Of a DNA stretch of 49,893 nucleotides, positions 1 through 49,893 are shown one piece after another; within the stretch, counting starts at the first letter, position 1; every line of letters starts with the position of its first letter. This DNA comes from a virus, in IMG/VR virus record IMGVR_UViG_3300007960_000035, positions 1 through 49,893 of that record; one strand, 5' to 3'. Below the pieces are notes generated by a model. The model was not told where the DNA came from, searched no databases, and saw only the letters and a list, made by a program, of their open reading frames with translations. A program made the translations under genes and the position numbers.

Positions 1-171
1 ACGGCGACGGCGTCGACCGTGCAGATCGGCATCAACGCCGGCGGGTCGTTCGGGTCGTTCGCGACTCTGCGTGGCGGCGAGCCGGCGGTCGTCAGGCTCT
101 CGGCCGGGACGGAATACGAGGCCGTCGGCGTCGCCGGCACCCGCCTGCGCGTCGACATTACGGAAGGCTGA
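1..171 (+). CDS. Partial hypothetical structural protein (C-terminal 56 residues)
   Basis: Reading frame 1 is open from the window edge to a TGA at 169-171, so only the C-terminus is present. The visible part is rich in Gly, Ala, Val and Thr with alternating hydrophobic residues, as expected of a beta-rich virion protein. The next gene follows 3 bases later on the same strand, suggesting one structural operon. No family is recognisable from this fragment. Confidence 0.65.
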   Translation, partial: TATASTVQIGINAGGSFGSFATLRGGEPAVVRLSAGTEYEAVGVAGTRLRVDITEG

Positions 172-174
172 GTC

Positions 175-1260
175 GTGGCGATCGTCAAAGAAGTCACCGC
201 CGGCGTGCAGTACGAATTCTCCTCGGAAGAGGGGCAGGTCGCCGCGTCGACCACCAGGGTCTTCAAGATTCTGAAGGCCAGCGCAGGCGAGTACATCAAC
301 GTCGCCGGCGAGTGCGGCGTCCAAGTCGGGGACCAGCACCCATCGGAGTCCGGCCTCTACTGCGTGTCGTACTCAGCGCAGTACGACGGCGACAGCCGGA
401 TGGTAATCGTCGCCACGTTCAGTTACCGGGCGACACCAGGCGTCGGCGCCAACGCGGAAAGCAGCGACGGCAAGGATCAGCCGCCGGACGTGCGCCCCGC
501 AAGTTGGTCGATCTCAACGTCGCTCCAAGAGACACCAGCGTACATCTGGAAGGCGATCACAGGGCCGAAAGTCGGCCAACCAGACGAGACGGGGCCGATC
601 GTGAACCCGGCCGGCGACCTCTACGAGGGCGTCGTGCGGCTGGAGCCGATTGTGTCCATATCGGTCTCTCAGTACCAAGCATTCGACCCAACGCTCAACT
701 GCCAATACGCAGGGTACGTCAACAGCAACGAGATTCGCCTCGGCAGCCTCACGATGCCGCCGCGGTCTTGTATGTTCCGGGGGGTGCAGACGACGCCGTC
801 CAATGAGCAATACGGTGGCATCATCTACCGAGGCTGGCGGGCAACTTATGAATTCGCCTACCGCGTGAACTGGGTCGGCGATCCGGTCAACGAAGCCATA
901 GGGTGGGACGTGCTCCAGCCGCAAACCGGCCTCAACGTGAAGGCGTGGAATCCAGCAGCCCCGCCAGCAAACGCCGACAATTACACCCAACCGCTCAAGA
1001 AAGACAAGGATTCCGAGGGCTTCTCCATCCTTGAGCCGCTGGCACTGCCGGATGGAATCAGCGCCGGCGACAAAGTGCGTGCCCAGATTCGCATCGCCGC
1101 CCCCGACGGCAAGGTGACGCAGAGACCAAGCGCCCAGCCGATCCCGCTCAACGACGACGGCTCAGGCCGCGCCGAGGCCGCAAACCCGAAGGTGCTCTTA
1201 TACCGCTACCAAGTTCAAAACGACATCAACTTTGACATACTAGGCATAAGGCTGGAATAA
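175..1260 (+). CDS. Hypothetical phage structural protein, 361 aa
   Basis: GTG start 3 bases after the preceding stop; the next gene starts 1 base after this stop, so it belongs to the same operon. Sequence is soluble, beta-rich, with no signal peptide or membrane segment. A central part (about residues 95-200) is Pro/Thr/Ser rich. I do not recognise the family; position upstream of tail-fibre genes suggests a virion or tail-associated protein. This is inference from context. Confidence 0.8.
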   Translation: MAIVKEVTAGVQYEFSSEEGQVAASTTRVFKILKASAGEYINVAGECGVQVGDQHPSESGLYCVSYSAQYDGDSRMVIVATFSYRATPGVGANAESSDGKDQPPDVRPASWSISTSLQETPAYIWKAITGPKVGQPDETGPIVNPAGDLYEGVVRLEPIVSISVSQYQAFDPTLNCQYAGYVNSNEIRLGSLTMPPRSCMFRGVQTTPSNEQYGGIIYRGWRATYEFAYRVNWVGDPVNEAIGWDVLQPQTGLNVKAWNPAAPPANADNYTQPLKKDKDSEGFSILEPLALPDGISAGDKVRAQIRIAAPDGKVTQRPSAQPIPLNDDGSGRAEAANPKVLLYRYQVQNDINFDILGIRLE

Positions 1261-1261
1261 C

Positions 1262-1609
1262 GTGGCCGAAGGCTTCCTTCTAGGGCCGGGACTACTTTCC
1301 CAGGTGCGTCGAACCATCGACCGCGTCGACGGGGATGCTATAGGGAGCGGTTATCGCCGGATTCCGACGGTGCTCGAGGGGGAGGATGCGCTGCCGGCTG
1401 CGAAGGTGTTTCGCATCTGCACGTTCACCGGGGCGTGGGCGATTAACTCAACGAAGACGGTGACGCTCAAATATCAGACCAGCACGCCGAATACGGCGGT
1501 CGCGACGAATCTCTTTGCGGACGTTCCGGCGCCGGCCAGCAACGGCGACTGCGCTATCGCACGCGACGGGACGGCTTGGTTTCTCATTGCAGCGGTGTGC
1601 TCGCAATGA
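1262..1609 (+). CDS. Hypothetical small structural protein, 115 aa
   Basis: GTG start immediately after the upstream stop. The second half is a run of short beta-type segments (KTVTLKYQT, GTAWFLIAA) typical of small virion decoration or tail proteins, but no named family can be assigned. Its stop overlaps the ATG of the next gene (ATGA at 1606-1609), indicating translational coupling. Confidence 0.75.
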   Translation: MAEGFLLGPGLLSQVRRTIDRVDGDAIGSGYRRIPTVLEGEDALPAAKVFRICTFTGAWAINSTKTVTLKYQTSTPNTAVATNLFADVPAPASNGDCAIARDGTAWFLIAAVCSQ

Positions 1610-3816
1610 TCGACGACCCTACCTCGCTTCTGTCGCTCGGCATCTGGCTCATGGCGGCCGGAATGTACCCGCTTGGATTCCTTTTTGGCGCGTGCTCTCC
1701 GTGCTGCAAAACGTGCCCGGTAGAACACGAGTTCAATAGGTGCGTTCGTTTTGAGCGCAAAACTCCTCTTGCGCCAAAATCTGATTTGGCCCTGGACACC
1801 ACGCAGGTGCTCAATGCGTATTCCAGGCGAGTATCACGGCCAGAGGATATCGGCGGCATTTGGGCGGGTGACGGCGAATACACACTCCGACTGAATAATT
1901 TCTGGCCCATCCACATCCAAAGCCCAAGCGCTCATTCATGGAGCGGACCATCGAGCCAACTTCCGACGACTATCGCAGACACCGCGCTGGTGGCAAGATT
2001 CTTAGACGGTCAGGAAACGCTAGAATTCGATTTTGGTGCGGAGGGCGCGTGGCTGGTGGCCGTGCAGGCAGAGCATCCGTACTGCCAGGCCAGCGTTTGC
2101 AATTGGAGCTACTTCGGCGTTTCAAACGCCACGCTGTCGATCATTCACGCCCCGCAAGTTGTGCCTTCGGTTGCTAGGCTGACCGTATTTGTTCATCCCG
2201 ACGCAGACAACGTAAACAACGGATGCCCCGGAGCTGTCTTCCCAACACGCACGCTCCGGGTGATTAACTGCTCGTACGCAGTGATTGAAACAACCTGCCG
2301 ATTGCCGGTAAACGCCTGGTGCCCAAACGACCAATTTGGAAACACACCTCTAAACCGAGACCCTAACGCACCTGGCGGGTGCGGAGCAGAGCGGTTCACA
2401 CCGAGCGGCGGTGCGTTTTCAACATTTATTAGTATTGCTACTCCTGTCGCGTCGTTTTTTGATGGTGATCTGTTGAGAGCTATCGAGAACGGGCCATGCG
2501 TGACGACAAGGCAAAGCAATGCTGAAAACCAGCCATGGACGCGGCCTTATCTTGTTGAATTAAACATGGAAGGAGATTTTGATGCTGGAATCATGTGCCC
2601 GCCGCCATTCAATGACCCGACCGACTTCAACCAGAACGGATTGCCTGACGCCACCGGAATCGCGATGGCGAACGAAGGCTTTGCTTGCCCTGGCCCAGAG
2701 GTGACGATCACATTGCCCACTTTGTGGTATTACGGGCCGTGGGTTAGCGAACTTCAGAATTGCTACTACTCAGTTGCACCAGTCGCCGGCGAGGGCGGCG
2801 GAACTATTGCGGCAGGCGACTACGTTGGCAATCTCACGCAAAGAACCTGCACAAAAACCGAGGCCCGCATTGAAATCCCGACAACGCTGGCCGGTGGTGG
2901 TGGCGCTGGCTTGATTTCGTCAAGATACTACGCGCATCGGTGGGCGTGGTGTAGAGGAGTCGATGTCGAAGGGTTGGTGTTCACGAACGCTGTAAGGCAG
3001 CCTGGCACTCCTTTCGTTGACTTGGCAGATCAAGTCGGCGGCTGTGCGGCCGAGTACATGATTAAAGGCCAGCAGTTTTACCAGCAAGCCCTCGCGTCTA
3101 TTGGCGTGACTGTGCAGGGGCCGGGTGAAGTGGCCCCCGTGCAGTCTCTGGTAATGCCGGTCGGCACAACGCCGGACCCACTCCCTCCACTCCCAAAGCA
3201 CTCGCTTTTTTCCGGCCAGCCATACCCGGCCTATAACGCGACCTTTACGTGGGAGGGGAACGCCGGCGAACTGATAGCGCCAGCGAACTTTCAGCAGTCT
3301 GTTTCACGATCTAGATACGACCGACTGCTGTCAGTCAAGGTGTTTAGCACTACAACCCCGATTGCCGGGTTCGCGCCACCAATGCAAGTGATGGTACCAG
3401 GCGACGGCGAATGCGACTTGCCGGAAAACTACACACGGGCGGCAGCGTTCGTACATGAAGGCGTGCGCACATCAATAAACAACTACCCGTCCGGTTCTTA
3501 CGCTTACGGGTATCGTGTTGTGGGTGCCAAGAGAATATGTTTGTCTGTGTGGTTTTCAGCAAGAGCCTACGACAACGTCGCGGAGCCAACTTGCCCGATA
3601 CTTTCAGTCGATGTCGTAGATTGGGCCGAGGCGGGCGATTCGCGGCCGTGGTGGATCGAGGACGTGTCTGTTGTTGAAGGCACGTCTCTGTCGATTCGCT
3701 TGGCTGCGTGGCCTGCAACCGGGTCGGCCGGTGGATCGCTTGGTGGCGACTTCACGGTGCGAGTCAACTTTCAGTACGGGCACATAGACCTGAGGATTCA
3801 CCGTGCAAGAAACTGA
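1606..3816 (+). CDS. Large hypothetical protein with N-terminal hydrophobic segment, 736 aa
   Basis: Start chosen at the ATG in the ATGA overlap with the upstream gene. Residues 5-30 are hydrophobic (LLSLGIWLMAAGMYPLGFLF) and are followed by a cysteine cluster (CSPCCKTCP). The rest contains many Cys, Gly, Pro and aromatic residues and looks like a secreted or virion-surface beta protein. By eye the DNA is clearly more AT-rich, with more A/T third codon positions, than its neighbours. Could be a tail or adsorption protein; no family recognised. Confidence 0.8.
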   Translation: MIDDPTSLLSLGIWLMAAGMYPLGFLFGACSPCCKTCPVEHEFNRCVRFERKTPLAPKSDLALDTTQVLNAYSRRVSRPEDIGGIWAGDGEYTLRLNNFWPIHIQSPSAHSWSGPSSQLPTTIADTALVARFLDGQETLEFDFGAEGAWLVAVQAEHPYCQASVCNWSYFGVSNATLSIIHAPQVVPSVARLTVFVHPDADNVNNGCPGAVFPTRTLRVINCSYAVIETTCRLPVNAWCPNDQFGNTPLNRDPNAPGGCGAERFTPSGGAFSTFISIATPVASFFDGDLLRAIENGPCVTTRQSNAENQPWTRPYLVELNMEGDFDAGIMCPPPFNDPTDFNQNGLPDATGIAMANEGFACPGPEVTITLPTLWYYGPWVSELQNCYYSVAPVAGEGGGTIAAGDYVGNLTQRTCTKTEARIEIPTTLAGGGGAGLISSRYYAHRWAWCRGVDVEGLVFTNAVRQPGTPFVDLADQVGGCAAEYMIKGQQFYQQALASIGVTVQGPGEVAPVQSLVMPVGTTPDPLPPLPKHSLFSGQPYPAYNATFTWEGNAGELIAPANFQQSVSRSRYDRLLSVKVFSTTTPIAGFAPPMQVMVPGDGECDLPENYTRAAAFVHEGVRTSINNYPSGSYAYGYRVVGAKRICLSVWFSARAYDNVAEPTCPILSVDVVDWAEAGDSRPWWIEDVSVVEGTSLSIRLAAWPATGSAGGSLGGDFTVRVNFQYGHIDLRIHRARN

Positions 3817-4306
3817 TAAGTGGTGTCGGTTCGATGAGGAGTCGATGCAATGCGTGCGCTGCGGATACAGGGCAGCGCGGCTGCCGACGTATCGAGTGTG
3901 CAAAAATCTGGTCGAGATGGCGAGAGATGCCGTCGTTCAGTCGGCGACGCGCCGTGTCCGAGTTCCGCCGCTCCCTATCGGCACCGCGACGGCTCGCGCG
4001 CTTTCGTCTATAGGGATCACGCCCGAGCGTTTTTCTAAAGTGATTGGAAAGCCGTGCGGTTGCGAAAAGCGAAAAACCGCCATGGACGCGGCGGGGGCGG
4101 CTATCTCGGCGGCGGTGGAGCGGGCCGCAAACGCAGTTATGAACGCGGTACTGCCATACCCGGTTTCGGAGGAAGACATAGCTGCCGTGGCAACGTCGTT
4201 TGCTCATTCTCCGACGGTCAACCGCGGCCTTCGGGAAGCAGCGTCGGCTGGTCGCATTGCCGTGCATGGCTCCATTACGGCCGCGAGGCAGGATAAACTG
4301 AACTAA
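3803..4306 (+). CDS. Hypothetical zinc-ribbon-like protein, 167 aa
   Basis: GTG start overlaps the upstream gene by 14 bases. The N-terminus carries CRFDEESMQCVRCGYRA, with further cysteines at VCKN and CGC, consistent with metal binding. The second half is Ala-rich and helical. The stop overlaps the start of the next gene by one base (TAATG). Function unknown; location between structural genes suggests a virion-assembly role. Confidence 0.72.
   Translation: MQETDKWCRFDEESMQCVRCGYRAARLPTYRVCKNLVEMARDAVVQSATRRVRVPPLPIGTATARALSSIGITPERFSKVIGKPCGCEKRKTAMDAAGAAISAAVERAANAVMNAVLPYPVSEEDIAAVATSFAHSPTVNRGLREAASAGRIAVHGSITAARQDKLN
4294..4299 (+). promoter_or_regulatory. Possible -10 element (TAAACT) of a leaderless transcript
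   Basis: TAAACT lies exactly 6 bases before the ATG at 4306, the same geometry as the CGATACAAT elements before 11040 and 15948. The gene at 11040 is a paralogue of the gene at 4306, and the 20 bases around both starts align well (shared GATA, TG, AC and ATGGC). The hexamer is a weaker match to TATAAT (4 of 6), so this is tentative. Confidence 0.3.
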
Positions 4307-4674
4307 TGGCCTCATTCTCGCAAATTCCTGGCGAACTCAACATCACCTTCGTTCAAGGTGACGAGGTCGCCATCGCCCTGGACTTCGACCGCGACCTCAC
4401 CGGGTACACGATCACGACGGCCGTCTACGTGACGGCGGTGTTCGTCTCCGGCGGTGGCGGCTCCGGCTTCGTGACAGGCGTCGGCCAGACGGCGACCACG
4501 TTCGCGGTCGAGGAGACCGACCTGTCCGCCGGCCAGGTGAAGATCGGGCTCTCAGAGGCCCAGACCGCCGCCTTGTCGCCGGCCATCTCCTACCGCTGGT
4601 ACATGCGGTGGGTTGACGGCGGCAACGTCACCAGGACCGTGCTTTCAGGCACCGTGACGGTGGTGAATCCATGA
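4306..4674 (+). CDS. Small beta-sandwich tail-module protein, 122 aa (paralogue of the protein at 11040)
   Basis: Starts with a pattern shared with the protein encoded at 11040-11360: SQ(I/L)PG(E/Q)L, then D(R)DLTGY, then (S/T)EAQTAAL, then a Trp-rich W(V/I)..G(D/N)V(T/K)RT ending. This is a duplicated gene. Each copy sits directly before a tail-fibre gene, with an ATGA overlap here (4671-4674). The fold looks like phage BppU-type N-terminal or similar beta-sandwich adaptor domains, but that is inference. No Shine-Dalgarno is visible before the ATG. Confidence 0.82.
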   Translation: MASFSQIPGELNITFVQGDEVAIALDFDRDLTGYTITTAVYVTAVFVSGGGGSGFVTGVGQTATTFAVEETDLSAGQVKIGLSEAQTAALSPAISYRWYMRWVDGGNVTRTVLSGTVTVVNP

Positions 4675-6365
4675 GCATCACGGTCAACGTCGTCGGCCAG
4701 ACGAACATCGTCACGTCGATCACGAACTCCGACGGAGTCGACGTGTCCATCGGCACGATGGCCGCCCAGACGCTCACGTCGCTGGCGATCATCGGTGGCT
4801 CCAACGTCACCGTCACGACGACTTCCGGCGTCTTCACGATCATCGGCCGCGACGTGCCGGTCGACAGCGTGAACGGCCAGACTGGGACGGTTCTGCTGAC
4901 GTCATCGTCGGTCAGTGCCGCGTCGGCCGTCCACACCCACGTCGTCACCGACATCACTGACTTCGCAGCCGAGGCAGCCAAATACGGCCCCGTTTCCAGC
5001 GTCAACGGCCAGACTGGCACAGTCAGCCTGACGTCCGCAGACGTCAGCGCTGCGTCGGCTGCTCACTCGCACACTGCCGGGAACATCACCGACTTCGCCT
5101 CCGAGGCCGCGAAGTTTGGCCCGGTGTCGAGCGTCAACGGCCAAACCGGCACCGTCAGCCTGACTTCCGCCGGCGTGAGCGCCGCGTCCGCCGTCCACAC
5201 CCACGTTGTGACCGACGTGACGGACTTCGCGACAGAAGCCGCTAAATATGGGCCGGTGTCCTCGGTCAACGGCCAGACCGGCACGGTCAGCCTGGCTGCC
5301 AGCGACGTGAGCGCCGCCTCGGCCGTCCACACCCACGTCGCCACCGACGTAACGGACTTCTCGACAGAAGCCGCTAAATATGGGCCGGTGTCCTCGGTCA
5401 ACGGCCAGACCGGCACGGTCAACCTTGTGGCCTCCGATGTCAGCGCTGCCTCGGCGACCCACGCCCATTCGTATGTCCTGTCGCTAAACGGGCAGACAGG
5501 AACGCTCTCAATCGCCGCCGGCGACAACGTCACGGTCAGCACCTCCGAGGGCTCGATCACGATCGCTGCCGCTGCCGGAGGAACCTCCGGCGGGAGCGTG
5601 ACCAGCGTCAACGGCCAGACCGGCACGGTCGGCCTCGTCGCCTCCGATGTCAGCGCTGCCTCGGCCGTCCACACCCACGTCGCCACCGACGTGACGGACT
5701 TCGCGACAGAAGCCGCTAAATATGGGCCGGTGTCCTCGGTCAACGGCCAGACCGGCACGGTCAGCCTCGTGGCCTCCGATGTCAGCGCTGCCTCGGCGAC
5801 CCACGCCCATTCGTATGTCCTGTCATTGAACGGGCAGACAGGAACGCTCTCAATTGCCGCCGGCGACAACGTCACGGTCAGCACCTCCGAGGGCTCGATC
5901 ACGATCGCTGCTGCTGCCGGCGGAACCTCCGGCGGGAGCGTGACCAGCGTCAACGGCCAGACCGGGGCGATCACGCTGGTCGCCACCGACGTCAGCGCCG
6001 AGAAGCGGCTCACATGGGGCGTCGTCAGCATCGACAACACATCCGCGACTCTCGAGCACAACGTCGACTTCGGGACGGCGACAGTGATCCGAGTCACCCC
6101 TATCACCGAAGGGAACTTCGGCGCCACCGGCGCCGCCAACGGCTCTGAGGGCGCCCACTACCGCCTCATCAACGCGACCACAATTCTCGACCCGTCGCTC
6201 GCATTCACCATCGTCTACGAGTCGACGGCGAGTTTCGCGACCAATCGATTCCACACCGTCGACGGCCTCGACCGCGTCCTCGGCCCGTCGGAGCAGGCCG
6301 AGATCATGTACGACCCGTACATCAACCGATGGAGAGTGACGCCGTGCTGCGGAGGCGGCTACTAG
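4671..6365 (+). CDS. Repeat-built tail fibre protein, 564 aa
   Basis: The protein is made of eight copies of a unit centred on SSVNGQTGTV followed by about DVSAASAVHTHVVTDVTDF and EAAKYGP, plus two variant units LSLNGQTGTLSIAAGDN. This is the usual composition of phage tail fibres and side-tail-fibre shafts. The final 110 residues are non-repetitive and probably form the tip. A 303-base near-identical DNA repeat lies inside. The 3' end overlaps the glycosyltransferase gene by 37 bases. Confidence 0.9.
   Translation: MSITVNVVGQTNIVTSITNSDGVDVSIGTMAAQTLTSLAIIGGSNVTVTTTSGVFTIIGRDVPVDSVNGQTGTVLLTSSSVSAASAVHTHVVTDITDFAAEAAKYGPVSSVNGQTGTVSLTSADVSAASAAHSHTAGNITDFASEAAKFGPVSSVNGQTGTVSLTSAGVSAASAVHTHVVTDVTDFATEAAKYGPVSSVNGQTGTVSLAASDVSAASAVHTHVATDVTDFSTEAAKYGPVSSVNGQTGTVNLVASDVSAASATHAHSYVLSLNGQTGTLSIAAGDNVTVSTSEGSITIAAAAGGTSGGSVTSVNGQTGTVGLVASDVSAASAVHTHVATDVTDFATEAAKYGPVSSVNGQTGTVSLVASDVSAASATHAHSYVLSLNGQTGTLSIAAGDNVTVSTSEGSITIAAAAGGTSGGSVTSVNGQTGAITLVATDVSAEKRLTWGVVSIDNTSATLEHNVDFGTATVIRVTPITEGNFGATGAANGSEGAHYRLINATTILDPSLAFTIVYESTASFATNRFHTVDGLDRVLGPSEQAEIMYDPYINRWRVTPCCGGGY
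5321..5623 (+). repeat. Long direct DNA repeat in fibre gene, copy 1
   Basis: This stretch is nearly identical to 5663-5965, offset by 342 bases (114 codons, so in frame). Only scattered changes are seen (for example Ser to Ala at the TEAAKYGP boundary and Asn to Ser after GTV). Near identity at DNA level indicates a recent tandem-type duplication or continuing homogenisation by recombination. Confidence 0.9.
5663..5965 (+). repeat. Long direct DNA repeat in fibre gene, copy 2
   Basis: Second copy of the 303-base element at 5321-5623. Identity stops at the codon where the next unit changes from GTVGLVASD to GAITLVATD, which marks the duplication edge. Confidence 0.9.
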
Positions 6366-7462
6366 GCTCGAGCCTCCTCAGAGCAGGCCGGCTGGCTCTT
6401 CGCAGGCCACTCGACGCCCGCCGAACAATCGCTCGCGCCAGACTTCTGGACGCTTCTGCGGCCAGCGTCGAAGAAGACCGCCTGGTCGACTGGATCGTCG
6501 AGGAGGCGGCCGACCGCAGGGTTTTCTGCTCAAGGAAGGCCGCCCAGAGGCTCTTGGCGATTGCCGACAAGGCAAGAAGGCCGTACACGCCGCCGAAGCG
6601 AAGTGACGTCGACGTCATCATCGCCTACTTCAACCCGGCCAAATACAAGAGGTCGGCCACCCACATCCACAAGACGTGCTGCGAGCTTCTCGCCGTCGGA
6701 GTCACGCCGATCGTCGCCGAGGTCGTCCACGACCAGGCGGTGGCGCTGCCGGAAGGCGTTCACAGGCTTCAGTTCTTCAGCAAGTCAGTTCTGTTCCACA
6801 AGGAGAACCTCCAGAACCTCGCCGCCTCGGTGTCGACGAAGCCAAAGATGCTCTTCATCGACTGCGACCTTGAGTTCTCGAGGCGAGACTTTCTGGACGC
6901 TGTCAGCAAATCCCTCGACGAATACGACGTCGTCCAACCGTTCGTCGAGGCCAATTGGCTCGACAGAAACGGCGCCATCGGCGAGACCAAGATCGCGATG
7001 GCGGAGGCGATGCGCTCCGGCTCAGAGCCTAACATCAACAAGTTCCACCCCGGCTTCGCATGGGCAATGACGCGAGCCGCGTTCGACGCTCTCGGCGGCT
7101 TCTATGACCTCCACGTCATCGGAGGGGGCGACAGCGCCTTCGCCTACGCCGTAGCCAGAAGCCCCATGGAAAAGCACATCCCGACATCAGCCTGCGTGGC
7201 CGCGACAGCAAGCCACCAAGAATATGCCAAGCGCGCCGCGGCGATCGGCCTTCGCGTCGGCGCAACGCCGGGCAGGGTGTTCCATCTCTGGCACGGCACG
7301 AGGCAAAACCGCAGGTACTCGTCCAGGTACTCATACCTGCCAGCCACAGTCGACGGCGAATACCCAGTCATCCGCAGGCCGGACGGCCTCCTCGAGTGGG
7401 TCGACGACGCGCACTCAAGGCAACTGCTTCAGTATCTTCTCGACCGCCAGGAGGACGGGTAG
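6329..7462 (+). CDS. Glycosyltransferase, GT-A fold, 377 aa
   Basis: After a basic N-terminal region of about 90 residues, a GT-A type domain begins at DVDVIIAYFNP. A DxD-like metal/nucleotide site is visible at residues 178-180 (FIDCDLEF), followed by FHPGFAWAMTRAAFDALGGFYD and GGGDSAFA near residues 265-272, and a WHG motif at 321-323. These match the galactosyltransferase-like C-terminal half of GT2/GT27-type enzymes. It directly follows the fibre gene and precedes a methyltransferase, so it may decorate fibres. ATG 6329 overlaps the fibre gene; a GTG at 6344 has a better GGAG at suitable spacing and may be the true start. Confidence 0.85.
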   Translation: MESDAVLRRRLLGSSLLRAGRLALRRPLDARRTIARARLLDASAASVEEDRLVDWIVEEAADRRVFCSRKAAQRLLAIADKARRPYTPPKRSDVDVIIAYFNPAKYKRSATHIHKTCCELLAVGVTPIVAEVVHDQAVALPEGVHRLQFFSKSVLFHKENLQNLAASVSTKPKMLFIDCDLEFSRRDFLDAVSKSLDEYDVVQPFVEANWLDRNGAIGETKIAMAEAMRSGSEPNINKFHPGFAWAMTRAAFDALGGFYDLHVIGGGDSAFAYAVARSPMEKHIPTSACVAATASHQEYAKRAAAIGLRVGATPGRVFHLWHGTRQNRRYSSRYSYLPATVDGEYPVIRRPDGLLEWVDDAHSRQLLQYLLDRQEDG

Positions 7463-7996
7463 ATGGATTTCACCCAAGACTGGTTTTCGTGGCACGAGAA
7501 GATATGGAGTGCCGTGGTTCTGCCGCGCCTCCAAGCCGCACCGGACAGGTGGCTGGAACTCGGCTCATACGAGGGCAGGTCTGCCGCGTGGGCGCTCGAG
7601 CACATCGGCGGCGAGGTCGTCTGCGTCGACGCCTGGGGCAATGAGTCGATTGAGCGCCGATTCGACGAAAACGTCGGTGGCAGGGTCACCAAGGTCAAAT
7701 CCTTCTTTCGGCCGTTTCTGCTGCGCGCTGTCTCCGAAAAGCAGAAATTCCGCGGCATCTACATCGATGGCGACCACTGCGGCCGGGCGACGCTGGAGAC
7801 AGCAGTGCTATCATGGATGCTGCTGCCGCCGGGCGGCATCATGGTCTTCGACGACTACCGCTACCACAACAAGGCGACGGCCTCGATCGGCAGGATCGAC
7901 ACCTGCATCGGCATCGACGCCTTCCTCTCCTGCTACCGCCTGAAACTCCAGGTGCTGCACCACGGCGATCAGGTGATTGTCACGAAAACCGCATGA
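7463..7996 (+). CDS. Class I SAM-dependent methyltransferase, 177 aa
   Basis: Glycine-rich motif I is visible as LELGSYEGRSAAW (about residues 31-43), followed by VVCVDAW, IYIDGDH and LPPGGIMVFDDY. This order matches the Methyltransf_24 group, which includes macrocin-O-methyltransferase-like enzymes acting on sugars and small molecules. It begins directly after the glycosyltransferase stop, so the likely substrate is a glycan. Start ATG 7463; no frame damage. Confidence 0.86.
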   Translation: MDFTQDWFSWHEKIWSAVVLPRLQAAPDRWLELGSYEGRSAAWALEHIGGEVVCVDAWGNESIERRFDENVGGRVTKVKSFFRPFLLRAVSEKQKFRGIYIDGDHCGRATLETAVLSWMLLPPGGIMVFDDYRYHNKATASIGRIDTCIGIDAFLSCYRLKLQVLHHGDQVIVTKTA

Positions 7997-8039
7997 TTCG
8001 GCCTTGACCGGCGTCTAGGCGACAGGAGAGGATAAGGCC

Positions 8040-8342
8040 ATGGCAGCCGACCACCACTTCCTGATCGCCGGCGCCAAGTGGCTCTGGAGATACACCCGCC
8101 TCCGCGGCAATGCCGCGGGTTGGGCGTACTTGCCGGACCCCAAGAACCCGAAGATGCCGAGGAAGGTGCTCATCGACAGTCGCCTCAATGGCAGGGCACT
8201 GCTCGAGACGGAGATTCACGAGGCGCTGCACATCTGCTTCCCGCAGATGGACGAGGCCGTGATCACCGAGGCGGGCAGAGACATTTCCCGCGTTCTCTGG
8301 TTCCTCGGCTACCGAATCGACAGCGACAAGGCGCCGCAGTGA
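8040..8342 (+). CDS. Small HExxH-motif protein, putative metallopeptidase-like, 100 aa
   Basis: Residues about 58-64 read EIHEALH, an HExxH zinc-binding signature, followed by a conserved-looking acidic helix (MDEAVITEAGRDISR). At 100 residues it is short for a complete gluzincin but similar small HExxH proteins are common in phages. A strong purine-rich ribosome-binding site (AGGAGAGGATAAGG) precedes the ATG. The stop overlaps the GTG of the acetyltransferase gene. Catalytic activity is not established. Confidence 0.78.
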   Translation: MAADHHFLIAGAKWLWRYTRLRGNAAGWAYLPDPKNPKMPRKVLIDSRLNGRALLETEIHEALHICFPQMDEAVITEAGRDISRVLWFLGYRIDSDKAPQ

Positions 8343-8773
8343 GACTCCAGAGGCTCAACGACAACCTCGTGGTGCCGCTGTCCAAGATGCTCTCCGGCAT
8401 CGAGGGCTCATTCCGGCCGTTCGGCTTCTCGCCGGCCGAGATTCGCAAAGCCGCCCACGAGGAAGACGAGCACTGGGTCATCGTCGCCTCCCAAGACGGC
8501 ATCGCCCGCGGCGCCGTGCTGGCCTACGGAATGCTCCGCGGCTGGCATGACGGCTACCGCCGGCCGTCGCTAGGTCTGGCCGTCAGTCGCATGTACAGAC
8601 GCCGAGGTCTTGGCACGGCACTGCTTCTGCACCTGCATCACGTCGCCGCCATCAGGGGTGTCGATGAGATCATGCTGCACGTCGACGACGACAACGCCGC
8701 CGCCAAGTCGCTCTACCTCTCCATGGGATATCGGCCGCAAGGAGGAGAATGGACATGCCGACTCGACGACTGA
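8339..8773 (+). CDS. GNAT-family N-acetyltransferase, 144 aa
   Basis: Start taken at the GTG overlapping the preceding stop (GTGA). The acetyl-CoA binding region is clear: LGLAVSRMYRRRGLGTALL (R-x-x-G-x-G/A type), then HVDDDNAAAKSLYLSMGY, the usual motif B and GNAT C-terminal strand. Length is normal for the family. Substrate is unknown; it may acetylate a small molecule or protein. Confidence 0.88.
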   Translation: MRLQRLNDNLVVPLSKMLSGIEGSFRPFGFSPAEIRKAAHEEDEHWVIVASQDGIARGAVLAYGMLRGWHDGYRRPSLGLAVSRMYRRRGLGTALLLHLHHVAAIRGVDEIMLHVDDDNAAAKSLYLSMGYRPQGGEWTCRLDD

Positions 8774-9015
8774 CGATCACCGAGAAGGTGCTCGAAAAAG
8801 TGAAGGCCACGCCACCTCGACACAAGACGTGGTTCGACCGGCTCGACGCCTCGCACCAGTCTGAACTCGCGGACATCCGTCGCGGATGGCAGGCCGGCGA
8901 CATCAAGTCTTCGGCTGTCAAACTCGCCAGCCACATCTCGACGACGCTGCGAGAGGACGGCATCTCGACAGTCGGCATTCAGGGGGTCTTGCAGTGGCTC
9001 AGAAACCGCGACTGA
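8755..9015 (+). CDS. Small putative DNA-binding protein, 86 aa
   Basis: The ATG at 8755 is preceded by AAGGAGGAG at ideal spacing and is preferred over ATG 8749. The protein is basic at the N-terminus and helical, with TWFDRLDASHQSELADIRRG followed by a likely helix-turn-helix region (AVKLASHISTTLREDGISTVGIQGVLQWL). Overlaps both neighbours slightly. Possible small regulator or terminase-small-subunit-like protein; assignment is weak. Confidence 0.75.
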   Translation: MPTRRLTITEKVLEKVKATPPRHKTWFDRLDASHQSELADIRRGWQAGDIKSSAVKLASHISTTLREDGISTVGIQGVLQWLRNRD

Positions 9016-10181
9016 AGCAGGCCGTCCTCGACAAGGTCGTCGAAGACCAAGTCGCTGCCGGGCCGCCGGAGGACGCCGAACAGGTCACCAAAAAGACCGA
9101 CGGCGACACCGTCGAGGTCCGCAGCACGAGCCGCCGCATCAAGACTGTCGAAGACCTCCTCGAGCACATCGAGGCGGATATGACGAGGTATGAAGTGGCT
9201 GCCTCCGAAGCAACGAAGTGGGAGTGTGCCTCGAGTGACGGCGACGGCAACACGACGGTGACCGAGTTGCACCGAGTCTTCGTCAGACTGAAGCCCAAAG
9301 CCGGCCCAGGCGTCCGCGAGATCGTCGAGGCGATGATCGCCGGTGCCGTCGGGCTCAAGTCGCGGCCGGTGAGCCGGCACAAGCGCGGCGGCGACGGCCC
9401 GTGGCAGGTGATCGTCGTTGCAGACACGCACTTCGGGAAGCGCGGCTGGAAGAAGACAACCGGCCAGGCAGACTACGATCTCGACATCGCGGCGAGCGTC
9501 GTCCGCGAGGCGGCGACGGAGTTGATCGCCATCGGCAACGAACTGAAGCCGGCTCGCCGGACGATCTTGATGCTCGGCGACCTGTTCCACTTCGACAACC
9601 CGAAGTGGCAGACGACCAGCGGGACGCAACTCGACGGCGACGGCCGGCTCCAGAAGGTCATCGAGTACGGCAGCGAGACTCTGTTGGGAATCGTCGAGCA
9701 GTCGGCGGCGTTTGTGTCGACCGACGTACACATCGTCAACGGCAACCACGACGAAACCCTGACGGCCGCGTTTCAGCGGATCATGTTCGAGCGGTTTCGC
9801 AACGACCAGCGTGTCGCGGTCTCGATGAAGTTCACCGGCCGGCAGTACGTCACGCACGGCGGCAACTTGCTTGGCATGGCCCACGGTCACAAGGCGAAGA
9901 AGCGGCTGCCGCAACTCATGGCGCTGGAGGCAGCAGCCGACTGGTCGAAGTGTCCGTACCGCGAGTATCACACCGGACACTTCCACTCCCAAGCGGCTGA
10001 GTGGCAGAGGCCCATCGAAACCATTGATGGGGTTCTGGTCAGGACGGCGCCATCGATCGGCGGGACAGACGAGTGGCACGCCGACGCTGGCTTCATTGGC
10101 TCCCGACGGGCTATGGAGACCTTCCTCTACCGACCGGAAGGCGGGCTCACGGCCATGCACGTCGCCGGGGTGCAGCCATGA
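8994..10181 (+). CDS. Calcineurin-like metallophosphoesterase, 395 aa
   Basis: All metallophosphoesterase motifs are in order: VVADTHFGK (D144, H146), LGDLFHFDN (D196), NGNHDE (N251, H252, D253), HGHK (297-299) and TGHFHS (328-332). The first 130 residues form an extra N-terminal region with charged helices. GTG 8994 is chosen because it is preceded by AGGGGGTC. Such proteins in phages are usually nucleases or phosphodiesterases of DNA metabolism. It overlaps the next gene by ATGA. Confidence 0.9.
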   Translation: MAQKPRLKQAVLDKVVEDQVAAGPPEDAEQVTKKTDGDTVEVRSTSRRIKTVEDLLEHIEADMTRYEVAASEATKWECASSDGDGNTTVTELHRVFVRLKPKAGPGVREIVEAMIAGAVGLKSRPVSRHKRGGDGPWQVIVVADTHFGKRGWKKTTGQADYDLDIAASVVREAATELIAIGNELKPARRTILMLGDLFHFDNPKWQTTSGTQLDGDGRLQKVIEYGSETLLGIVEQSAAFVSTDVHIVNGNHDETLTAAFQRIMFERFRNDQRVAVSMKFTGRQYVTHGGNLLGMAHGHKAKKRLPQLMALEAAADWSKCPYREYHTGHFHSQAAEWQRPIETIDGVLVRTAPSIGGTDEWHADAGFIGSRRAMETFLYRPEGGLTAMHVAGVQP

Positions 10182-10732
10182 TCCTCGGAATCGCAGGGGC
10201 CGCCGGCAGCGGCAAGGACACCGTCGGGCAGTATCTCGTCCGCCGGCACGGCGCGGTGATCCACAAATTCGCCGACCCACTATACGCCGCGATCTCGGCG
10301 ATCACGGGGCTCTCGGTGGCCGAACTTCAGGACCGCCGGCGGAAGGAGGAGATTTTGCCGTGGCTGCCTTGCAGCCCGCGGCGACTCCTCCAGACGATCG
10401 GCACCGAGTGGGGCAGGGACACGATCCACCCGGATATCTGGGTGCTGGCGACCCTGCGACGCATCGACGCCACAGACGCCCTGTGGAGCGTTGTGACGGA
10501 CGTTCGCTTCGACAATGAGGCCGAGGCCATCCGCGCCCGCGGTGGCGTCGTGTGGGCCGTGACGCGGCCGTCCGTCGGCGGCCTGGGTGGCGTCGAGTCT
10601 AGGCACTCAAGCGAGGCCGGCGTGTCGGCGGAACTTATTGATGACGAGATATTCAACCACGGCGACATCGCGGCGCTCGAGCGCGAGGTCGACGCTGCAT
10701 GGGCTAGGCTGCAAGCCGATATAATCAGATGA
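10178..10732 (+). CDS. Deoxynucleoside monophosphate kinase-like protein, 184 aa
   Basis: N-terminal P-loop GIAGAAGSGKDT followed by HKFADPLY, as in phage T4 gp1-type dNMP kinases. Later VVTDVRFDNEAEAIR is the characteristic segment of this family. It would phosphorylate dNMPs to dNDPs for phage DNA synthesis. The start ATG overlaps the upstream stop. Length is slightly below T4 gp1, but the core is complete. Confidence 0.88.
   Translation: MILGIAGAAGSGKDTVGQYLVRRHGAVIHKFADPLYAAISAITGLSVAELQDRRRKEEILPWLPCSPRRLLQTIGTEWGRDTIHPDIWVLATLRRIDATDALWSVVTDVRFDNEAEAIRARGGVVWAVTRPSVGGLGGVESRHSSEAGVSAELIDDEIFNHGDIAALEREVDAAWARLQADIIR
10717..10725 (+). promoter_or_regulatory. Putative promoter -10 element CGATATAAT
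   Basis: A perfect TATAAT in the context CGATATAAT, matching the CGATACAAT elements before 11040, 15948 and 34848. Transcription would begin near 10732, giving a short leader that contains GGGAGGGG before the GTG at 10749. No good -35 hexamer is visible, so the motif may depend on another sigma factor or activator. Confidence 0.5.
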
Positions 10733-10748
10733 TGGGAGGGGTGCAGCC

Positions 10749-11000
10749 GTGAGCGAGACATTGAAGACGGTGATGGAGAGGTGGGGATTTCCCACCTTGG
10801 TCGCATTAGCGGCCGGTTACGTGCTTCGCCAGGACGTCCTGCTACCCTTGGTAGACCAGCACTCGGCCTTCTTGAAGACGATCTCCGAGTCCCAGAAGGA
10901 GATCGCCGACGCCGTCAGGGAGCAGACCCGCCTGCTCTACGCCCTTCAGCCGAAGGTGGCCGAAGAGGCACGCCGTCAGGCCGCCCAAGAGGCTCAGTGA
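10749..11000 (+). CDS. Small membrane protein with C-terminal coiled coil, 83 aa (holin-like?)
   Basis: GTG start with GGGAGGGG upstream. One hydrophobic segment at about residues 13-35 (FPTLVALAAGYVLRQDVLLPLV) followed by a charged helix rich in Glu, Gln and Arg. The layout resembles single-span phage membrane proteins, including some holins, but no lysin gene lies next to it, so the role is unknown. Confidence 0.75.
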   Translation: MSETLKTVMERWGFPTLVALAAGYVLRQDVLLPLVDQHSAFLKTISESQKEIADAVREQTRLLYALQPKVAEEARRQAAQEAQ

Positions 11001-11024
11001 CCCCCGCAGCGACAGGCGTCCAAA

Positions 11025-11033
11025 CGATACAAT
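11025..11033 (+). promoter_or_regulatory. Putative -10 element CGATACAAT giving a leaderless mRNA
   Basis: TACAAT ends 6 bases before the ATG at 11040, so standard spacing puts the first transcribed base at the A of the start codon. No Shine-Dalgarno precedes the gene. The same element with the same 6-base gap occurs before 15948, and with an 8-base gap before 34848. Confidence 0.55.
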
Positions 11034-11039
11034 GGACGC

Positions 11040-11360
11040 ATGGCGACTTACTCTCAACTGCCGGGCCAGTTGTCCCTCGCCCTGCGCCGCGGCGACGAAT
11101 TTGGGGCGAATGTCGACTTTGACATCGACCTCACGGGGTACTCGGTCTCCGCCGCGATCGTGTCGGCGTTGACCGGCAATTCGGCCGGGACGATGACCGC
11201 CACCGTCACCAACGCAGGCGCCGGGGTCGTCAACGTCTCGATGACCGAGGCTCAGACAGCCGCGCTGCTGCCAGGCACCTATGCGTGGCGGCTGGAGTGG
11301 ATCGCGCCGGGCGACGTGAAGAGAACCGCGATGGCCGGATTCGTCGAGGTGGCACGATGA
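11040..11360 (+). CDS. Small beta-sandwich tail-module protein, 106 aa (paralogue of the protein at 4306)
   Basis: Shares with the 122-residue protein at 4306: the SQLPGQL start, the DIDLTGY segment, TEAQTAALLPG and a Trp-containing ending followed by VKRTAMAG. It is the second member of a duplicated tail module and overlaps the next gene by ATGA. No ribosome-binding site is visible, in line with a leaderless transcript. Confidence 0.82.
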   Translation: MATYSQLPGQLSLALRRGDEFGANVDFDIDLTGYSVSAAIVSALTGNSAGTMTATVTNAGAGVVNVSMTEAQTAALLPGTYAWRLEWIAPGDVKRTAMAGFVEVAR

Positions 11361-11707
11361 GCATCAACGCCAGCGTCACCGGGGCAAAGATCACAGCCAC
11401 CGTCATCGGTGATGCCGTTTCGGCCGCCGTGTCGTCAGGCCGGGTGTCGGCCGCGGTCACCGGCGGCATCGGCCCGCAGGGTCCGGCCGGCGAGGCCGGC
11501 GAGACGGGCGGCGCGACGACGCTGTCCGAACTCACCGACGTGCAGATCACATCCGCCGCCGATGGCGACGTGCTCAGGTATTCCGCAGCCGCTGGCCGCT
11601 GGCAGGACTACGCGGAACTCAATCTTGTTGACGGGGGGAACTTCGCATGGCTAATCGCATTCGCATCCGCCGGTCTACAGGCGGTTCGGCTCCTGAGCAT
11701 CTGCTGA
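11357..11707 (+). CDS. Short collagen-like tail protein, 116 aa
   Basis: Begins MSINASVTGAK, similar in character to the start of the fibre at 4671. A short Gly-X-Y stretch (GPQGPAGEAGETG) is followed by TLSELTDVQITSAADGDVL and ending residues near LVDGGNF, a common phage fibre pattern. The last 20 residues overlap the next gene by 61 bases, and a GGGGGG run (11634-11639) lies at the beginning of that overlap, a possible frameshift site. Confidence 0.78.
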   Translation: MSINASVTGAKITATVIGDAVSAAVSSGRVSAAVTGGIGPQGPAGEAGETGGATTLSELTDVQITSAADGDVLRYSAAAGRWQDYAELNLVDGGNFAWLIAFASAGLQAVRLLSIC

Positions 11708-12945
11708 ACGCCGAACTGGCGTTCGCGGAAGCTGCGGGAGCCGGCGGTGCCGGCACGCTCTATATCGGCACCGGCTCCAGTGGCACCAACGCCGCCAACG
11801 TCGTCGCCATCGGCGGCGGCGGCGCGTTCGTGTCGATCGTCACCGTCCGCGAGGCCAACAAGGTGCTGGCCGGGCCGACGACCGGGGCCGACGCCGCCCC
11901 GACGTTTCGGGCGCTCGTCGCCGACGACATCCCGTCGCTGACCAGCACGAAGATCACCGACTTCACGACCGCCGCGGCGCTCGTCGGGCCGGTCTCCAGC
12001 GTCAACGGCAAGACTGGGACGGTCACCCTCGTCTCTACGGACATCTCGGCGGCCTCGGCAGTCCACACCCACGTTGCCGCCGACGTGACCGACCTCGCGA
12101 CGACCGTGAAGGGCTACGACTTGTCGTCCTTCGCGGGGCCGACGTCGTCGCTGTCTGCGAACTCACAGAAGATCACGAACCTCGCCGCGCCGACGGAAGA
12201 CAACGACGCCGCGACGAAGGCATACGTGGACGCAGCCCGAGCGGGCCTCGACGTCAAGCAGTCGGTGCGGGCCGCGACCACGGCGAACATCAACCTGTCC
12301 AGCGACCTTGAGAACGGAGACTCGCTCGACGGCGTGACGCTCGCTACCGGCGACCGCGTCCTCGTCAAGAACCAGGACACGGCATCGGAAAACGGCATCT
12401 ATGTCGTGCAGGCGTCGGGTGCGGCCGTGCGAGCGACCGACTTCGACGCCGACGCCGAGGTGACGCCTGGCGCGTTCACCTTCGTTGAGGAAGGCACGGC
12501 GAACGCCGACTCCGGCTGGGTGCTCACCACGAACGGCACGATCACCGTCGGCACGACCGGCTTGGCGTTCGCACAGTTCTCAGGCGCAGGCACGATTACC
12601 GCAGGCGACGGCCTGACGAAGGATGGCAGCACCATCAACGCCGTCGGCACGGCGGATCGGATCAGCGTGTCCGCCGACGCGATCGACATCTCGACGTCCT
12701 ACGCCGGCCAGACGTCGATCACGACGCTGGGTACGGTGACGACCGGCGTGTGGTCGGCCACGGCCATCGCCGCGACGAAAGGTGGCACGGGCCTCGAGAC
12801 GGTTCCGGCCGGCTGCGTCCTCGGAGCCAACACGGCCGACACGGTCACGGCGGTGCAGGGCGGCACGACTGACGGCATCCTGACCTACTCTGCTTCAGGC
12901 ACGTCGGTGGCGTTCCTCCAGACGATCGACGGGGGCGCGTTTTGA
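11647..12945 (+). CDS. Tail fibre protein, 432 aa
   Basis: N-terminus MANRIRIRRSTG with LNAELAFAEAAG and LYIGTG is a standard phage fibre attachment pattern. It contains one VSSVNGKTGTVTL unit, ATKAYVDAARAG, and GDRVLVKNQDTASENGIYVV, all typical of fibre shafts. The start has GGGGGG about 6 bases upstream. Ends with SFLQTIDGG-like residues just before the next fibre gene. Probable distal fibre or adhesin component. Confidence 0.88.
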   Translation: MANRIRIRRSTGGSAPEHLLNAELAFAEAAGAGGAGTLYIGTGSSGTNAANVVAIGGGGAFVSIVTVREANKVLAGPTTGADAAPTFRALVADDIPSLTSTKITDFTTAAALVGPVSSVNGKTGTVTLVSTDISAASAVHTHVAADVTDLATTVKGYDLSSFAGPTSSLSANSQKITNLAAPTEDNDAATKAYVDAARAGLDVKQSVRAATTANINLSSDLENGDSLDGVTLATGDRVLVKNQDTASENGIYVVQASGAAVRATDFDADAEVTPGAFTFVEEGTANADSGWVLTTNGTITVGTTGLAFAQFSGAGTITAGDGLTKDGSTINAVGTADRISVSADAIDISTSYAGQTSITTLGTVTTGVWSATAIAATKGGTGLETVPAGCVLGANTADTVTAVQGGTTDGILTYSASGTSVAFLQTIDGGAF

Positions 12946-12948
12946 CGC

Positions 12949-15591
12949 ATGACCATCAAGATTAAGCACAAGCGAGGCACGGCTTCTTCGGTGGCGGCTG
13001 CTAACCCAACCCCAGCGGCCGGGGAGCTTGTGTTTGAGACGGACACGCTTCGGTTCAAGTTGGGTGATGGAAGCACGGCGTATAACAGCCTGGCTTACGT
13101 CGCACCGAGTGCCAGCGACATTACGTCCGGCACGCTTGGACAAGACAGGCTTCCAAGCGACATCACGGTAAACAGCCTGTTCCTTTACGACTCACTCAAC
13201 GACCGCGAGATCGAACTGCAACCGTCTGGCCTGAGTGACGACCGGGCGATCATCTTTCCAAACGCCTCTGGCACGGTCGCCCTGGTAGGCCACACCCACT
13301 CCGCCAGCGACATCACGAGCGGCACGCTGGACTCGGCACGCCTCGACGCGACGCTGGCCGCGCTTGCTGGTGTGACCACGTCGGCGGATCAAGTGATCTA
13401 CGCGACAGGCAGCGACACGTTCGCGACTACTGCTCTGTCATCGTTCGGCCGCTCCCTCATTGACGACGCCGACGCCGCAGCGGCGAGGACGACGCTCGGC
13501 GTGCAGCCGACGGCGAGCCCGGCGTTTACGGGCAGCGTTGGAATCGGCACATCCTCGCCCGGCGCACTGCTTGAGGTAAACGGCGGCAGCGGTGCTGCTA
13601 CTTGCATAGTCAAAGGCGAAAGCGGAAAAAATGCGTTCTTGTCTGTGATTGGCAATGGCAACGCCTTCTTGTCCACTTCGCTGGACATCATCCAGCAGAG
13701 CGATAACGCTGCGACTATCATCCAGCGGGCCAATGCCGCGCTGTCACTCTGGACAAACAACACCACCCGCCTCACCATCTCCTCCACCGGCACCGCGACG
13801 TTCGCTGGGCAGATCGTCGGGCAGGCGGGGATGGACGTTACCGGCGCTGCCACCTTCGCCAACACCGGCAACGTCGTCCCGCTTACCGTGACCAACACGG
13901 GCACGGCCAACTCATTCGTCGTCAACGATGCCAGCGGTGATACGACGCCGTTTGTGGTGGATGCGAGTGGGAATGTTGGCGTCGGACTGGGCGGCGCACC
14001 AAATGCTCGCGTGCAGGTCAATCTTGGTGACGTTGCTCCAGCCGCTAGTGGCGACATGAACACTGGCGTAGTATTTCAGAGCAACGGCGCCTCTCGGGCG
14101 ATAAACATCGGCACAGACAACACTGCTGGATACTCATGGATCAACGCAGCGTTCGCAAATAATTCAGGCATCGCAGACAACCTGCACTTGATGACTGGTG
14201 CCACCACCCGCCTCACCATCTCCTCCACCGGCACCGCGACGTTCGCGGGGCAGATTGTGGGGCAGGCGGGGGCGGATATTTCTGGCACAACCGCATTAGG
14301 CGACACAGTCAACTGCGGCACGGCGTCTACGACGGCAACAATCGTCAACGTCGGCCTCGGAGCGACCGGCAATAGATTTGCCCTCATCGACTACGTTGGA
14401 GATACAACCTACACGGACTATGGGCTGAGAGTCGGGCGAGACAATGGAGGCGCAAATGGTCAATCGATCATCCACCACAGAGGCACGGGCGCTCTTGCCA
14501 TAGTCGCTCTTGACGCAGGAACAGTCGAACTCGGAACCAACAGCACCACCCGCCTCACCATCTCCTCCACCGGCACCGCGACTTTCACGGGGCAGATACT
14601 TGCCGACGACATCGCCACCGCCAACAGCGTTGCGTATGGCTTCGATTCGGACCCCAACACCGGAATTGGTCGTGCAGGCGCGGACGTTGTAACGCTGGTG
14701 ACAAACGGAGCCGAGCGGGTGCGGGTGGATGCGAGCGGGAATGTGGGAATTGGGCTGACGCCACTGCAAAAGTTTCATGTCGGTCGATCTGGCAGCGGCA
14801 TTGCAGCGAGATTCACTGACAACGCTACACAAACCCTAGACCTTGGCATCACAGCATCTGCTGGTGTGTACTACGACAACCCAAACAGCGGCTACCAAGA
14901 ATGGCAGATTGGTGGCTCTGGCAAGATGCGGCTTGACGCCAGCGGGAATTTGGGAATTGGGACAACAAACACTGACCCGGCTGGCTCCAATGTGGTCGGT
15001 AGTGCAATTGGCGCGTCTGGCTATTTCAGCATCACACGCGACTCATTCGACCCCGTACGAATCAACCTCAAGAGTGCAGATGGTACGCTTGTTTCGTTTT
15101 TCCAGGACGGAGTCAGCGAGGGGTCGGTCAGCGTTTCGGGTAACACAGTCTCCTACAACGCCTTCTGCGGCTCGCACTGGGCGCAACTCTCCGATCAGTC
15201 TCGGCCCGCGATCCTGCGTGGCACGGTGATGGAGACGATTGACCAGATGTGCGACTGGCCGGAGGACGGCGGCGGCAGTGATCGACTGGTGCGGGTGAAG
15301 GTCAGTGACACGCCAGCATCTCGCCGCGTCTATGGCGTGTTTCTCGGCTGGGATGAGCCCTACGCATCGACCGGCGATATGTACGTCGCTGGTCTTGGTG
15401 CGTACATGGTGCGAGTGTCAGGCGTGGTGCAGTCCGGTGACCTGCTAGAGAGTTCTGGCGACGGCACCGCACGCACGCAGGCAGACGACATCGTCCGCAG
15501 CAGCACCATCGGCAAAGTGTCGTCCACGCATCGCATCGCTGAGTACGACGACGGTTCGTATGTTGTCCCTTGTGTCCTCATGTGCGGGTGA
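12949..15591 (+). CDS. Large tail fibre/tail spike protein with possible autoproteolytic C-terminal domain, 880 aa
   Basis: N-terminus MTIKIKHKRGTASS with GELVFETDT and FKLGDGSTAYNSL is the classical phage fibre head-binding pattern; HTHSASDITSGTLDSARL follows. The middle contains repeated TTRLTISSTGTATFAGQI units and VDASGNVGIG repeats. The final 150 residues (from YNAFCGSHWAQL through GDLLESSGDG) resemble Peptidase_G2-type intramolecular chaperone domains of phage spikes; that assignment is inference. Likely the main receptor-binding protein. Confidence 0.88.
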   Translation: MTIKIKHKRGTASSVAAANPTPAAGELVFETDTLRFKLGDGSTAYNSLAYVAPSASDITSGTLGQDRLPSDITVNSLFLYDSLNDREIELQPSGLSDDRAIIFPNASGTVALVGHTHSASDITSGTLDSARLDATLAALAGVTTSADQVIYATGSDTFATTALSSFGRSLIDDADAAAARTTLGVQPTASPAFTGSVGIGTSSPGALLEVNGGSGAATCIVKGESGKNAFLSVIGNGNAFLSTSLDIIQQSDNAATIIQRANAALSLWTNNTTRLTISSTGTATFAGQIVGQAGMDVTGAATFANTGNVVPLTVTNTGTANSFVVNDASGDTTPFVVDASGNVGVGLGGAPNARVQVNLGDVAPAASGDMNTGVVFQSNGASRAINIGTDNTAGYSWINAAFANNSGIADNLHLMTGATTRLTISSTGTATFAGQIVGQAGADISGTTALGDTVNCGTASTTATIVNVGLGATGNRFALIDYVGDTTYTDYGLRVGRDNGGANGQSIIHHRGTGALAIVALDAGTVELGTNSTTRLTISSTGTATFTGQILADDIATANSVAYGFDSDPNTGIGRAGADVVTLVTNGAERVRVDASGNVGIGLTPLQKFHVGRSGSGIAARFTDNATQTLDLGITASAGVYYDNPNSGYQEWQIGGSGKMRLDASGNLGIGTTNTDPAGSNVVGSAIGASGYFSITRDSFDPVRINLKSADGTLVSFFQDGVSEGSVSVSGNTVSYNAFCGSHWAQLSDQSRPAILRGTVMETIDQMCDWPEDGGGSDRLVRVKVSDTPASRRVYGVFLGWDEPYASTGDMYVAGLGAYMVRVSGVVQSGDLLESSGDGTARTQADDIVRSSTIGKVSSTHRIAEYDDGSYVVPCVLMCG
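13761..13830 (+). repeat. Fibre-gene DNA repeat (TTRLTISSTGTATFAGQI), copy 1
   Basis: About 70 bases nearly identical to 14202-14271 and 14544-14600. Encodes the TTRLTISSTGTATF strand-turn unit. The near identity at silent positions suggests recent duplication or gene conversion. Confidence 0.85.
14202..14271 (+). repeat. Fibre-gene DNA repeat, copy 2
   Basis: Second copy of the element at 13761, with few substitutions. Confidence 0.85.
14544..14600 (+). repeat. Fibre-gene DNA repeat, copy 3
   Basis: Third, shorter copy; identity ends after the ATF(T)GQI codons. Confidence 0.8.
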
Positions 15592-15597
15592 ACAATC

Positions 15598-15912
15598 ATG
15601 CCTGACATCCCCACTCTGTTTTCGTCTGAGCCGCTGGCGATCAGTGCCGTATACGACAAGCTGTGGCTGCGCGAGTGCGTGATCAGCGCCAGTACAGTCG
15701 GCGGTGACGCCGAAGCCCGCGTGACGCTTGTGCGTTTTCGCTCCACCGACGACGGCGTGGAGGAAGCACCCGCCGAGCCGATCCGGCTCCATGTCCAAGA
15801 CCTGCTCGCAGGGGCCGAAGCCGATGCCGATCTCGCGGCGGCGGTGGGGGCGCTGATGGCGTATGTCGCCAAGGTCGGCATCGAGCAGGGTGTGGTGGCG
15901 GCACCGGAGTGA
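15598..15912 (+). CDS. Hypothetical fibre-associated protein, 104 aa
   Basis: Begins 6 bases after the large fibre gene. The sequence combines beta segments (ARVTLVRFRSTDDG) with an Ala-rich C-terminal helix. No family recognised. Being last in the structural run suggests a fibre chaperone or small tail component, which is inference only. Confidence 0.72.
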   Translation: MPDIPTLFSSEPLAISAVYDKLWLRECVISASTVGGDAEARVTLVRFRSTDDGVEEAPAEPIRLHVQDLLAGAEADADLAAAVGALMAYVAKVGIEQGVVAAPE

Positions 15913-15932
15913 TGGCACAATAGGCGGCAAAA

Positions 15933-15941
15933 CGATACAAT
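15933..15941 (+). promoter_or_regulatory. Putative -10 element CGATACAAT before gmd (leaderless mRNA)
   Basis: Identical 9-mer to that at 11025, again with exactly 6 bases to the ATG (15948). The predicted start of transcription is the start codon itself. No Shine-Dalgarno is visible before gmd. Confidence 0.55.
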
Positions 15942-15947
15942 GCCGCC

Positions 15948-16928
15948 ATGAAGACAGCACTCATCACGGGCATCACCGGCCAGGACGGCTCCTATCTGGC
16001 CGAACTTTTGCTCGCCAAGGGGTACGACGTCCACGGCGTCGTCAGGCGGTCGAGCACGTTTGGGACGCAGCGGATCGAGCACATCTTCGATCGCGTTACG
16101 CTGCACTACGGCGACGTGACCGACGGCGGCGCCTTGATGCGAATCGTCGGGGAGGTCGACCCAGACGAAATCTACAACCTCGCCGCCCAGAGCCACGTCC
16201 GCGTGTCTTTCGATCAGCCGGCCTACACGGCCGACGCGGTCGCAATCGGCACGCTCAACGTGCTCGAGGCGGCCAGGACGGTGCCGTTCTGCCGCGTCTA
16301 CCAGGCGTCGTCGAGCGAGCAGTACGGCAACGCATCGGCTGAACCGCAAAACGAGACAACGCCATTTCGTCCGCGGTCCCCATACGGCTGCGCCAAGGTC
16401 TTCGCCCACCATCTGGCGGTGAACTACCGCGAGTCCTACGGCCTTCACGCCTCCTGCGGCATCCTCTTCAACCACGAGAGCCCACGGCGCGGCGAGACGT
16501 TCGTGACCCGCAAGATCACCCGTGCTGTTGGCCGCATCAAGCACGGCCTGCAAGAGAAACTGTTCCTCGGCAACCTCGACGCCATGCGCGACTGGGGCTA
16601 CGCCGGCGACTACGTCGAGGCCATGTGGCTCATGCTCCAGCAGGACGAGCCGGACGACTACGTCATCGCCACCGGCAAGGCGCAGACCGTCCGCGAGTTC
16701 TGCGAGGCAGCGTTCGCCGCGGCCGGCATGGACTACCGAGACCACGTCGAGACCGACCCACGCTACTACCGACCGGCCGAGGTGGACTTCCTCCTCGGCG
16801 ACGCCTTGAAGGCTTCGCGCGTCCTCGGCTGGCAGCCGGCCACGAAGCCGGAGGAGTTGGTCGGCATGATGGTCGAGGCCGACATCGAACTTGCGAGGCA
16901 GGAGTATGTCGTTGCTCAGTCTCGCTGA
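15948..16928 (+). CDS. gmd: GDP-mannose 4,6-dehydratase, 326 aa
   Basis: Converts GDP-D-mannose to GDP-4-keto-6-deoxy-D-mannose. Extended SDR with NADP-binding [12 protein letters not shown] (8-19), active-site SSSE (121-124; the catalytic Thr of E. coli Gmd is Ser here), Y146-x3-K150 (YGCAK) and the diagnostic [11 protein letters not shown] (175-185). Length is a little shorter than E. coli Gmd. It overlaps the GDP-fucose synthase gene by 23 bases, so the two are made together. The product is also the substrate of a perosamine-synthase-type enzyme such as the DegT protein at 35138. Confidence 0.96.
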
Positions 16929-17838
16929 CTGCCGGGTGCTGGTCACCGGCGGCGCAGGCTTCCTCGGCCGCGTCGTCTGCCGCCTGCTCAAGGATCGAGG
17001 CTGCACTCAGGTCACGGTCCCGCGTCGGGCAGTCTGCGACCTCACCGACCCACGGTCGACGGCCAGGCTGTTCGCCGCCTGCCAGCCGGACGTCGTCTTG
17101 CACCTGGCCGCGGAGGTCGGCGGCATCGGCGCCAACATGAAAGCGCCGGGGAGGTTCACCTACGCCAACCTCGCCATGGGCCTGAACGTCATCGAGGCAG
17201 CGAGGCTTCACGGCTGCCGCAAAACCGTCGTCGTCGGCACCGTCTGCTCCTACCCGCTGTCTCCGCCGGTGCCGTTTAAGGAGGAAGACCTCTGGAGCGG
17301 CTACCCGGAGCCAACCAATGCCGGCTACGGGATCGCGAAAAGGGCGGTGTACGAACTGCTCAAGCAGTACCAAAAACAGTACACCATGGCCGGCGCCGTC
17401 GTGATCCCGACGAACCTCTACGGCCCCGGCGACAACTTCGACCCGGCGTCCAGCCACGTCATTCCCGCGATGATCCGGCGGTTCTGCGGAGCCGGCGACG
17501 TCACGCTCTGGGGGAGCGGAACTGCCAGCCGTGAGTTCCTCCACGTCGCCGATGCGGCCGAAGGGATTCTCATGGCCGCCGAACGCATCGAAACGCCGGA
17601 GCCGATCAACCTCGGCGGTGGCGGCGAGGTGTCGATGCGAGACTTGGCCGAACTGATCGCCGGCGAGTGCGAGTACCACGGCACGATCCGCTGGGACTCC
17701 TCGAAGCCGGACGGCCAACCTCGTCGGGCCGTCGACGCCTCGAGAGCGAAAGAGCTTCTCGACTGGCAGCCGCAGGTGAATCTGAAGCAAGGAATCGCCG
17801 AGACGGTCGCGTGGTGGCGGTCACAGGCTACGTCTTGA
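16906..17838 (+). CDS. fcl: GDP-L-fucose synthase (epimerase/reductase), 310 aa
   Basis: Makes GDP-L-fucose from the Gmd product. NADP-binding GGAGFLG (15-21), then C114, Y141, K145 and H184, which match E. coli Fcl C109, Y136, K140 and H179 with a constant offset of five; catalytic Ser107 is replaced by Thr112. [11 protein letters not shown] is the family signature. ATG 16906 is preferred over an upstream TTG. The 3' end overlaps the convergent gene at 17828 by 11 bases. Confidence 0.95.
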
Positions 17839-18028
17839 GGTGCTCCTTGAGCCGCCTCGTCAGGTCGGCGCCGGCCGTCTGCCACCAGCAAGGCAGGATG
17901 GCGTGGATCGCTAGTAGGACGGCGGCAGCGCCGCAGAGCAGGGCACACCGCAGCGCGAACGCGGTGTGCTGACAGTAGGCCATGCCGTTCTCGGCGAGGT
18001 GCTGCCTGGCGGCGTCAAGCAGTGGCAT
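17828..18028 (-). CDS. Small membrane protein, 66 aa
   Basis: ATG at 18028 with GGAGCGGACAA upstream. One clear hydrophobic span (about residues 25-45, ALRCALLCGAAAVLLAIHAIL) followed by a short basic tail ending KEHLKT. Last gene of the minus-strand integration operon; overlaps the upstream gene by 14 bases. Function unknown. Confidence 0.7.
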   Translation of the reverse strand: MPLLDAARQHLAENGMAYCQHTAFALRCALLCGAAAVLLAIHAILPCWWQTAGADLTRRLKEHLKT

Positions 18029-18206
18029 TTGTCCGCTCCAGTAGACCACGCAGCGTGGCTGCTCGCTGTGCGTGCTGGTGGGCATCGGCCTCCATGGCCG
18101 CGGTCTCAATCGCGTCCCGCTCATCGTCAGTGAGACGCAGCCTGTCGATCTCGGCTTGGAGCCGGGCGATCTCGCTCTGGAATTCGACGGCCGTTGCGAG
18201 GTTCAC
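18015..18206 (-). CDS. Small coiled-coil protein, 63 aa
   Basis: GTG start at 18206 (VNLATAVEFQ). Almost entirely heptad-like helix (IARLQAEIDRLRLTDDERDAIE), so likely a small coiled-coil protein. Weak AGGAT ribosome-binding site. It lies downstream of the hairpin at 18271-18294, so it may be transcribed separately from the integrase part of the operon. Confidence 0.65.
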   Translation of the reverse strand: MNLATAVEFQSEIARLQAEIDRLRLTDDERDAIETAAMEADAHQHAQRAATLRGLLERTNATA

Positions 18207-18270
18207 TGTTACAAATCCTAGATGCTTTTGCGTTTTGGCACAGGTTTCGTAACGCCCTAATCATATGTGA

Positions 18271-18294
18271 AAAACCATCATTTCAGATGGTTTT
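18271..18294 (-). terminator. Candidate intrinsic terminator or operator hairpin
   Basis: AAAACCATC and GATGGTTTT form a perfect 9-bp stem with a 6-base loop; on the minus strand the 3' arm continues into a T run. It lies after the 55-codon gene at 18331 within an AT-rich gap (18207-18330) that holds no other gene. The symmetry would also allow it to act on the plus strand or as a protein-binding site. Confidence 0.5.
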
Positions 18295-18330
18295 CCGATA
18301 TGGGCTGGGAGTCACTTACGGTGTGTGGCG

Positions 18331-18498
18331 TCAGTTGAGCCAACTCCAGGCGCGAACCGCGAACGCTTCAACCTTCGGCAGCCCGTCGATGAAGACGTAG
18401 CACGCTATCGCCCACAGCATGGCTCGATCGTGTCGCGTCATGCTTTCCGTTCCAGCGACTGTAGGCACTCGTTCGAGAAGTGCGGCCAACTCACGCAT
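18331..18498 (-). CDS. Small protein, 55 aa
   Basis: Minus-strand frame from ATG 18498 to TGA 18331, starting MRELAALLERVPTVAG and ending EAFAVRAWSWLN. A GGAG lies 8 bases upstream of the ATG. The region 18331-18531 would otherwise be an unexplained gap inside a compact operon. The C-terminal half is hydrophobic and aromatic (LWAIACYVFIDGL) and could be a membrane-associated helix. Function unknown. Confidence 0.6.
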   Translation of the reverse strand: MRELAALLERVPTVAGTESMTRHDRAMLWAIACYVFIDGLPKVEAFAVRAWSWLN

Positions 18499-18531
18499 CG
18501 ACTGGCTCCGCCTACGGTGCGTGCGGACGGT

Positions 18532-18774
18532 TCACCCAAGCCCCGTCGTTGGCGGCACCAGCGGCACCTGGCCGCCTCCGTATCCAACTGCCTTGATGTG
18601 AGCCTTGGCTTTTTCCATGTCGCCGCCAAACTCCAGCCAAGCGAACACGTCAAACGGACTAAGCCACTCGCCGACCGGCAGTCCGCAGCCTTCACTGAAG
18701 CACCACGCGAAATTTCCTTCGGTCACCACATCTGCGTCTTCGGGCTTTTCCGGGGTGTGCGTTGGCTTTTCCAT
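18532..18774 (-). CDS. Small protein with CHC2-zinc-finger-like segment, 80 aa
   Basis: Starts MEKPTHTPEKPEDADVV. The segment FAWCFSEGCG followed by SPFDVFAWLEFGGDMEKA is like the second half of primase-type CHC2 zinc fingers, where Cys-x(n)-Cys precedes a D-x-x-x-F helix. It has no polymerase domain, so it may be a stand-alone remnant or small nucleic-acid-binding protein. Moderate to low certainty on the family. Confidence 0.7.
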   Translation of the reverse strand: MEKPTHTPEKPEDADVVTEGNFAWCFSEGCGLPVGEWLSPFDVFAWLEFGGDMEKAKAHIKAVGYGGGQVPLVPPTTGLG

Positions 18775-18797
18775 GGCGTTACCTAGTGCGTGTGCTG

Positions 18798-18998
18798 TCA
18801 GTTCGGCGTCGGCTCGGTCTGCTGCACGCACGCCAGCAAGTCCCGCAGCCAATCGACATCCCGCATCGTCAGGGAGTATGCCACTCCGCCGTCTGCAAAT
18901 TTGTAGTCCTGCTCGGCGTGCTTCCCTACCCGCCTGATGGCGTGCTTCAGGGCACCAGCGAGAAAGTACTGCTCGTCTTCGTCTAGCGTGATCTGCAT
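18798..18998 (-). CDS. Small acidic/helical protein, 66 aa
   Basis: ATG 18998 with GGAGGTGA at ideal spacing. Begins MQITLDEDEQYFLAGALKHAI. Pattern LDxDE..FL..AL..A is often seen in small phage proteins of early operons, but no function is known. It overlaps the DUF551 gene by one base. Confidence 0.75.
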   Translation of the reverse strand: MQITLDEDEQYFLAGALKHAIRRVGKHAEQDYKFADGGVAYSLTMRDVDWLRDLLACVQQTEPTPN

Positions 18999-19240
18999 TA
19001 CTTCACCTCCGGCGGCTCGGGAAGCGGCATCCAGTGGGTCACGTTCGGGAAGAGCCACTCACCGCCGTAGTTGCAAAACCACGCCTCCCCGTCAAACGAG
19101 GCGACGTGGTTCCCGTCCATGGCTGTATGAACGAGAACGAGGGCGTCCTTTTCAGGCATCCTCTCGATCACCGGAATCCAGCGTTGCGCCTGCTCCTGCA
19201 ACTCTTCGATCTCGGCGTGCGTCCGCGTTCTGTCCGTCAC
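18998..19240 (-). CDS. DUF551 domain protein, 80 aa
   Basis: The core RWIPVIERMPEKDALVLVHT and the ending VTHWMPLPEPP match DUF551, a family of small proteins frequent in phages and prophages. GTG 19240 overlaps the integrase stop (GTGA), so translation is coupled to the integrase. Biochemical role unknown. Confidence 0.85.
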   Translation of the reverse strand: MTDRTRTHAEIEELQEQAQRWIPVIERMPEKDALVLVHTAMDGNHVASFDGEAWFCNYGGEWLFPNVTHWMPLPEPPEVK

Positions 19241-20094
19241 GACACCCTCGGGATCATCTCCGGCGCCGCCTGCGGCTTCACAATCCGCGGGTCGAGATAC
19301 TTCCTCGTCGTCGCCGGGTCGGAGTGATCGAGCAGCCGCTGCGCCGACCCGCCGGCGGCCTCGAAGAAGGACGCCGTCGTCCGTCGAATGCGGTGGAACT
19401 TGTCCCGACGGCCGTGCGGCAGGCCGGCACGTCGAAGGATGATGCCCAGGCGGCCCCAGAGGTACGACCGTGTGTTCGGCCACGGGAAGACAAATTCCTC
19501 TGGCCCGCGGCCAAGCCGGATCGCTTGAAGCGCATTCCGCGTGTCCTCGCCGATCTCGCGGATCACGTCGCGACGGCCGCCCTTGCGTGTCTCGGCCACG
19601 AAGAGAACGTGCGTGTCGCTGACGTCGCACCACTTCAGCGACATCAACGCCGTCACCCGCTCCGCGGTGTCGTAGGCGAGCAGCACCAGCGCCCGCCAGT
19701 AGGAGGCACCGGGAATTCCGGCGATCGTCGTCTTCTCCTTGCCGGCGGCCTCGAGGAGTCGCCGCATGTCCTCGACGAACCACGCCTGCGGAACCCTCTC
19801 TGGGATTCGCACAGGCGGGTACTGAGGCCACGTCGAGCACAGGCCACGTCTCGAGGAAAACTCGTGGATGGCCCGCAACTGGGCACGGTCTTTGGCCGCC
19901 GTCGCCACCGCCCTCTCGCGGCAACGGGCGGCCAGAAACCGTGCCACCGTCAACTCGTCGAGGTCGTCGAGCGTGGGCTCTCTGCCCAAGTGTCTCGCCA
20001 ACGCCTTGATCGTGATGGAGTAGTTTTCCACGCTGCGGTCAGACAGCGAACGCAGGGGGGCGTACAGGTCTTTCAGGATGTCATTCAAAAGCAT
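19237..20094 (-). CDS. int: Tyrosine recombinase (phage integrase), 285 aa
   Basis: Core-binding N-terminal half, then a catalytic domain with the complete residue set: R146 (AERVTAL), K171 (TRKGG), H234 and R237 (HRIR), H257 (LLDHSD) and nucleophile Y266 (RKYLDP). It would integrate and excise the phage genome. ATG 20094 has GAGGGTGA upstream; an alternative ATG at 20133, abutting the previous stop, would add 13 residues but has no ribosome-binding site. The Shine-Dalgarno lies in a hairpin (see 20099-20116). Presence implies a temperate life style. Confidence 0.93.
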   Translation of the reverse strand: MLLNDILKDLYAPLRSLSDRSVENYSITIKALARHLGREPTLDDLDELTVARFLAARCRERAVATAAKDRAQLRAIHEFSSRRGLCSTWPQYPPVRIPERVPQAWFVEDMRRLLEAAGKEKTTIAGIPGASYWRALVLLAYDTAERVTALMSLKWCDVSDTHVLFVAETRKGGRRDVIREIGEDTRNALQAIRLGRGPEEFVFPWPNTRSYLWGRLGIILRRAGLPHGRRDKFHRIRRTTASFFEAAGGSAQRLLDHSDPATTRKYLDPRIVKPQAAPEMIPRVS

Positions 20095-20098
20095 GGCT

Positions 20099-20116
20099 TC
20101 ACCCTCATGCGAGAGG
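20099..20116 (-). promoter_or_regulatory. Hairpin sequestering the integrase Shine-Dalgarno
   Basis: On the minus strand ACCCTC-TCGCAT-GAGGGT forms a 6-bp stem with a 6-base loop, and the GAGGGT arm is the ribosome-binding site 6 bases before the integrase ATG. A second inverted repeat (CTTGC/GCAAG) lies just upstream at 20128-20143. Suggests translational control of integrase; inference from sequence only. Confidence 0.5.
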
Positions 20117-20133
20117 GTATTGCTGGCTTGCAT

Positions 20134-20346
20134 TCACGCAAGGGCGTGTAGTCTAGGAAGTGGAAAGACGTCGATCTCCTCGATCCGGCAATGCGGATGC
20201 TTCGTCATGTTCGCCGCAGCCCATATCAACCGAACTCGGGCTTTCGCCGTGTCGGCAGAATCAGCAAAAACGGAAAACTCATCGGCATCGAAAATGTCGC
20301 CGTCGGTCCAGGTGACGACGGCCAGCCATCGCTTTTCTGCGGGCAT
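20134..20346 (-). CDS. Hypothetical protein, 70 aa
   Basis: First gene of the minus-strand integration operon; ATG 20346 with AAGGAG at good spacing. Begins MPAEKRWLAVVTWTDGD; the pattern of short beta strands followed by a helix (SADTAKARVRLIWAA) looks like a small alpha/beta protein. No family recognised. Its stop is directly next to the alternative integrase ATG. Confidence 0.72.
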   Translation of the reverse strand: MPAEKRWLAVVTWTDGDIFDADEFSVFADSADTAKARVRLIWAAANMTKHPHCRIEEIDVFPLPRLHALA

Positions 20347-20384
20347 GATTGGCTCCTTCCGATCTGCTTGCCGCCTAACAGTCG

Positions 20385-20413
20385 ACAGTAGCCGCCTCCA
20401 GTCAACAAGTCAA
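20385..20413 (-). promoter_or_regulatory. Candidate sigma70-type promoter of the integration operon
   Basis: TTGACT (20408-20413) and TACTGT (20385-20390) are separated by 17 bases on the minus strand; a second TTGACT lies 8 bases further on. Transcription would start near 20378, about 32 bases before the ATG at 20346. The -10 is a weak match. The 177-base gap 20347-20523 separates divergent operons and is where operators would be expected. Confidence 0.4.
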
Positions 20414-20523
20414 TCCCACCAAATTCGCCGCTGGAAACGGCGGCGTCTCCGGTGGAGAATCCATCGACAGGGCGAGGCGGACACGCCCGTGGACGACGGA
20501 CTCCGACTGGGGGAGGAAACAAC

Positions 20524-21096
20524 GTGGCGAGGACTGTAGCGAGGCAGCGCGACATCGTCAACATGGCGCTGGGCGCCACTGAGGCGGCGGCGGTCATGGG
20601 GGTTCACTGGAGCGTGCCGCCCAGGATGGCAGACCGCGGCTGGATCGCCGCAAGGACGCTCGAGACGACCGAGGGTCAAGAGAGGCGTGTCCAGGTCTAC
20701 GACGGACTGGAGTGCCAGACGAACTGGGAGGAGTACGACCGCAAGGTCGTCGAGCGCGGCGGCATGAACGACCGCCGGCCGCGGGCGTGGGTCCACACCC
20801 GTGACCCGATTCTGACGGTGCTCGCCAGGGTTCCACAGGAACTGCGAATCCCGTTCGACGATGCCATCAGCGCCTACGAGGCATCGGAGATTCTGCGCGT
20901 CCATCCCTCCTTCGTGCCGAGGCTCGCGAAGGCCGGGCACATCGTCGGCAGGGAACTCGCCGGCCGCGACCGCACCAAGCGGCCGCATCGGCCCAGTTGG
21001 ATTTTCTCGCGGGCGTCGTGCGTGCGAAACCTCCAGCTCGTGCGTTCGTTGCAGGCCGAAGGCGACAAAGCCGGACGGCCGCGGAATTTGTCTTGA
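20524..21096 (+). CDS. Hypothetical DNA-binding-like protein, 190 aa
   Basis: GTG 20524 with GGGGGAGGAAACAAC upstream. First gene of the rightward replication operon. Two similar helix-turn-helix-like stretches are visible: TEAAAVMGVHWSVPPRMADRGWIA near residue 20 and YEASEILRVHPSFVPRLAKAGHIVGREL near residue 120, each followed by a charged region. Could be a transcription regulator or an origin-binding protein. No family assigned. Confidence 0.75.
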   Translation: MARTVARQRDIVNMALGATEAAAVMGVHWSVPPRMADRGWIAARTLETTEGQERRVQVYDGLECQTNWEEYDRKVVERGGMNDRRPRAWVHTRDPILTVLARVPQELRIPFDDAISAYEASEILRVHPSFVPRLAKAGHIVGRELAGRDRTKRPHRPSWIFSRASCVRNLQLVRSLQAEGDKAGRPRNLS

Positions 21097-21122
21097 CGAG
21101 CGACCTAGCCTCCGCCTACGAT
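21093..21122 (+). promoter_or_regulatory. Candidate promoter before the SNF2-like helicase gene
   Basis: TTGACG (21093-21098) and TACGAT (21117-21122) with an 18-base spacer; predicted start near 21129, just before the AAGGAGG ribosome-binding site at 21134. It overlaps the end of the upstream gene. Moderate match to sigma70 consensus. Confidence 0.4.
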
Positions 21123-21144
21123 GCCGCCCGCCAAGGAGGACGGC

Positions 21145-22542
21145 ATGGAAGGCTTGTGGCGACATCAGGTCGAGGCGATCGAGTGGGCGCGGGAGCGGCG
21201 CTCGATCCTCCTGCACCACGAAATGGGCTGCGGGAAGACCAGGACAGCCATCGAGATTCTCAAGGAACTCTTGGCCTCTCAGGAGGCAGGCAAGCCGTTC
21301 CGCGTGCTCGTCTGCTGCCCGAAGGCGGTGATCGCCGCGTGGCTCAAGCAGGCGAGCCTCTGGTGGCCCGAGGCCCGCGTCTGCGCGTTGACCAAGGGCA
21401 CCGCGAAGGCGAAGAGCAAGCAGGTCGCCGCGGCTCTGGCCGACCTCTCGCCCCTGCTGATCGTCGTCAACTACGAGACCGCCTGGCGTGCTGAACTCCT
21501 AGAGAAGACATCGTGGTCGGCGGTCGTCTGGGACGAGGTGCATCGACTCAAGAGCCCCAGTGGAGCGGCGAGCCGCTGGGCGGCCAGGGTCTGCAAGAAA
21601 AACCCCACGGCCAAGCGGGTCGGGCTCTCTGGCACGATGGTGCCGCAGGTTCCTCTGGACATTTACGGAATATATCGCAGCGTCGAGGCTCCTGAGTGCC
21701 AGACATTCGGGCAGTCGTACACCCTCTTCAAGGCCAATCACGCCATCTGCCCGCCGGGGCAGCACTTCGTCGTCGCATGGAAGAACCTTGAGCAACTGCA
21801 CCAGAAGATCGCCGCGACGACGCATCGGGTGAAGAGCGCCGACGTCCTCGATCTGCCGCCGATCCGCTTCTTCGACGTGCCGTGCGACCTCTCGTCGCAG
21901 GAGGCCCGCGTCTACAAGGAGATCGAACGCGAGTTCTGCGCCGTGGTCGAGGAAGGCACCGTGACGCCGGCCAACGCGCTGGTGCAACTATTGAGGATGC
22001 AACAGATATGCGGAGGCAGCGTCACATTCGACGGCGACCAGACGGCCCGCCAAATCGTCGAGCACCCCGCCAAGGCGGAGGTGCTGGCCGATATGCTGGA
22101 GGATTCCCCCGCGGACGAGCCATGGGTGATCTTCTGCCGCTTCAAGAGCGACATCGCCGCCGCACGCAAAGTCTGCGAGACGCTCTCGCGGAAGTACGGA
22201 GAACTCAGCGGAGCGAGGAACGATCTGGCCGCTTGGCAACAAGCGGAGACAACAGTCTTGATCACGCAGATTCAGAGTGGCGGAATCGGCGTCGACCTGA
22301 CCCGATCACGCTACTGCTGCTTCTACTCGCTGGGCTACTCGCTCTCCGACTACCTCCAGGCCGTGGCGCGTCTGCACCGGCCGGGGCAGAGTCACGAGAC
22401 GTCGATCTGGCACCTCGTGGCGACGATTGACGGCCGCTCCACCGTGGACGGCCGCGTGTATCAGGCACTTCGTGAAAGACGGGAGGTCGTGGATGTCATC
22501 GTCGACGGATACGCAGCCGGCATTGCAAGCGGCGCTCGCTGA
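21145..22542 (+). CDS. SNF2-family DEAD-like helicase, 465 aa
   Basis: ATG 21145 follows AAGGAGGACGGC. Motif I HHEMGCGKTRTA, motif II VVWDEVHRLKSP (DEVH), motif III GLSGTM, and the C-terminal motifs V and VI ITQIQSGGIGVDL and QAVARLHRPGQ are all present, so both RecA-like lobes are complete. Phage SNF2-type helicases act in replication or recombination. It is somewhat short, consistent with a minimal phage form. The downstream coiled-coil gene overlaps by 50 bases. Confidence 0.94.
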   Translation: MEGLWRHQVEAIEWARERRSILLHHEMGCGKTRTAIEILKELLASQEAGKPFRVLVCCPKAVIAAWLKQASLWWPEARVCALTKGTAKAKSKQVAAALADLSPLLIVVNYETAWRAELLEKTSWSAVVWDEVHRLKSPSGAASRWAARVCKKNPTAKRVGLSGTMVPQVPLDIYGIYRSVEAPECQTFGQSYTLFKANHAICPPGQHFVVAWKNLEQLHQKIAATTHRVKSADVLDLPPIRFFDVPCDLSSQEARVYKEIEREFCAVVEEGTVTPANALVQLLRMQQICGGSVTFDGDQTARQIVEHPAKAEVLADMLEDSPADEPWVIFCRFKSDIAAARKVCETLSRKYGELSGARNDLAAWQQAETTVLITQIQSGGIGVDLTRSRYCCFYSLGYSLSDYLQAVARLHRPGQSHETSIWHLVATIDGRSTVDGRVYQALRERREVVDVIVDGYAAGIASGAR

Positions 22543-22933
22543 GATCGCCGAGATCGATCGGCAGGTCGCAGAACTGGATGACAAGTCTGACGAACTGAAG
22601 AAACGCCGCGCTCAACTCGAGGAGATCGCCCTCGAGGAGATCGCGACGCAGCGCCTCGACGGAGTCAAGGCGGCAGGGAGGAGTTGGCGAGTCGAGTGGT
22701 CTCACTCGTTCTCGGCGCCGGAGGCGCGAAAGGAGGCGGTGATGGAGGCCGCCCGACGTGCGGGACTGCTGGACAAGGTCACGCAGGTGAACACGGCACG
22801 CCTCAAGGCGTTGCTGACGGAGAAAGCCAAGGAGGCGGGGACGGACCCCCGCCGGCTTTTTTCGGACGGGACGGAGTTCGAGGGGTTGGTCGGCGAGTAC
22901 GTCCGGCCGGTCCTGCGTCATCGGGCGGTCTGA
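22493..22933 (+). CDS. Coiled-coil protein, 146 aa
   Basis: ATG 22493 has GGGAGG 6 bases upstream although it lies inside the helicase gene. Residues 10-50 form a strong coiled coil (EIDRQVAELDDKSDELKKRR), followed by VKAAGRSWRVEWSHSF and an alpha-helical C-terminus. Proteins of this layout are frequent between phage SNF2 helicases and SSB-like genes; host-nuclease inhibitor Gam-like proteins share the coiled-coil start, but no firm match is visible. Confidence 0.8.
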   Translation: MSSSTDTQPALQAALAEIAEIDRQVAELDDKSDELKKRRAQLEEIALEEIATQRLDGVKAAGRSWRVEWSHSFSAPEARKEAVMEAARRAGLLDKVTQVNTARLKALLTEKAKEAGTDPRRLFSDGTEFEGLVGEYVRPVLRHRAV

Positions 22934-22982
22934 TGGCGCGAAGGTTTCTGGTTTCTAGGCGACTATTGAGGAGAACGTGAAC

Positions 22983-23759
22983 ATGACGACTGAGATTTCC
23001 ACCAACGTGCTCGACTACCCGGCCCTGCGGTCGGATAGCCGGCAGATCAGGATCATCGAGGCGAACCTCGATGGCGAGCCGATGCGGGAGACGGACCTCG
23101 TCCGGGTCAAGACGCCTCTGGGCGGCGCGACCTCGTGGACCGTCGACATCAACGGCAACCAGACGCAGACCGACGAGATCGTCGGCCTCTGCGTCGGGAT
23201 CGCGAAGCGCGGTGTGCTCTGGCCCAGCGATGACCCGACCGAGCAGCGGCCGGTCGTCGTGACGCACGACCTCATGGTCGGCTACCGCGTCAGCGATGAC
23301 CTGGGGTCGATCGACCCGGCGGTGCTCGAGAAGTTTCGGATCGGCGACCGCAAGTACGACTGGGCGGCGCTCTCGAGCCCGACGGGTCCGTTCGGCTACG
23401 GCTCGGCCCGCGGTGGTGCCGGCAAGCGGGTGAAGGAGAGCCGCATCCTGGCGCTTCTTCGCGAGGGCGATGTCTGGCCGGTTCTGGTCAGCGTCGGGCC
23501 TGGGAGCCTGCGGGAGTTGCTGCCGTTTCTGAAGCGGCTGCCGAGTTTCCACTACGAGTGCGTGCTGGGGCTCAAACTCACCAAGGCCAAGGGCACCAAC
23601 GGACAGCCCTACAGCCAGATCGTGCCGCGGGTCGTCGGCACCATCAGCGAGGAGCAGGGCGAGGTGGCGCGGCGCGTCTACGCCGAGCCGCTGCGGCGGA
23701 TGTTCAACGAGCCGCCGGTCGGCGCCGTCGTCGTCGACAACAGCGACGACGACGAGTGA
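22983..23759 (+). CDS. Putative single-stranded-DNA-binding-like protein, 258 aa
   Basis: ATG 22983 with GAGGAGAAC upstream (GTG 22977 is the alternative). Soluble protein ending in an acidic tail (DNSDDDE), the hallmark of phage and bacterial SSBs that recruit partners. It lies between a helicase and a primase, which supports a replication role. The fold itself is not recognisable by eye, so SSB is an inference from tail and context. Confidence 0.75.
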   Translation: MTTEISTNVLDYPALRSDSRQIRIIEANLDGEPMRETDLVRVKTPLGGATSWTVDINGNQTQTDEIVGLCVGIAKRGVLWPSDDPTEQRPVVVTHDLMVGYRVSDDLGSIDPAVLEKFRIGDRKYDWAALSSPTGPFGYGSARGGAGKRVKESRILALLREGDVWPVLVSVGPGSLRELLPFLKRLPSFHYECVLGLKLTKAKGTNGQPYSQIVPRVVGTISEEQGEVARRVYAEPLRRMFNEPPVGAVVVDNSDDDE

Positions 23760-23904
23760 TCCAGACGCCGGGCCGGCGGCGCGCAAACCCGTCGTCTCGC
23801 GGACGGGCCGGCCGCCCAGCCGGCGGTGGCTTCGTAACCGACCGGAAGACCGCTGACGCTCCTCTGTGGCCCCTTTCCACCACACGACCAGCGGACGGGC
23901 CTTA

Positions 23905-23938
23905 CCCACCACCCCGATCAAGAGGTCGGGGTGGTGGG
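23905..23938 (+). terminator. Strong GC-rich hairpin (possible terminator or attenuator)
   Basis: CCCACCACCCCGA and TCGGGGTGGTGGG form a perfect 13-bp stem around an 8-base loop, in the 212-base gap 23760-23971. No U run follows, so it may need Rho or work as an RNA-stability element. The rest of the gap shows no open frame of interest. Confidence 0.5.
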
Positions 23939-23971
23939 GGGTTCGCGTCTTCAAGCAAACGAGGTCTCGTC

Positions 23972-24673
23972 GTGGGGGGCAAAAAAACAATCGTCGCTGG
24001 CGTCGAGTTCGCGAGCCTAAAGGGACTTGCCGGCTACTGCCGCGAGGTCATATCGGCCACGGCAGACGGCGAGTTCATTGAACGCGGCGACTTCATGCTC
24101 AACCTCATCCGGCAGCGCCACAGCACGCCTGACGAGAAGATTCTCCCTGGCCTCGAGGACGAAATCGTTGGGGTTCGGGTGCGGCACGAGTCCGCCAGGG
24201 CAATTCTCAGAAAGGCGTCCCGCAATCACACGTTTGTTGTCTACCGCGGCGGTCTGGAAATCTCGTTCTCGTGGGTTCAGTGCTGCACCGGATTCAGGAG
24301 CAAATCAAGTTGGCTCACGCGGTGTATGCGGGTGGCCGTTGACGCGGACATTCGGGCCTACAAGAGGCTGCGCTTTGCCGCGTCATCGTCGCTGACCAGC
24401 GACATCAGCGGGCAGCCGATCACATGGGGCACATGCCAAGTCGATCACGTCCATCCGCTGACGTTCGCGAAACTGCGGGACGACTTTCTGTCCGGCTGGC
24501 CGGCTCCGGCAGAGAGCATCCAACTCAAGCAGGACGACCTCGGCGGCTGGGTGCTGGCAGACGATGAATTTGAGAAGGCTTGGGTTCTGTATCACCAGTC
24601 GCACTGCCGGCTGCAATTGGCGACACCGGAAGAGAATCAGAGAAGTTGGAGAAACGATCAATCAAAGGAGTGA
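23972..24673 (+). CDS. DUF3223 (DCL-type) protein with HNH-like C-terminal half, 233 aa
   Basis: GTG 23972 with GAGG 7 bases upstream. Residues 10-120 match the DCL/DUF3223 layout: a D-F-M-L-N-L-I-R-x-R-H helix, an EDEIVGVRVRHES strand, and TFVVYRGGLEISFSWVQC. The C-terminal half has CQVDHVHPLTFAKL and HQSHCRLQLATPEENQ, an HNH-like pattern (DH..P, N) similar to proteins that pair DCL with a nuclease. It precedes the prim-pol gene by 4 bases. Confidence 0.8.
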   Translation: MGGKKTIVAGVEFASLKGLAGYCREVISATADGEFIERGDFMLNLIRQRHSTPDEKILPGLEDEIVGVRVRHESARAILRKASRNHTFVVYRGGLEISFSWVQCCTGFRSKSSWLTRCMRVAVDADIRAYKRLRFAASSSLTSDISGQPITWGTCQVDHVHPLTFAKLRDDFLSGWPAPAESIQLKQDDLGGWVLADDEFEKAWVLYHQSHCRLQLATPEENQRSWRNDQSKE

Positions 24674-24677
24674 TTTG

Positions 24678-26399
24678 ATGAGTGACACAAAGTTCAAGTG
24701 GGCTGCGCAGTACGCCGCCAGAGGGTGGTACATCGTCGTCTGCCACGGCTCCAGCGGCGACAGGTGTACCTGCGGGAACGAAAGTTGCGCGACGCCTGGT
24801 AAGCATCCGGTGCTGAACGCATGGCAGCACAAGTCCACGATCGACGAAGACGAGTTGTCGCACTGGTTCGACGGGACCAAGAACTTCAACGTCGGCGTGC
24901 AGTTGGGCGAGAAGAGCGGCATCATCGATATCGAGTTCGACACCGATCAGGGGCGCAAGACGGCCGAGAGATTCGGGCTCGACAAGGCATACACGCCGAC
25001 CTTCACGTCGAAGCGGTCGACGCACCGGCTCTTCAAGTGGGATCAGCGTCTGCCGCAGAAGGCCGTCCACAAACTCAATGGCCTCGAGATTCGCATCGGC
25101 GGCGGCGGCGGCGGGGCGCAGTCGATCATGCCGCCGAGCGCTCACTCCAGCGGAGCATCGTACTCGTGGGTCAACGGCATGAGCCCCGAGGACTGCGATG
25201 TAGCGGAACTGCCGAAGGAGCTTCTGGTCGCGATCATCAACGACGCCGGAGAGGACGGCGGAGAAAAGCAGCCGTCCGCGAACCTTCTGCTCTACAAGCC
25301 AGCCGAGGAGGGCGACCGGCACCACTCGCTGGTCAGATTCGCGGCGCGGCTGTGCATCAACATGGTCAACGTGCATGATCCTGTCGAGCAGCAGGACGTC
25401 CACGAAATGATCAAGGCGATGAACAAGCAGAGGTGCAATCCGCCGAAGGGCGAGGACGAGATCGAGAACATCTTCCGGCACGAGTTGCAGTGGGCCACAA
25501 GGAAGCGTGCTCAAGGGATCGCCGACGACGCCGAAAAGTCGAAGGCTCTGGCCGAGCGGATGGAGAAAGGGGCGGAGACGGAAGGCGACGGCGGCAAGAA
25601 AGACCTTCCATTCACGTTCACCGGCCTCCGGTACGACGGCGAGCAGTGGTGGCCTGGTCAGTGGCAACTCAAGGTCATCCACTCCGACCCCGTGTCCTAC
25701 AGCCTGACGGTGCCGGTGTTCCGCGAGGTCGGCGGCCAGCAGAAGACCGTCCGCGTTTCGGTGCCGCTGTGCGTCGAGACGTTCCGGTCGGCCGCCAAGG
25801 TGGCCGCGGCGATCCTCGAGTCGACGCACACCGTGATCGTCGATCAGGTGCCCGAGGAGTGGTTCTCCGTCTGGAACGGGCAGGGCAAGAAGAAGGGGAA
25901 GTCGGCCGTCAGGGGTTTGAAGGCCAAGTTGATGGACGAGGCGACCCACGAGGCGGCTACCGCAGAGAACTGCCGCTTCGCGACCGTGGCCGGCTGGCTC
26001 CTCGAGGTGCTGATGATGACCCCGAAGCCGGACGACGACGCCGACGACGACGGGAGCCCAGACGTCACAGGGATGCCGGCATGGGTCCGCGGACGGGATG
26101 GGGTCTGGGAACTGTGGTTCGCGTGGATGAAGGCGTGGGAGATGGTCGACAGGGGCCGCAGGAAGCTCGAGGAGGGCGATATCGCCAAGATCAAGAAGAT
26201 GATCCTGTCTGGGGTCGGTCAGGCCAAATTGCCCGCCTCCAGGGCCGCAGGCGAGGGCGGCAGCAGCCGCCGGTTCGTGCGGTTCACGATCCATCACCTG
26301 CGGGTTTTGGAACGCCTGGCGGCCGGCGAGTTCGGCGCCGAGGCTGAGACCGCCTTTTCTATTCACGAGGAATTCGATTTCGAAATCGAAAAAAATTGA
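24678..26399 (+). CDS. Bifunctional DNA primase/polymerase (AEP prim-pol), 573 aa
   Basis: ATG 24678 with AAAGGAG. N-terminal prim-pol domain: C30/C32/C37 zinc-type cluster, PGKHPV, catalytic IIDIEFD (D84, E86), STHRLFKW (H116) and LEIRIGGG (E137), the three AEP motifs. No helicase motifs are seen in the remaining 400 residues, so unlike many phage prim-pols it lacks a fused helicase. It would prime or copy DNA; helicase work may be supplied by the neighbouring SNF2 and UvrD-like enzymes. Acidic insertion DDDADDDG near residue 455. Confidence 0.92.
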   Translation: MSDTKFKWAAQYAARGWYIVVCHGSSGDRCTCGNESCATPGKHPVLNAWQHKSTIDEDELSHWFDGTKNFNVGVQLGEKSGIIDIEFDTDQGRKTAERFGLDKAYTPTFTSKRSTHRLFKWDQRLPQKAVHKLNGLEIRIGGGGGGAQSIMPPSAHSSGASYSWVNGMSPEDCDVAELPKELLVAIINDAGEDGGEKQPSANLLLYKPAEEGDRHHSLVRFAARLCINMVNVHDPVEQQDVHEMIKAMNKQRCNPPKGEDEIENIFRHELQWATRKRAQGIADDAEKSKALAERMEKGAETEGDGGKKDLPFTFTGLRYDGEQWWPGQWQLKVIHSDPVSYSLTVPVFREVGGQQKTVRVSVPLCVETFRSAAKVAAAILESTHTVIVDQVPEEWFSVWNGQGKKKGKSAVRGLKAKLMDEATHEAATAENCRFATVAGWLLEVLMMTPKPDDDADDDGSPDVTGMPAWVRGRDGVWELWFAWMKAWEMVDRGRRKLEEGDIAKIKKMILSGVGQAKLPASRAAGEGGSSRRFVRFTIHHLRVLERLAAGEFGAEAETAFSIHEEFDFEIEKN

Positions 26400-26479
26400 T
26401 GGATTTGTGGAAACGTGGTTTTTGTGTCGCAAGTGATTGCAGGACAAGGACTTAGGGAAACCATCTTTCGGGAGGCACG

Positions 26480-28135
26480 TTGGAAACGTGGTCAAAAATG
26501 GCTGTTCAGGTGGCAAGATTGGTAGGTGGGGCAGGAACGGGAAAGACAACGGAGTTGATGAGGATCATTGAGGAAGCCAAAAACCAGTTGGGCGGTAGCC
26601 CGTTCGCCGTCGGCTTCACAAGTTTCACCAGAGCGGCTCGGGCGGAGGCCGTTTCTCGGGCCAGCGCGGCGTGGGGTGTTCAGGAGGACGTCCTGAGCGA
26701 TTCCGGCTGGTTCAGAACCGTCCATTCGATCGCCTACAAGCAATTGGGTGTCAAAAAGGGGGAGTTGGTCGACGACAGCAAGGCGTCGGCGGAGTGGATC
26801 GCCGGAGCCCTCGGCGTCAACGTCAGGACGATCATCGACGAGGACTCCGGGTACTCGAGGTTCACGGGCGAAAAGCAGGCCGCCGCGGCCCTGAACGCCT
26901 GGGAGCAGGCCAGGTCGCGGATGGAGCCACTGAAGGACACAATCCTGCGGGCGGCCCGCCTGGGCGATCCTGTGCCGTCCTACGCGGTTTGCAAGCAGTA
27001 CATCGAGAAATACCAGTCGGCCAAGCTCCTCGAGAACCGCTGCGACTTCACCGACCTCTTGGCCCGGTTCTGCGGAATCCGGTTCACGGTCGACGGCTTC
27101 GAGGAGACGGACCCCGAGGGCGAACTGCCGCCGAATGTGCAGGCGTGGGTGATGGACGAGCAGCAGGACGCCTCGGCTCTGGTCGACCGCTGCTGCCGAA
27201 GGCTTGCGAGCGGTGGAAGTGTAAAATGGGTCTATATCGCCGGAGACCCGATGCAGAGCATCTTCGGCTTCGGCGGCTCAGACTCCCGCCTCTTCATGTC
27301 GTGGGACGTCGCGAAACAGAGGGTCATGCCGAAGACTTGGAGGTGCCCACCCCCTGTCCACAACCTTGGCGAGGCGTGCCTCAAACGAATGCGTGAGGGG
27401 TACTGGGATCGCGGTATAGCCGCGGCCGACCACGAAGGGGAGGTGATCAAAGGCGGGTACGCGGAGAGCGTCGCCGCCTCTCTGTCAGCCGGCGAGAAGA
27501 CTCTGGTCATCGCCCGCTGCAACTACATCGTCGAGAAGTGGGAGCAGGCGCTTCAGGCGAAGGGTCTTCCGTTCGCCAGGCTCAAGGCGAAGGAAGGCAC
27601 GAAGTTTTTGCGGGCCGCCAACGCCCTCTGGAAAATCGAGCACGGCGAGCCGGCGAACGCAGATGACTTCGCCGCCGCGGTCGACGCGATGCCGGCGACC
27701 GGCAACATGGTCAAGGGCACGAAGGCTGCCTGGAAGCGAGAAGACACCATCCGCCGGTGGGAAATGGTCTCCCCGGCGGAACTCGAGGAGACCGGCATGA
27801 AGCCGGAGTTCGCCGACCGAATCAGAAAGGGCGGCTGGGGCGACCTGTTCCCCAACGCCGCCCGTTGGCGGAAGGCCGCGAAGAGGCACGGGCCAGAATT
27901 GGCGACAAGCCCACACATCAGGGTCGGCACCATCCACGCCGCGAAGGGGATGGAGGCCGACACCGTCGTGCTGTCGACGACCGTGAGCCGAAGAATCTAC
28001 GAAGCGCAGGGGATCGACAAGGAGCAGCACGACGAAGAGCGACGCATCGAGTACGTCGGCGTCACGAGGGCCAGAAAACGCCTGATCACCGCGACCGAGC
28101 AGCAGGCCGAGTACCGGATGAGGCTGCCGATATGA
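26480..28135 (+). CDS. UvrD/Rep-type SF1A helicase, 551 aa
   Basis: Walker A GGAGTGKT near the N-terminus, motif II VMDEQQDAS, motif III AGDPMQSIFGF, motif IV TWRCPPPVHNLG, motif V TIHAAKGMEADTVVL and motif VI YVGVTRARKRL, in correct order. A 3'-to-5' DNA helicase role in replication or recombination is expected. The start is either TTG 26480 (GGGAGG 4 bases upstream) or ATG 26498; TTG is used here. Overlaps the next gene by ATGA. Confidence 0.92.
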   Translation: METWSKMAVQVARLVGGAGTGKTTELMRIIEEAKNQLGGSPFAVGFTSFTRAARAEAVSRASAAWGVQEDVLSDSGWFRTVHSIAYKQLGVKKGELVDDSKASAEWIAGALGVNVRTIIDEDSGYSRFTGEKQAAAALNAWEQARSRMEPLKDTILRAARLGDPVPSYAVCKQYIEKYQSAKLLENRCDFTDLLARFCGIRFTVDGFEETDPEGELPPNVQAWVMDEQQDASALVDRCCRRLASGGSVKWVYIAGDPMQSIFGFGGSDSRLFMSWDVAKQRVMPKTWRCPPPVHNLGEACLKRMREGYWDRGIAAADHEGEVIKGGYAESVAASLSAGEKTLVIARCNYIVEKWEQALQAKGLPFARLKAKEGTKFLRAANALWKIEHGEPANADDFAAAVDAMPATGNMVKGTKAAWKREDTIRRWEMVSPAELEETGMKPEFADRIRKGGWGDLFPNAARWRKAAKRHGPELATSPHIRVGTIHAAKGMEADTVVLSTTVSRRIYEAQGIDKEQHDEERRIEYVGVTRARKRLITATEQQAEYRMRLPI

Positions 28136-28599
28136 GCCTCCTTTTTGACATTTCTCCGACAGACGAGCCTCAAAAGAAGCGCAGCGGCAAGAAGAAGCAG
28201 GCAGAAGAAGCCGCTGCCGCTCCAGAGCCCGCTGTCGTCGTGCCCAAGAGAATCAGCGACGAGCCGCCCAAACCCCTCGGCGCTGCGGACGGGTTCGTCT
28301 GCATCAACGAAGCGTGCGGCGGCACATGCCACGACATTTGGAAGAAGTCCAGAGGTCTTTGGCTTATCGAGTGCTTTGAGTGCGGCACCGGGCAGTGGGT
28401 CGAGGCCCAAGAGGAGGCCCAGGAGACGGAGGAGGATTCCTTCCGGTTTCCAGAGGGAGTCCGCGACACGTTCGTCGGCCTGACGATCGACGAGGTCGAC
28501 GCTCTCGGCCGGCGAGACTACATCGTCTGGGCAGCAGAAAACTGCCGGATCGGAGACGTCCGCGACGCCGCGAAAAAATGGCTTGCAGCCCGCGGGTGA
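28132..28599 (+). CDS. Zinc-ribbon-containing hypothetical protein, 155 aa
   Basis: ATGA overlap with the helicase gene. A Lys/Glu/Ala-rich N-terminal tail (KKRSGKKKQAEEA) is followed by a ribbon CINEACGGTCHDI and IECFECGTG, then an acidic helical C-terminus with TIDEVDALGRRDYIVWAAE. Probably nucleic-acid associated. No exact family recognised. Confidence 0.78.
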   Translation: MSLLFDISPTDEPQKKRSGKKKQAEEAAAAPEPAVVVPKRISDEPPKPLGAADGFVCINEACGGTCHDIWKKSRGLWLIECFECGTGQWVEAQEEAQETEEDSFRFPEGVRDTFVGLTIDEVDALGRRDYIVWAAENCRIGDVRDAAKKWLAARG

Positions 28600-28626
28600 G
28601 TCTGCTAGCCTTCTGGCCGACACAAC

Positions 28627-28645
28627 CGGCGAAAGGAGTTTGCCG
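28627..28645 (+). promoter_or_regulatory. GGA-loop hairpin over the csrA Shine-Dalgarno (CsrA-type operator)
   Basis: CGGCGAA (28627-28633) pairs with TTTGCCG (28639-28645) through 7 pairs including one G-U, leaving the loop AGGAG, which is the ribosome-binding site of the csrA gene. GGA in a hairpin loop over a Shine-Dalgarno is the known CsrA target architecture, so autorepression is predicted. Confidence 0.55.
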
Positions 28646-28648
28646 CTC

Positions 28649-28831
28649 ATGCTCGTGATCACGCGGAAGGATCGGCAGTCGATCAAGATCGGGCCTGACA
28701 TCCTGGTCACCGTCTGGCGGACAGACGAGGGCAGGATTCGAGTCGGCATCGACGCGCCGAGGGATTTGGCGATTCATCGCGCCGAATCGTCGGCCAAGCC
28801 TCACGCCAAGGAGGAGGCGACCAGTGGTTGA
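28649..28831 (+). CDS. csrA: CsrA-family RNA-binding translational regulator, 60 aa
   Basis: Starts MLVITRKDRQSIKIGPDI and continues RVGIDAPRDLAIHRAE, matching CsrA along its length; the RNA-contact residues R6 and R44 of E. coli CsrA are conserved at the same positions. CsrA dimers bind GGA motifs in mRNA hairpins and block ribosome binding. AAAGGAG precedes the ATG and sits in a hairpin loop. A phage-borne copy could reprogramme host mRNAs or control phage genes. Confidence 0.95.
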   Translation: MLVITRKDRQSIKIGPDILVTVWRTDEGRIRVGIDAPRDLAIHRAESSAKPHAKEEATSG

Positions 28832-28919
28832 CGCTCTGCACATCTGGCTGAACGTGTCGGTGATCTGGGTGGCTGCCGGCGCCGTCGCCTACCTCTCAGT
28901 CCTCCGCGAGATGGAGTGA
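28824..28919 (+). CDS. Very small membrane protein, 31 aa
   Basis: GTG 28824 preceded by GGAGGAGG at good spacing. Protein VVDALHIWLNVSVIWVAAG followed by AVAYLSVLREME is one transmembrane helix. It overlaps csrA by 8 bases and the next gene by one (TGATG). Function unknown. Confidence 0.6.
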   Translation: MVDALHIWLNVSVIWVAAGAVAYLSVLREME

Positions 28920-29170
28920 TGGATTTCCGAGTACCTCCTCCGCCGTTGGTGATCGACAGGGGCAAGTTCGTCTGCCGCTGCGTCGACGACTACATCATCG
29001 ACGAGGGCGACGACTTTCGGCCGTATGTCGACATCGCGATCGACACGATCCCGCTCCGCGAAGGCGATCGAGACTACTCGGAGTCTCCGCAGATTCTCAG
29101 GCAAGCGGCAGACTGGCTGAAGAAGGCCGCTGATTGGCTCGAGCGCTGGCAGAACGCACCGCTGGAGTGA
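28919..29170 (+). CDS. Hypothetical protein, 83 aa
   Basis: TGATG coupling with the upstream 31-residue gene. Starts MDFRVPPPPLVIDRGKFVCRC and ends in a helix with a repeated ADWLKKAADWLERW. No family recognised. Conserved position between csrA and the protease only suggests a shared operon. Confidence 0.72.
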   Translation: MDFRVPPPPLVIDRGKFVCRCVDDYIIDEGDDFRPYVDIAIDTIPLREGDRDYSESPQILRQAADWLKKAADWLERWQNAPLE

Positions 29171-29177
29171 GTAGAGC

Positions 29178-29915
29178 ATGAAGGCTGCTGCTGCATTCAT
29201 CGCGTCGATTGCTCCGGCTCTGGCCGGCACGATCGACGACTCGCTGCCCGACTCGGTCTACCTCGCCTACGGGCAGCAGTTCGCTCCGTTCACCCGTCGC
29301 GTCGAGGTCGTCGGCGTCGACGGCAAACTGGCGATCGGCAGCGGCTGCGTGATCGGCGACAGGTGGGTGCTGACAGCGGCGCACGTCGTCGACAACGCCG
29401 TGACGATCTCGGTCAGCGGCAACCCGGTCGTCACCTACTGGCAGCATCAAGACTGGGAGAGCGACCGCGTCGGATACAACGACATCGCGGCTCTCTACTG
29501 CAAGGCCGACTTCAGCCTCGACTACTACCCGCCATTGGCGACAAGCGGAGACACCGTCGGTGCCACGGTGACGCTGGCCGGCTACGGAGTCACCGGCCGC
29601 ATGGCCGGAGGCTACACGCGATCCGACGGGCTCCTGCGGGCCGGCACGAACACGATCGCGGGGCTTGAGCGGACGCTGATCGTCTGCGGGATCAACTCTG
29701 GCTCGAGCCCGAGGGAGTACGGAATCGCCCCCGGAGACTCCGGCGGGCCGCTGTTCGTCGGCGCCGGCTCCGAGGCCCGCCTGGCGGGCATCCACTCCTT
29801 CACGATGCGCGCCGGCACCGGCCCTCTGCGGAGCCGCAACGGTGAGGAGAGCGCTCACACGAGGGTGTCGCTGTTTGTCAGGTGGATCGATCGTGTCAGG
29901 GGGATGGTGCGGTGA
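29178..29915 (+). CDS. Secreted trypsin-like (S1 chymotrypsin-fold) serine protease, 245 aa
   Basis: N-terminal signal peptide-like MKAAAAFIASIAPALAG. The catalytic triad is complete: H69 in WVLTAAHVV, D102 in YNDIAALYC and S188 in APGDSGGPLF, with the expected oxyanion glycines. Length is typical of S1 enzymes. The protein should be exported, so it may act in the periplasm or outside. Such proteases are rare in phages; host-derived capture is likely. The stop overlaps the DNA methyltransferase start (GTGA). Confidence 0.92.
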   Translation: MKAAAAFIASIAPALAGTIDDSLPDSVYLAYGQQFAPFTRRVEVVGVDGKLAIGSGCVIGDRWVLTAAHVVDNAVTISVSGNPVVTYWQHQDWESDRVGYNDIAALYCKADFSLDYYPPLATSGDTVGATVTLAGYGVTGRMAGGYTRSDGLLRAGTNTIAGLERTLIVCGINSGSSPREYGIAPGDSGGPLFVGAGSEARLAGIHSFTMRAGTGPLRSRNGEESAHTRVSLFVRWIDRVRGMVR

Positions 29916-31159
29916 AGCACAGAATCATCCCCGGAGACTGCGTTGAATCGCTGCGGACGCTGCCTGACGCCAGCGTTCACTGTTGCGTCACATCGCCGCC
30001 CTACTGGGGGCTGCGGGACTACGGCCACGACGGGCAGATCGGTCTGGAGTCAACGCCGGAAGCCTACGTCGCTCGCATGGTGGAAGTGTTCCGCGAGGTG
30101 CGGCGGGTGCTGCGGGATGATGGGACGCTGTGGCTGAACCTCGGAGACAGCTACGCAGGTTCTTGGGGCAACCAGGGCCGCAAGGAAACAAGAGGCACGC
30201 AACGGCCGATCAACGGCCCGATGATGCAGCGGCTCAAGGCGCAGCCAGTCCGCGAGATTGAGTGTTGCCTAGACGAGGACTGCACTTGCCCAGCCGTGGA
30301 CGAGAACGGCGGAATCTATCCAGACAAGAAAACGCGCACCGGATCATGGGTGAACGACCACCCAACGCTCAAGCCAAAAGACCTCGTCGGCATACCGTGG
30401 CGTGTCGCCTTCGCCTTGCAGGCTGACGGCTGGTGGCTGCGTCAGGACATCATCTGGCACAAGCCAAACCCGATGCCCGAGAGCGTGCGGGATCGCTGCA
30501 CGAAGGCTCACGAGTACGTTTTCCTTCTCACCAAGAGCGAGCGGTATTTCTATGACGCGGAGGCGGTGAGTGAATTTGCCAAGTGTCAAGATGCCAAGGG
30601 CATCCCTTATGCAACTCGACGGGTGCTTGACGGGAAAGCGACAAGCATCGGCAGGCAAGAAAGAACATACGACGCAAAACCTACCCGCAACCGCCGCTCC
30701 GTCTGGACGATCACGACGAAGCCGTACAAAGGCGCCCACTTCGCCACCATGCCACCCGACCTCGTCGAGCCGTGCATCCTCGCCGGCACGAGCGAGGAGG
30801 GGTGCTGCCCACACTGCGGTTCGCCGTGGGCGAGGGTCACTGAGCGAAAAAAACTGACCCGCCCACGCCCGAATGACTACACGAAGCGGAAAGGCGATGA
30901 AGGAACTGGAAACTCATGCGCAAACAGTGTTGCCGGTGTCGCAGTGGAAACGAAGGGCTGGCAGCCGACGTGCGATTGCCAAGAGCATAGCCCCGTGCCG
31001 TGCCTCGTCCTCGACCCCTTCGCCGGCTCCGGCACGACGCTGGCGGTCGCCGCCCGCCTGGGCCGCAGCGGCATCGGGTGCGAACTGAACCCTGAATACA
31101 TCGCCTTGGCGGAGGAGCGGATCGCCGAGGCCAGGGAGAAGGCTGGGTTGTTTGCATGA
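29912..31159 (+). CDS. DNA methyltransferase, N4-cytosine/N6-adenine type (beta class), 415 aa
   Basis: TSPPYWGLRDYG near residue 27 is the catalytic motif IV (S-P-P-Y/W), and DPFAGSGTTLAVAARLGR near the C-terminus is the SAM-binding motif, an order typical of the beta class. A CCPHCGSPW and CDCQ cysteine set in the middle suggests a bound zinc. No restriction subunit is fused. The gene overlaps both neighbours by 4 bases. Confidence 0.93.
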   Translation: MKHRIIPGDCVESLRTLPDASVHCCVTSPPYWGLRDYGHDGQIGLESTPEAYVARMVEVFREVRRVLRDDGTLWLNLGDSYAGSWGNQGRKETRGTQRPINGPMMQRLKAQPVREIECCLDEDCTCPAVDENGGIYPDKKTRTGSWVNDHPTLKPKDLVGIPWRVAFALQADGWWLRQDIIWHKPNPMPESVRDRCTKAHEYVFLLTKSERYFYDAEAVSEFAKCQDAKGIPYATRRVLDGKATSIGRQERTYDAKPTRNRRSVWTITTKPYKGAHFATMPPDLVEPCILAGTSEEGCCPHCGSPWARVTERKKLTRPRPNDYTKRKGDEGTGNSCANSVAGVAVETKGWQPTCDCQEHSPVPCLVLDPFAGSGTTLAVAARLGRSGIGCELNPEYIALAEERIAEAREKAGLFA

Positions 31160-31809
31160 GAGTCCTCGTCGCCTGCGAGTACAGCGGTCGCGTCAGGGAT
31201 GCGTTCATCGCAGCCGGCCACGATGCAATGAGTTGCGACCTCCTTCCATCAGATTCAATTGGACCGCATCGCCAGGGCGACGTGCTCGAGATTCTTAACC
31301 AGGGCTGGGACTTGATGATCGCGCACCCGCCATGCACTTACCTGACGGTGTCGGCTGAGTGGGCCTACAAGGATGTCCAGACGAAGAAAATGAAGCCTGG
31401 GACGCTGATCGGTCAGGCTCGCCGAGACGCCAGAGAGAAGGCAATCGAGTTTGTGCTGGCTCTGGCGAACTCGCCGATTCCTCGGATCGCCATCGAGAAC
31501 CCGGTCGGCGTTCTCTCGACAAGGTGGCGCGAGCCGGATCAGTTCATTCAGCCATACGAGTACGGCGACGACGCTAGCAAGAAGACCTGCCTGTGGCTCA
31601 AGGGTCTCCCGCGGCTTGCGCCGACTGCGTTTGCCCCCCCCCGTCTCGCGCTTTCCGCGGACTGTCGAAGCTACTCGTTCCGCTGGGGGAACCAGACCGA
31701 CAGCGGACAGAACAAGGAACCGCCGGCCGCGGATCGCTGGAAGATCAGGAGCGAGACATTCGCTGGTTGGGCCTCGGCCATGGCCTCGCAGTGGGGAGGA
31801 TTGACGTGA
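31156..31809 (+). CDS. DNA cytosine-methyltransferase-like protein, 217 aa
   Basis: HPPCTYLT (57-64) and IENPVG (113-118) are the catalytic P-C and ENV-like motifs of the phage C5-MTase-like family; RSETFAGWASAMASQWG forms the ending. At 217 residues it is shorter than classical C5 enzymes but normal for this phage subfamily. A run of nine C (31634-31642) lies in frame before the final conserved segment, so slippage there would truncate it. Confidence 0.84.
   Translation: MRVLVACEYSGRVRDAFIAAGHDAMSCDLLPSDSIGPHRQGDVLEILNQGWDLMIAHPPCTYLTVSAEWAYKDVQTKKMKPGTLIGQARRDAREKAIEFVLALANSPIPRIAIENPVGVLSTRWREPDQFIQPYEYGDDASKKTCLWLKGLPRLAPTAFAPPRLALSADCRSYSFRWGNQTDSGQNKEPPAADRWKIRSETFAGWASAMASQWGGLT
31634..31642 (+). 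repeat. Poly-C tract of nine bases
   Basis: Nine consecutive C inside the cytosine-methyltransferase-like gene. The reading frame after the tract still encodes the expected conserved C-terminus, so the 9C state is the ON state if slippage occurs. Confidence 0.9.
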
Positions 31810-32060
31810 GCATCCGCGAAGACCTCGCAGAGCAGAACCCCGACGCCCTCCTCGCAGACGGCCTCGAAGCCGCCTTGGTTGGATACACGGTGAATCACCA
31901 CCACCCGGTCGTCGCTGTCTACGACATCGACAAGTGCATCGACGTGCTCGTCGAGCGCGACGGGATGACGCCGGAGGGTGCCGACGAGTTTCTGTCGTTC
32001 AACACGATCGGTGCGTATGTCGGCGAGAACGGGCCGCTGTATGTGAGGTTTTGGAAGTGA
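31806..32060 (+). CDS. Hypothetical protein, 84 aa
   Basis: GTG 31806 overlaps the upstream stop (GTGA). Begins VSIREDLAEQNPDALLADG, then a strand-rich VVAVYDIDKCIDVLVERDGM and EFLSFNTIGAYVG. Patterns of this type (YD...C...L...GM..EEA.EF...N..GAYVG) are common in small phage proteins of unknown function. Confidence 0.78.
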   Translation: MSIREDLAEQNPDALLADGLEAALVGYTVNHHHPVVAVYDIDKCIDVLVERDGMTPEGADEFLSFNTIGAYVGENGPLYVRFWK

Positions 32061-32122
32061 CAAGCCGCGAAATCGCGGAGTGACAGAATTCGGGAGTCGC
32101 GGAGGAAAGCGAGGGTGATGGG

Positions 32123-32608
32123 GTGAGTGACAGCGGTTTTCTTCGCCTCGTAGAAAAGCACGCGACTGCCCGCGCTGCCCTCCATGCCGGCCACGGCTCG
32201 AGCCGCCCGCTATCCGGCGGATACGAGCGCGTCGGCATGGCTGGAGAGTTCGCGTTCGGTCGATTCTGCGGGCAGATGCCAGACCTCTCGGAGCGGCCGT
32301 CTGGCGACAAGGGCGTCGACTTCGTCGTTCCGCTTCTCTACACCGTGGACGTGAAGACGGCACGCAAGGCGAACAATCTGATCCACGAGGCGTCAAAGCC
32401 GCTGTTGGCAGACATCTATGTCCTTGCCGAATACAACGACGACGACGAAGAGGCGACGCTGGTTGGCTGGGCCTGGGGGAGCCAGTTGTCTGCGGCGCCG
32501 AAAAAAGACTTCGGTCACGGAATCGAGAACAGGTACATCGCAAGAGCGAACCTGCGATCGATGGGTCATCTTGGGGAAAGGATTTGGAAGCCTCAACGGA
32601 GTTGCTGA
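32123..32608 (+). CDS. Putative PD-(D/E)XK-fold protein, 161 aa
   Basis: GTG 32123. A nuclease-like core is suggested by ERPSGDKGVDFVV, then YTVDVKTAR (D-x-K), then ADIYVLAEYND, the usual D...D-x-K arrangement. Followed by a beta strand TLVGWAWGS. The upstream gap holds a CCGCGAAATCGCGG palindrome. It lies just after two methyltransferases, so a nuclease paired with modification is conceivable; activity is untested. Confidence 0.72.
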   Translation: MSDSGFLRLVEKHATARAALHAGHGSSRPLSGGYERVGMAGEFAFGRFCGQMPDLSERPSGDKGVDFVVPLLYTVDVKTARKANNLIHEASKPLLADIYVLAEYNDDDEEATLVGWAWGSQLSAAPKKDFGHGIENRYIARANLRSMGHLGERIWKPQRSC

Positions 32609-32609
32609 A

Positions 32610-32807
32610 ATGCAGAATGCTGAACATGACGATATGGTCGATGCTTCGCTGCTCGACTACTACATCAAAGCCGCGGTGGTGGCAATTCGGCTTGGCATTG
32701 GCTTGCAGTATGCGTTTGACAGGTACGTCAAGCCGCATATGCCCCCCAGACGGGAGATCAAGCCGATCCGACCGGATCAGGAATGGATTTTCGGTGACAA
32801 CTTCTGA
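32610..32807 (+). CDS. Hypothetical protein, 65 aa
   Basis: ATG 32610 with GGAG 8 bases upstream, directly after the previous stop. Begins MQNAEHDDMVDASLLDYYIK; mostly helical with a central hydrophobic stretch (VVAIRLGIGLQYAF) and a basic C-terminus. No family recognised. Confidence 0.65.
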   Translation: MQNAEHDDMVDASLLDYYIKAAVVAIRLGIGLQYAFDRYVKPHMPPRREIKPIRPDQEWIFGDNF

Positions 32808-32852
32808 AGGCCAGCAAAGAAATCGCACCAAAAGCCATCGATTGGCAACACA

Positions 32853-33272
32853 ATGAACTGCAAAGTCTACAAGGCCGCAGAACTCCCAGAGCACGAGCGG
32901 GTCTGGATCGCCCACCGCCTGACGAAGGCGGGCAGTGACTTCAACGCCAAACTCGTCTACTGGACGTATGGCCGCGGTGCTGCCGTGGAGTCCGACGGCA
33001 GCATCGCGGTCGTCTACGACCACGGCGAGATTATCGGCTGGGCGAGGACGGAGACGTGGCGTGGCTACGACACGCTTGAGGCTTTCGTTGCGCCGGAGCA
33101 TCGGGGCCGCGGTGTGGCGGCGTTCGCGGCGTCCGGCCTTGCGGCATCCACGCTGAACGCCAACGGTGGCAGCGTCGCGGTCTTCGCGCCGTCGATGATG
33201 CTGGTCGCCCGCCGCGCCGGCCTCCACCCGGAACTGTTCGAGAGAGTCGACGGCGAGTGGAGGGCGGCGTGA
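32853..33272 (+). CDS. GNAT-like acetyltransferase, 139 aa
   Basis: The segment LEAFVAPEHRGRGVAAFAASGL carries the R/Q-x-x-G-x-G/A acetyl-CoA motif, preceded by GEIIGWARTE, a normal GNAT strand pair. The rest of the fold is compatible in length. It overlaps the next gene by GTGA. Substrate unknown; it is distinct from the GNAT at 8339. Confidence 0.78.
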   Translation: MNCKVYKAAELPEHERVWIAHRLTKAGSDFNAKLVYWTYGRGAAVESDGSIAVVYDHGEIIGWARTETWRGYDTLEAFVAPEHRGRGVAAFAASGLAASTLNANGGSVAVFAPSMMLVARRAGLHPELFERVDGEWRAA

Positions 33273-33484
33273 CCAATGAGGAGCGGATCGAGCTGCTGGA
33301 CCGCGTCGCTTCGTCGCAGCGGACGATCCGCGCTCTCATCGAAATCGTCGACGAGCAGGCGGCCGTGATGGCGGCGGCCGGCGAGCCCGGCACGGCCTTC
33401 TCGATCTACATGATCCGCGAGTCGCTGGCGGTCTACTCGAGCCAACTGAGCAGATACCTGAGAAAGCACTTGGAAAAGAACTGA
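33269..33484 (+). CDS. Hypothetical helical protein, 71 aa
   Basis: GTG 33269 overlaps the acetyltransferase stop. Starts VTNEERIELLDRVASSQRTI; two to three amphipathic helices with a basic ending (RKHLEKN). Adjacent to the next gene by one base. No function assigned. Confidence 0.68.
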   Translation: MTNEERIELLDRVASSQRTIRALIEIVDEQAAVMAAAGEPGTAFSIYMIRESLAVYSSQLSRYLRKHLEKN

Positions 33485-33705
33485 TGCCGTCGGCCTCCCT
33501 CCACTTCCGGCTCCCGCAGGATCAACGCGACTTCGACGTCGCGTCGTCCGCCGGCAGATACCTGGCGGTGATTCAGTCGCTGGACACGTACCTGAGAAAC
33601 CGCATCAAGTACGCCGACGTTTCGGCGGAGGCCGTGAACGCCTACCAGGCGGTGCGCGATGAGTTGCACCGAGAACTCAGCGAGCAGCGAGTGGAGATTG
33701 ACTGA
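33484..33705 (+). CDS. Conserved small phage protein, 73 aa
   Basis: The sequence SLHFRLPQDQRDFDVASSAG, YLAVIQSLDTYLRNRIKYAD and the helical ending match a small family seen in many tailed phages (LPED..EF...... L..ld.yLR...Ky). Function unknown. It overlaps its neighbours by one base on each side. Confidence 0.82.
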   Translation: MPSASLHFRLPQDQRDFDVASSAGRYLAVIQSLDTYLRNRIKYADVSAEAVNAYQAVRDELHRELSEQRVEID

Positions 33706-33965
33706 TGGACGATGACCTCGAGGCGCTCTGCGACCGCTACGAACTTCTTTGGCGTCGAGCCAGAGAAGGTGCCGCCAGCGCCAACAAGGCGATCGGCAGG
33801 CTCCAGGCCCGCGTCGACTTCCTGAAGACCGAGGTGGAGGAGTTGGAGGATGAGTTGGCGGTCACGCAGAGCCGCCTCTCCAGAGCGAACAGGGAGAACG
33901 AGCAACTGGAGAAGAAGGTTCAACGGTTGAGCCTCAAGATTCTTGAACTCTGGAGCCGCGAGTGA
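33705..33965 (+). CDS. Coiled-coil protein, 86 aa
   Basis: Residues 25-80 form a long coiled coil (FLKTEVEELEDELAVTQSRL and continuation). Begins MDDDLEALCDRYELLW. It overlaps the previous gene by one base and the next by one (TGATG). Probably an oligomer or scaffold; no target recognised. Confidence 0.78.
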   Translation: MDDDLEALCDRYELLWRRAREGAASANKAIGRLQARVDFLKTEVEELEDELAVTQSRLSRANRENEQLEKKVQRLSLKILELWSRE

Positions 33966-34117
33966 TGGCGAAGAAGAAGTATTCCCAAGGCACGACGCAA
34001 AAGTCGGTCTCGAAGAACATCTCCAAGCTGGTCGACGAGGGCTACCCGCAGAAGCAAGCCGTCGCCATCGCCCTGGACATCGCGAATCAGGCGAAGAAGA
34101 AAAAGGGCGACAAGTGA
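33965..34117 (+). CDS. Small basic conserved phage protein, 50 aa
   Basis: MAKKKYSQGTTQKSVSKNIS, then KLVDEGYPQKQAVAIALDIA and a Lys-rich end. The SKNI.KL..EGYPQKQAVAIAL core is a recurrent small phage motif of unknown role, perhaps nucleic-acid binding given the charge. TGATG coupling with the upstream gene. Confidence 0.75.
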   Translation: MAKKKYSQGTTQKSVSKNISKLVDEGYPQKQAVAIALDIANQAKKKKGDK

Positions 34118-34476
34118 CGCACCGGCGGGCGAGGAAATCGCCACTGATTGTGGTCGACGTTTCCCTGCTCGAGCAGTGCTGGCAGTCGGAGATGACCGGC
34201 GAGCAGATCGCCGGCGTCATCGGCGTGAAGAAGTGGCAGTTGCCGACGATCCGCGAGGAAGCCGGCCTGCCGAAGCGCCCCTCGTTCAAGTCCTACCTGC
34301 GGCCGTGGGACTCGAAAAAGCGACCCAAGGAGCCGGACCCCGAGGTCTCGCCGGAGGAGGTGCAGCACCGGATCGCGAAGGTGCAGGCCAGATGGACAGA
34401 CGAGGTTTTTGTGTTGAGGTCTCTGGGCCGCGTGCGGCCTGTCCCGTATGAGTTTCCGAGGTATTCGATCCAGTGA
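34114..34476 (+). CDS. Small HTH-like protein, 120 aa (paralogue family member 1)
   Basis: GTG 34114 overlaps the upstream stop. EQIAGVIGVKKWQLPTIREE is a helix-turn-helix-like segment. The C-terminal motif SPEEVQHRIAKVQARWTDE resembles those of the proteins at 34473 and 37857 (I...C..vqa.WS.aEre.R). Likely a DNA-binding regulator; target unknown. Confidence 0.75.
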   Translation: MTHRRARKSPLIVVDVSLLEQCWQSEMTGEQIAGVIGVKKWQLPTIREEAGLPKRPSFKSYLRPWDSKKRPKEPDPEVSPEEVQHRIAKVQARWTDEVFVLRSLGRVRPVPYEFPRYSIQ

Positions 34477-34814
34477 CTGGTGTTCCGCTCGACGAGGATT
34501 TCTTGAGGTTTGCGTGGTCACGGTATCCGCTCTCCTACATCTGTGAGATGGCGAACTGCGGCCGGCGCAAGGTCTACTACTACGCCAGGAAGTTCGGTCT
34601 CGGCCCCAAGCCGGAAGGCACGTATCTGCCCCGCCGTGGCCGGAAGATGCCAGACCCGACCCCTGACCAAATACGTCAACGGTGCCTGGAGGTGCAGGCC
34701 CGGTGGTCCCCAGCGGAGCGCGAGCGGCGGGCCGGGCGGAGCAAACTGTCGGCTGCCGCCAAGGCGATGGGCTACGACGGCCGGAGCGTCCGATTCTCGG
34801 AGAGATTGCTGTAG
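34473..34814 (+). CDS. Small HTH-like protein, 113 aa (paralogue family member 2)
   Basis: GTG 34473 overlaps the preceding stop. HTH-like ICEMANCGRRKVYYYARKFG, then TPDQIRQRCLEVQARWSPAE and ERRAGRSKLSAAAKAMG. Shares its C-terminal motif with the proteins at 34114 and 37857. Possible transcription regulator. Confidence 0.76.
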   Translation: MTGVPLDEDFLRFAWSRYPLSYICEMANCGRRKVYYYARKFGLGPKPEGTYLPRRGRKMPDPTPDQIRQRCLEVQARWSPAERERRAGRSKLSAAAKAMGYDGRSVRFSERLL

Positions 34815-34830
34815 GCAAAAGGCGACAGCC

Positions 34831-34839
34831 CGATACAAT
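34831..34839 (+). promoter_or_regulatory. Putative -10 element CGATACAAT before the VRR-NUC gene
   Basis: Same 9-mer as at 11025 and 15933, here 8 bases from ATG 34848, so the leader would be about 2 bases. No Shine-Dalgarno precedes the gene. Confidence 0.5.
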
Positions 34840-34847
34840 GGGCCTCC

Positions 34848-35141
34848 ATGCGACGCCAACCGCTCGAGCGGACGATCGTCGCCAAGGTCATGGCGCAGGC
34901 TCGGAGCCTCGGCTGGTGGGTTATGAAGACCCACGGCGGCTCCTATGGAACCGTTGTCGGCCTGCCTGACGTGCTGGCAATCAAGGACGGCCGGGCAGCG
35001 TGGATGGAAGTGAAGCGGCCGGGGTTTGAGCCGACCCGCGTGCAACTCCATCGTCAGCGCGAACTCAGCGGCTACGGATGCCCGGTGACGACCGTGACCA
35101 GCGCCGCCGACGCTCGGCATTTTCTGGAGAGCATCGGGTGA
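34848..35141 (+). CDS. VRR-NUC domain nuclease, 97 aa
   Basis: PLERTIVAKVMAQARSLGWW, then GTVVGLPDVLAIKDGRAAWMEVK: G-x-PD and E-V-K give the PD-(D/E)XK catalytic residues of VRR-NUC proteins, which act on branched DNA like small Holliday-junction resolvases. Length is typical of the stand-alone phage version. It overlaps the aminotransferase gene by GTGA, an unexpected partner. Confidence 0.9.
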   Translation: MRRQPLERTIVAKVMAQARSLGWWVMKTHGGSYGTVVGLPDVLAIKDGRAAWMEVKRPGFEPTRVQLHRQRELSGYGCPVTTVTSAADARHFLESIG

Positions 35142-36223
35142 GCAAAGACATCTCCTTCGGCGCTGCGGTCGTCGGCGACGCCGAGGTGGCGGCGGTGCGC
35201 CGCGTCTTGGAATCCGGCCGGCTGACCCGCGGGCCTGTGTGCGAGGAGATGGAGGCGGACCTCGCCAGGCTCACCGGCCTCGAGGCGCACGTCGTCTCCA
35301 GCGGCACCGCGGCGATGCATCTGGCCCTGCTGGCCGCCGGCGTGCAGCCCGGCGACCGCGTGATCGTGCCGGCCACGACCTACGTGGCGACCCTCAACGC
35401 GGTGCTCTACTGCGGCGCCGAGCCGGTGCTGGTCGACGTCTGCCCGGCGACGTGGACGATCGACTTCGACGAGGCCGTTGAGGAGGCCGAGAGCCGGCAG
35501 GCCGCGGCGATCGTCCCCGTTCATCTCTACGGCGTTCCTGCCCCTTCGTTTCACGGGTGGCGGGAAGATTATTTCCGCCGCACCGGCCGGCTGGTGCGAA
35601 TCGTCGAGGACGCCGCCGAGAGCCTCGGGTGCCTGCGATCAGGCCGGCACCCGTGCGGAGACCTGGCCGCGCTCTCGTTCTTCGGCTCCAAGACGATCAC
35701 GACAGGCGAAGGCGGCGCGGTGCTGTGGCGCGACCCCACGCTCGGTGCCCGCGTCCGGCATCTGGCTGGACAGGCGATGACGAAGCAGAGGTATCGCCAC
35801 GACACCGTCGGCTTCAACTACCGGATGACGGAACTTCAGGCGGCCATCGGCGTCGAGCAACTCAAGAAGCTGCCGGCTCTCCTCGACGCCCGCCGCCATG
35901 TGTTCGCCTGGTACGACGAGTTTCTGCCTGCCGGGTGGCGACGACAGGACATCGACAGAAACGACACGCACGGCCTGTGGGCCTACGCAGCGACGAACAA
36001 CGAACTCGACGCCAGAAGGGTCATCCACGGCATGGCTCAGGCCGGCATCGAGTGTCGTCCGATCTTTCCGCCTCTGGGCCGGCACAACCACGCCGAGAGG
36101 TTTGCGGCGTACACGCCGCTGGCGGACTTTCTGCACGACCGCGGCATCGTTCTTCCCACGCACCCGCTCCTGACCAGAGACGACGTCAGTCGCGTGTGCG
36201 AAACCCTGGCGGAGTGGAAATGA
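35138..36223 (+). CDS. DegT/DnrJ/EryC1 aminotransferase, probable GDP-perosamine synthase type, 361 aa
   Basis: PLP-dependent sugar aminotransferase. GTG 35138 overlaps the nuclease stop. SGTAAMHLALLAAGV, VEDAAESLG (D158) and SFFGSKTITTGEGG with PLP lysine K185 are present; the last motif is characteristic of perosamine synthases of the RfbE/Per group. It would aminate GDP-4-keto-6-deoxymannose, the product of the phage Gmd at 15948. Two glycosyltransferases follow without gaps. Other 4-keto-sugar substrates cannot be excluded. Confidence 0.92.
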   Translation: MSKDISFGAAVVGDAEVAAVRRVLESGRLTRGPVCEEMEADLARLTGLEAHVVSSGTAAMHLALLAAGVQPGDRVIVPATTYVATLNAVLYCGAEPVLVDVCPATWTIDFDEAVEEAESRQAAAIVPVHLYGVPAPSFHGWREDYFRRTGRLVRIVEDAAESLGCLRSGRHPCGDLAALSFFGSKTITTGEGGAVLWRDPTLGARVRHLAGQAMTKQRYRHDTVGFNYRMTELQAAIGVEQLKKLPALLDARRHVFAWYDEFLPAGWRRQDIDRNDTHGLWAYAATNNELDARRVIHGMAQAGIECRPIFPPLGRHNHAERFAAYTPLADFLHDRGIVLPTHPLLTRDDVSRVCETLAEWK

Positions 36224-36993
36224 AGATCGTCGGCGTTTCCATGTTCATGGCCGACTGCGGCAAGCACTTGCAGCGCCGCCTCGAGCACCTCGTGTCCAAG
36301 CGCGGCGTGTCGGCGTGGGTGTGGATCGTCCGTCGAACCAACGATGTCACCGACCGGCTTCTGCACGCCTTCGTCGACTCCTCGCCGGTGCCGGCGATGG
36401 TGATCGAGGAGTCGTGGCCGCAGCCGGCCGACAGGCTCATGGCGGTGTCGATGGCCGGTGACGTCGCCATGAACGCCGCGCTGATGCGAGGCGCCGAGAG
36501 GATTCTGTTCCACGAGAGTGATCTGATCTCGCCGGAGGACGTGGCCCTGCGGCTGGGCGAGGTTCTGGATTCCTCGCCGGCGGCGGCCGTCGCCGGCGGG
36601 TGGCCGTGCCTGGCGAGCGAGGGGATGGACGAGTCGCTGATGCTCTTCGACGGCGCCGCCCGCCTGGGCCGCGAGATGCAGATCGCCTTCGACGGCCAGC
36701 CAGCGGCACTGCCGTTCTTCTATGACTCGTGGGGGTATCGGCTCGACGGCCAGCGGTTCGCGTCTGTGCCTCCGTACTCGCCGTGCTATCGGCCCGACGA
36801 GCCGTTTCGGCTGGATTCCGTCGGAAGCGTCGCGCTCATCGACGCGAGGTGGCTGCGATACGGCGCACGCATGGAACACGACGGGTTCGTGAGGCTCTGC
36901 GACCAGATACGCCAGATGGAAGGAGAAGTGTGGTGCGACCCGAGGATCATCATCAATCAGCCGCTCGAACTATGGACGTTCCAGAACAACTGA
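36220..36993 (+). CDS. Glycosyltransferase-like protein, 257 aa
   Basis: ATGA overlap with the aminotransferase gene. MKIVGVSMFMADCGKHLQRR start, then AWVWIVRR and RILFHESDLISPEDV, a D-x-D-like nucleotide-sugar site around residue 99, followed by AVAGGWPCL. Layout is a GT-A type enzyme. It is likely to transfer the aminosugar made next door. Confidence 0.76.
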   Translation: MKIVGVSMFMADCGKHLQRRLEHLVSKRGVSAWVWIVRRTNDVTDRLLHAFVDSSPVPAMVIEESWPQPADRLMAVSMAGDVAMNAALMRGAERILFHESDLISPEDVALRLGEVLDSSPAAAVAGGWPCLASEGMDESLMLFDGAARLGREMQIAFDGQPAALPFFYDSWGYRLDGQRFASVPPYSPCYRPDEPFRLDSVGSVALIDARWLRYGARMEHDGFVRLCDQIRQMEGEVWCDPRIIINQPLELWTFQNN

Positions 36994-37853
36994 TCCGGCC
37001 AGAGGACTGGTGGCCTGTCGATCCGCACTGGCAGGAGCGGTACGACCGCATGGTCGGCATCGGCCGCCGGACGGCCGCTCAACTCGACGCCTGCGTCGTG
37101 ATGATCTGCCGCAACTCGATGCCACACCTCGCCAACACGATTGGCCTGCTCCGCGAGTTGTCGCTCGGCTTCAGGTCGATGTCGATCTACGTCCACGAGA
37201 ACGACTCGACCGACGGCACCGGGGAGTTCCTCGACGTCGTGGCGGACGAGAGCTTCTCGATGACTGTCTGCCACGAGACCCTCGGCGGCATCGACGCCCG
37301 TGGGTTTGGTCGCGAGCGGACGGAGCGGCTGGCCTACTGTCGCAACAAGTGCCTGGGGTGGGTCTCGGAGAACGCCTCCCGCACCGCGTGGACGATCGTG
37401 CTCGACTCCGACGCCCACGGCGGGTGGAGCGTCGACGGCGTCTTCAACAGCATCGGGTGCCTGGGCAGCCACAACACCCGGCCGGACTCCTTCCCTGCCG
37501 GCGGCATGGCCTCCTACGGCGTCTATAGACCTCGCCGGCTCGTACCCGAGGCCGCCGGCATCGGCGAGCACGGCATCCTTCAGTACGACGCCTGGGCCGC
37601 CCGGCTCAACGACTGGCGCGACCGCCGCGAGGAGGTTGGGTTCAACTGGTTTTTCTGTCTCCTACCGCCCGTCGGCTCGCCGCCGATTGAGTTCCTGTCG
37701 GCCTTCGGTGGCCTTGCGGTCTACCGTACCGATGCCTTCCTGGCCGGCGGCTACACCGGCGACGACTGCGAGCACGTCGGCCACCACAGAAACATGCGCG
37801 CCGCCGGCTACTCGATGCACTTGAACCCAGGATGCCGCTACGTCGCGTATTGA
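36972..37853 (+). CDS. Glycosyltransferase, CAP59/GT69-like, 293 aa
   Basis: ATG 36972 overlaps the previous gene by 22 bases. CVVMICRNSMPHLANTIGLL, IYVHENDSTDGTGEFLD, RLAYCRNKCLG and TIVLDSDAHGGWS (D-x-D) form the GT-A core seen in CAP59-type alpha-mannosyltransferases. Ends with NPGCRYVAY. Together with the aminotransferase and the previous gene it forms a glycan cassette. Confidence 0.82.
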   Translation: MDVPEQLIRPEDWWPVDPHWQERYDRMVGIGRRTAAQLDACVVMICRNSMPHLANTIGLLRELSLGFRSMSIYVHENDSTDGTGEFLDVVADESFSMTVCHETLGGIDARGFGRERTERLAYCRNKCLGWVSENASRTAWTIVLDSDAHGGWSVDGVFNSIGCLGSHNTRPDSFPAGGMASYGVYRPRRLVPEAAGIGEHGILQYDAWAARLNDWRDRREEVGFNWFFCLLPPVGSPPIEFLSAFGGLAVYRTDAFLAGGYTGDDCEHVGHHRNMRAAGYSMHLNPGCRYVAY

Positions 37854-37856
37854 TCC

Positions 37857-38261
37857 ATGTCGTCGAAGCGACTGACCGAAGGCGAGTTGGCGGCCAGCCG
37901 GGAGCGTTCGACGCTGCGGCGGCGTCTGCGCCTGCTGTGGCGCGGAGACTCGACGGACGATGAGATTCGCGAGGAGTTGGCCCTCGGGGAAGATGAGTTT
38001 CGCGCGATCGTCGCTGAGATGGGGCTGCCGGAGAGGTCGAGGGATATCTATCTGCCTGACCCGGCGACGATTCGGCGAGAGTGCGCGATCATCCGCTCCA
38101 AGTGGTCGCAGGCGGAGCGTGAATCACGCCTCGAGGCGGCCTGGTCTGCTAGAATAGACAATGCAGCATCGACGAGGGGGCGGACCAATGCTTCAAGTGG
38201 TGCTCACACTGACTCCCAAGCGGGCCAGGCTGCTGATCAAACGCGGCGACGAGATCGTTGA
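37857..38261 (+). CDS. Small HTH-like protein, 134 aa (paralogue family member 3), possibly frameshifted end
   Basis: MSSKRLTEGELAASRERSTL, a helix-turn-helix-like DDEIREELALGEDEFRAIV and PDPATIRRECAIIRSKWSQAERESR, related to the proteins at 34114 and 34473. The last 35 residues (ASTRGRTNASSGAHTDSQAG) are low-complexity and overlap the promoter and start of the next gene, so the true end may have been near 38155 and later lost its stop. Confidence 0.72.
   Translation: MSSKRLTEGELAASRERSTLRRRLRLLWRGDSTDDEIREELALGEDEFRAIVAEMGLPERSRDIYLPDPATIRRECAIIRSKWSQAERESRLEAAWSARIDNAASTRGRTNASSGAHTDSQAGQAADQTRRRDR
38150..38155 (+). promoter_or_regulatory. Putative extended -10 element TGC-TAGAAT
   Basis: TAGAAT (5 of 6 to TATAAT) with a TG one base upstream, i.e. 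an extended -10. Start would be near 38162, giving about 26 bases of leader with GAGGGGG before the ATG at 38188. Confidence 0.45.
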
Positions 38262-38379
38262 GGACGAGGTTTGGGCGTTCGACGAGCCGGCGCCGAAGGC
38301 GGAACTACGAGACATCGCAGAGTGTGTGTTTCACGACTCGTATGACTTGTTGAACCACTGCTGCCATGGATCGACCTAA
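38188..38379 (+). CDS. Hypothetical protein, 63 aa
   Basis: ATG 38188 with GAGGGGGCGGACCA upstream; ATG 38161 is an alternative that would be leaderless. Protein MLQVVLTLTPKRARLLIKRG, then VWAFDEPAPKAELRDIAECV, a small alpha/beta protein. No family recognised. Confidence 0.66.
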   Translation: MLQVVLTLTPKRARLLIKRGDEIVEDEVWAFDEPAPKAELRDIAECVFHDSYDLLNHCCHGST

Positions 38380-38560
38380 CGACATCGAGGTTTCCGAGTT
38401 CGAGGCTCGCGGTGGCGACGACTCGCCTCCGCTGGTCAACAAGGTGGCCGACCCGCCGCCGGCGGGCTGGGGAAAACTCACCGGCACGGCGAGGACGCTG
38501 TCTCCGGCATATCTGCGATTCTTAAGCAAGGGCATGGAGGCTGACGGTGGACATCGATGA
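38366..38560 (+). CDS. Hypothetical protein, 64 aa
   Basis: Overlaps neighbours by 14 bases on both sides. MDRPNDIEVSEFEARGGDDS and a Pro-rich centre (ADPPPAGWGK), no strong ribosome-binding site. The dense overlap pattern supports reality but confidence is moderate. Confidence 0.55.
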   Translation: MDRPNDIEVSEFEARGGDDSPPLVNKVADPPPAGWGKLTGTARTLSPAYLRFLSKGMEADGGHR

Positions 38561-38843
38561 CGACGAAGAACTGTACGGCGCCGGCTTCCCGTTGCTGGAG
38601 AAGTTGAAACTCCTCGCCGAGTGGGCTCCGCTCATTTCGCAGTTGCAGGCCATCGGCGCGGCGAAGACGCCGCACGATCAAGCCGTCGCGCTCGTGCGGA
38701 CGCTCCAGTGGGCCGCCGGCAAGAGCATGAACACCATCGACGACGAGGCGCTCGAGCACGTCGAGGCGGTGCTGGCGACGCCGGAGGGCAAGGCGGCCTT
38801 TGAGTGGGCCTACAGCAAGATCAGCGGCGGAGAACAGGCATGA
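38547..38843 (+). CDS. Hypothetical protein, 98 aa
   Basis: GTG 38547. Acidic N-terminus (DIDDDEELYGAGF) then helices with PLISQLQAIGAAKTPHDQAV and ALEHVEAVLATPEGKAAFEW. Possibly a small structural or assembly protein as it is followed by membrane proteins. No family recognised. Overlaps the next gene by ATGA. Confidence 0.74.
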   Translation: MDIDDDEELYGAGFPLLEKLKLLAEWAPLISQLQAIGAAKTPHDQAVALVRTLQWAAGKSMNTIDDEALEHVEAVLATPEGKAAFEWAYSKISGGEQA

Positions 38844-39112
38844 CGGCGAGTCAGATCATCGCGATTGCGGCGGCGTTCGCCGTCGCCTTCTGGCCCCAGA
38901 TTTACGCAGCCGCCGAAACGGCGATCGGCTGGGCGTTCTCCGATGACGGAGATCATCCGCCGGCGAAGTTGCTGGGACCGACATACAAGGAAGCGATCAG
39001 TGCCTTGGCGAGCGTTCGCCTCCGGCTTCGCTCCACGAATTGTCTCGACGACGACCGCAAGAAGGCGATCGACGTCCTGACGCTTGGCCTCGTGGACGGA
39101 TCAGACCAATGA
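38840..39112 (+). CDS. Membrane-anchored hypothetical protein, 90 aa
   Basis: ATGA start. Hydrophobic N-terminal segment (SQIIAIAAAFAVAFWPQIYAA) acting as a signal anchor, then a soluble part with KEAISALASVRLRLRSTN. The next gene overlaps by ATGA. Function unknown; part of a run of envelope-type proteins with the cysteine peptidase. Confidence 0.74.
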   Translation: MTASQIIAIAAAFAVAFWPQIYAAAETAIGWAFSDDGDHPPAKLLGPTYKEAISALASVRLRLRSTNCLDDDRKKAIDVLTLGLVDGSDQ

Positions 39113-39597
39113 GCAGCCCGTGGGTGAGGCTCGTCGTGGCCGCCGTGATCCTTGTTTTTGCCTGGCGCGGGTCGATCCTCGACGTGTCTTGGCCTCCGTC
39201 GCCAGCGGAAGTCATCGACGGGCCGGCGCCTGACAAGAGGCTCCTGGCGTGGGCCGAACCGCTGCGGCCGATCGTCGGAAAGATGCTGCCTTCCGACAGG
39301 GAGTACCTGGCAAACTTCTACGACGCGATGAGTTTCGTGATTCTTCGCGATGGCAAGCGCGATGACCCGATCGTGTCGACGACGGAGAAGTTCGCGACGT
39401 TTCATGCAGGGTCGCTGCGACTGGCGATCGACAAGGAAAACGTCGGGAAGTACCCCGGCCTCGCTGCCGCCATCGACGAGGTCTTTATGAGGGCCGGCGG
39501 CCCCGAGGTGAAGTCGATCGACACCGACACCAGAGATGCGCTGGTGGCTGCCTGCCAGGTGCTGTCTTGGACATTCTCGATCCATCGCGATGAGTGA
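39109..39597 (+). CDS. Membrane-anchored hypothetical protein, 162 aa
   Basis: ATGA start. N-terminal signal anchor VRLVVAAVILVFAW, then a mainly helical soluble domain (DKRLLAWAEPLRPIVGKMLP and onwards). No catalytic motif seen. Precedes the peptidase gene with an 8-base overlap. Confidence 0.74.
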   Translation: MSSPWVRLVVAAVILVFAWRGSILDVSWPPSPAEVIDGPAPDKRLLAWAEPLRPIVGKMLPSDREYLANFYDAMSFVILRDGKRDDPIVSTTEKFATFHAGSLRLAIDKENVGKYPGLAAAIDEVFMRAGGPEVKSIDTDTRDALVAACQVLSWTFSIHRDE

Positions 39598-40594
39598 ATT
39601 CAACCCGCTCCTCGAGTACGACCGCGGCTTGCGGGGGGCGACACTCGACCCTCGCGAGGACGAACTCCTCGTCGACTCGATCCTTCGGCATGGCGGAGAC
39701 CCCGATGGCGACCACGTCGCGCATCACTGGGACTTCGCTGATTCGGCGAAAGGCAAACTGGTCCCACGCTGGGAGAACGTCATGCGGGAGTGGCCCGGCT
39801 GCTGGCCCGGTCCGCCGCAATCGAGAGGCGACTGCGTTTCACACGCCATCCTTCGGGCCGCGCTGTTGTCGTGGACTTGCGAGATTCAGGACGGCCGCCC
39901 CGACGAAGTCACCGGCAAGATCGAGGGGAAGCCCGAGGTCTCCGACGTCGGCATCCGAAACAGCGTTCTCTCGAGCGAGGCGATCTACTGGCATCGCGGC
40001 CACAATGGCGATGGGTGGACGTGCAGTTCCGCAGCCCGCGCCATCACGACCGACGCCGGCATCTGGCTGAGACAGAACTACCCCGAGATCGGCATCGACC
40101 TGACGCGATACAACGGCACCATCGCCGGCCGCTGGGGTGCTCGGAAGCCGCCGGAGGAAGTGATCGCGATCGGCCGTGAGCACCTCGTCCGCACGGCGAC
40201 GGTGGTCAAGAGCGTCGAGGCGATGCGCGACCTGCTCTACCAGGGCTACGGCGTCTTCTTCTGCTCAATGCTCAAGTGGTCGAGCACCCGCGATGACAAC
40301 GGCTACTCGCCGGTCGTCGTTGGATCGTGGGCTCATGCCCAAGGGATCGTCGGTTACGACGATCGCCCTGAGACGGTGAGCATCTACGGGGAGCCACTGG
40401 CCTGCGTTCAGAACTCCTGGGGCCGATGGAACTCAGGCCCGCGAACCGTCCGCGGGACGAACTTCGAGATTCCAGAGGGCGCCTACTGGACGAAGGCGTC
40501 GACGATCCTGCGAGGGCAGGCGATTGCACTGTCGAGCGTGGCCGGCTGGCCGGCGAGGAAGCTGCCGAACTACGGTGCGGAGGGAAATGTATGA
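39590..40594 (+). CDS. Papain-like (C1-type) cysteine peptidase, 335 aa minus stop (334 aa)
   Basis: QSRGDCVSHAILRA (Q77, C82), SWAHAQGIVGYDD (H249) and CVQNSWGRWN (N275) form the Cys-His-Asn catalytic set and the oxyanion Gln of papain-fold enzymes. No signal peptide, so it acts in the cytoplasm or virion. The 80-residue N-terminal part could be a pro-region. A papain-like enzyme in phages may process virion proteins or cleave host targets; substrate unknown. Confidence 0.85.
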   Translation: MSEFNPLLEYDRGLRGATLDPREDELLVDSILRHGGDPDGDHVAHHWDFADSAKGKLVPRWENVMREWPGCWPGPPQSRGDCVSHAILRAALLSWTCEIQDGRPDEVTGKIEGKPEVSDVGIRNSVLSSEAIYWHRGHNGDGWTCSSAARAITTDAGIWLRQNYPEIGIDLTRYNGTIAGRWGARKPPEEVIAIGREHLVRTATVVKSVEAMRDLLYQGYGVFFCSMLKWSSTRDDNGYSPVVVGSWAHAQGIVGYDDRPETVSIYGEPLACVQNSWGRWNSGPRTVRGTNFEIPEGAYWTKASTILRGQAIALSSVAGWPARKLPNYGAEGNV

Positions 40595-40962
40595 AGCCCG
40601 ACGTCGTCGCTGACGCCACCGGCGTCATCCTGCTTGCCACCGTGGCCGCGCTGCCGATGTCGTGCGTCCCATCGCTGCCGGCGGCCCAGAGGGTGAACCT
40701 TCAGCCGCTGGTTGCCACGGCCGGGGCATACAGCGTCATGGAAGGCGAGCGCTCGAGCCCGACGCCTGCTCCCGTTCCCACGGTCGGGTGCGAGGAAGGA
40801 TGCGAATGCAACGGCAGCGGCAAGGAGCCCAGCGGCGACGGCCTGGCGATCGTCAATTGCCGCTGCCCAGAGACCTGCGCCTGCAAGGCGAACAAGGCGC
40901 CGCCGGCCCACACGTCTGCCGAGGGGACGCCGGGATGGCCGCCACGAAATTTAGTCCCCTGA
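40591..40962 (+). CDS. Cysteine-rich putative secreted protein, 123 aa
   Basis: ATGA start. Hydrophobic N-terminus (GVILLATVAALPMSC) ending in Cys, a possible but non-canonical lipobox. The C-terminal part has CEEGCECNGSGKE and CRCPETCACK, a dense metal-binding or disulfide pattern seen in small phage proteins with CxxxCxCxGxG. Function unknown. Confidence 0.72.
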   Translation: MKPDVVADATGVILLATVAALPMSCVPSLPAAQRVNLQPLVATAGAYSVMEGERSSPTPAPVPTVGCEEGCECNGSGKEPSGDGLAIVNCRCPETCACKANKAPPAHTSAEGTPGWPPRNLVP

Positions 40963-41246
40963 AAGCCTGGGTGCTCCGGCGGGCGCCGATGCGCGTTTCG
41001 CTGCACGGGGCTCTTCGCGATCGGCTCGTCGAGCACATCGTCGAGGACTGGCCGGCCGGCTGCCCGCCAGACCGCATCGAGGAGGTCGTCCGCGCTCGCA
41101 TGGCCGTCAGGCTCCGCGAGCAGTACGGAAGCGTCATTGCGGTGTTCATCCTGTCTGCCCTCGCGAACATCCTGATCCGCCTGGTCGTCGAGTGGTGGTT
41201 TGCCCACGAGGCCAACCGCGTCCTCATGGCCGAATGGTCTCGCTGA
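40935..41246 (+). CDS. Membrane protein, 103 aa (holin-like candidate)
   Basis: ATG 40935 with GAGGGG upstream. Basic N-terminal half and one hydrophobic span near the C-terminus (SVIAVFILSALANILIRLVV), ending HEANRVLMAEWSR. Could be a single-span holin or spanin-type protein; no endolysin is adjacent. TGATG coupling with the HNH gene. Confidence 0.7.
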   Translation: MAATKFSPLKAWVLRRAPMRVSLHGALRDRLVEHIVEDWPAGCPPDRIEEVVRARMAVRLREQYGSVIAVFILSALANILIRLVVEWWFAHEANRVLMAEWSR

Positions 41247-41548
41247 TGCCTCGTCGCGTTCCCACCTACCGGCCACCTTGGATTCCCGCTCGTCAAGAGA
41301 ACCGCCCCACGTCCTCCCAGAGGGGCTACGGGTCGGCAGCCTGGCAGCGTGTCCGTCTGGCCGTGATCGCCCGCGACGGCGGCGTCTGCCGCTCCTGCGG
41401 GCTCGTCATCCACAAGGCCGGCGACGCCCACGTCGATCACATCCTCGAGAAGCCGACCGACGAGGCCGCCGAGGCGACGCCGCTTTCCGGCCTCCAGCTT
41501 CTGTGCCGATCCTGTCACGCGAAGAAGACGAAGGCGTCATCCTCCTGA
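41246..41548 (+). CDS. HNH homing-type endonuclease, 100 aa
   Basis: RDGGVCRSCGLVIHKAGDAH followed by VDHILEKPTDE and LQLLCRSCHAKK gives the HNH/ zinc-bound ββα-metal pattern with two CxxC pairs. Short stand-alone HNH proteins usually sit next to phage terminase genes, where they cooperate in packaging; no terminase is in this window. Its end overlaps a convergent gene by 12 bases. Confidence 0.9.
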   Translation: MPRRVPTYRPPWIPARQENRPTSSQRGYGSAAWQRVRLAVIARDGGVCRSCGLVIHKAGDAHVDHILEKPTDEAAEATPLSGLQLLCRSCHAKKTKASSS

Positions 41549-41833
41549 CTTCCTGCGACTCCTCCTGGCCGCGTTGGCGGCCTTCTGGGTGCCGCCCTTG
41601 AAGCCGCAGGCCAGAGCAAGTTTGTGCCGCCGGTCGGTGCCAAATGGGTAGGTGCGCTCCTTGACCTGCTCGATCATCTTCCTGACGACGAGCCGCTTCC
41701 CAAAGATGACGGTCGTGACCTGGATGCCTTCGCCCTCGGCCGCTTCGATGGCCCGGTAGAGCGACCGCAGGGAGCAGCCGATCACGGCCTTCGCTTCCTC
41801 GAACGTCAGGTAGTCGTCTGTGTCGATCTTCAT
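41537..41833 (-). CDS. Helix-turn-helix (excisionase/MerR-like) protein, 98 aa
   Basis: LTFEEAKAVIGCSLRSLYRA is an HTH_17-like DNA-binding segment as in excisionase-type proteins. Basic C-terminus (RHKLALACGFKGGTQKAANA, then RRSRRKSGG). Last gene of the right-arm minus-strand array; it overlaps the next gene by ATGA. Could be a regulator of the array or a recombination directionality factor; unproven. Confidence 0.78.
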   Translation of the reverse strand: MKIDTDDYLTFEEAKAVIGCSLRSLYRAIEAAEGEGIQVTTVIFGKRLVVRKMIEQVKERTYPFGTDRRHKLALACGFKGGTQKAANAARRSRRKSGG

Positions 41834-42132
41834 CGCCTCACCGCTCCTATGAATGCGTCCCCTAAGTCAACGAACGCCTCTCCAATCCTCCGCAGGGGCC
41901 GGTCGGCCTGCTGCTGCACGACAATTTGATGCACCGGGGCCGCCTGCGGCAACGGCTGCTGCCAGCCGTTTGCCACGGGCGGGGGCTGCCACGCCGGCTG
42001 CTGCCACCCGCCGGTTGCCACGGCCGGGGGTGCCGGCGCCGCCGCCGGCCGCTCCGCGAGCACCTCGCGGAGCAGCACGACGACGACGACGACCAGCACG
42101 GCCCGCCAGGTGTCACGCACGATGCCGATCAT
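41830..42132 (-). CDS. Single-pass membrane protein with Pro/Gln-rich tail, 100 aa
   Basis: N-terminal hydrophobic anchor (WRAVLVVVVVVLLREVL) followed by a repeated WQQP and APA/APP-rich region and a basic end. Overlaps both neighbours by 4 bases. Layout like phage envelope-associated proteins; function unknown. Confidence 0.72.
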   Translation of the reverse strand: MIGIVRDTWRAVLVVVVVVLLREVLAERPAAAPAPPAVATGGWQQPAWQPPPVANGWQQPLPQAAPVHQIVVQQQADRPLRRIGEAFVDLGDAFIGAVRR

Positions 42133-42407
42133 GCCGCGATGCCCTCCCCCGCACGCAGCCTCTTGACGACCGCGCGGCAGTTGGCCGCGTACTCCGCGGC
42201 GTAGCCGTGGAGCGTCTCCTCGACGACCGCCACGGCCTCCTCGCGAGTCTCCACGACCCGCTCGCCCATGAACTCATAGAGCGGCTCGACGCGCCCCGAC
42301 GCCAGGTGCCGGTAGAGCGTCTGCTCGCCGTGCTGCACCGGCTCGACCTCATCGACCACAACCAACGGCCTCCCGTCGCTTCCTCGGTATGCCTTCGCGA
42401 TCCACAT
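42129..42407 (-). CDS. Hypothetical protein, 92 aa
   Basis: Preferred ATG 42407 (MWIAKAYRGS), which has AGGAGGTGCGAG upstream. A short beta/helix protein with LVVVDEVEPVQHGEQTLYRH and a helical C-terminus. Its leader (42408-42460) is GC-rich with GTGGCAACC, a degenerate member of the right-arm leader family. Confidence 0.72.
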   Translation of the reverse strand: MWIAKAYRGSDGRPLVVVDEVEPVQHGEQTLYRHLASGRVEPLYEFMGERVVETREEAVAVVEETLHGYAAEYAANCRAVVKRLRAGEGIAA

Positions 42408-42500
42408 CTCGCACCTCCTCACTGGTTGCCACGCACCGGGGCCGCACCGTGCAGCCCGCGATGTCGCGGCGAGTAGCCTAGCGTTGTCTCTGCCTGCCGT

Positions 42501-42692
42501 CTAATCGTCGCCACGACGCTTCCGCCGTGAGCGTTTCTGCCGTCGTTTCTCCTGCCTCCTCCGCTCCATCTCCTCGATCGCCGCCGCCGCCACGCGATGC
42601 ATGGCCGCCTCGGCATCGCGACGCGAGGCCAGGCCGGATTCGACGAGGAACGAGAGCCATCCGGCTTCGTATGGGGTGACGCGGTTGGTCAT
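42501..42692 (-). CDS. Small hypothetical protein, 63 aa
   Basis: ATG 42692 with AAAGGAGG at ideal spacing, preferred over upstream starts. MTNRVTPYEAGWLSFLVESG then a strongly basic helical end (RRRQEKRRQKRSRRKRRGDD), suggesting nucleic-acid binding. Its start overlaps the upstream gene's stop by 4 bases. Confidence 0.72.
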   Translation of the reverse strand: MTNRVTPYEAGWLSFLVESGLASRRDAEAAMHRVAAAAIEEMERRRQEKRRQKRSRRKRRGDD

Positions 42693-42988
42693 TTCCTGCC
42701 TCCTTTCTGCGTCGGAAGCGAATCCAGCCACCGCGACATAATCGACTCGGTGCATTCGGACGGCAACCAGTGGGTAGCATCGCCCAGGCCGTACCCAGCG
42801 ATTTTCTCCAGTTTTTCGATGGCGGAAAAGTAGGCGTCCGCGAAGGCCGGCGGGCAGTCTAGTCCGCTGTCTCGGTCGAGATGCCGCAGCCCGGTCTCCT
42901 GCATGGCGGCTTCTTCACGATCCGCCATAAAGGACACAACTGCATCCAGCAGTGCGGATGCTTCGTCTCTGGTCAGTTTGGTTTTCAT
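42689..42988 (-). CDS. Hypothetical protein, 99 aa (paralogue of the protein at 43443)
   Basis: ATG 42988 with AAAGGTG. Contains GLRHLDRDSGLDCPPAFADA and YFSAIEKLEKIA, aligned to GLRQFDRDTHLDC and YFSAIAGLEEIA in the protein at 43443. Both begin with a helix containing ALLxAxxSF. The pair indicates tandem duplication. Function unknown. Confidence 0.78.
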   Translation of the reverse strand: MKTKLTRDEASALLDAVVSFMADREEAAMQETGLRHLDRDSGLDCPPAFADAYFSAIEKLEKIAGYGLGDATHWLPSECTESIMSRWLDSLPTQKGGRK

Positions 42989-43407
42989 TTCTGCACCTTT
43001 CGTTCCGCCGGACGGGCCGTCCCCTTGCACTCGATGACCTCGCACCCCTCGGCGATCGCCCGCTTCGTCCACGCCTCGGCCTGCCGGCGGGACCGGAACT
43101 CGATCACCTCGGCCAGGTCGGTGTTGCTACTGGCAGCCCACCGCATGAGTTCCTTGCCGGCGGGCGTGTTCGCGACCGACTCTATGGCCGCCGGCAGCCG
43201 CCAGAAGAGCACGATGCCCTCCTGCTTCAGCGGCTTGCAGTGGCAGTCCTGCTTCCGCAGTTTCTTCGCCTTCGCCACCGCGTCGCGGTAGCGGTGGAAC
43301 CGCTCCACGTCATCGCTCGCCGGCCGGCGCCGGTCGAGCGGCTCCCAGTCGCCATCGTGCCGGCGGGCGTGTTTCACGCCGATGTCGGTGATAATCCAGT
43401 AGATCAT
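42985..43407 (-). CDS. Hypothetical protein, 140 aa
   Basis: ATG 43407 with GAGGAGAGGAAC. MIYWIITDIGVKHARRHDGD then charged segments and SRRQAEAWTKRAIAEGCEVI. Leader contains CACGAAACGAGGAGAGG, a leader-family variant. No family recognised. Confidence 0.76.
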   Translation of the reverse strand: MIYWIITDIGVKHARRHDGDWEPLDRRRPASDDVERFHRYRDAVAKAKKLRKQDCHCKPLKQEGIVLFWRLPAAIESVANTPAGKELMRWAASSNTDLAEVIEFRSRRQAEAWTKRAIAEGCEVIECKGTARPAERKVQK

Positions 43408-43442
43408 CGTTCCTCTCCTCGTTTCGTGGTTGGTTCTTCTAA

Positions 43443-43715
43443 TCAATCAAGTCGTTCGATCGCATCGACCAGCTCCGAGGCATCGCATTTCTCCGGCTCC
43501 CAGTACTCGGCAGCCGACATATCGCATTCGGCGATTTCCTCGAGCCCGGCGATCGCCGAGAAGTACGCGGCAGCATGCGCTCGAGGGCAGTCCAGGTGGG
43601 TATCGCGGTCGAATTGCCGCAGCCCCGTCTCCCGCATCCCCTGCTCGTCCCGGTCTGTGCCGAATGAGTTGATCGCGCACAGCAGTGCGTACGCCTGCTC
43701 CTTGCTCAGTGTCAT
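43443..43715 (-). CDS. Hypothetical protein, 90 aa (paralogue of the protein at 42689)
   Basis: ATG 43715 with GAGGAGAGGACG. MTLSKEQAYALLCAINSFGT and GLRQFDRDTHLDC then YFSAIAGLEEIAECD; about a third of residues match the protein at 42689. One gene (42985) separates the copies. Leader: GCGGCGAAACGAGGAGAGG. Confidence 0.8.
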   Translation of the reverse strand: MTLSKEQAYALLCAINSFGTDRDEQGMRETGLRQFDRDTHLDCPRAHAAAYFSAIAGLEEIAECDMSAAEYWEPEKCDASELVDAIERLD

Positions 43716-43784
43716 CGTCCTCTCCTCGTTTCGCCGCACGGGGCGGCAGGGTTGAATCGGTCCACTGGTTGACACGGGGCGGGG

Positions 43785-44180
43785 TCAGTCACGCCAATGC
43801 TCAAGCGCATCGTCCTCGGTCTCGAACGGGCCGCCAGCATCCACGCCGCGGACGTACACGTACCATCCGGTGCCCTCGACTGCCCTCTGCTCACAACGAG
43901 CGACAACCGGCGGCTCGGCCCGCCCCTCGTCGGCATCGATCGTCCAGCCGCCAGCGCGGGCCTCGTCCTCGGGGATCATCACCTCGTCGTCCACGTTGAG
44001 GTATCCGGCCTCGTCACCAACGATTCGACCAGTGAGTCGGCCGTGTCGGTCGATCTCAGGCCAGCAACCGTCCCACGTACAGCCGTCCTGAAAAATCTCG
44101 TTCCACTCCCGACTCTTGTAGTGCAGGCCGGCTCCGGCCTCGCACCGCCGCTCGTCGGTCATCTCGCTGAATGGTCGCAT
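43785..44180 (-). CDS. Hypothetical protein, 131 aa
   Basis: ATG 44180 with GAGGAGACGACG. MRPFSEMTDERRCEAGAGLH then acidic strands and a C-terminal GWYVYVRGVDAGGPFETEDD. The leader shares a 33-base identical stretch with the leader of the gene at 44293. No family recognised. Confidence 0.74.
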   Translation of the reverse strand: MRPFSEMTDERRCEAGAGLHYKSREWNEIFQDGCTWDGCWPEIDRHGRLTGRIVGDEAGYLNVDDEVMIPEDEARAGGWTIDADEGRAEPPVVARCEQRAVEGTGWYVYVRGVDAGGPFETEDDALEHWRD

Positions 44181-44186
44181 CGTCGT

Positions 44187-44219
44187 CTCCTCATGTTTCG
44201 CCGGACGGTGCCGGCTGGT
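44187..44219 (-). promoter_or_regulatory. Leader element, copy A of an identical 33-base pair
   Basis: Identical over 33 bases to 44519-44551. Read on the minus strand it holds GCCGG-CACCGT-CCGGC (5-bp stem), then GAAAC, then ATGAGGAG leading into the ribosome-binding site of the gene starting at 44180. Confidence 0.8.
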
Positions 44220-44292
44220 TTCCTCGGTCGGGGGCCACCGCGGCCCGCCCCTCGCCGGCGCCCGAGGGCGGCGCCGGAACCAGGGCGGGTCG

Positions 44293-44511
44293 TCACGCCG
44301 CGGCATCCGCCTCCGCAAACTCCATCGCCTCGCGTCGGGTCGAAAACTCCCGCGACCAGACCGCGATGCCGCCCTTGACCAACGCCGCCACCCAGCGTCG
44401 GCCGTTCGCCCGCCTCACCGACCAATGGCCGACCGGAGCATCGAGCAGCATCGCACCGGCACCGTGGCCGGCATCTTCGCTTTTCACCCATCGCCGTGTC
44501 GTCGTGTCCAT
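44293..44511 (-). CDS. Hypothetical protein, 72 aa
   Basis: ATG 44511 with GAGGAGAGCGAAG. MDTTTRRWVKSEDAGHGAGA, then HWSVRRANGRRWVAALVKGG; small alpha/beta. The 3' gap to the next gene (44181-44292) holds a leader element and no ORF. Confidence 0.7.
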   Translation of the reverse strand: MDTTTRRWVKSEDAGHGAGAMLLDAPVGHWSVRRANGRRWVAALVKGGIAVWSREFSTRREAMEFAEADAAA

Positions 44512-44518
44512 CTTCGCT

Positions 44519-44551
44519 CTCCTCATGTTTCGCCGGACGGTGCCGGCTGGT
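44519..44551 (-). promoter_or_regulatory. Leader element, copy B of an identical 33-base pair
   Basis: Second copy of 44187-44219, placed at the same distance before its gene (ATG 44511). Identity of leaders in front of unrelated genes implies a functional regulatory cassette or recent recombination. Confidence 0.8.
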
Positions 44552-44582
44552 GTCGGTCGATCCACTGGCTGCCACGCTCCGG

Positions 44583-44936
44583 TCACGCGACCGGGTCGAT
44601 GATCCCATGCCTCACCATCCAGAGACGCAGGCCGGCACGGTGCCTCTGAACCGCCGTCGTGTCGAGCTGCCACTGGTCATCCTCGCGGCGGCAGCAGTCG
44701 TGCGCAGCCTGCCAGAGGCCGTACTGCTCGGCCCACTCTTGGTCGCAGCCGACAGGGTCGCCCTCGCCGCCGGCCACTCGCTCGACGGTTGCCTCGGCCA
44801 CTCCATCGCAGATCGCCGCCGCCGCCTGGCGGTAGACGACGGCAAAGTCGTCAGCCTCGTCAGCCGACAAGCCAGCCGCCACCAAGTCGAGCTCCGCGTT
44901 CAGCAGGATCGTCACGTCTGGAAGTATCGTCGTCAT
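44583..44936 (-). CDS. Hypothetical protein, 117 aa
   Basis: ATG 44936 with GAGGAGAGATGCG. MTTILPDVTILLNAELDLVA then an Ala-rich helix (DDFAVVYRQAAAAICDGVAE). Cysteine pair near DCCRRED. Leader has GTGGAAACCCCAGAAGCGAG. No family recognised. Confidence 0.74.
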   Translation of the reverse strand: MTTILPDVTILLNAELDLVAAGLSADEADDFAVVYRQAAAAICDGVAEATVERVAGGEGDPVGCDQEWAEQYGLWQAAHDCCRREDDQWQLDTTAVQRHRAGLRLWMVRHGIIDPVA

Positions 44937-45041
44937 CGCATCTCTCCTCGCTTCTGGGGTTTCCACGCTCCGGGGCCGCGCCGGCCCGCCCGTCGCCCCC
45001 GGAGCCGGCGTCTCGCCGGGCGGGGGTTGCGGGCGGGTCGC

Positions 45042-45278
45042 TCACTTGCCGCTCCACACTGGCTTCGTTCCTGTCAGGCTTGCGATCTCTTGCGCGAGTT
45101 CCTTCGTGAACGTCCAGTAAACCGGATGGTGGATCACATTCGACCCCTTCCGGCACTTGTCGCCGGTCGAGATGTTGACGGCGCAGCCGTCTTCCAGAAA
45201 ACGAACAGGAGCGCCCTCGCCCATCGGAACCATGCGGCTCTTGATCGACTCAATTTGCTCTTGTGTCAGGATCGTCAT
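45042..45278 (-). CDS. Hypothetical protein, 78 aa
   Basis: ATG 45278, AGGAGAG upstream. MTILTQEQIESIKSRMVPMG, then INISTGDKCRKGSNVIHHPV. Leader has CCCCCGGATGGGGGAACGAGAGG. Unknown function. Confidence 0.72.
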   Translation of the reverse strand: MTILTQEQIESIKSRMVPMGEGAPVRFLEDGCAVNISTGDKCRKGSNVIHHPVYWTFTKELAQEIASLTGTKPVWSGK

Positions 45279-45362
45279 CGCATCTCTCCTCTCGTTCCCC
45301 CATCCGGGGGTCTGGTGAAATCATCCTCTAGTCGAGCCGCCGCGGCAACGAGCCGGGGCGGG

Positions 45363-45722
45363 TCAGGCACACTCAGCACACAGCCGCTCTGGGCTGCAAA
45401 TGACCGGAAAAAACCAACTCAGCCCCAGCCGCCCGCACTGGTCGCATCGGTACAGCTTGCCGTCAGGCAGGCACCCGCGGGCATCCTCGATCGCCTGCCG
45501 CAGCCCCTCGCGGGCCTGCTCGTCCTCCAGGCTGCCGGCGAGCCGCTCGGCCACGTCGATCGCCAGGGCCGGCATCTTCCGCCTGCCGCGGTAGGTGTCG
45601 ACCTCGACCCAGACCAGCGGCACGTCGTGGCCGGCGGCCCGCCAGGCCCGCACCTCCTCGGCATCGGCCATGACGGCGCCCGCCTCGGCCATTTCGATCA
45701 TCGCGTTTGAAACGTATCCCAT
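45363..45722 (-). CDS. Hypothetical protein with C-terminal zinc ribbon, 119 aa
   Basis: ATG 45722. Helical N-terminus, then LYRCDQCGRLGLSWF and ICSPERLCAECA, two C-x-x-C pairs forming a zinc ribbon. A strong sigma70-type promoter lies just upstream (45796-45823) and a leader-family element at 45723-45780. Might be a nucleic-acid-binding regulator. Confidence 0.78.
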   Translation of the reverse strand: MGYVSNAMIEMAEAGAVMADAEEVRAWRAAGHDVPLVWVEVDTYRGRRKMPALAIDVAERLAGSLEDEQAREGLRQAIEDARGCLPDGKLYRCDQCGRLGLSWFFPVICSPERLCAECA

Positions 45723-45729
45723 CGCCGCG

Positions 45730-45780
45730 TTCCTCCACTCGGGGTCATCGTTTCCACGATCGGGCCACGCGGCCCGATCT
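45730..45780 (-). promoter_or_regulatory. Leader element with perfect hairpin before the gene at 45363
   Basis: GATCGGGCC-GCGT-GGCCCGATC is a 9-bp stem, followed by GTGGAAACGATGACCCCGAG and a GGAGGAACGCGG ribosome-binding site. It is a typical member of the right-arm leader family. Confidence 0.75.
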
Positions 45781-45795
45781 CTCCTTCTGTCGCAT

Positions 45796-45823
45796 ATCCT
45801 AGCATCGGCATAGTGTCTGTCAA
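45796..45823 (-). promoter_or_regulatory. Strong sigma70-type promoter
   Basis: Consensus TTGACA (45818-45823) and TAGGAT (45796-45801), 16-base spacer, on the minus strand; the -35 overlaps the stop of the gene at 45820. The transcript would start near 45789 and run through the leader at 45730-45780 into 45363 and onward genes. Confidence 0.7.
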
Positions 45824-46116
45824 CCTGAAATCCTTCTGGTCACCCGATACGGTCTCGCCACCAAGCCAGGCACCGGCGACCGCCGCCGGCCCTCGACGTG
45901 CAGGAGCGCCCAACCCTCGGCACCGTGTGCGAGGAGATAGACGCGGCTGCGCCGCCGGATGACCTCGGCGAGCCGGAACGTGCCCCGGGCGGCCAGTGGG
46001 ATGCGCCGGCCGTCGTGGCATCGGTAGTACGGGCCGGCGGAGACCTTGAACCTGTCGCCCGGCACCAGGACGACACGGGGACTGATTCGGTAGCCGGTTT
46101 CGCTGGCCGGGGTCAT
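45820..46116 (-). CDS. Hypothetical protein, 98 aa
   Basis: ATG 46116 with GAAGGAGGTGCCAC. SPRVVLVPGDRFKVSAGPYY, then RIPLAARGTFRLAEVIRRRS and a Gly-rich beta region; looks like a small beta-barrel or SH3-like protein. It overlaps its upstream neighbour by 4 bases. No leader element, consistent with the overlap. Confidence 0.75.
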   Translation of the reverse strand: MTPASETGYRISPRVVLVPGDRFKVSAGPYYRCHDGRRIPLAARGTFRLAEVIRRRSRVYLLAHGAEGWALLHVEGRRRSPVPGLVARPYRVTRRISG

Positions 46117-46346
46117 GTGGCACCTCCTTCGATGACGCGAACGTCTGACACGGTCGCGTTGTGCTCGATGTTCCGCCGGGCTCGTTGGACCGCCTCGGCC
46201 TCTGCCTCGGCCAGCACCTGCTCTTCGGTGGCCGCCGGATCGACCAGCATCCAGAACCGCCCGGTGCCGCTCGTCCATGCGTGGAGGTGGCCGCCAGCGG
46301 CGTCATATTCCACGCGGACGCGCTTGTAATGCGTCATCGCGGTCAT
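46113..46346 (-). CDS. Hypothetical protein, 77 aa
   Basis: ATG 46346 with AAGGAGGTGCCGC. MTAMTHYKRVRVEYDAAGGH then EEQVLAEAEAEAVQRARRNI, a strand-strand-helix layout. ATGA overlaps with both neighbours. Confidence 0.74.
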   Translation of the reverse strand: MTAMTHYKRVRVEYDAAGGHLHAWTSGTGRFWMLVDPAATEEQVLAEAEAEAVQRARRNIEHNATVSDVRVIEGGAT

Positions 46347-46783
46347 GCGGCACCTCCTTCCGCCTGCTCGCCGATGCCGCGGAGGAAATCGGCCGCCCGG
46401 TCGATCGCGTCGTGGAACGCATCCGCGGCCTTCTGGAACTCGGCCTGCGTGCCGTGCTCGTTCTGGTCAAAGAATGCCTCCTGCTTCTCCACGATCTGCC
46501 GCAGATGGTTGAGCATCGCGGCGTGCCGCGACTCGTCGCACGAAGCGCCGGCGGCCGGCACCTCCTCGCGATCCTCGTATCGGTAGTCGTCGCCTTCGCA
46601 GACCCCCTGCACCTCGCTCTCGCCGGGCTCGTCGTAGGATCGCTGGTTGTCATAGTCGGGGTCATCCATCGCGAGGCGGGCCGCCTCCTCGATGCTCGAC
46701 GCCTCGACGGTCGTGTCGCAGTAGTAGGTCACCGGCCACTCGATGCGGACGGTGTATGTTCGTGTCGTCGTCTTCGTTGCCAT
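46343..46783 (-). CDS. Hypothetical protein, 146 aa
   Basis: ATG 46783. N-terminal strand pattern YTVRIEWPVTYYCDTTVEAS followed by SIEEAARLAMDDPDYDN is a common small phage domain (v.A.s.eeA..lA). The C-terminal half is an acidic helix. Leader: GTGGAAACACGAGACGAG, then GAGGAGAACCCCGACC directly before the ATG, with boxes in altered order. Confidence 0.77.
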   Translation of the reverse strand: MATKTTTRTYTVRIEWPVTYYCDTTVEASSIEEAARLAMDDPDYDNQRSYDEPGESEVQGVCEGDDYRYEDREEVPAAGASCDESRHAAMLNHLRQIVEKQEAFFDQNEHGTQAEFQKAADAFHDAIDRAADFLRGIGEQAEGGAA

Positions 46784-46891
46784 GGTCGGGGTTCTCCTCT
46801 CGTCTCGTGTTTCCACGTTCTGGGCAGGCTCGTCGCCGGCATCCCCTTCGCCGCCGGCCACGGGCGCCGGCGGGGCCAGGGGCGGCCGAAG

Positions 46892-47206
46892 TCAGCGGCT
46901 GGCCTTCTTCGTCGTCTTCTTCGCCTTCGCCTTCTCCCGAGGCGTGGCGCAGTGGAACTCTCCGGCGTGAGCGAAGATCGCCACCCCCTCCTCCTGATCC
47001 TCCTCCTCCTCGTCGTCCCGGGCCACGGCGAAGACCGTGTCGGTGCCGATCTCGGAGTAGCCCTCCGGCACCTCCTCGATGAAGACATCGAGGAGTTTGC
47101 GGCGCGCCAGCGCGTTCAGCACCTCGGCGCAGTCGCTCATGGTCAACTCGGCCTCGTCTCCGTTGGCGAGCGAGCATCGGATCGTTGTCCGGGTCATCGC
47201 GTTCAT
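46892..47206 (-). CDS. Hypothetical protein, 104 aa
   Basis: ATG 47206 with GGAGGAACCAGAAG. MNAMTRTTIRCSLANGDEAE, then an acidic stretch (DDEEEEDQEE) and a Lys-rich end (REKAKAKKTTKK), giving a strongly polar protein. Leader at 47207-47256 of the repeat family. Confidence 0.76.
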   Translation of the reverse strand: MNAMTRTTIRCSLANGDEAELTMSDCAEVLNALARRKLLDVFIEEVPEGYSEIGTDTVFAVARDDEEEEDQEEGVAIFAHAGEFHCATPREKAKAKKTTKKASR

Positions 47207-47256
47207 CTTCTGGTTCCTCCAGTCGGGGTATAGGTTTCCATCCACGGGGCCACGGT
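47207..47256 (-). promoter_or_regulatory. Leader element before the gene at 46892
   Basis: Minus strand CCCCGTGGATGGAAACCTAT then ACCCCGACTGGAGGAACCAG and the ATG. A GC-rich hairpin region follows upstream (GCGCCTCCC/GGGAGGCG). Confidence 0.7.
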
Positions 47257-47312
47257 GGCCGCCGACTCGACGCCTCCCCGCGGGCGGGAGGCGCCGGCTC
47301 GGGGGTCAGTCG

Positions 47313-47831
47313 TCAGAACACCTCCAGCGAGTCGAGGTCGCAGTCGGCCAGCACTCGCTCCATCTGCCGCCACTGCCGGCAGGTTTCCCGCCAGCCAGCC
47401 TGCAACTGACGGTGCTCGGCCACCGTCATCTCATCCGGCTCGCACGACCCGTATGTGTCGATGTAGTCGGCGAGCGTTCCGGGGTCGCACTTCGGCAGGC
47501 AGCACAGGACGTCGGTGATGCACGGGGGGATGCCGTTGCCCGAATCGACAATTGATTGGCCGAATCGGATGGTGAACGACCGCCGACCGTGACGCACGGT
47601 CACCCTCCATATGTCTCGGTCGTCTTTGTCGCAGTCGAACATCCTGCCGTGACTGTCGAATCGAGCGGTCATCGACACGCCGTTCGTCGCCATCCACTCG
47701 CGAGCCATTTCCGCCAGGTCGTCGCCCTCGGTCATCGAATCTGCCAGCGGCAGCGCGATCGCTCGCCCGTGTACGGTGGCGTCGTGATACTCGCGGCTGA
47801 ACGGTTCAAGCGTTTCGTGCGTCGTGTTCAT
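47313..47831 (-). CDS. Conserved phage hypothetical protein, 172 aa
   Basis: ATG 47831 with GAGGAAACGAGAG. WRVTVRHGRRSFTIRFGQSI, then ITDVLCCLPKCDPGTLADYI match a family widespread in tailed phages that reads roughly YDVL.CL.KYDPGTFEDFCSE. N-terminal half is mixed alpha/beta. Function unknown. Confidence 0.86.
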   Translation of the reverse strand: MNTTHETLEPFSREYHDATVHGRAIALPLADSMTEGDDLAEMAREWMATNGVSMTARFDSHGRMFDCDKDDRDIWRVTVRHGRRSFTIRFGQSIVDSGNGIPPCITDVLCCLPKCDPGTLADYIDTYGSCEPDEMTVAEHRQLQAGWRETCRQWRQMERVLADCDLDSLEVF

Positions 47832-47909
47832 CTCTCGTTTCCTCACTCGGGGTCTGCTCGTTCCGCCGGCCGGGGCACCGTGCCTCGGCCGGTTGTGTCG
47901 GCGTGTAGG
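47832..47909 (-). promoter_or_regulatory. Intergenic hairpin-leader element 1
   Basis: Reads CCTACACGCCGACACAACCG then GGCCGAGGCACGGTGCCCCGG (near-perfect palindrome), then CGGAACGAG, ACCCCGAGTGAGGAAACG and the ATG. It fills the whole gap between two genes. Nearly identical to the elements at 48174 and 48466. Confidence 0.85.
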
Positions 47910-48173
47910 TCAGTCGATCGGCCAACCCTGCCGCCAGTAGCAGGGCACGGTGGCCTCGTCGTCGCTGTCGTCGTCGTCGCCCAGGCGCACCTCGGCCACG
48001 AATTCCTCGTCGCCGCGGCCGCCCTCGTCGCATCGGTAGAGTGATCCGCCGTCCCCCTCGTCGGCCCCCTCGTCGGCGAGCAGCTCTCGCACGTAGTCGC
48101 GGGCGGCCGCGTCGGAAACGGCGTCGAACCGCTCATCGCCACCGCGGTCGAACCTGATCAGGTAGTTGGGCAT
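47910..48173 (-). CDS. Hypothetical protein, 87 aa
   Basis: ATG 48173 with GGAGGAACCAGACG. MPNYLIRFDRGGDERFDAVS, then acidic/Gly-rich segments and PCYWRQGWPID at the end. Small beta-strand protein, unknown role. Confidence 0.74.
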   Translation of the reverse strand: MPNYLIRFDRGGDERFDAVSDAAARDYVRELLADEGADEGDGGSLYRCDEGGRGDEEFVAEVRLGDDDDSDDEATVPCYWRQGWPID

Positions 48174-48252
48174 CGTCTGGTTCCTCCGGTCGGGGTTCTC
48201 GTTCCGCCGGCCGGGGGCAACGTGCCGCCGGCCGGCTGTGTCGGCGTGTAGG
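48174..48252 (-). promoter_or_regulatory. Intergenic hairpin-leader element 2
   Basis: Same layout as element 1: CCTACACGCCGACACAGCCG, then a CCGGCCGGCGGCACGTTGCC palindrome variant, CGGAACGAGAACCCCGACCG and GGAGGAACCAGACG before the ATG at 48173. Confidence 0.85.
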
Positions 48253-48465
48253 TCAGACGCGCCGCGCTCCAATCGCCGCCTCGATCTCGGAGACGATGCG
48301 GCCGAATTCCTCGCGGCGCCGGGCATCCTCGGCTCGCCGGCGCTCCAGCGCCGCCGCCGCGCTGGCGGCGTCGCGCCGCTGGCGCCGGGCCTCCCCGAAG
48401 AACGTGAAGTCTGCGAGAATCAGCGCGGCCACGAAGACCGCCGCGTTGGCTACCAGGATCGTCAT
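48253..48465 (-). CDS. Small membrane/coiled-coil protein, 70 aa
   Basis: ATG 48465 with GAGGAGACGAGAC. N-terminal span (MTILVANAAVFVAALILADF) followed by an Arg/Ala/Glu-rich coiled coil (ALERRRAEDARRREEFG). Function unknown; typical of small phage Rz-like or anchor proteins but no pairing gene is seen. Confidence 0.74.
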   Translation of the reverse strand: MTILVANAAVFVAALILADFTFFGEARRQRRDAASAAAALERRRAEDARRREEFGRIVSEIEAAIGARRV

Positions 48466-48541
48466 GTCTCGTCTCCTCGGTCGGGGTTCTCGTTCCGCCG
48501 GCCGGGGCACCGTGCCCCGGCCGGTTGTGTCGGCTTGTAGG
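48466..48541 (-). promoter_or_regulatory. Intergenic hairpin-leader element 3 with perfect 13-bp palindrome
   Basis: Contains CCGGCCGGGGCAC-G-GTGCCCCGGCCGG, an exact 13-bp inverted repeat, followed by CGGAACGAGAACCCCGACCG and GAGGAGACGAGAC before ATG 48465. Conserved core of the family with elements 1 and 2. Confidence 0.88.
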
Positions 48542-49186
48542 TCAGGAGAGCACCGCGGCCCGTGCCACGCTGTCGCCGGCCATCGCCGCCGTGATCATCT
48601 CCGCAGACGGGATCGGGGCGTGTCCCATCACCTCGCGATACTGGGCACGGTTCGCCGCATGCTCCTCGGCCACCGCGAGCCACGCGCCACGACGCAGGTG
48701 ACGGGGGAAACCGCGGAGCCGCCCACCCTTGCCGATCACCGCGTAGACGGCACGGCAGGCGACGGTCCACGGCTGCGCGGCGTGAACGCCGGCCACGACG
48801 CGCCGGACCATCTCGGCGTTGTGGCCGACGAGGCGCTCCACGGGGAGATCGGCACGAACACGCTCCACCATGCCGGGCACCGGGGCCGGCGCCGTCAGCT
48901 TCGGCGTGTGGTCCGGCGTCGAGCGGTACGTGCCGGGCGGATTCTTCGCCTCACGACGGCGTCGAGCCTCCCATGCACGCCGGCGCTCGGCCGCCGCCTC
49001 CGGGGTGCCGGGCAGCGGTCGCAGGCGGGCCGCGGTGGCTCGCACCTCCCGCCCCGTGTCGCCGGTGCGGCACAGATACCGCGCCACGCCACGGCCTTCC
49101 AGGCGGCGCAGGACGGTCACCGGCGCCAGCCGGTTGCCGATCCGCACCCGATACTCGCCGCCGATCTTCACCTCAGACTGTCGCAT
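48542..49186 (-). CDS. Hypothetical protein, 214 aa
   Basis: ATG 49186 with GAGGAGACGAGACG. N-terminal SH3-like region (IGGEYRVRIGNRLAPVTVLR, VARYLCRTGDTGREVR), a linker with Arg/Glu-rich helix, and a C-terminal helical domain with HPIPSAEMITAAMAGDS-like pattern. Largest gene of the array. No family recognised. Confidence 0.77.
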   Translation of the reverse strand: MRQSEVKIGGEYRVRIGNRLAPVTVLRRLEGRGVARYLCRTGDTGREVRATAARLRPLPGTPEAAAERRRAWEARRRREAKNPPGTYRSTPDHTPKLTAPAPVPGMVERVRADLPVERLVGHNAEMVRRVVAGVHAAQPWTVACRAVYAVIGKGGRLRGFPRHLRRGAWLAVAEEHAANRAQYREVMGHAPIPSAEMITAAMAGDSVARAAVLS

Positions 49187-49248
49187 CGTCTCGTCTCCTC
49201 GGTCGGGGTCATCGTTTCCACGAACCGGCGACGCGCCGGTGCGTTGTG
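49187..49248 (-). promoter_or_regulatory. Leader element before the gene at 48542
   Basis: Minus strand ACCGGCGCGTCGCCGGT hairpin, then GTGGAAACGATGACCCCGACCG and GAGGAGACGAGACG before the ATG; two further CCCCG boxes lie upstream (49268-49306). Confidence 0.78.
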
Positions 49249-49314
49249 TCGGGCATCCGTCTAGCAGTCGCGGGTCGGGGTTTCGTCGGACGGGGTTCGC
49301 CCCCGCGACGCAGT

Positions 49315-49344
49315 AATATCGGCCAAAAGTTTGTCAGGAGTCAA
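49315..49344 (-). promoter_or_regulatory. Candidate promoter in the 49187-49451 gap
   Basis: TTGACT (49339-49344) and GATATT (49315-49320) with an 18-base spacer on the minus strand, in a stretch noticeably more AT-rich than its surroundings. It would feed the gene at 48542 through a long leader. Match is moderate. The rest of the 265-base gap holds leader boxes and no convincing ORF. Confidence 0.4.
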
Positions 49345-49412
49345 GTGGGGCGACATTTTGTGGTCAAGGCGACTAGCGGACACAATATGTTGATTGGACA
49401 GTTGGGATTGCC

Positions 49413-49450
49413 GCGTTTCGTCGGTCGGGGGTCGCGTTTCCATGGACGGG
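49413..49450 (-). promoter_or_regulatory. Orphan leader element with no gene behind it
   Basis: Minus strand CCCGTCCATGGAAACGCGAC then CCCCCGACCGACGAAACGCG, the usual box pair, but the ribosome-binding GAGG is changed to GACG and no start codon follows. Looks like the remnant of a lost gene or a site used only as a binding site. Confidence 0.55.
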
Positions 49451-49451
49451 T

Positions 49452-49676
49452 CTAGTTGAATTCCTCGGTCGTGTCACCGACGCGAACGTCTTCCACGGCC
49501 GCTGTCACGACGAGGTTGAACGTCGGCCCTTCGGGGCCGATGGTCATCGTGATGCGTCCAGTGTCCATGTCGGCGTCGAAGCCGATACCGATTGGCTTCC
49601 CGCTCCACGATCGTTCAAGCCGTTTCAGGCCGACGGCTAGCCGTCGAGTCATCGCCTCGCGTTGCTGTGGCGTCAT
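49452..49676 (-). CDS. Hypothetical protein, 74 aa
   Basis: ATG 49676. MTPQQREAMTRRLAVGLKRL, then beta segments (GRITMTIGPEGPTFNLVVTA). The ribosome-binding site appears to be replaced by CGTGGAAACCAGACG, i.e. a leader box where other genes have GAGG. Upstream is a four-copy box array (49683-49765). Confidence 0.68.
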   Translation of the reverse strand: MTPQQREAMTRRLAVGLKRLERSWSGKPIGIGFDADMDTGRITMTIGPEGPTFNLVVTAAVEDVRVGDTTEEFN

Positions 49677-49682
49677 CGTCTG

Positions 49683-49765
49683 GTTTCCACGGTCGGGCTA
49701 TTCGGGTTTCCACGGCCGGGGTGCCCGTTTCCACGGCCGGGGTTCGCTGGTTTCTACGGTCGGGG
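49683..49765. repeat. Four-copy iteron-like array of GTTTCCACGGYCGGGG
   Basis: Copies at 49683, 49706, 49727 and 49750, spaced 23, 21 and 23 bases, about two helical turns. They are the same box as in the right-arm leaders (minus strand CCCCGRCCGTGGAAAC). Arrangement is reminiscent of multiple protein-binding sites or iterons. Confidence 0.8.
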
Positions 49766-49771
49766 ATGCTA

Positions 49772-49893
49772 TCGGACGGTCGTCCCCTCGTCACCTCCGG
49801 CGCCAGCGGCTGCCAGGGTGATCGAGCGGGCGAGGTGATCGGACGGTCGTCCCCTCGTCACCTCCGGCGCCAGCGGCTGCCAGGGTGATCGAG
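49772..49893. repeat. 67-bp tandem repeat, second copy cut by the window end
   Basis: 49772-49838 and 49839-49893 are identical over 55 bases (unit starts TCGGACGGTCGTCCCCTCGT). The second copy runs off the window. It could be a true tandem repeat or an assembly artefact at a contig end. Confidence 0.85.

Follow-up and report, generated by a model that had tools for sequence, protein, structure and literature searches.

Would a CsrA protein made by a phage act on the mRNAs of its host or on those of the phage itself? Thirty csrA-carrying phages have been listed (PMC7366521), knockdown of csrA in the E. coli phage PTXU04 led to smaller plaques, and the role of the phage gene was called untested until recently (PMC11879866). 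Our protein search matched 82 phage csrA records, at ~45–50% identity over the match. We addressed the question in IMGVR_UViG_3300007960_000035, a linear virus record of 49,893 bases that was analyzed over its whole length (hereafter, the window). Because it encodes a tyrosine integrase, the phage is probably temperate. Its other genes include two adjacent nucleotide-sugar enzymes (15948–17838) that by eye resemble GDP-mannose 4,6-dehydratase and GDP-fucose synthase, a DegT-like aminotransferase at 35138, and glycosyltransferase-like open reading frames (ORFs) at 36220–37853, all of which are possibly surface or cargo sugar genes. A trypsin-like protease (PF00089) with an apparent signal peptide is found a few genes past csrA, at 29178–29915. 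Table 1 collects the features that are relevant to the analysis.

Table 1. Features of the window around csrA and at the candidate CsrA sites
Feature	Position	Strand	Basis
Tyrosine integrase	19237–20094	−	PF00589, phrog_1
Candidate CsrA site, GATCGG.AAGGAG.CCAATC (one mismatch), at the ribosome-binding site (RBS) of the 70-aa protein gene (20134–20346)	20347–20364	−	
Weaker candidate site, imperfect hairpin over the SNF2 helicase RBS (gene, 21145–22542)	21127–21144	+	
Candidate CsrA site, AATCA.AAGGAG.TGATT, over the Prim-Pol RBS	24660–24675	+	Sequence; family arm-swap
Bifunctional primase/polymerase (Prim-Pol), candidate CsrA target	24678–26399	+	PF09250
UvrD-type helicase upstream of csrA, syntenic anchor	26558–28135	+	PF13361/PF00580
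csrA promoter motif, −35-like TTGCAG	28583–28588	+	TTGnnn-16..18-TAnnCT motif
csrA promoter motif, −10-like TAGCCT	28606–28611	+	Same motif pair, 17-nt spacer
csrA leader hairpin (predicted CsrA operator covering the RBS), CGGCGAA.AGGAG.TTTGCCG	28627–28645	+	Sequence; covariation in relatives
Shine-Dalgarno AGGAG, hairpin loop	28634–28638	+	Sequence; A(N)GGA in 30/30 aligned leaders
csrA, ATG start, 60 aa, MLVITRKDRQSIKIGPDILVTVWRTDEGRIRVGIDAPRDLAIHRAESSAKPHAKEEATSG	28649–28831	+	PF02599

Judged by its profile match, conserved residues, and predicted fold, the product of the csrA ORF is a genuine CsrA. It matched PF02599 (CsrA) at 64.3 bits, against a Pfam cut-off of 27, and also the CsrA-like PHROG family phrog_9500. 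The RNA-binding residues R6 and R44 are both present, as was claimed when the ORF was originally predicted to be a full-length CsrA. In an alignment of 32 CsrA sequences, L2, A36, P37, and R44 were invariant and R6 was at least 90% conserved. An AlphaFold model (pLDDT 81.5) had only CsrA/RsmA/RsmE proteins as its top Foldseek matches, with a TMq of 0.67–0.69 and an rmsd of ~1 Å to 2jpp, 2mfc, and 5z38, and the best matches were structures of RsmE-RNA complexes. The window protein thus shares with CsrA, RsmA, and RsmE (e.g., Pseudomonas RsmE on the hcnA Shine-Dalgarno hairpin, 2jpp) the PF02599 domain, L2, R6, R44, the APxx..R region, and an ANGGAN at the Shine-Dalgarno (SD) sequence. It differs from them in being encoded by a phage, in having its predicted targets in a phage genome, and in the absence from the window of two partners: FliW (PF02623) and a CsrB/RsmZ-like RNA, which we sought as a cluster of three ANGGAN hairpins, although the host may carry either. 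An Rfam scan returned zero matches at the gathering score.

The SD of csrA forms the loop of a hairpin whose 7-bp stem includes one G-U pair and whose GGA lies 14 nt 5′ of the ATG, exactly where the original prediction had placed it. Taken as a single sequence, the hairpin is mildly unusual, exceeding chance moderately at most. It ranked first among 75 gene leaders of the window, with the leader at 29912 a close second, and it yielded p ~0.006 upon shuffling of the flanks, while an equally good hairpin occurred at 9 of the 1555 GGAs in the window (0.6%). For its composition, the 43-nt leader had an ordinary folding energy (z = −0.36), and one longer sequence context around it favored a different fold. 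As a separate observation, a stem of 19 bp whose 8-nt loop contains GGA is present at 32968–33013, inside a GNAT-like ORF (32853–33272): ATGGCCGCGGTGCTGCCGT...ACGGCAGCATCGCGGTCGT. It was comparative evidence, i.e., compensatory changes among relatives and leaders that were fetched later, that settled the csrA hairpin as real.

Relatives were retrieved with the helicase encoded upstream of csrA, which also served to build a maximum-likelihood tree. A first search yielded seven contigs at 61–80% identity, with csrA immediately downstream in 7/7, and an alignment built from these contigs extended the helicase set to 67 loci. In the tree, the csrA-bearing phages formed one clade (24/24; support 99/97), in every member of which csrA adjoins the 3′ side of the helicase (24/24), and the sister clade was free of csrA (24/24). 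The outgroups, among them L064, a distant record that carries csrA, branched outside both clades. Searches of whole records located csrA in 34/34 csrA+ records and did not find it in 40 others, some of which are fragments. The gene seems to belong to the core genes of the phage clade, and, because the tree has a single split, the contrast between csrA+ and csrA− phages amounts to one evolutionary event. No cultured phage had a helicase nearer than ~26–27%, and a search of genome contigs for the host gave a helicase match to a Planctomycetaceae MAG at only 28%, too low to name a host. Two further observations concern the gene's surroundings: one contig (L089) carries two different csrA genes (10001–10141, +, and another ORF that lies on the − strand around base 392 in the numbering of that strand), and a TatA/B/E-family protein (PF02416) lies near csrA in some csrA+ phages (the G065 record, L118, at 33914–34105 in record coordinates, and five relatives).

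Across the clade, the csrA leader hairpin is kept as a structure rather than as a sequence. The SD lies within A-N-G-G-A-N in 30/30 aligned csrA leaders, including that of the window, while the stems, of 3–5 bp in most relatives, vary in sequence (GCTGA/TCAGC, ACGGA/TCCGT, TCCGA/TCGGA, AGCAA/TTGCT, AACGG/CCGTT, GAGG/CCTC, and AGTGA/TCACT). For 25 distinct leaders, 83% of the stem cells were paired versus 55% after shuffling of the 3′ letters, and the covariation score was 0.708, compared with 0.214 for shuffled leaders and with no more than 0.236 when the register was slid. Each of the five stem pairs tested had changed on both sides (25 distinct relatives). Swapping the 3′ arm between phages abolished the pairing, with a z of 10.3 that came to 7.3 once near-identical leaders were collapsed and to 7.1 by energy. 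The csrA leaders fetched later displayed ANGGAN with 3 or 5 bp in 11/11 cases, and one exception within the clade, L018, had no clear leader hairpin. The hairpin of the window is the longest one and has a loop of 5 nt, one base tighter than the clade's hexaloop, which is why its leader scores just 1 bp in the fixed hexaloop register. Outside the clade, a comparable hairpin was missing at the csrA start of the five phages that we checked (F116, phi297, PTXU04, a Vibrio phage, and a Providencia phage).

A structure conserved in this way might be a feature of translation initiation independent of CsrA, such as an SD-presenting loop or a coupling or thermosensing element, and it is true that looped SDs are accessible to ribosomes and that the stems are short. 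We consider this highly improbable: The position −2 from the GGA is always A in the csrA leaders, which CsrA needs and an SD does not, and the hairpin tracks csrA, while most other leaders of the same phages have none. The ANGGAN hexaloop is, moreover, the published high-affinity site of RsmE/CsrA, and in E. coli, translation of csrA is repressed by CsrA from a site that overlaps the SD (PMC7652899; PMC3791407). Given this target and this precedent, autogenous repression is the most likely function of the hairpin, and we are confident that the sequence data point to translational repression of csrA by its own product.

A promoter motif fits such a circuit. The pair of elements listed in Table 1 belongs to a motif, TTGnnn-16..18-TAnnCT, that was present in 20/31 csrA upstream regions, against a shuffled expectation of 0.09, and, with a transcription start ~7 nt past the −10, the csrA leader would be ~30 nt long and would consist mostly of the hairpin. 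We infer binding, repression, and feedback in the following form. A temperate-type phage encoding CsrA would transcribe, from the gene's own promoter, a csrA mRNA with a short leader, where a CsrA-binding hairpin presents the SD in its loop. Upon accumulation, CsrA dimers would occupy this loop and block 30S binding, so that csrA translation would stop, and the CsrA level would thereby be set through negative feedback. Negative feedback through a CsrA site over the gene's own SD is what E. coli csrA exhibits as well, but the E. coli leader holds four CsrA sites, one of them over the SD (cited in PMC7652899), whereas the phage leader has a single hairpin in ~30 nt and one promoter motif, and is conserved by covariation across a phage clade.

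Less securely, CsrA would also repress a small set of phage mRNAs that carry similar hairpins and would thus act as a regulator of translational timing. Two or three small proteins would belong to this set, along with Prim-Pol, the probable major tail protein, and perhaps the SNF2 helicase. To arrive at it, genes were called in 31 csrA+ and 26 csrA− records, with starts from a simple home-made caller, and were grouped into families by blastp, after which the arm-swap was applied with the hexaloop geometry fixed to that of the csrA leaders. The Prim-Pol leaders gave a z of 6.0 in csrA+ versus 0.0 in csrA− phages, and of 6.1 versus 1.0 in a family-grouped run. The leader of the 70-aa protein reached 6.1 (4.2 in an energy-based version), and that of the SNF2 helicase reached 5.5 in csrA+ and 2.1 in csrA− phages and was not among the top-listed families when energy was used. 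Lower values were obtained in csrA+ phages for a 98-aa protein (38547–38843 in the window; z 3.7) and for a small family of which that run called no member in the window (z 4.3).

Two further families, neither of which was found in the window, stood out by their constancy. In csrA+ phages, a tail-type gene sits between the tail terminator and the tail-assembly chaperone, a position from which we take its product to be, probably, the major tail protein. Its leader carries GCGC.AAGGAG.GCGC at the SD in 17/17 cases, one with a compensated GCGT/ACGC change, and the hairpin recurred in 66/66 further contigs. A 119-aa protein with no function assigned (e.g., G053 26302–26658, −) has a nearly invariant GCAC.ANGGAG.GTGC at the SD in 10/10 leaders. 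Being nearly invariant, the leaders of both families provide little covariation. Among 14 records fetched with the tail gene, 4 contained csrA, 23–31 kb downstream of it; the remaining 10 stop ~12–25 kb downstream, i.e., by our reading of the coordinates before or near the usual distance of csrA, and so do not count against the linkage.

The original prediction held that leaders conserved in phages lacking csrA would speak against it. What we found in the csrA− sister clade was a primase leader without arm-swap signal, as given above, and, for the probable tail-protein leader, a nearest csrA− counterpart without the hairpin. These observations also bear on the idea that the hairpins respond to a host CsrA, through which the phage would sense the state of its host, with the phage CsrA merely supplementing it. 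Many bacteria do have CsrA, and a preference for ANGGAN is common to the CsrA proteins that have been studied (PMC7652899; PMC3791407), yet it is the phage csrA that carries the strongest hairpin, and the csrA− sister phages lack the hairpins, although their hosts may differ. We regard such sensing as unlikely. A covarying SD hairpin was seen in one csrA− family of secreted ~100-aa proteins (fam22; z 4.2), which may be due to chance or may be a host CsrA target.

The evidence for a regulon is weaker than that for the csrA leader. Leaders other than that of csrA had a stem of at least 3 bp in 65/682 cases in csrA+ versus 25/571 in csrA− phages (p = 4e-4), and, outside the named families, the excess in csrA+ phages was not significant. 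The high score of the csrA− family fam22 likewise makes the picture a mixed one. A first, broad scan of all sites with a GGA plus a start showed no hairpin difference between csrA+ and csrA− phages, but it was too unspecific, covering mostly sequences that are not real genes. When the loop size was left free, the energy-based arm-swap gave a clear signal only for csrA and the 70-aa family, and it was weaker than the fixed ANGGAN geometry in every family except csrA. Overall, the hairpins on the other leaders suggest a CsrA regulon of phage genes.

The location of these candidates departs from what was expected. The original prediction looked for targets among GGA-containing leaders of the right arm, which the data do not support: Only two strict ANGGAN hairpins of at least 4 bp exist in the window, at 22843 (inside a gene) and 24667 (primase start), neither of them in the right arm, and the targets with family-level support (Prim-Pol, the 70-aa protein, the SNF2 helicase, and the probable tail protein) lie mostly outside it. 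The first of these two is a perfect hairpin, GGCGGGG.ACGGAC.CCCCGCC, which occupies 22834–22853 within the ORF 22493–22933. The other half of that interpretation, autoregulation of csrA, has fared well, with strong support from covariation, from the ANGGAN loop, and from the linkage of csrA and hairpin throughout one phage clade, a co-occurrence in relatives that it had proposed to look for.

How far, then, is the phage CsrA directed at the host? Autoregulation could be real while the purpose of the protein is still the rewiring of host mRNAs, in which case hairpins at further phage genes would be minor or due to chance. Manipulation of hosts has been put forward as a role of phage CsrA (PMC11879866), and the plasmid homologue RsmQ takes global control of host translation (PMC9928087); the outcome of the energy test and the lack of excess outside the named families also agree with this. 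The nearly invariant tail and 119-aa leaders and the restriction of the Prim-Pol signal to csrA+ phages argue the other way, and we consider host rewiring as the main purpose to be possible though rather doubtful. In our assessment, the chances are about even that the lineage has instead turned CsrA into its own timing regulator, which would act on itself and on an ANGGAN regulon of replication genes and the late, probable tail gene, and would not serve mainly to manipulate the host.

Phages are known to encode autogenous translational repressors such as T4 RegA, T4 gp32, and the MS2 coat protein. As in these systems, the circuit proposed here would have a phage RNA-binding protein act at the RBS to repress its own mRNA, other phage mRNAs, or both; the proteins are unrelated, and the phage of the window would rely on a CsrA fold and a GGA-loop code. 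CsrA homologues are also encoded by F116, H66, and phi297 (RsmM type), by PTXU04 (gp28), and by Burkholderia and other phages (PMC7366521; PMC11879866), which belong to different lineages, include the five whose csrA starts lack a comparable hairpin, and have no phage regulon described in those reports. RsmQ is likewise a CsrA homologue on a mobile element that acts as a translational regulator, on host genes (PMC9928087), whereas the present case points to genes of the element itself. Phage csrA and CsrA autoregulation were thus already known; for an operator or a regulon of a phage CsrA, we found no description in the open-access literature, and hence no published precedent for a regulon of phage genes.

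Phage csrA is usually assumed to be directed at the host. The sequence evolution of this clade points, rather, to the csrA mRNA of the phage itself as what CsrA acts on, probably together with other phage mRNAs, and it provides concrete operators together with a simple, testable circuit, in which autogenous control of csrA would be combined with control of the probable tail-protein gene.

Follow-up and report, generated by a model that had tools for sequence, protein, structure and literature searches.

The linear viral record IMGVR_UViG_3300007960_000035 (49,893 bases, analyzed over its whole length and called the window below) raises the question as to what a papain-like peptidase encoded among genes for membrane-anchored proteins might do for a phage. 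The initial annotation reported a Cys-His-Asn set in a 334-residue protein placed between three proteins with N-terminal anchors and a Cys-rich protein, and suggested a unit for host takeover, lysis or virion maturation not described so far. The catalytic residues were all found to be present in the peptidase, which we call PAP, together with the oxyanion glutamine (Table 1). As regards the neighbors, the proteins encoded at 38840-39112 and 39109-39597 are indeed anchored at their N-terminus; the third anchor is that of the Cys-rich protein itself, and the hydrophobic segment of the protein encoded at 40935-41246 proved to be internal.

Table 1. Genes of the PAP cluster and a related gene elsewhere in the window
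Feature	Position	Strand	Length (aa)	Remarks
Small soluble protein, cluster c3	38547..38843	+	98	Upstream neighbor, conserved in the siphovirus-type group
Small N-terminally anchored protein, cluster c32	38840..39112	+	90	Hydrophobic N-terminus
c1N, N-terminally anchored helical protein	39109..39597	+	162	Hydropathy 2.08 at residue 8
PAP, papain-like cysteine peptidase	39590..40594	+	334	Gln77, Cys82, His249, Asn275
Exported Cys-rich protein	40591..40962	+	123	Motif CxCxGxG..GDG..CxC; N-terminal hydropathy 1.93
c4 protein, internal transmembrane segment	40935..41246	+	103	Hydropathy 2.60 at residue 67
HNH endonuclease	41246..41548	+		PF01844, E 8.2e-8; PHROG 144, E 7.4e-20; last plus-strand gene here
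Single-anchor coiled-coil protein, cluster c17	10749..11000	+	83	Relatives lie directly 3' of the module in other phages

Since neighboring plus-strand genes overlap by a few bases, those at 38547-41246 look like a single operon. The HNH gene that follows leads on to terminase and portal genes in the relatives, and past it the genes of the window lie on the opposite strand. When the ten proteins around PAP were compared with Pfam and PHROGs, the HNH endonuclease was the only one credibly matched, the next best result being a weak match of the c3 protein to PHROG 402 (E 0.0034), the function of which is unknown. The fact that the record also encodes an integrase (PF00589, E 1.2e-9), CsrA, Prim-Pol, UvrD and a secreted-looking trypsin-like peptidase makes it probable that this is a temperate lineage. 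No terminase or capsid was recognized among the 30 window proteins scanned with Pfam, and the record is therefore likely to be incomplete.

Searches with the single PAP sequence returned nothing from 50,697 phage records (INPHARED), and sequence searches of the PDB gave no credible match. Among viral contigs, four relatives were obtained at first, and with their alignment 399 of the 481 candidate stretches matched; 5 of the 35 candidates from genome contigs were also found to be PAP relatives. Gln77, Cys82, His249 and Asn275 are invariant in 4 of 4, in 50 of 50 and in 33 of 33 more diverse aligned sequences, and the four residues are kept in relatives down to 22% identity, far beyond chance. 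In the alignment of 50 sequences (A2), they belong to a set of 23 invariant columns. The PAPs of planctomycete chromosomes all keep the Gln, Cys and His residues (11/11), the Asn being replaced by Gln in 3 of them. Between the window PAP and that of locus L007, dN amounts to 0.217 and dS to 0.982.

Structure prediction, the check proposed in the initial annotation, gave a papain-like fold: the AlphaFold2 model based on A2 has a mean pLDDT of 90.9 and a pTM of 0.91 (a first model, built from only four sequences, had a pLDDT of 42 and was discarded). With VIA-align, the model superimposes on xylellain (3ois_A) with Z 20.4 and an rmsd of 2.8 over 230 residues and on papain (1ppn) with Z 16.1, and Foldseek agrees on the papain-type fold (best E 2e-8). 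The window PAP matched no Pfam family, PF00112 (Peptidase_C1) included; 8 of the 50 relatives match PF00112 weakly (best E 0.0039), and PHROGs gave no convincing match to the relatives. Since the predicted fold and the residues are those of papain and these libraries contain no convincing counterpart, PAP appears to represent a C1-like family absent from them: it is C1-like by its modeled fold and its residues, and not a member of the Pfam family PF00112. The Gln-Cys-His-Asn set, an NSWG-type motif and the fold are shared with peptidase family C1 (papain, cathepsins, xylellain 3ois), whereas the identity with the C1 structures listed is only 12–18%. BFVD contains papain-like proteins from uncultured tailed phages that have the fold and the phage origin in common with PAP, among them A0A6J5TCZ4 and A0A6J5QDM8, both annotated as Peptidase C1 and showing 14–15% identity. 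The CHAP domain (PF05257) is absent from the window PAP according to the Pfam scan, and neither CHAP nor NlpC/P60 folds occur among the top structural matches listed.

The conservation of the cluster was studied in 86 loci, consisting of the best 80 of the 399 viral relatives, the five genome relatives and the window, in which the genes were called and clustered. PAP was called in 85 of these loci, and 83 contain a mixed cluster comprising c1N and the Cys-rich protein, which fall together because of fusions between them (in L049 and L052, for example). Relatives of PAP occur on hundreds of viral contigs, and nearly all those examined carry both an anchored helical and an exported Cys-rich protein, c1N adjoining PAP in nearly all the relatives. 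The c1N proteins of the siphovirus-like and large-phage groups form one family (hhalign 99.8%, E 1.9e-29), the domain of which is about 130 aa long and not obviously a coiled coil (alignment A3). The c1N-Cys-rich fusions (L048, L049, and L052) begin with a plain anchor and have no lipobox; the existence of these fusions suggests that the two proteins act together. Around the 77 distinct PAPs, the Cys-rich motif was identified in 53 cases from the gene calls and in 17 of the remaining 24 by raw translation of the frames; a variant was recognized by eye in L021, L025, L027, L034, and L110, and L043 and L044 yielded none. Of the 53 Cys-rich partners, 12 fit a strict lipobox pattern, many of those recovered later look lipoprotein-like by eye, and the lipoprotein signal of the window protein is imperfect. 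Some relatives have a thioredoxin domain fused to the Cys-rich protein or next to it (Pfam E 4.5e-12 in L069, 5.3e-10 in L074, 1e-8 in L043, 1.3e-7 in L385, and 1.9e-10 in L389), and 6 of the 68 distinct modules show one by pattern.

The remaining small membrane proteins around PAP vary between phage groups. According to the gene clustering, c3 lies about 1.36 kb before PAP in 37 loci, c32 about 1.1 kb before it in 14, c4 about 0.94 kb 3' of it in 35, and c17 at a median offset of +1.2 kb in 21; in other phages, the slot of c32 is occupied by different small anchored proteins. The c17 protein presumably resembles holins, and the relative of the window protein that was compared with Pfam gave no match. 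The idea that all the small anchored neighbors might belong to one family was not borne out by profile comparison, which linked c20 and c16 alone (95.9%); c32 and c47 matched no other small anchored cluster, nor did c4 match c2. Since most of these clusters failed to match one another, the core of the module is taken to consist of PAP, c1N and the Cys-rich protein only. The linkage on which the earlier proposal depended was thus recovered in many phages, and its claim to novelty holds for Pfam, PHROGs, the INPHARED phage records and the literature searched: neither a papain-type lysis gene nor the PAP module was seen to be described in the latter, which was mostly open-access. We conclude that the observation is genuine: phages carry a conserved module built on PAP that appears not to have been described.

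The module does not depend on any one phage backbone. In one set of phages, the order of the genes is module, LamG-like genes in some cases, HNH, terminase, portal, protease and capsid, the late genes having been assigned by eye (c27 terminase-like, c38 portal-like, c45 protease-like, and c59 capsid-like); the second set carries ribonucleotide reductase, PhoH-like, RecA-like and ClpP-like genes, also recognized by eye. With the terminase of the first set as bait, PAP was located in 13 of 80 loci, and with the RecA-like protein of the other set in 24 of 80. Most of the PAPs in the terminase scan are far more distant (the eight aligned show 22–28% identity to the window PAP) and are accompanied by the same kinds of partner proteins. 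Since many of the PAP-free loci begin near the bait gene, the absence of PAP there says little; L136 has 5.7 kb ahead of the terminase, enough room for PAP, and contains neither PAP nor any lysis gene recognizable by eye. Among 31 further larger records from the two scans, the A7 profile detected PAP in 27, including all nine of those with at least 90 kb, the four records without PAP being contigs of 39–65 kb.

The same profile was used to search bacterial genomes for possible hosts. In Planctomycetota (392 genomes including the seed), 16 matched at E ≤1e-3 and 14 at E <1e-10, that is, 13 of 391 at the latter threshold when the seed is excluded. Among 395 Bacteroidota genomes, the seed was the only strong match (0/394 others at <1e-10), nine others matching at E 9e-7 to 1e-3; among 400 Chloroflexota genomes, the seed alone matched (0/399 others). 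Matches were also present in metagenome-assembled bins of Lokiarchaeota, SAR202 and Flavobacteriales, which may be misbinned phage contigs; SAR202 and Flavobacteriales as hosts were not backed by the Chloroflexota and Bacteroidota searches. The profile thus sets Planctomycetota apart from the two other phyla searched, so that the module may serve as a host marker and could help to assign uncultured viral contigs.

Eleven planctomycete loci were read with their flanks, the genes being recognized by eye unless a Pfam family is cited. The module stands just ahead of the terminase in L384, L385 and (by eye) L394, and in L391 and L392, PAP has head genes on one side and tail genes on the other. The surroundings are phage-like in L387 and L388, the latter with a CsrA-like gene, and phage-like genes lie some kilobases off in L389; in L386, the module stands beside a truncated phage remnant, and in L390 it is found amid ordinary host genes. 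L384 and L385, which come from different genomes, hold one phage-derived element of about 25–26 kb at the same chromosomal locus: small genes precede the module, after which come terminase (PF03237), portal (PF05136) and capsid (PF25209) genes, and the element further carries tail tube (PF18906), LamG (PF13385) and thioredoxin genes (L385/L404). The host genes of both flanks correspond between the two genomes, and no tRNA gene adjoins the element. Between L384 and L385, dN and dS are 0.126 and 1.009 for PAP, 0.098 and 1.228 for the terminase, and 0.194 and 1.175 and 0.215 and 1.376 for two host genes of the flanks, values which indicate that the chromosomal PAP is under purifying selection. 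Since the flanks correspond and dN is far below dS, the data are consistent with a functional cluster that has been inherited vertically, in the manner of gene transfer agents. Like the RcGTA-like agents, the L384/L385 element, as judged by synteny and selection, is a structural cluster of phage origin maintained at one chromosomal place by purifying selection. We know of no proven gene transfer agent in Planctomycetota, and the element of about 25 kb in these two chromosomes is a candidate. A predicted prophage with a related TerL is mentioned in the planctomycete Zavarzinella formosa (PMC7947584).

What, then, is the module for? Sequence comparisons and modeling show a papain fold with its catalytic set, genes that stay linked and a Cys-rich partner that is exported; the functional role is predicted, and of the three functions proposed in the initial annotation, lysis is favored here over host takeover and virion maturation. 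We put at roughly one in two the probability that the cluster is a lysis (particle-release) module, that it belongs to phages of Planctomycetota, and that a papain-type protease occupies in it the usual place of the endolysin. Many phages keep their lysis genes before the packaging genes, and this is where the module stands with respect to the terminase. A holin-like neighbor was identified in one relative, in which a small cassette protein (L052:9996-10172) resembles three of the holin families in PHROGs (best E 4.1e-5); another relative has a PF04226 protein just under the cut-off, and the small proteins of the window showed no similarity to holins in Pfam or PHROGs. Further arguments in favor of lysis are the status of PAP as a core gene in the larger records, the purifying selection acting on it, its link to Planctomycetota genomes, and the recurrence of the module in quite different backbones, as is the case with lysis modules.

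The fact that the usual endolysins were not found points in the same direction. PF00959 and PF01510 were each detected in 0 of 48 phage records, and PF13539, PF01464 and PF05257 each in 0 of 36 PAP-bearing records; this record-wide search covered these five families. The matched baseline is thin and concerns one family: of 29 random viral contigs of at least 20 kb, drawn by one pattern, 3 have PF00959 above its cut-off. No peptidoglycan hydrolase was detected among the 25 proteins of the L385 element compared with the whole of Pfam, and none of the usual ones among the 30 window proteins scanned. The module resembles the lambda-type holin-endolysin-spanin cassette in its place before the packaging genes, its small membrane proteins and its anchored protein with an often lipoprotein-like partner, but differs from it in having a C1-type protease with Cys-rich and thioredoxin parts and no peptidoglycan hydrolase that could be found. 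Since the five families are absent and the element has none among its 25 proteins, the module may be said to work like a standard lysis cassette rather than to be one.

Some points count against lysis. The fold is closest to C1, and no C1 enzyme is known to us to act on peptidoglycan. Planctomycetes have a peptidoglycan that is attacked by lysozyme (PMC4432640), so that one would expect a normal endolysin to be effective. The positions of the module amid host genes (L390) and of PAP between head genes and tail genes (L391 and L392) also count against it, as does the window PAP, in which no signal peptide is visible by eye.

Next to lysis come superinfection exclusion and the role of an ordinary endolysin. 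The main rival, to which we attribute a rather low probability, is that the anchored protease remodels the host surface, resulting in superinfection exclusion or an altered envelope of the lysogen. The constant partners, which are all membrane-bound or exported, would suit this role, as would the integrase of the window lineage and the persistence of the module in chromosomes, once amid host genes and once by the truncated remnant; but PAP is also a core gene of large phages in which no sign of lysogeny was seen, the module occupies the lysis slot, and these phages would be left without any detected lysis enzyme. It is also conceivable, if rather improbable, that PAP cuts peptidoglycan peptides as an ordinary endolysin, the Cys-rich and anchored proteins forming an unusual spanin pair. 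CHAP endolysins do have a papain fold in the wider sense (PMC10318531), and the matches of PAP among viral models in Foldseek include papain-like phage proteins annotated as N-acetylmuramidase fragment, peptidoglycan-binding-like and, weakly, Lysin A. PAP shares with the CHAP and NlpC/P60 endolysins a fold in this wider sense and a possible role in lysis, but its nearest solved folds are C1 proteases. That the Cys-rich partner is often lipoprotein-like speaks for a spanin pair, against which stand the c1N domain of about 130 aa with no obvious coiled coil and the fusions with a plain anchor instead of a lipobox.

The two other functions proposed at the outset both appear quite unlikely. Papain-like proteases serve in takeover and counter-defense elsewhere, and a PAP degrading a host or defense protein inside the infected cell would need no signal peptide, which agrees with the window sequence; however, anchoring or export is the rule for the constant partners, an N-terminal anchor of its own is present in PAP in some cases (L164 and L384–L386), and conservation in a phage-derived chromosomal element does not fit this role. 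Processing of head or tail proteins by PAP, or the opening of the envelope at entry by a particle-borne PAP, would be in line with the location of PAP in L391 and L392, where head genes lie to one side of it and tail genes to the other, and with its nearness to packaging genes elsewhere, but the siphovirus-type relatives have what appears by eye to be a head protease of their own (c45, between portal and capsid), and transmembrane partners and lipoproteins are unusual in virions.

If the module does serve in lysis, the small membrane proteins in or near it would act late in infection as holins or membrane anchors, and PAP, either let out by them or self-anchored, would then reach the periplasm and cleave the envelope, either at a protein or in its peptide part. 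A simple anchor at the N-terminus would place c1N on the periplasmic side, where it may hold PAP; together with the exported Cys-rich protein, sometimes fused to thioredoxin, it would hold or assist the protease. In the oxidizing periplasm, the catalytic cysteine may depend on the Cys-rich and thioredoxin parts to stay reduced; alternatively, these parts may open disulfide bonds of wall proteins.

Going further, protein digestion might be the exit route of planctomycete phages and phage-derived clusters, PAP, aided by its exported Cys-rich/thioredoxin partner, cutting a protein layer of the envelope and thereby replacing or preceding the attack on peptidoglycan, an idea that we regard as speculative and on balance unlikely. 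No description of lysis by planctomycete phages was found in the literature searched, which was mostly open-access, and planctomycetes were described earlier as having a peptidoglycan-free protein wall (PMC2754498). If this exit route is the true one, it would be a mechanism unlike holin-endolysin-spanin lysis, and a protein layer would bear load in planctomycete walls. A conserved phage module combining a protease with redox functions would give a direct handle on what holds the planctomycete wall together, and would be a tool for opening planctomycete cells.

Terminase, portal, capsid and tail genes make up a phage-derived cluster of about 25 kb in two planctomycete chromosomes (L384, with the companion stretch L406, and L385, with L404 and L403). 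This cluster, which sits at an identical chromosomal locus in both genomes and is under purifying selection, is a candidate gene-transfer agent. At a third planctomycete chromosomal place, L386, the complete-looking module adjoins a shortened terminase, which is followed by a patatin-like gene: the phage structural genes were lost here before the module, which is the survivor. In another, L388, a CsrA-like gene is located close to the module.

The papain-like peptidase (PAP) was also found twice in a SAR202 MAG (G081), and the profile search detected it in none of 399 other Chloroflexota genomes. The two copies probably correspond to two phage contigs within the bin.

Features accompanying PAP and its relatives
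Feature	Location	Pfam match or remark
Two differing PAP copies, one SAR202 MAG (G081)	C7:38323-39228; C13:15887-16762	
CsrA homologue	window 28649-28831	PF02599, E 1e-17
Sugar-modifying genes	window 15948-17838; 35138-37853	
880-aa protein, N-terminal domain of major tropism determinant	window 12949-15591	PF18454, E 2e-12
Second, longer papain-like ORF (588 aa)	L050 (record G020), contig 5219-6331	
Trypsin-like serine peptidase	window 29178-29915	PF00089, E 1.1e-15
Small neighbouring proteins, one recurrent kind (c6)	window 34114-34476; 34473-34814; 37857-38261	third copy assigned by eye
Complete-looking module (PAP, c1N, thioredoxin-like partner)	L386 8027-11182	
Anchored coiled-coil proteins with PAS domain	L069 7161-7781; L046 5069-5611	adjoin module

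The trypsin-like peptidase, which has a signal-like N terminus, is a second protease of the window phage; in locus L050, the second papain-like ORF lies about 3 kb past the module's own PAP. The sugar-modifying genes, which include two epimerase-like genes (by eye), a glycosyltransferase-like gene and a DegT aminotransferase (PF01041, E 3.9e-82), have a putative role in phage glycosylation of surface or DNA. No reverse transcriptase was noticed to go with the tropism-determinant-like protein. The c6 proteins, of which clustering of the genes in the called loci gave 57 copies across 32 loci, look like DNA-binding proteins.

The PAS domain was recognized by PF13426 (E 5.3e-4) in the protein of locus L069 and by eye in that of L046. 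Our guess is that these anchored proteins might serve as a lysis-timing sensor.

Follow-up and report, generated by a model that had tools for sequence, protein, structure and literature searches.

Repeated structured leaders between early genes of an uncultivated phage family: probable translation starts that double as recombination joints

Why should three consecutive gene borders of a phage genome be built from almost the same sequence? The window analysed here, W, is the whole IMG/VR record IMGVR_UViG_3300007960_000035 (49,893 bases), and the borders in question separate the minus-strand genes B (48542-49186), C (48253-48465), D (47910-48173) and E (47313-47831). The first-pass annotation of this DNA described three near-identical intergenic palindromes, and the description is accurate: the spacers s1, s2 and s3 are 76-79 nt long, 84-90% identical (pairwise identities of 0.89, 0.90 and 0.84), and each contains a palindrome of 27-31 nt. 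As had also been reported, the string CCTACA.GCCGACACA.CCGGCCG is found in all of them, the palindrome of the third copy (s1) is perfect (13+1+13), and each spacer fills the whole distance between a stop codon and the next ATG; all three lie on the minus strand. With s1 as the query within the 50-kb record, the other two copies are retrieved with E values of 1.5e-24 and 3.1e-22; the similarity of the three spacers is far beyond chance. In the coding sense all three follow the same order: tail, GC hairpin, CCCCGGCCGGCGGAAC, linker, CCCCGACCGAGGAGAC or a similar sequence, and ATG (Table 1). The spacers are probably portable intercistronic translation-start leaders of an early polycistronic mRNA, whose shared sequence doubles as recombination joints.

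Table 1. Leaders, sequence units, hairpins and related features of W.
Feature	Position	Strand	Remarks
Tandem array of four units	49682..49764	-	About 21-24 nt spacing; precedes first small gene, 49452-49676
Sigma-70-like promoter TTGACT-18-GATATT	49315..49344	-	Upstream of leader-bearing operon
Leader of gene B	49187..49250	-	
Leader s1	48466..48541	-	76 nt; between genes B and C
s1 perfect 27-nt palindrome	48498..48524	-	CCGGCCGGGGCAC G GTGCCCCGGCCGG (minus strand)
s1 upstream unit CCCCGGCCGGCGGAAC	48492..48507	-	Overlaps hairpin 3' arm
s1 start-proximal unit CCCCGACCGAGGAGAC	48471..48486	-	Contains Shine-Dalgarno
Leader s2	48174..48252	-	79 nt; between genes C and D
s2 hairpin, loop ACGTT	48206..48236	-	GCCGGCCGGCGGCACGTTGCCCCCGGCCGGC; one C.C stem mismatch
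s2 two units	48201-48216 + 48180-48195 (span 48180..48216)	-	Start to start 21 nt
Leader s3	47832..47909	-	78 nt; between genes D and E
s3 hairpin	47866..47892	-	One A.C stem mismatch
s3 two units	47860-47875 + 47837-47852 (span 47837..47875)	-	Start to start 23 nt
Leader, same family as s1-s3	47207..47312	-	Gene 46892-47206
Leader	46784..46891	-	Gene 46343-46783
Leader	45723..45819	-	Gene 45363-45722; overlaps promoter-like TTGACA-16-TAGGAT
Promoter-like site TTGACA-16-TAGGAT	45823-45796	-	Overlaps leader 45723..45819
Leader, type T3	45279..45362	-	Common to 11 records, mostly unrelated genes behind
Leader, type T2, predicted multi-stem fold	44937..45041	-	Common to 11 records, mostly unrelated genes behind
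Further leaders (span 43408..44582)	44512-44582, 44181-44292, 43716-43784, 43408-43442	-	
Last leader of the arm	42408..42500	-	
CsrA homolog, 60 aa	28649..28831	+	PF02599 above cut-off; candidate trans-acting RNA-binding protein

The three spacers belong to a larger family. They are three of about 14 leaders within one arm of W (42.4-49.8 kb); further members of the family were found in at least 13 other viral records, which are related or partial. The general layout comprises a short 5' tail after the stop codon, a GC-rich hairpin, a CCCCG-N6-(G/A)RAAC unit and an almost T-free linker. A second copy of the unit is usual; it contains the Shine-Dalgarno, and its end lies 5-6 nt ahead of the start codon (50/81 cases of the start-proximal unit). 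The 16-nt unit, CCCCGACCGTGGAAAC, is directional: among 158 early spacers measuring 30-130 nt, it is present in 88.6%, against 5.1% on the antisense strand, and 53.8% of these spacers hold two units. Its density is 18.5 per kb in spacers vs 0.9 in coding DNA, and none of the 21 mid/late spacers of W contains it. In whole-record counts, the matches to the pattern are restricted to one strand in every record and a reversed control pattern gives zero matches. The upstream units are the most uniform at CCC (kept in 90-96%), G5 (99%) and AAC (97-99%). Most early-arm spacers with the unit also hold a GC hairpin, and some leaders have little or no hairpin, such as that at 43408-43442 of W. Tandem arrays like the one placed before the first small gene of W occur in G004, G009, G013, G011 and other records. 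The Rfam covariance models gave no match to the leaders, either at the gathering score or at E values up to 1.

The family sample comprises early arms from 14 metagenomic records, some of them fragmentary, with genes called by a simple codon-score caller and left unpolished; G010, G011 and G012 are near copies of one another. The relatives were located via a helicase and via unit patterns, and the pattern was then counted in whole records. A motif scan with the looser pattern CCCCGACCGAGGAGAC produced many isolated matches in unrelated contigs, which were discarded after inspection. No close relative of W was found among 50,697 cultured-phage records by arm DNA or leader DNA, and a 736-aa protein of W likewise retrieved no close relative from these records, with distant helicase matches only. 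The pattern scan of 84,980 prokaryote species returned a single contig and, as this contig bears genes of W's phage family, the tandem motif is apparently not of host origin. The contig L072 (JAPOJV010000203.1, 4109 bases), binned into a bacterial MAG, holds genes and leaders of the same phage family and represents either a phage contig placed in the wrong bin or a piece of a prophage.

Several other features of W complete the description of the record. Pfam assigned no function to eight genes of the early arm. The plus strand encodes a tail-fibre-like protein of 880 aa with an Mtd_N domain (major tropism determinant N-terminus, 12949-15591), two neighbouring nucleotide-sugar epimerase/dehydratase genes (15948-17838), and a trypsin-like protease domain within a phage gene (29178-29915), adjoined by DNA methyltransferase genes. 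The region 15921-17820 is about 85% identical at the DNA level in 4/4 relatives compared, a conservation far above most of the genome; together with a DegT aminotransferase gene at 35138-36223, the epimerase/dehydratase pair suggests surface-sugar modification. A phage integrase homolog is placed at 19237-20094 on the minus strand, which suggests that W may be a temperate phage. The extreme end of the record (49762-49893) contains a 65-base direct repeat, 94% identical and with a 67-base spacing, which is possibly a terminal or assembly feature.

The hairpins of the leaders are constrained in pairing as well as in orientation. The commonest core, GGC-NCGKT-GCC, is found 48 times in the sense and 0 times in the antisense (inverted) orientation, and this fixed loop orientation argues for the reading of one strand. 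Within 34 distinct 27-nt cores, 89.4% of the pair cells form, compared with 65.6% after shuffling, and the covariation score reaches 0.494, compared with 0.142 after shuffling and no more than 0.224 in slid controls. Seven of the ten stem pairs vary on both sides; the cores were picked by loop and flanking pairs, so that the innermost invariant pairs are uninformative and the outer seven are the informative ones. Since pairing and covariation lie above the controls, hairpin formation is under selection in the commonest core class. As a folded strand, most likely of RNA, the hairpin would be recognised by a ribosome-associated factor, a phage or host factor, or a nuclease. The stem mismatches (12 G.T vs 15 A.C) show no wobble preference in favour of RNA, and the folding z-scores are similar on both strands, which makes the choice of strand by folding energy uninformative. 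The T2 leaders have a predicted nested multi-stem consensus fold, given as an illustration, with one alignment row carrying an extra 5' base. A role of the hairpin in simply insulating the folding of the Shine-Dalgarno region was also considered. This role was rejected, as permutation of the hairpin letters in silico has almost no effect on the predicted openness of the start region (0.576 vs 0.566, p 0.056), and it is more likely that the hairpin is recognised or has a protective effect than that it purely insulates.

The genes placed behind the leaders are exchanged while the leaders stay. Types T2 and T3 occupy equivalent positions in 12 records, and the cargo behind each of them is homologous in 4/66 record pairs and unrelated in 62/66. 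In the 62 unrelated-cargo pairs, leader identity is 74% vs 53% for random leader pairs, and the cargo, compared over its first 90 nt, has 54% identity, which equals the baseline of random coding DNA. The spacers s1, s2 and s3 are each 84-88% identical to a G002 leader lying between unrelated genes (88% for s1). The relatives also differ from W by the absence of genes: the order in W is B-s1-C-s2-D-s3-E and in G004 it is B-s-D-s-(another gene), which makes C and one leader a single unit that a genome either has or lacks. The comparison of gene order with relatives, the check put forward in the first-pass annotation, shows the opposite of a conserved order with diverged spacers, the outcome that it had named as refuting.

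The joints are placed exactly at the gene borders. BLAST matches run from stop to ATG between W and G004 (W 4529-4618) and between W and G002 (W 4850-4961, both in reverse-complement coordinates). Across all records, the right end of HSPs of 40-140 nt lies at most 8 nt from a start codon in 54% of cases vs 4% at random, the left end at most 8 nt from a stop in 30% vs 4%, and both in 17% vs 0.5%; the HSPs are not independent, and these percentages are effect sizes rather than p-values. One gene family, with 83-85% amino acid identity, is preceded by a T4/5 leader in G002 and by a T2 leader in G010 and G011. The G002 gene and its G010/G011 counterparts have a nucleotide identity of about 0.3 over the 30 nt preceding the ATG and of 0.87-0.95 after it, reaching 95% over +30..+90, and the leaders themselves share 0.33 nucleotide identity. 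Judging from such present-day joints, recombination would have taken place inside the leaders. The interpretation offered in the first-pass annotation stands in part: portable joints between leader and gene are borne out by relatives in which genes between leaders are swapped or missing, with the joints at stop and start codons, and its terminator proposal is not upheld, as discussed below.

The transcription and translation context is consistent with a role of the leaders at the start of translation. The arm of W has two promoter-like sites vs 0.5 expected, and none, SigA-like -35/-10 pairs included, is placed at s1-s3; from so few sites, most leaders should lie inside long transcripts. The gaps between early genes are bimodal, with 43/239 at exactly -4 and 138/239 at 50-115 nt, the former probably representing translational coupling and the latter leaders. 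Genes without a leader mostly overlap the preceding gene by 4 nt. T makes up 4.6% of the last 35 nt of leaders, and the predicted start-region openness is 0.57 for leader genes vs 0.43 for 4-nt-overlap genes. On these predictions, the open and nearly T-free start region and the bimodal gaps fit a model in which translation of each plugged-in gene starts independently. Transcription of the early genes of the leftward arm would yield one long mRNA or a few of them, in which every leader would supply its own gene with an independent and open translation start. Recombination in the leaders, presumably homologous, could replace or drop a gene with expression undisturbed, so that the leaders stay and the cargo changes. 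Clean gene exchange of this kind would be possible because the leaders are alike and end exactly at the ATG.

Other explanations were weighed against this one. It is unlikely that the leaders form the regulon of the phage's own CsrA, in which dimers would bridge two GGA-containing units, one of them over the Shine-Dalgarno, and switch early translation. A CsrA dimer can bridge a spacing of 21-23 nt, and the paired units of s1-s3 lie 21-23 nt apart; leaders contain on average 2.4 GGA in their last 60 nt, and GGA is present in 79% of the start-proximal units but in only 59% of the upstream ones. CsrA is encoded in 12/17 family records, namely in 12/12 of those of at least 35 kb, the five without it being fragments of at most 14 kb; it was found in 0/24 contigs outside the family, and in a published survey in about 1.2% of phages (PMC7366521). 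Shared ancestry alone could, however, account for csrA in all members. In addition, GGA at the aligned positions 11-13 of upstream units is kept in 40% only, whereas CCC, G5 and AAC are near-invariant; ANGGA occurs just 0.24 times per leader, the GCGAAAC leaders, which are numerous, have no upstream GGA, and GGA is absent from the hairpin loops. CsrA is therefore a candidate reader of the leaders, a good lead, but one that the pattern of conserved bases in the unit weakens. It is just as unlikely that the hairpins are RNA processing sites, as also proposed in the first-pass annotation, or stability sites; in this case the early mRNA would be cleaved at every leader, with the hairpin shielding the resulting 5' or 3' end, comparable to the RNase III sites of T7. 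Most leaders do have a hairpin of about 5-13 pairs between the stop codon and the Shine-Dalgarno, within an apparently co-transcribed operon with few promoter-like sites, but a conserved loop orientation and a conserved sequence unit exceed the needs of a double-strand cutter.

The units could alternatively be DNA sites for a phage protein, either stoperator-like or ESAS-like promoter/operator sites, with the hairpins as palindromic DNA operators. The 16-bp units are indeed directional, dispersed and mostly intergenic, they are arrayed in tandem at 21-26 bp close to where the operon begins, W has a phage integrase gene, and the stems lack a wobble preference. This explanation is nevertheless improbable, considering that the stems of the T1 core change on both sides with pairing kept, unlike a duplex recognition site, and that the units lie at a fixed distance from the ATG and double as Shine-Dalgarno; moreover, the arm has just two promoter-like sites and the units of W are confined to the early arm. 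A still smaller probability is given to recent local duplications of spacers combined with ordinary phage mosaicism and no special function. The three copies of W are more alike than most copies in relatives, but in diverged phages the leaders are still found, their hairpins covarying and their flanking genes unrelated, and this covariation across records already disfavours the explanation. Intrinsic terminators or attenuators between the genes, the proposal (as terminator-antiterminators) of the first-pass annotation, are hardly credible: the GC-rich hairpins of the spacers are not followed by a T-tract (T 4.6% after hairpins), and a terminator scan found 5 vs 3.3 expected, none of them at s1-s3.

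The leaders, read as portable translation starts and joints, share features with several known systems. PeSLs are the promoter-early stem-loop cassettes of T4-type phages, reportedly described in Arbiol 2010 and Comeau 2014. These stem-loop elements are credited with gene shuffling in the hyperplastic early region (PMC4503421). PeSLs resemble the leaders in being a repeated intergenic stem-loop element that is conserved while the flanking genes are shuffled, and differ in combining a promoter with a terminator stem-loop, whereas the leaders combine a stem-loop with a ribosome-binding leader, mostly lack a promoter-like site or terminator and have their joints at the ATG. Neither a promoter-like site nor a T-tract terminator was found at s1-s3. 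The SAS/ESAS elements of cluster K mycobacteriophages are also short directional repeats a few nt before the ATG, over the Shine-Dalgarno, that occur in the non-structural arm only, are frequently accompanied by an inverted repeat further upstream, and are kept before genes of different families; the leaders equally have a directional repeat beside start codons, which in W is confined to the early arm, and this shared layout suggests a similar way of working. On the other hand, the SAS is a 13 bp sequence, GGGATAGGAGCCC, to which the leader unit is unrelated, and its consensus (at most 2 mismatches, 3-9 bp before the ATG) was not found in the leaders read. In ESAS, the inverted repeats show no RNA-hairpin covariation (Pope 2011), and SigA-like promoters are located within them (PMC11373665). 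In contrast, the leader hairpins covary, most leaders have no promoter-like site, and they span the whole distance from stop to start. As the defining features of SAS/ESAS and of PeSLs were looked for and not found, the leaders are assigned to neither.

The boundary sequences of module junctions (PMC3029335) are similar in being conserved sequences at gene borders that could seed homologous exchange, and in the family of W the joints of swapped genes do lie at conserved leader sequence. According to PMC3029335, boundary sequences of this kind cannot be recognised at the majority of mosaic boundaries, whereas the leaders are placed at most gene borders of a whole arm. The stoperators of cluster A mycobacteriophages are likewise dispersed asymmetric sites, mostly intergenic and in one orientation to transcription; they are, however, 13-bp repressor sites on DNA, genome-wide, with no hairpin and no fixed position relative to the start codon (PMC3029335). 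Leader regulation by CsrA/RsmA has in common with the present system the repeated GGA near the Shine-Dalgarno and a CsrA encoded by the phage, and differs in that GGA is neither the most conserved part of the unit nor located in the hairpin loops. Leaders targeted by CsrA have a near-invariant GGA, which typically lies in a hairpin loop or over the Shine-Dalgarno.

It has long been debated whether clean swaps of single genes arise by homologous recombination at short boundary sequences or by illegitimate recombination followed by selection. Because leaders lie at most gene borders of the arm and the joints are readable to the base, this question becomes directly testable in the present family. 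A more speculative view, of low probability, is that the early arm of this uncultivated phage family may be a plug-in rack, in which RNA leaders selected for their fold and ending at the start codon would be read by a dedicated phage factor, possibly the core CsrA, and accessory genes would be exchanged by recombination between leaders. A core phage CsrA could be studied with this collection of structured leaders. The leaders also delimit the early accessory genes, which makes the arm a natural place to seek anti-defence and host-takeover proteins.
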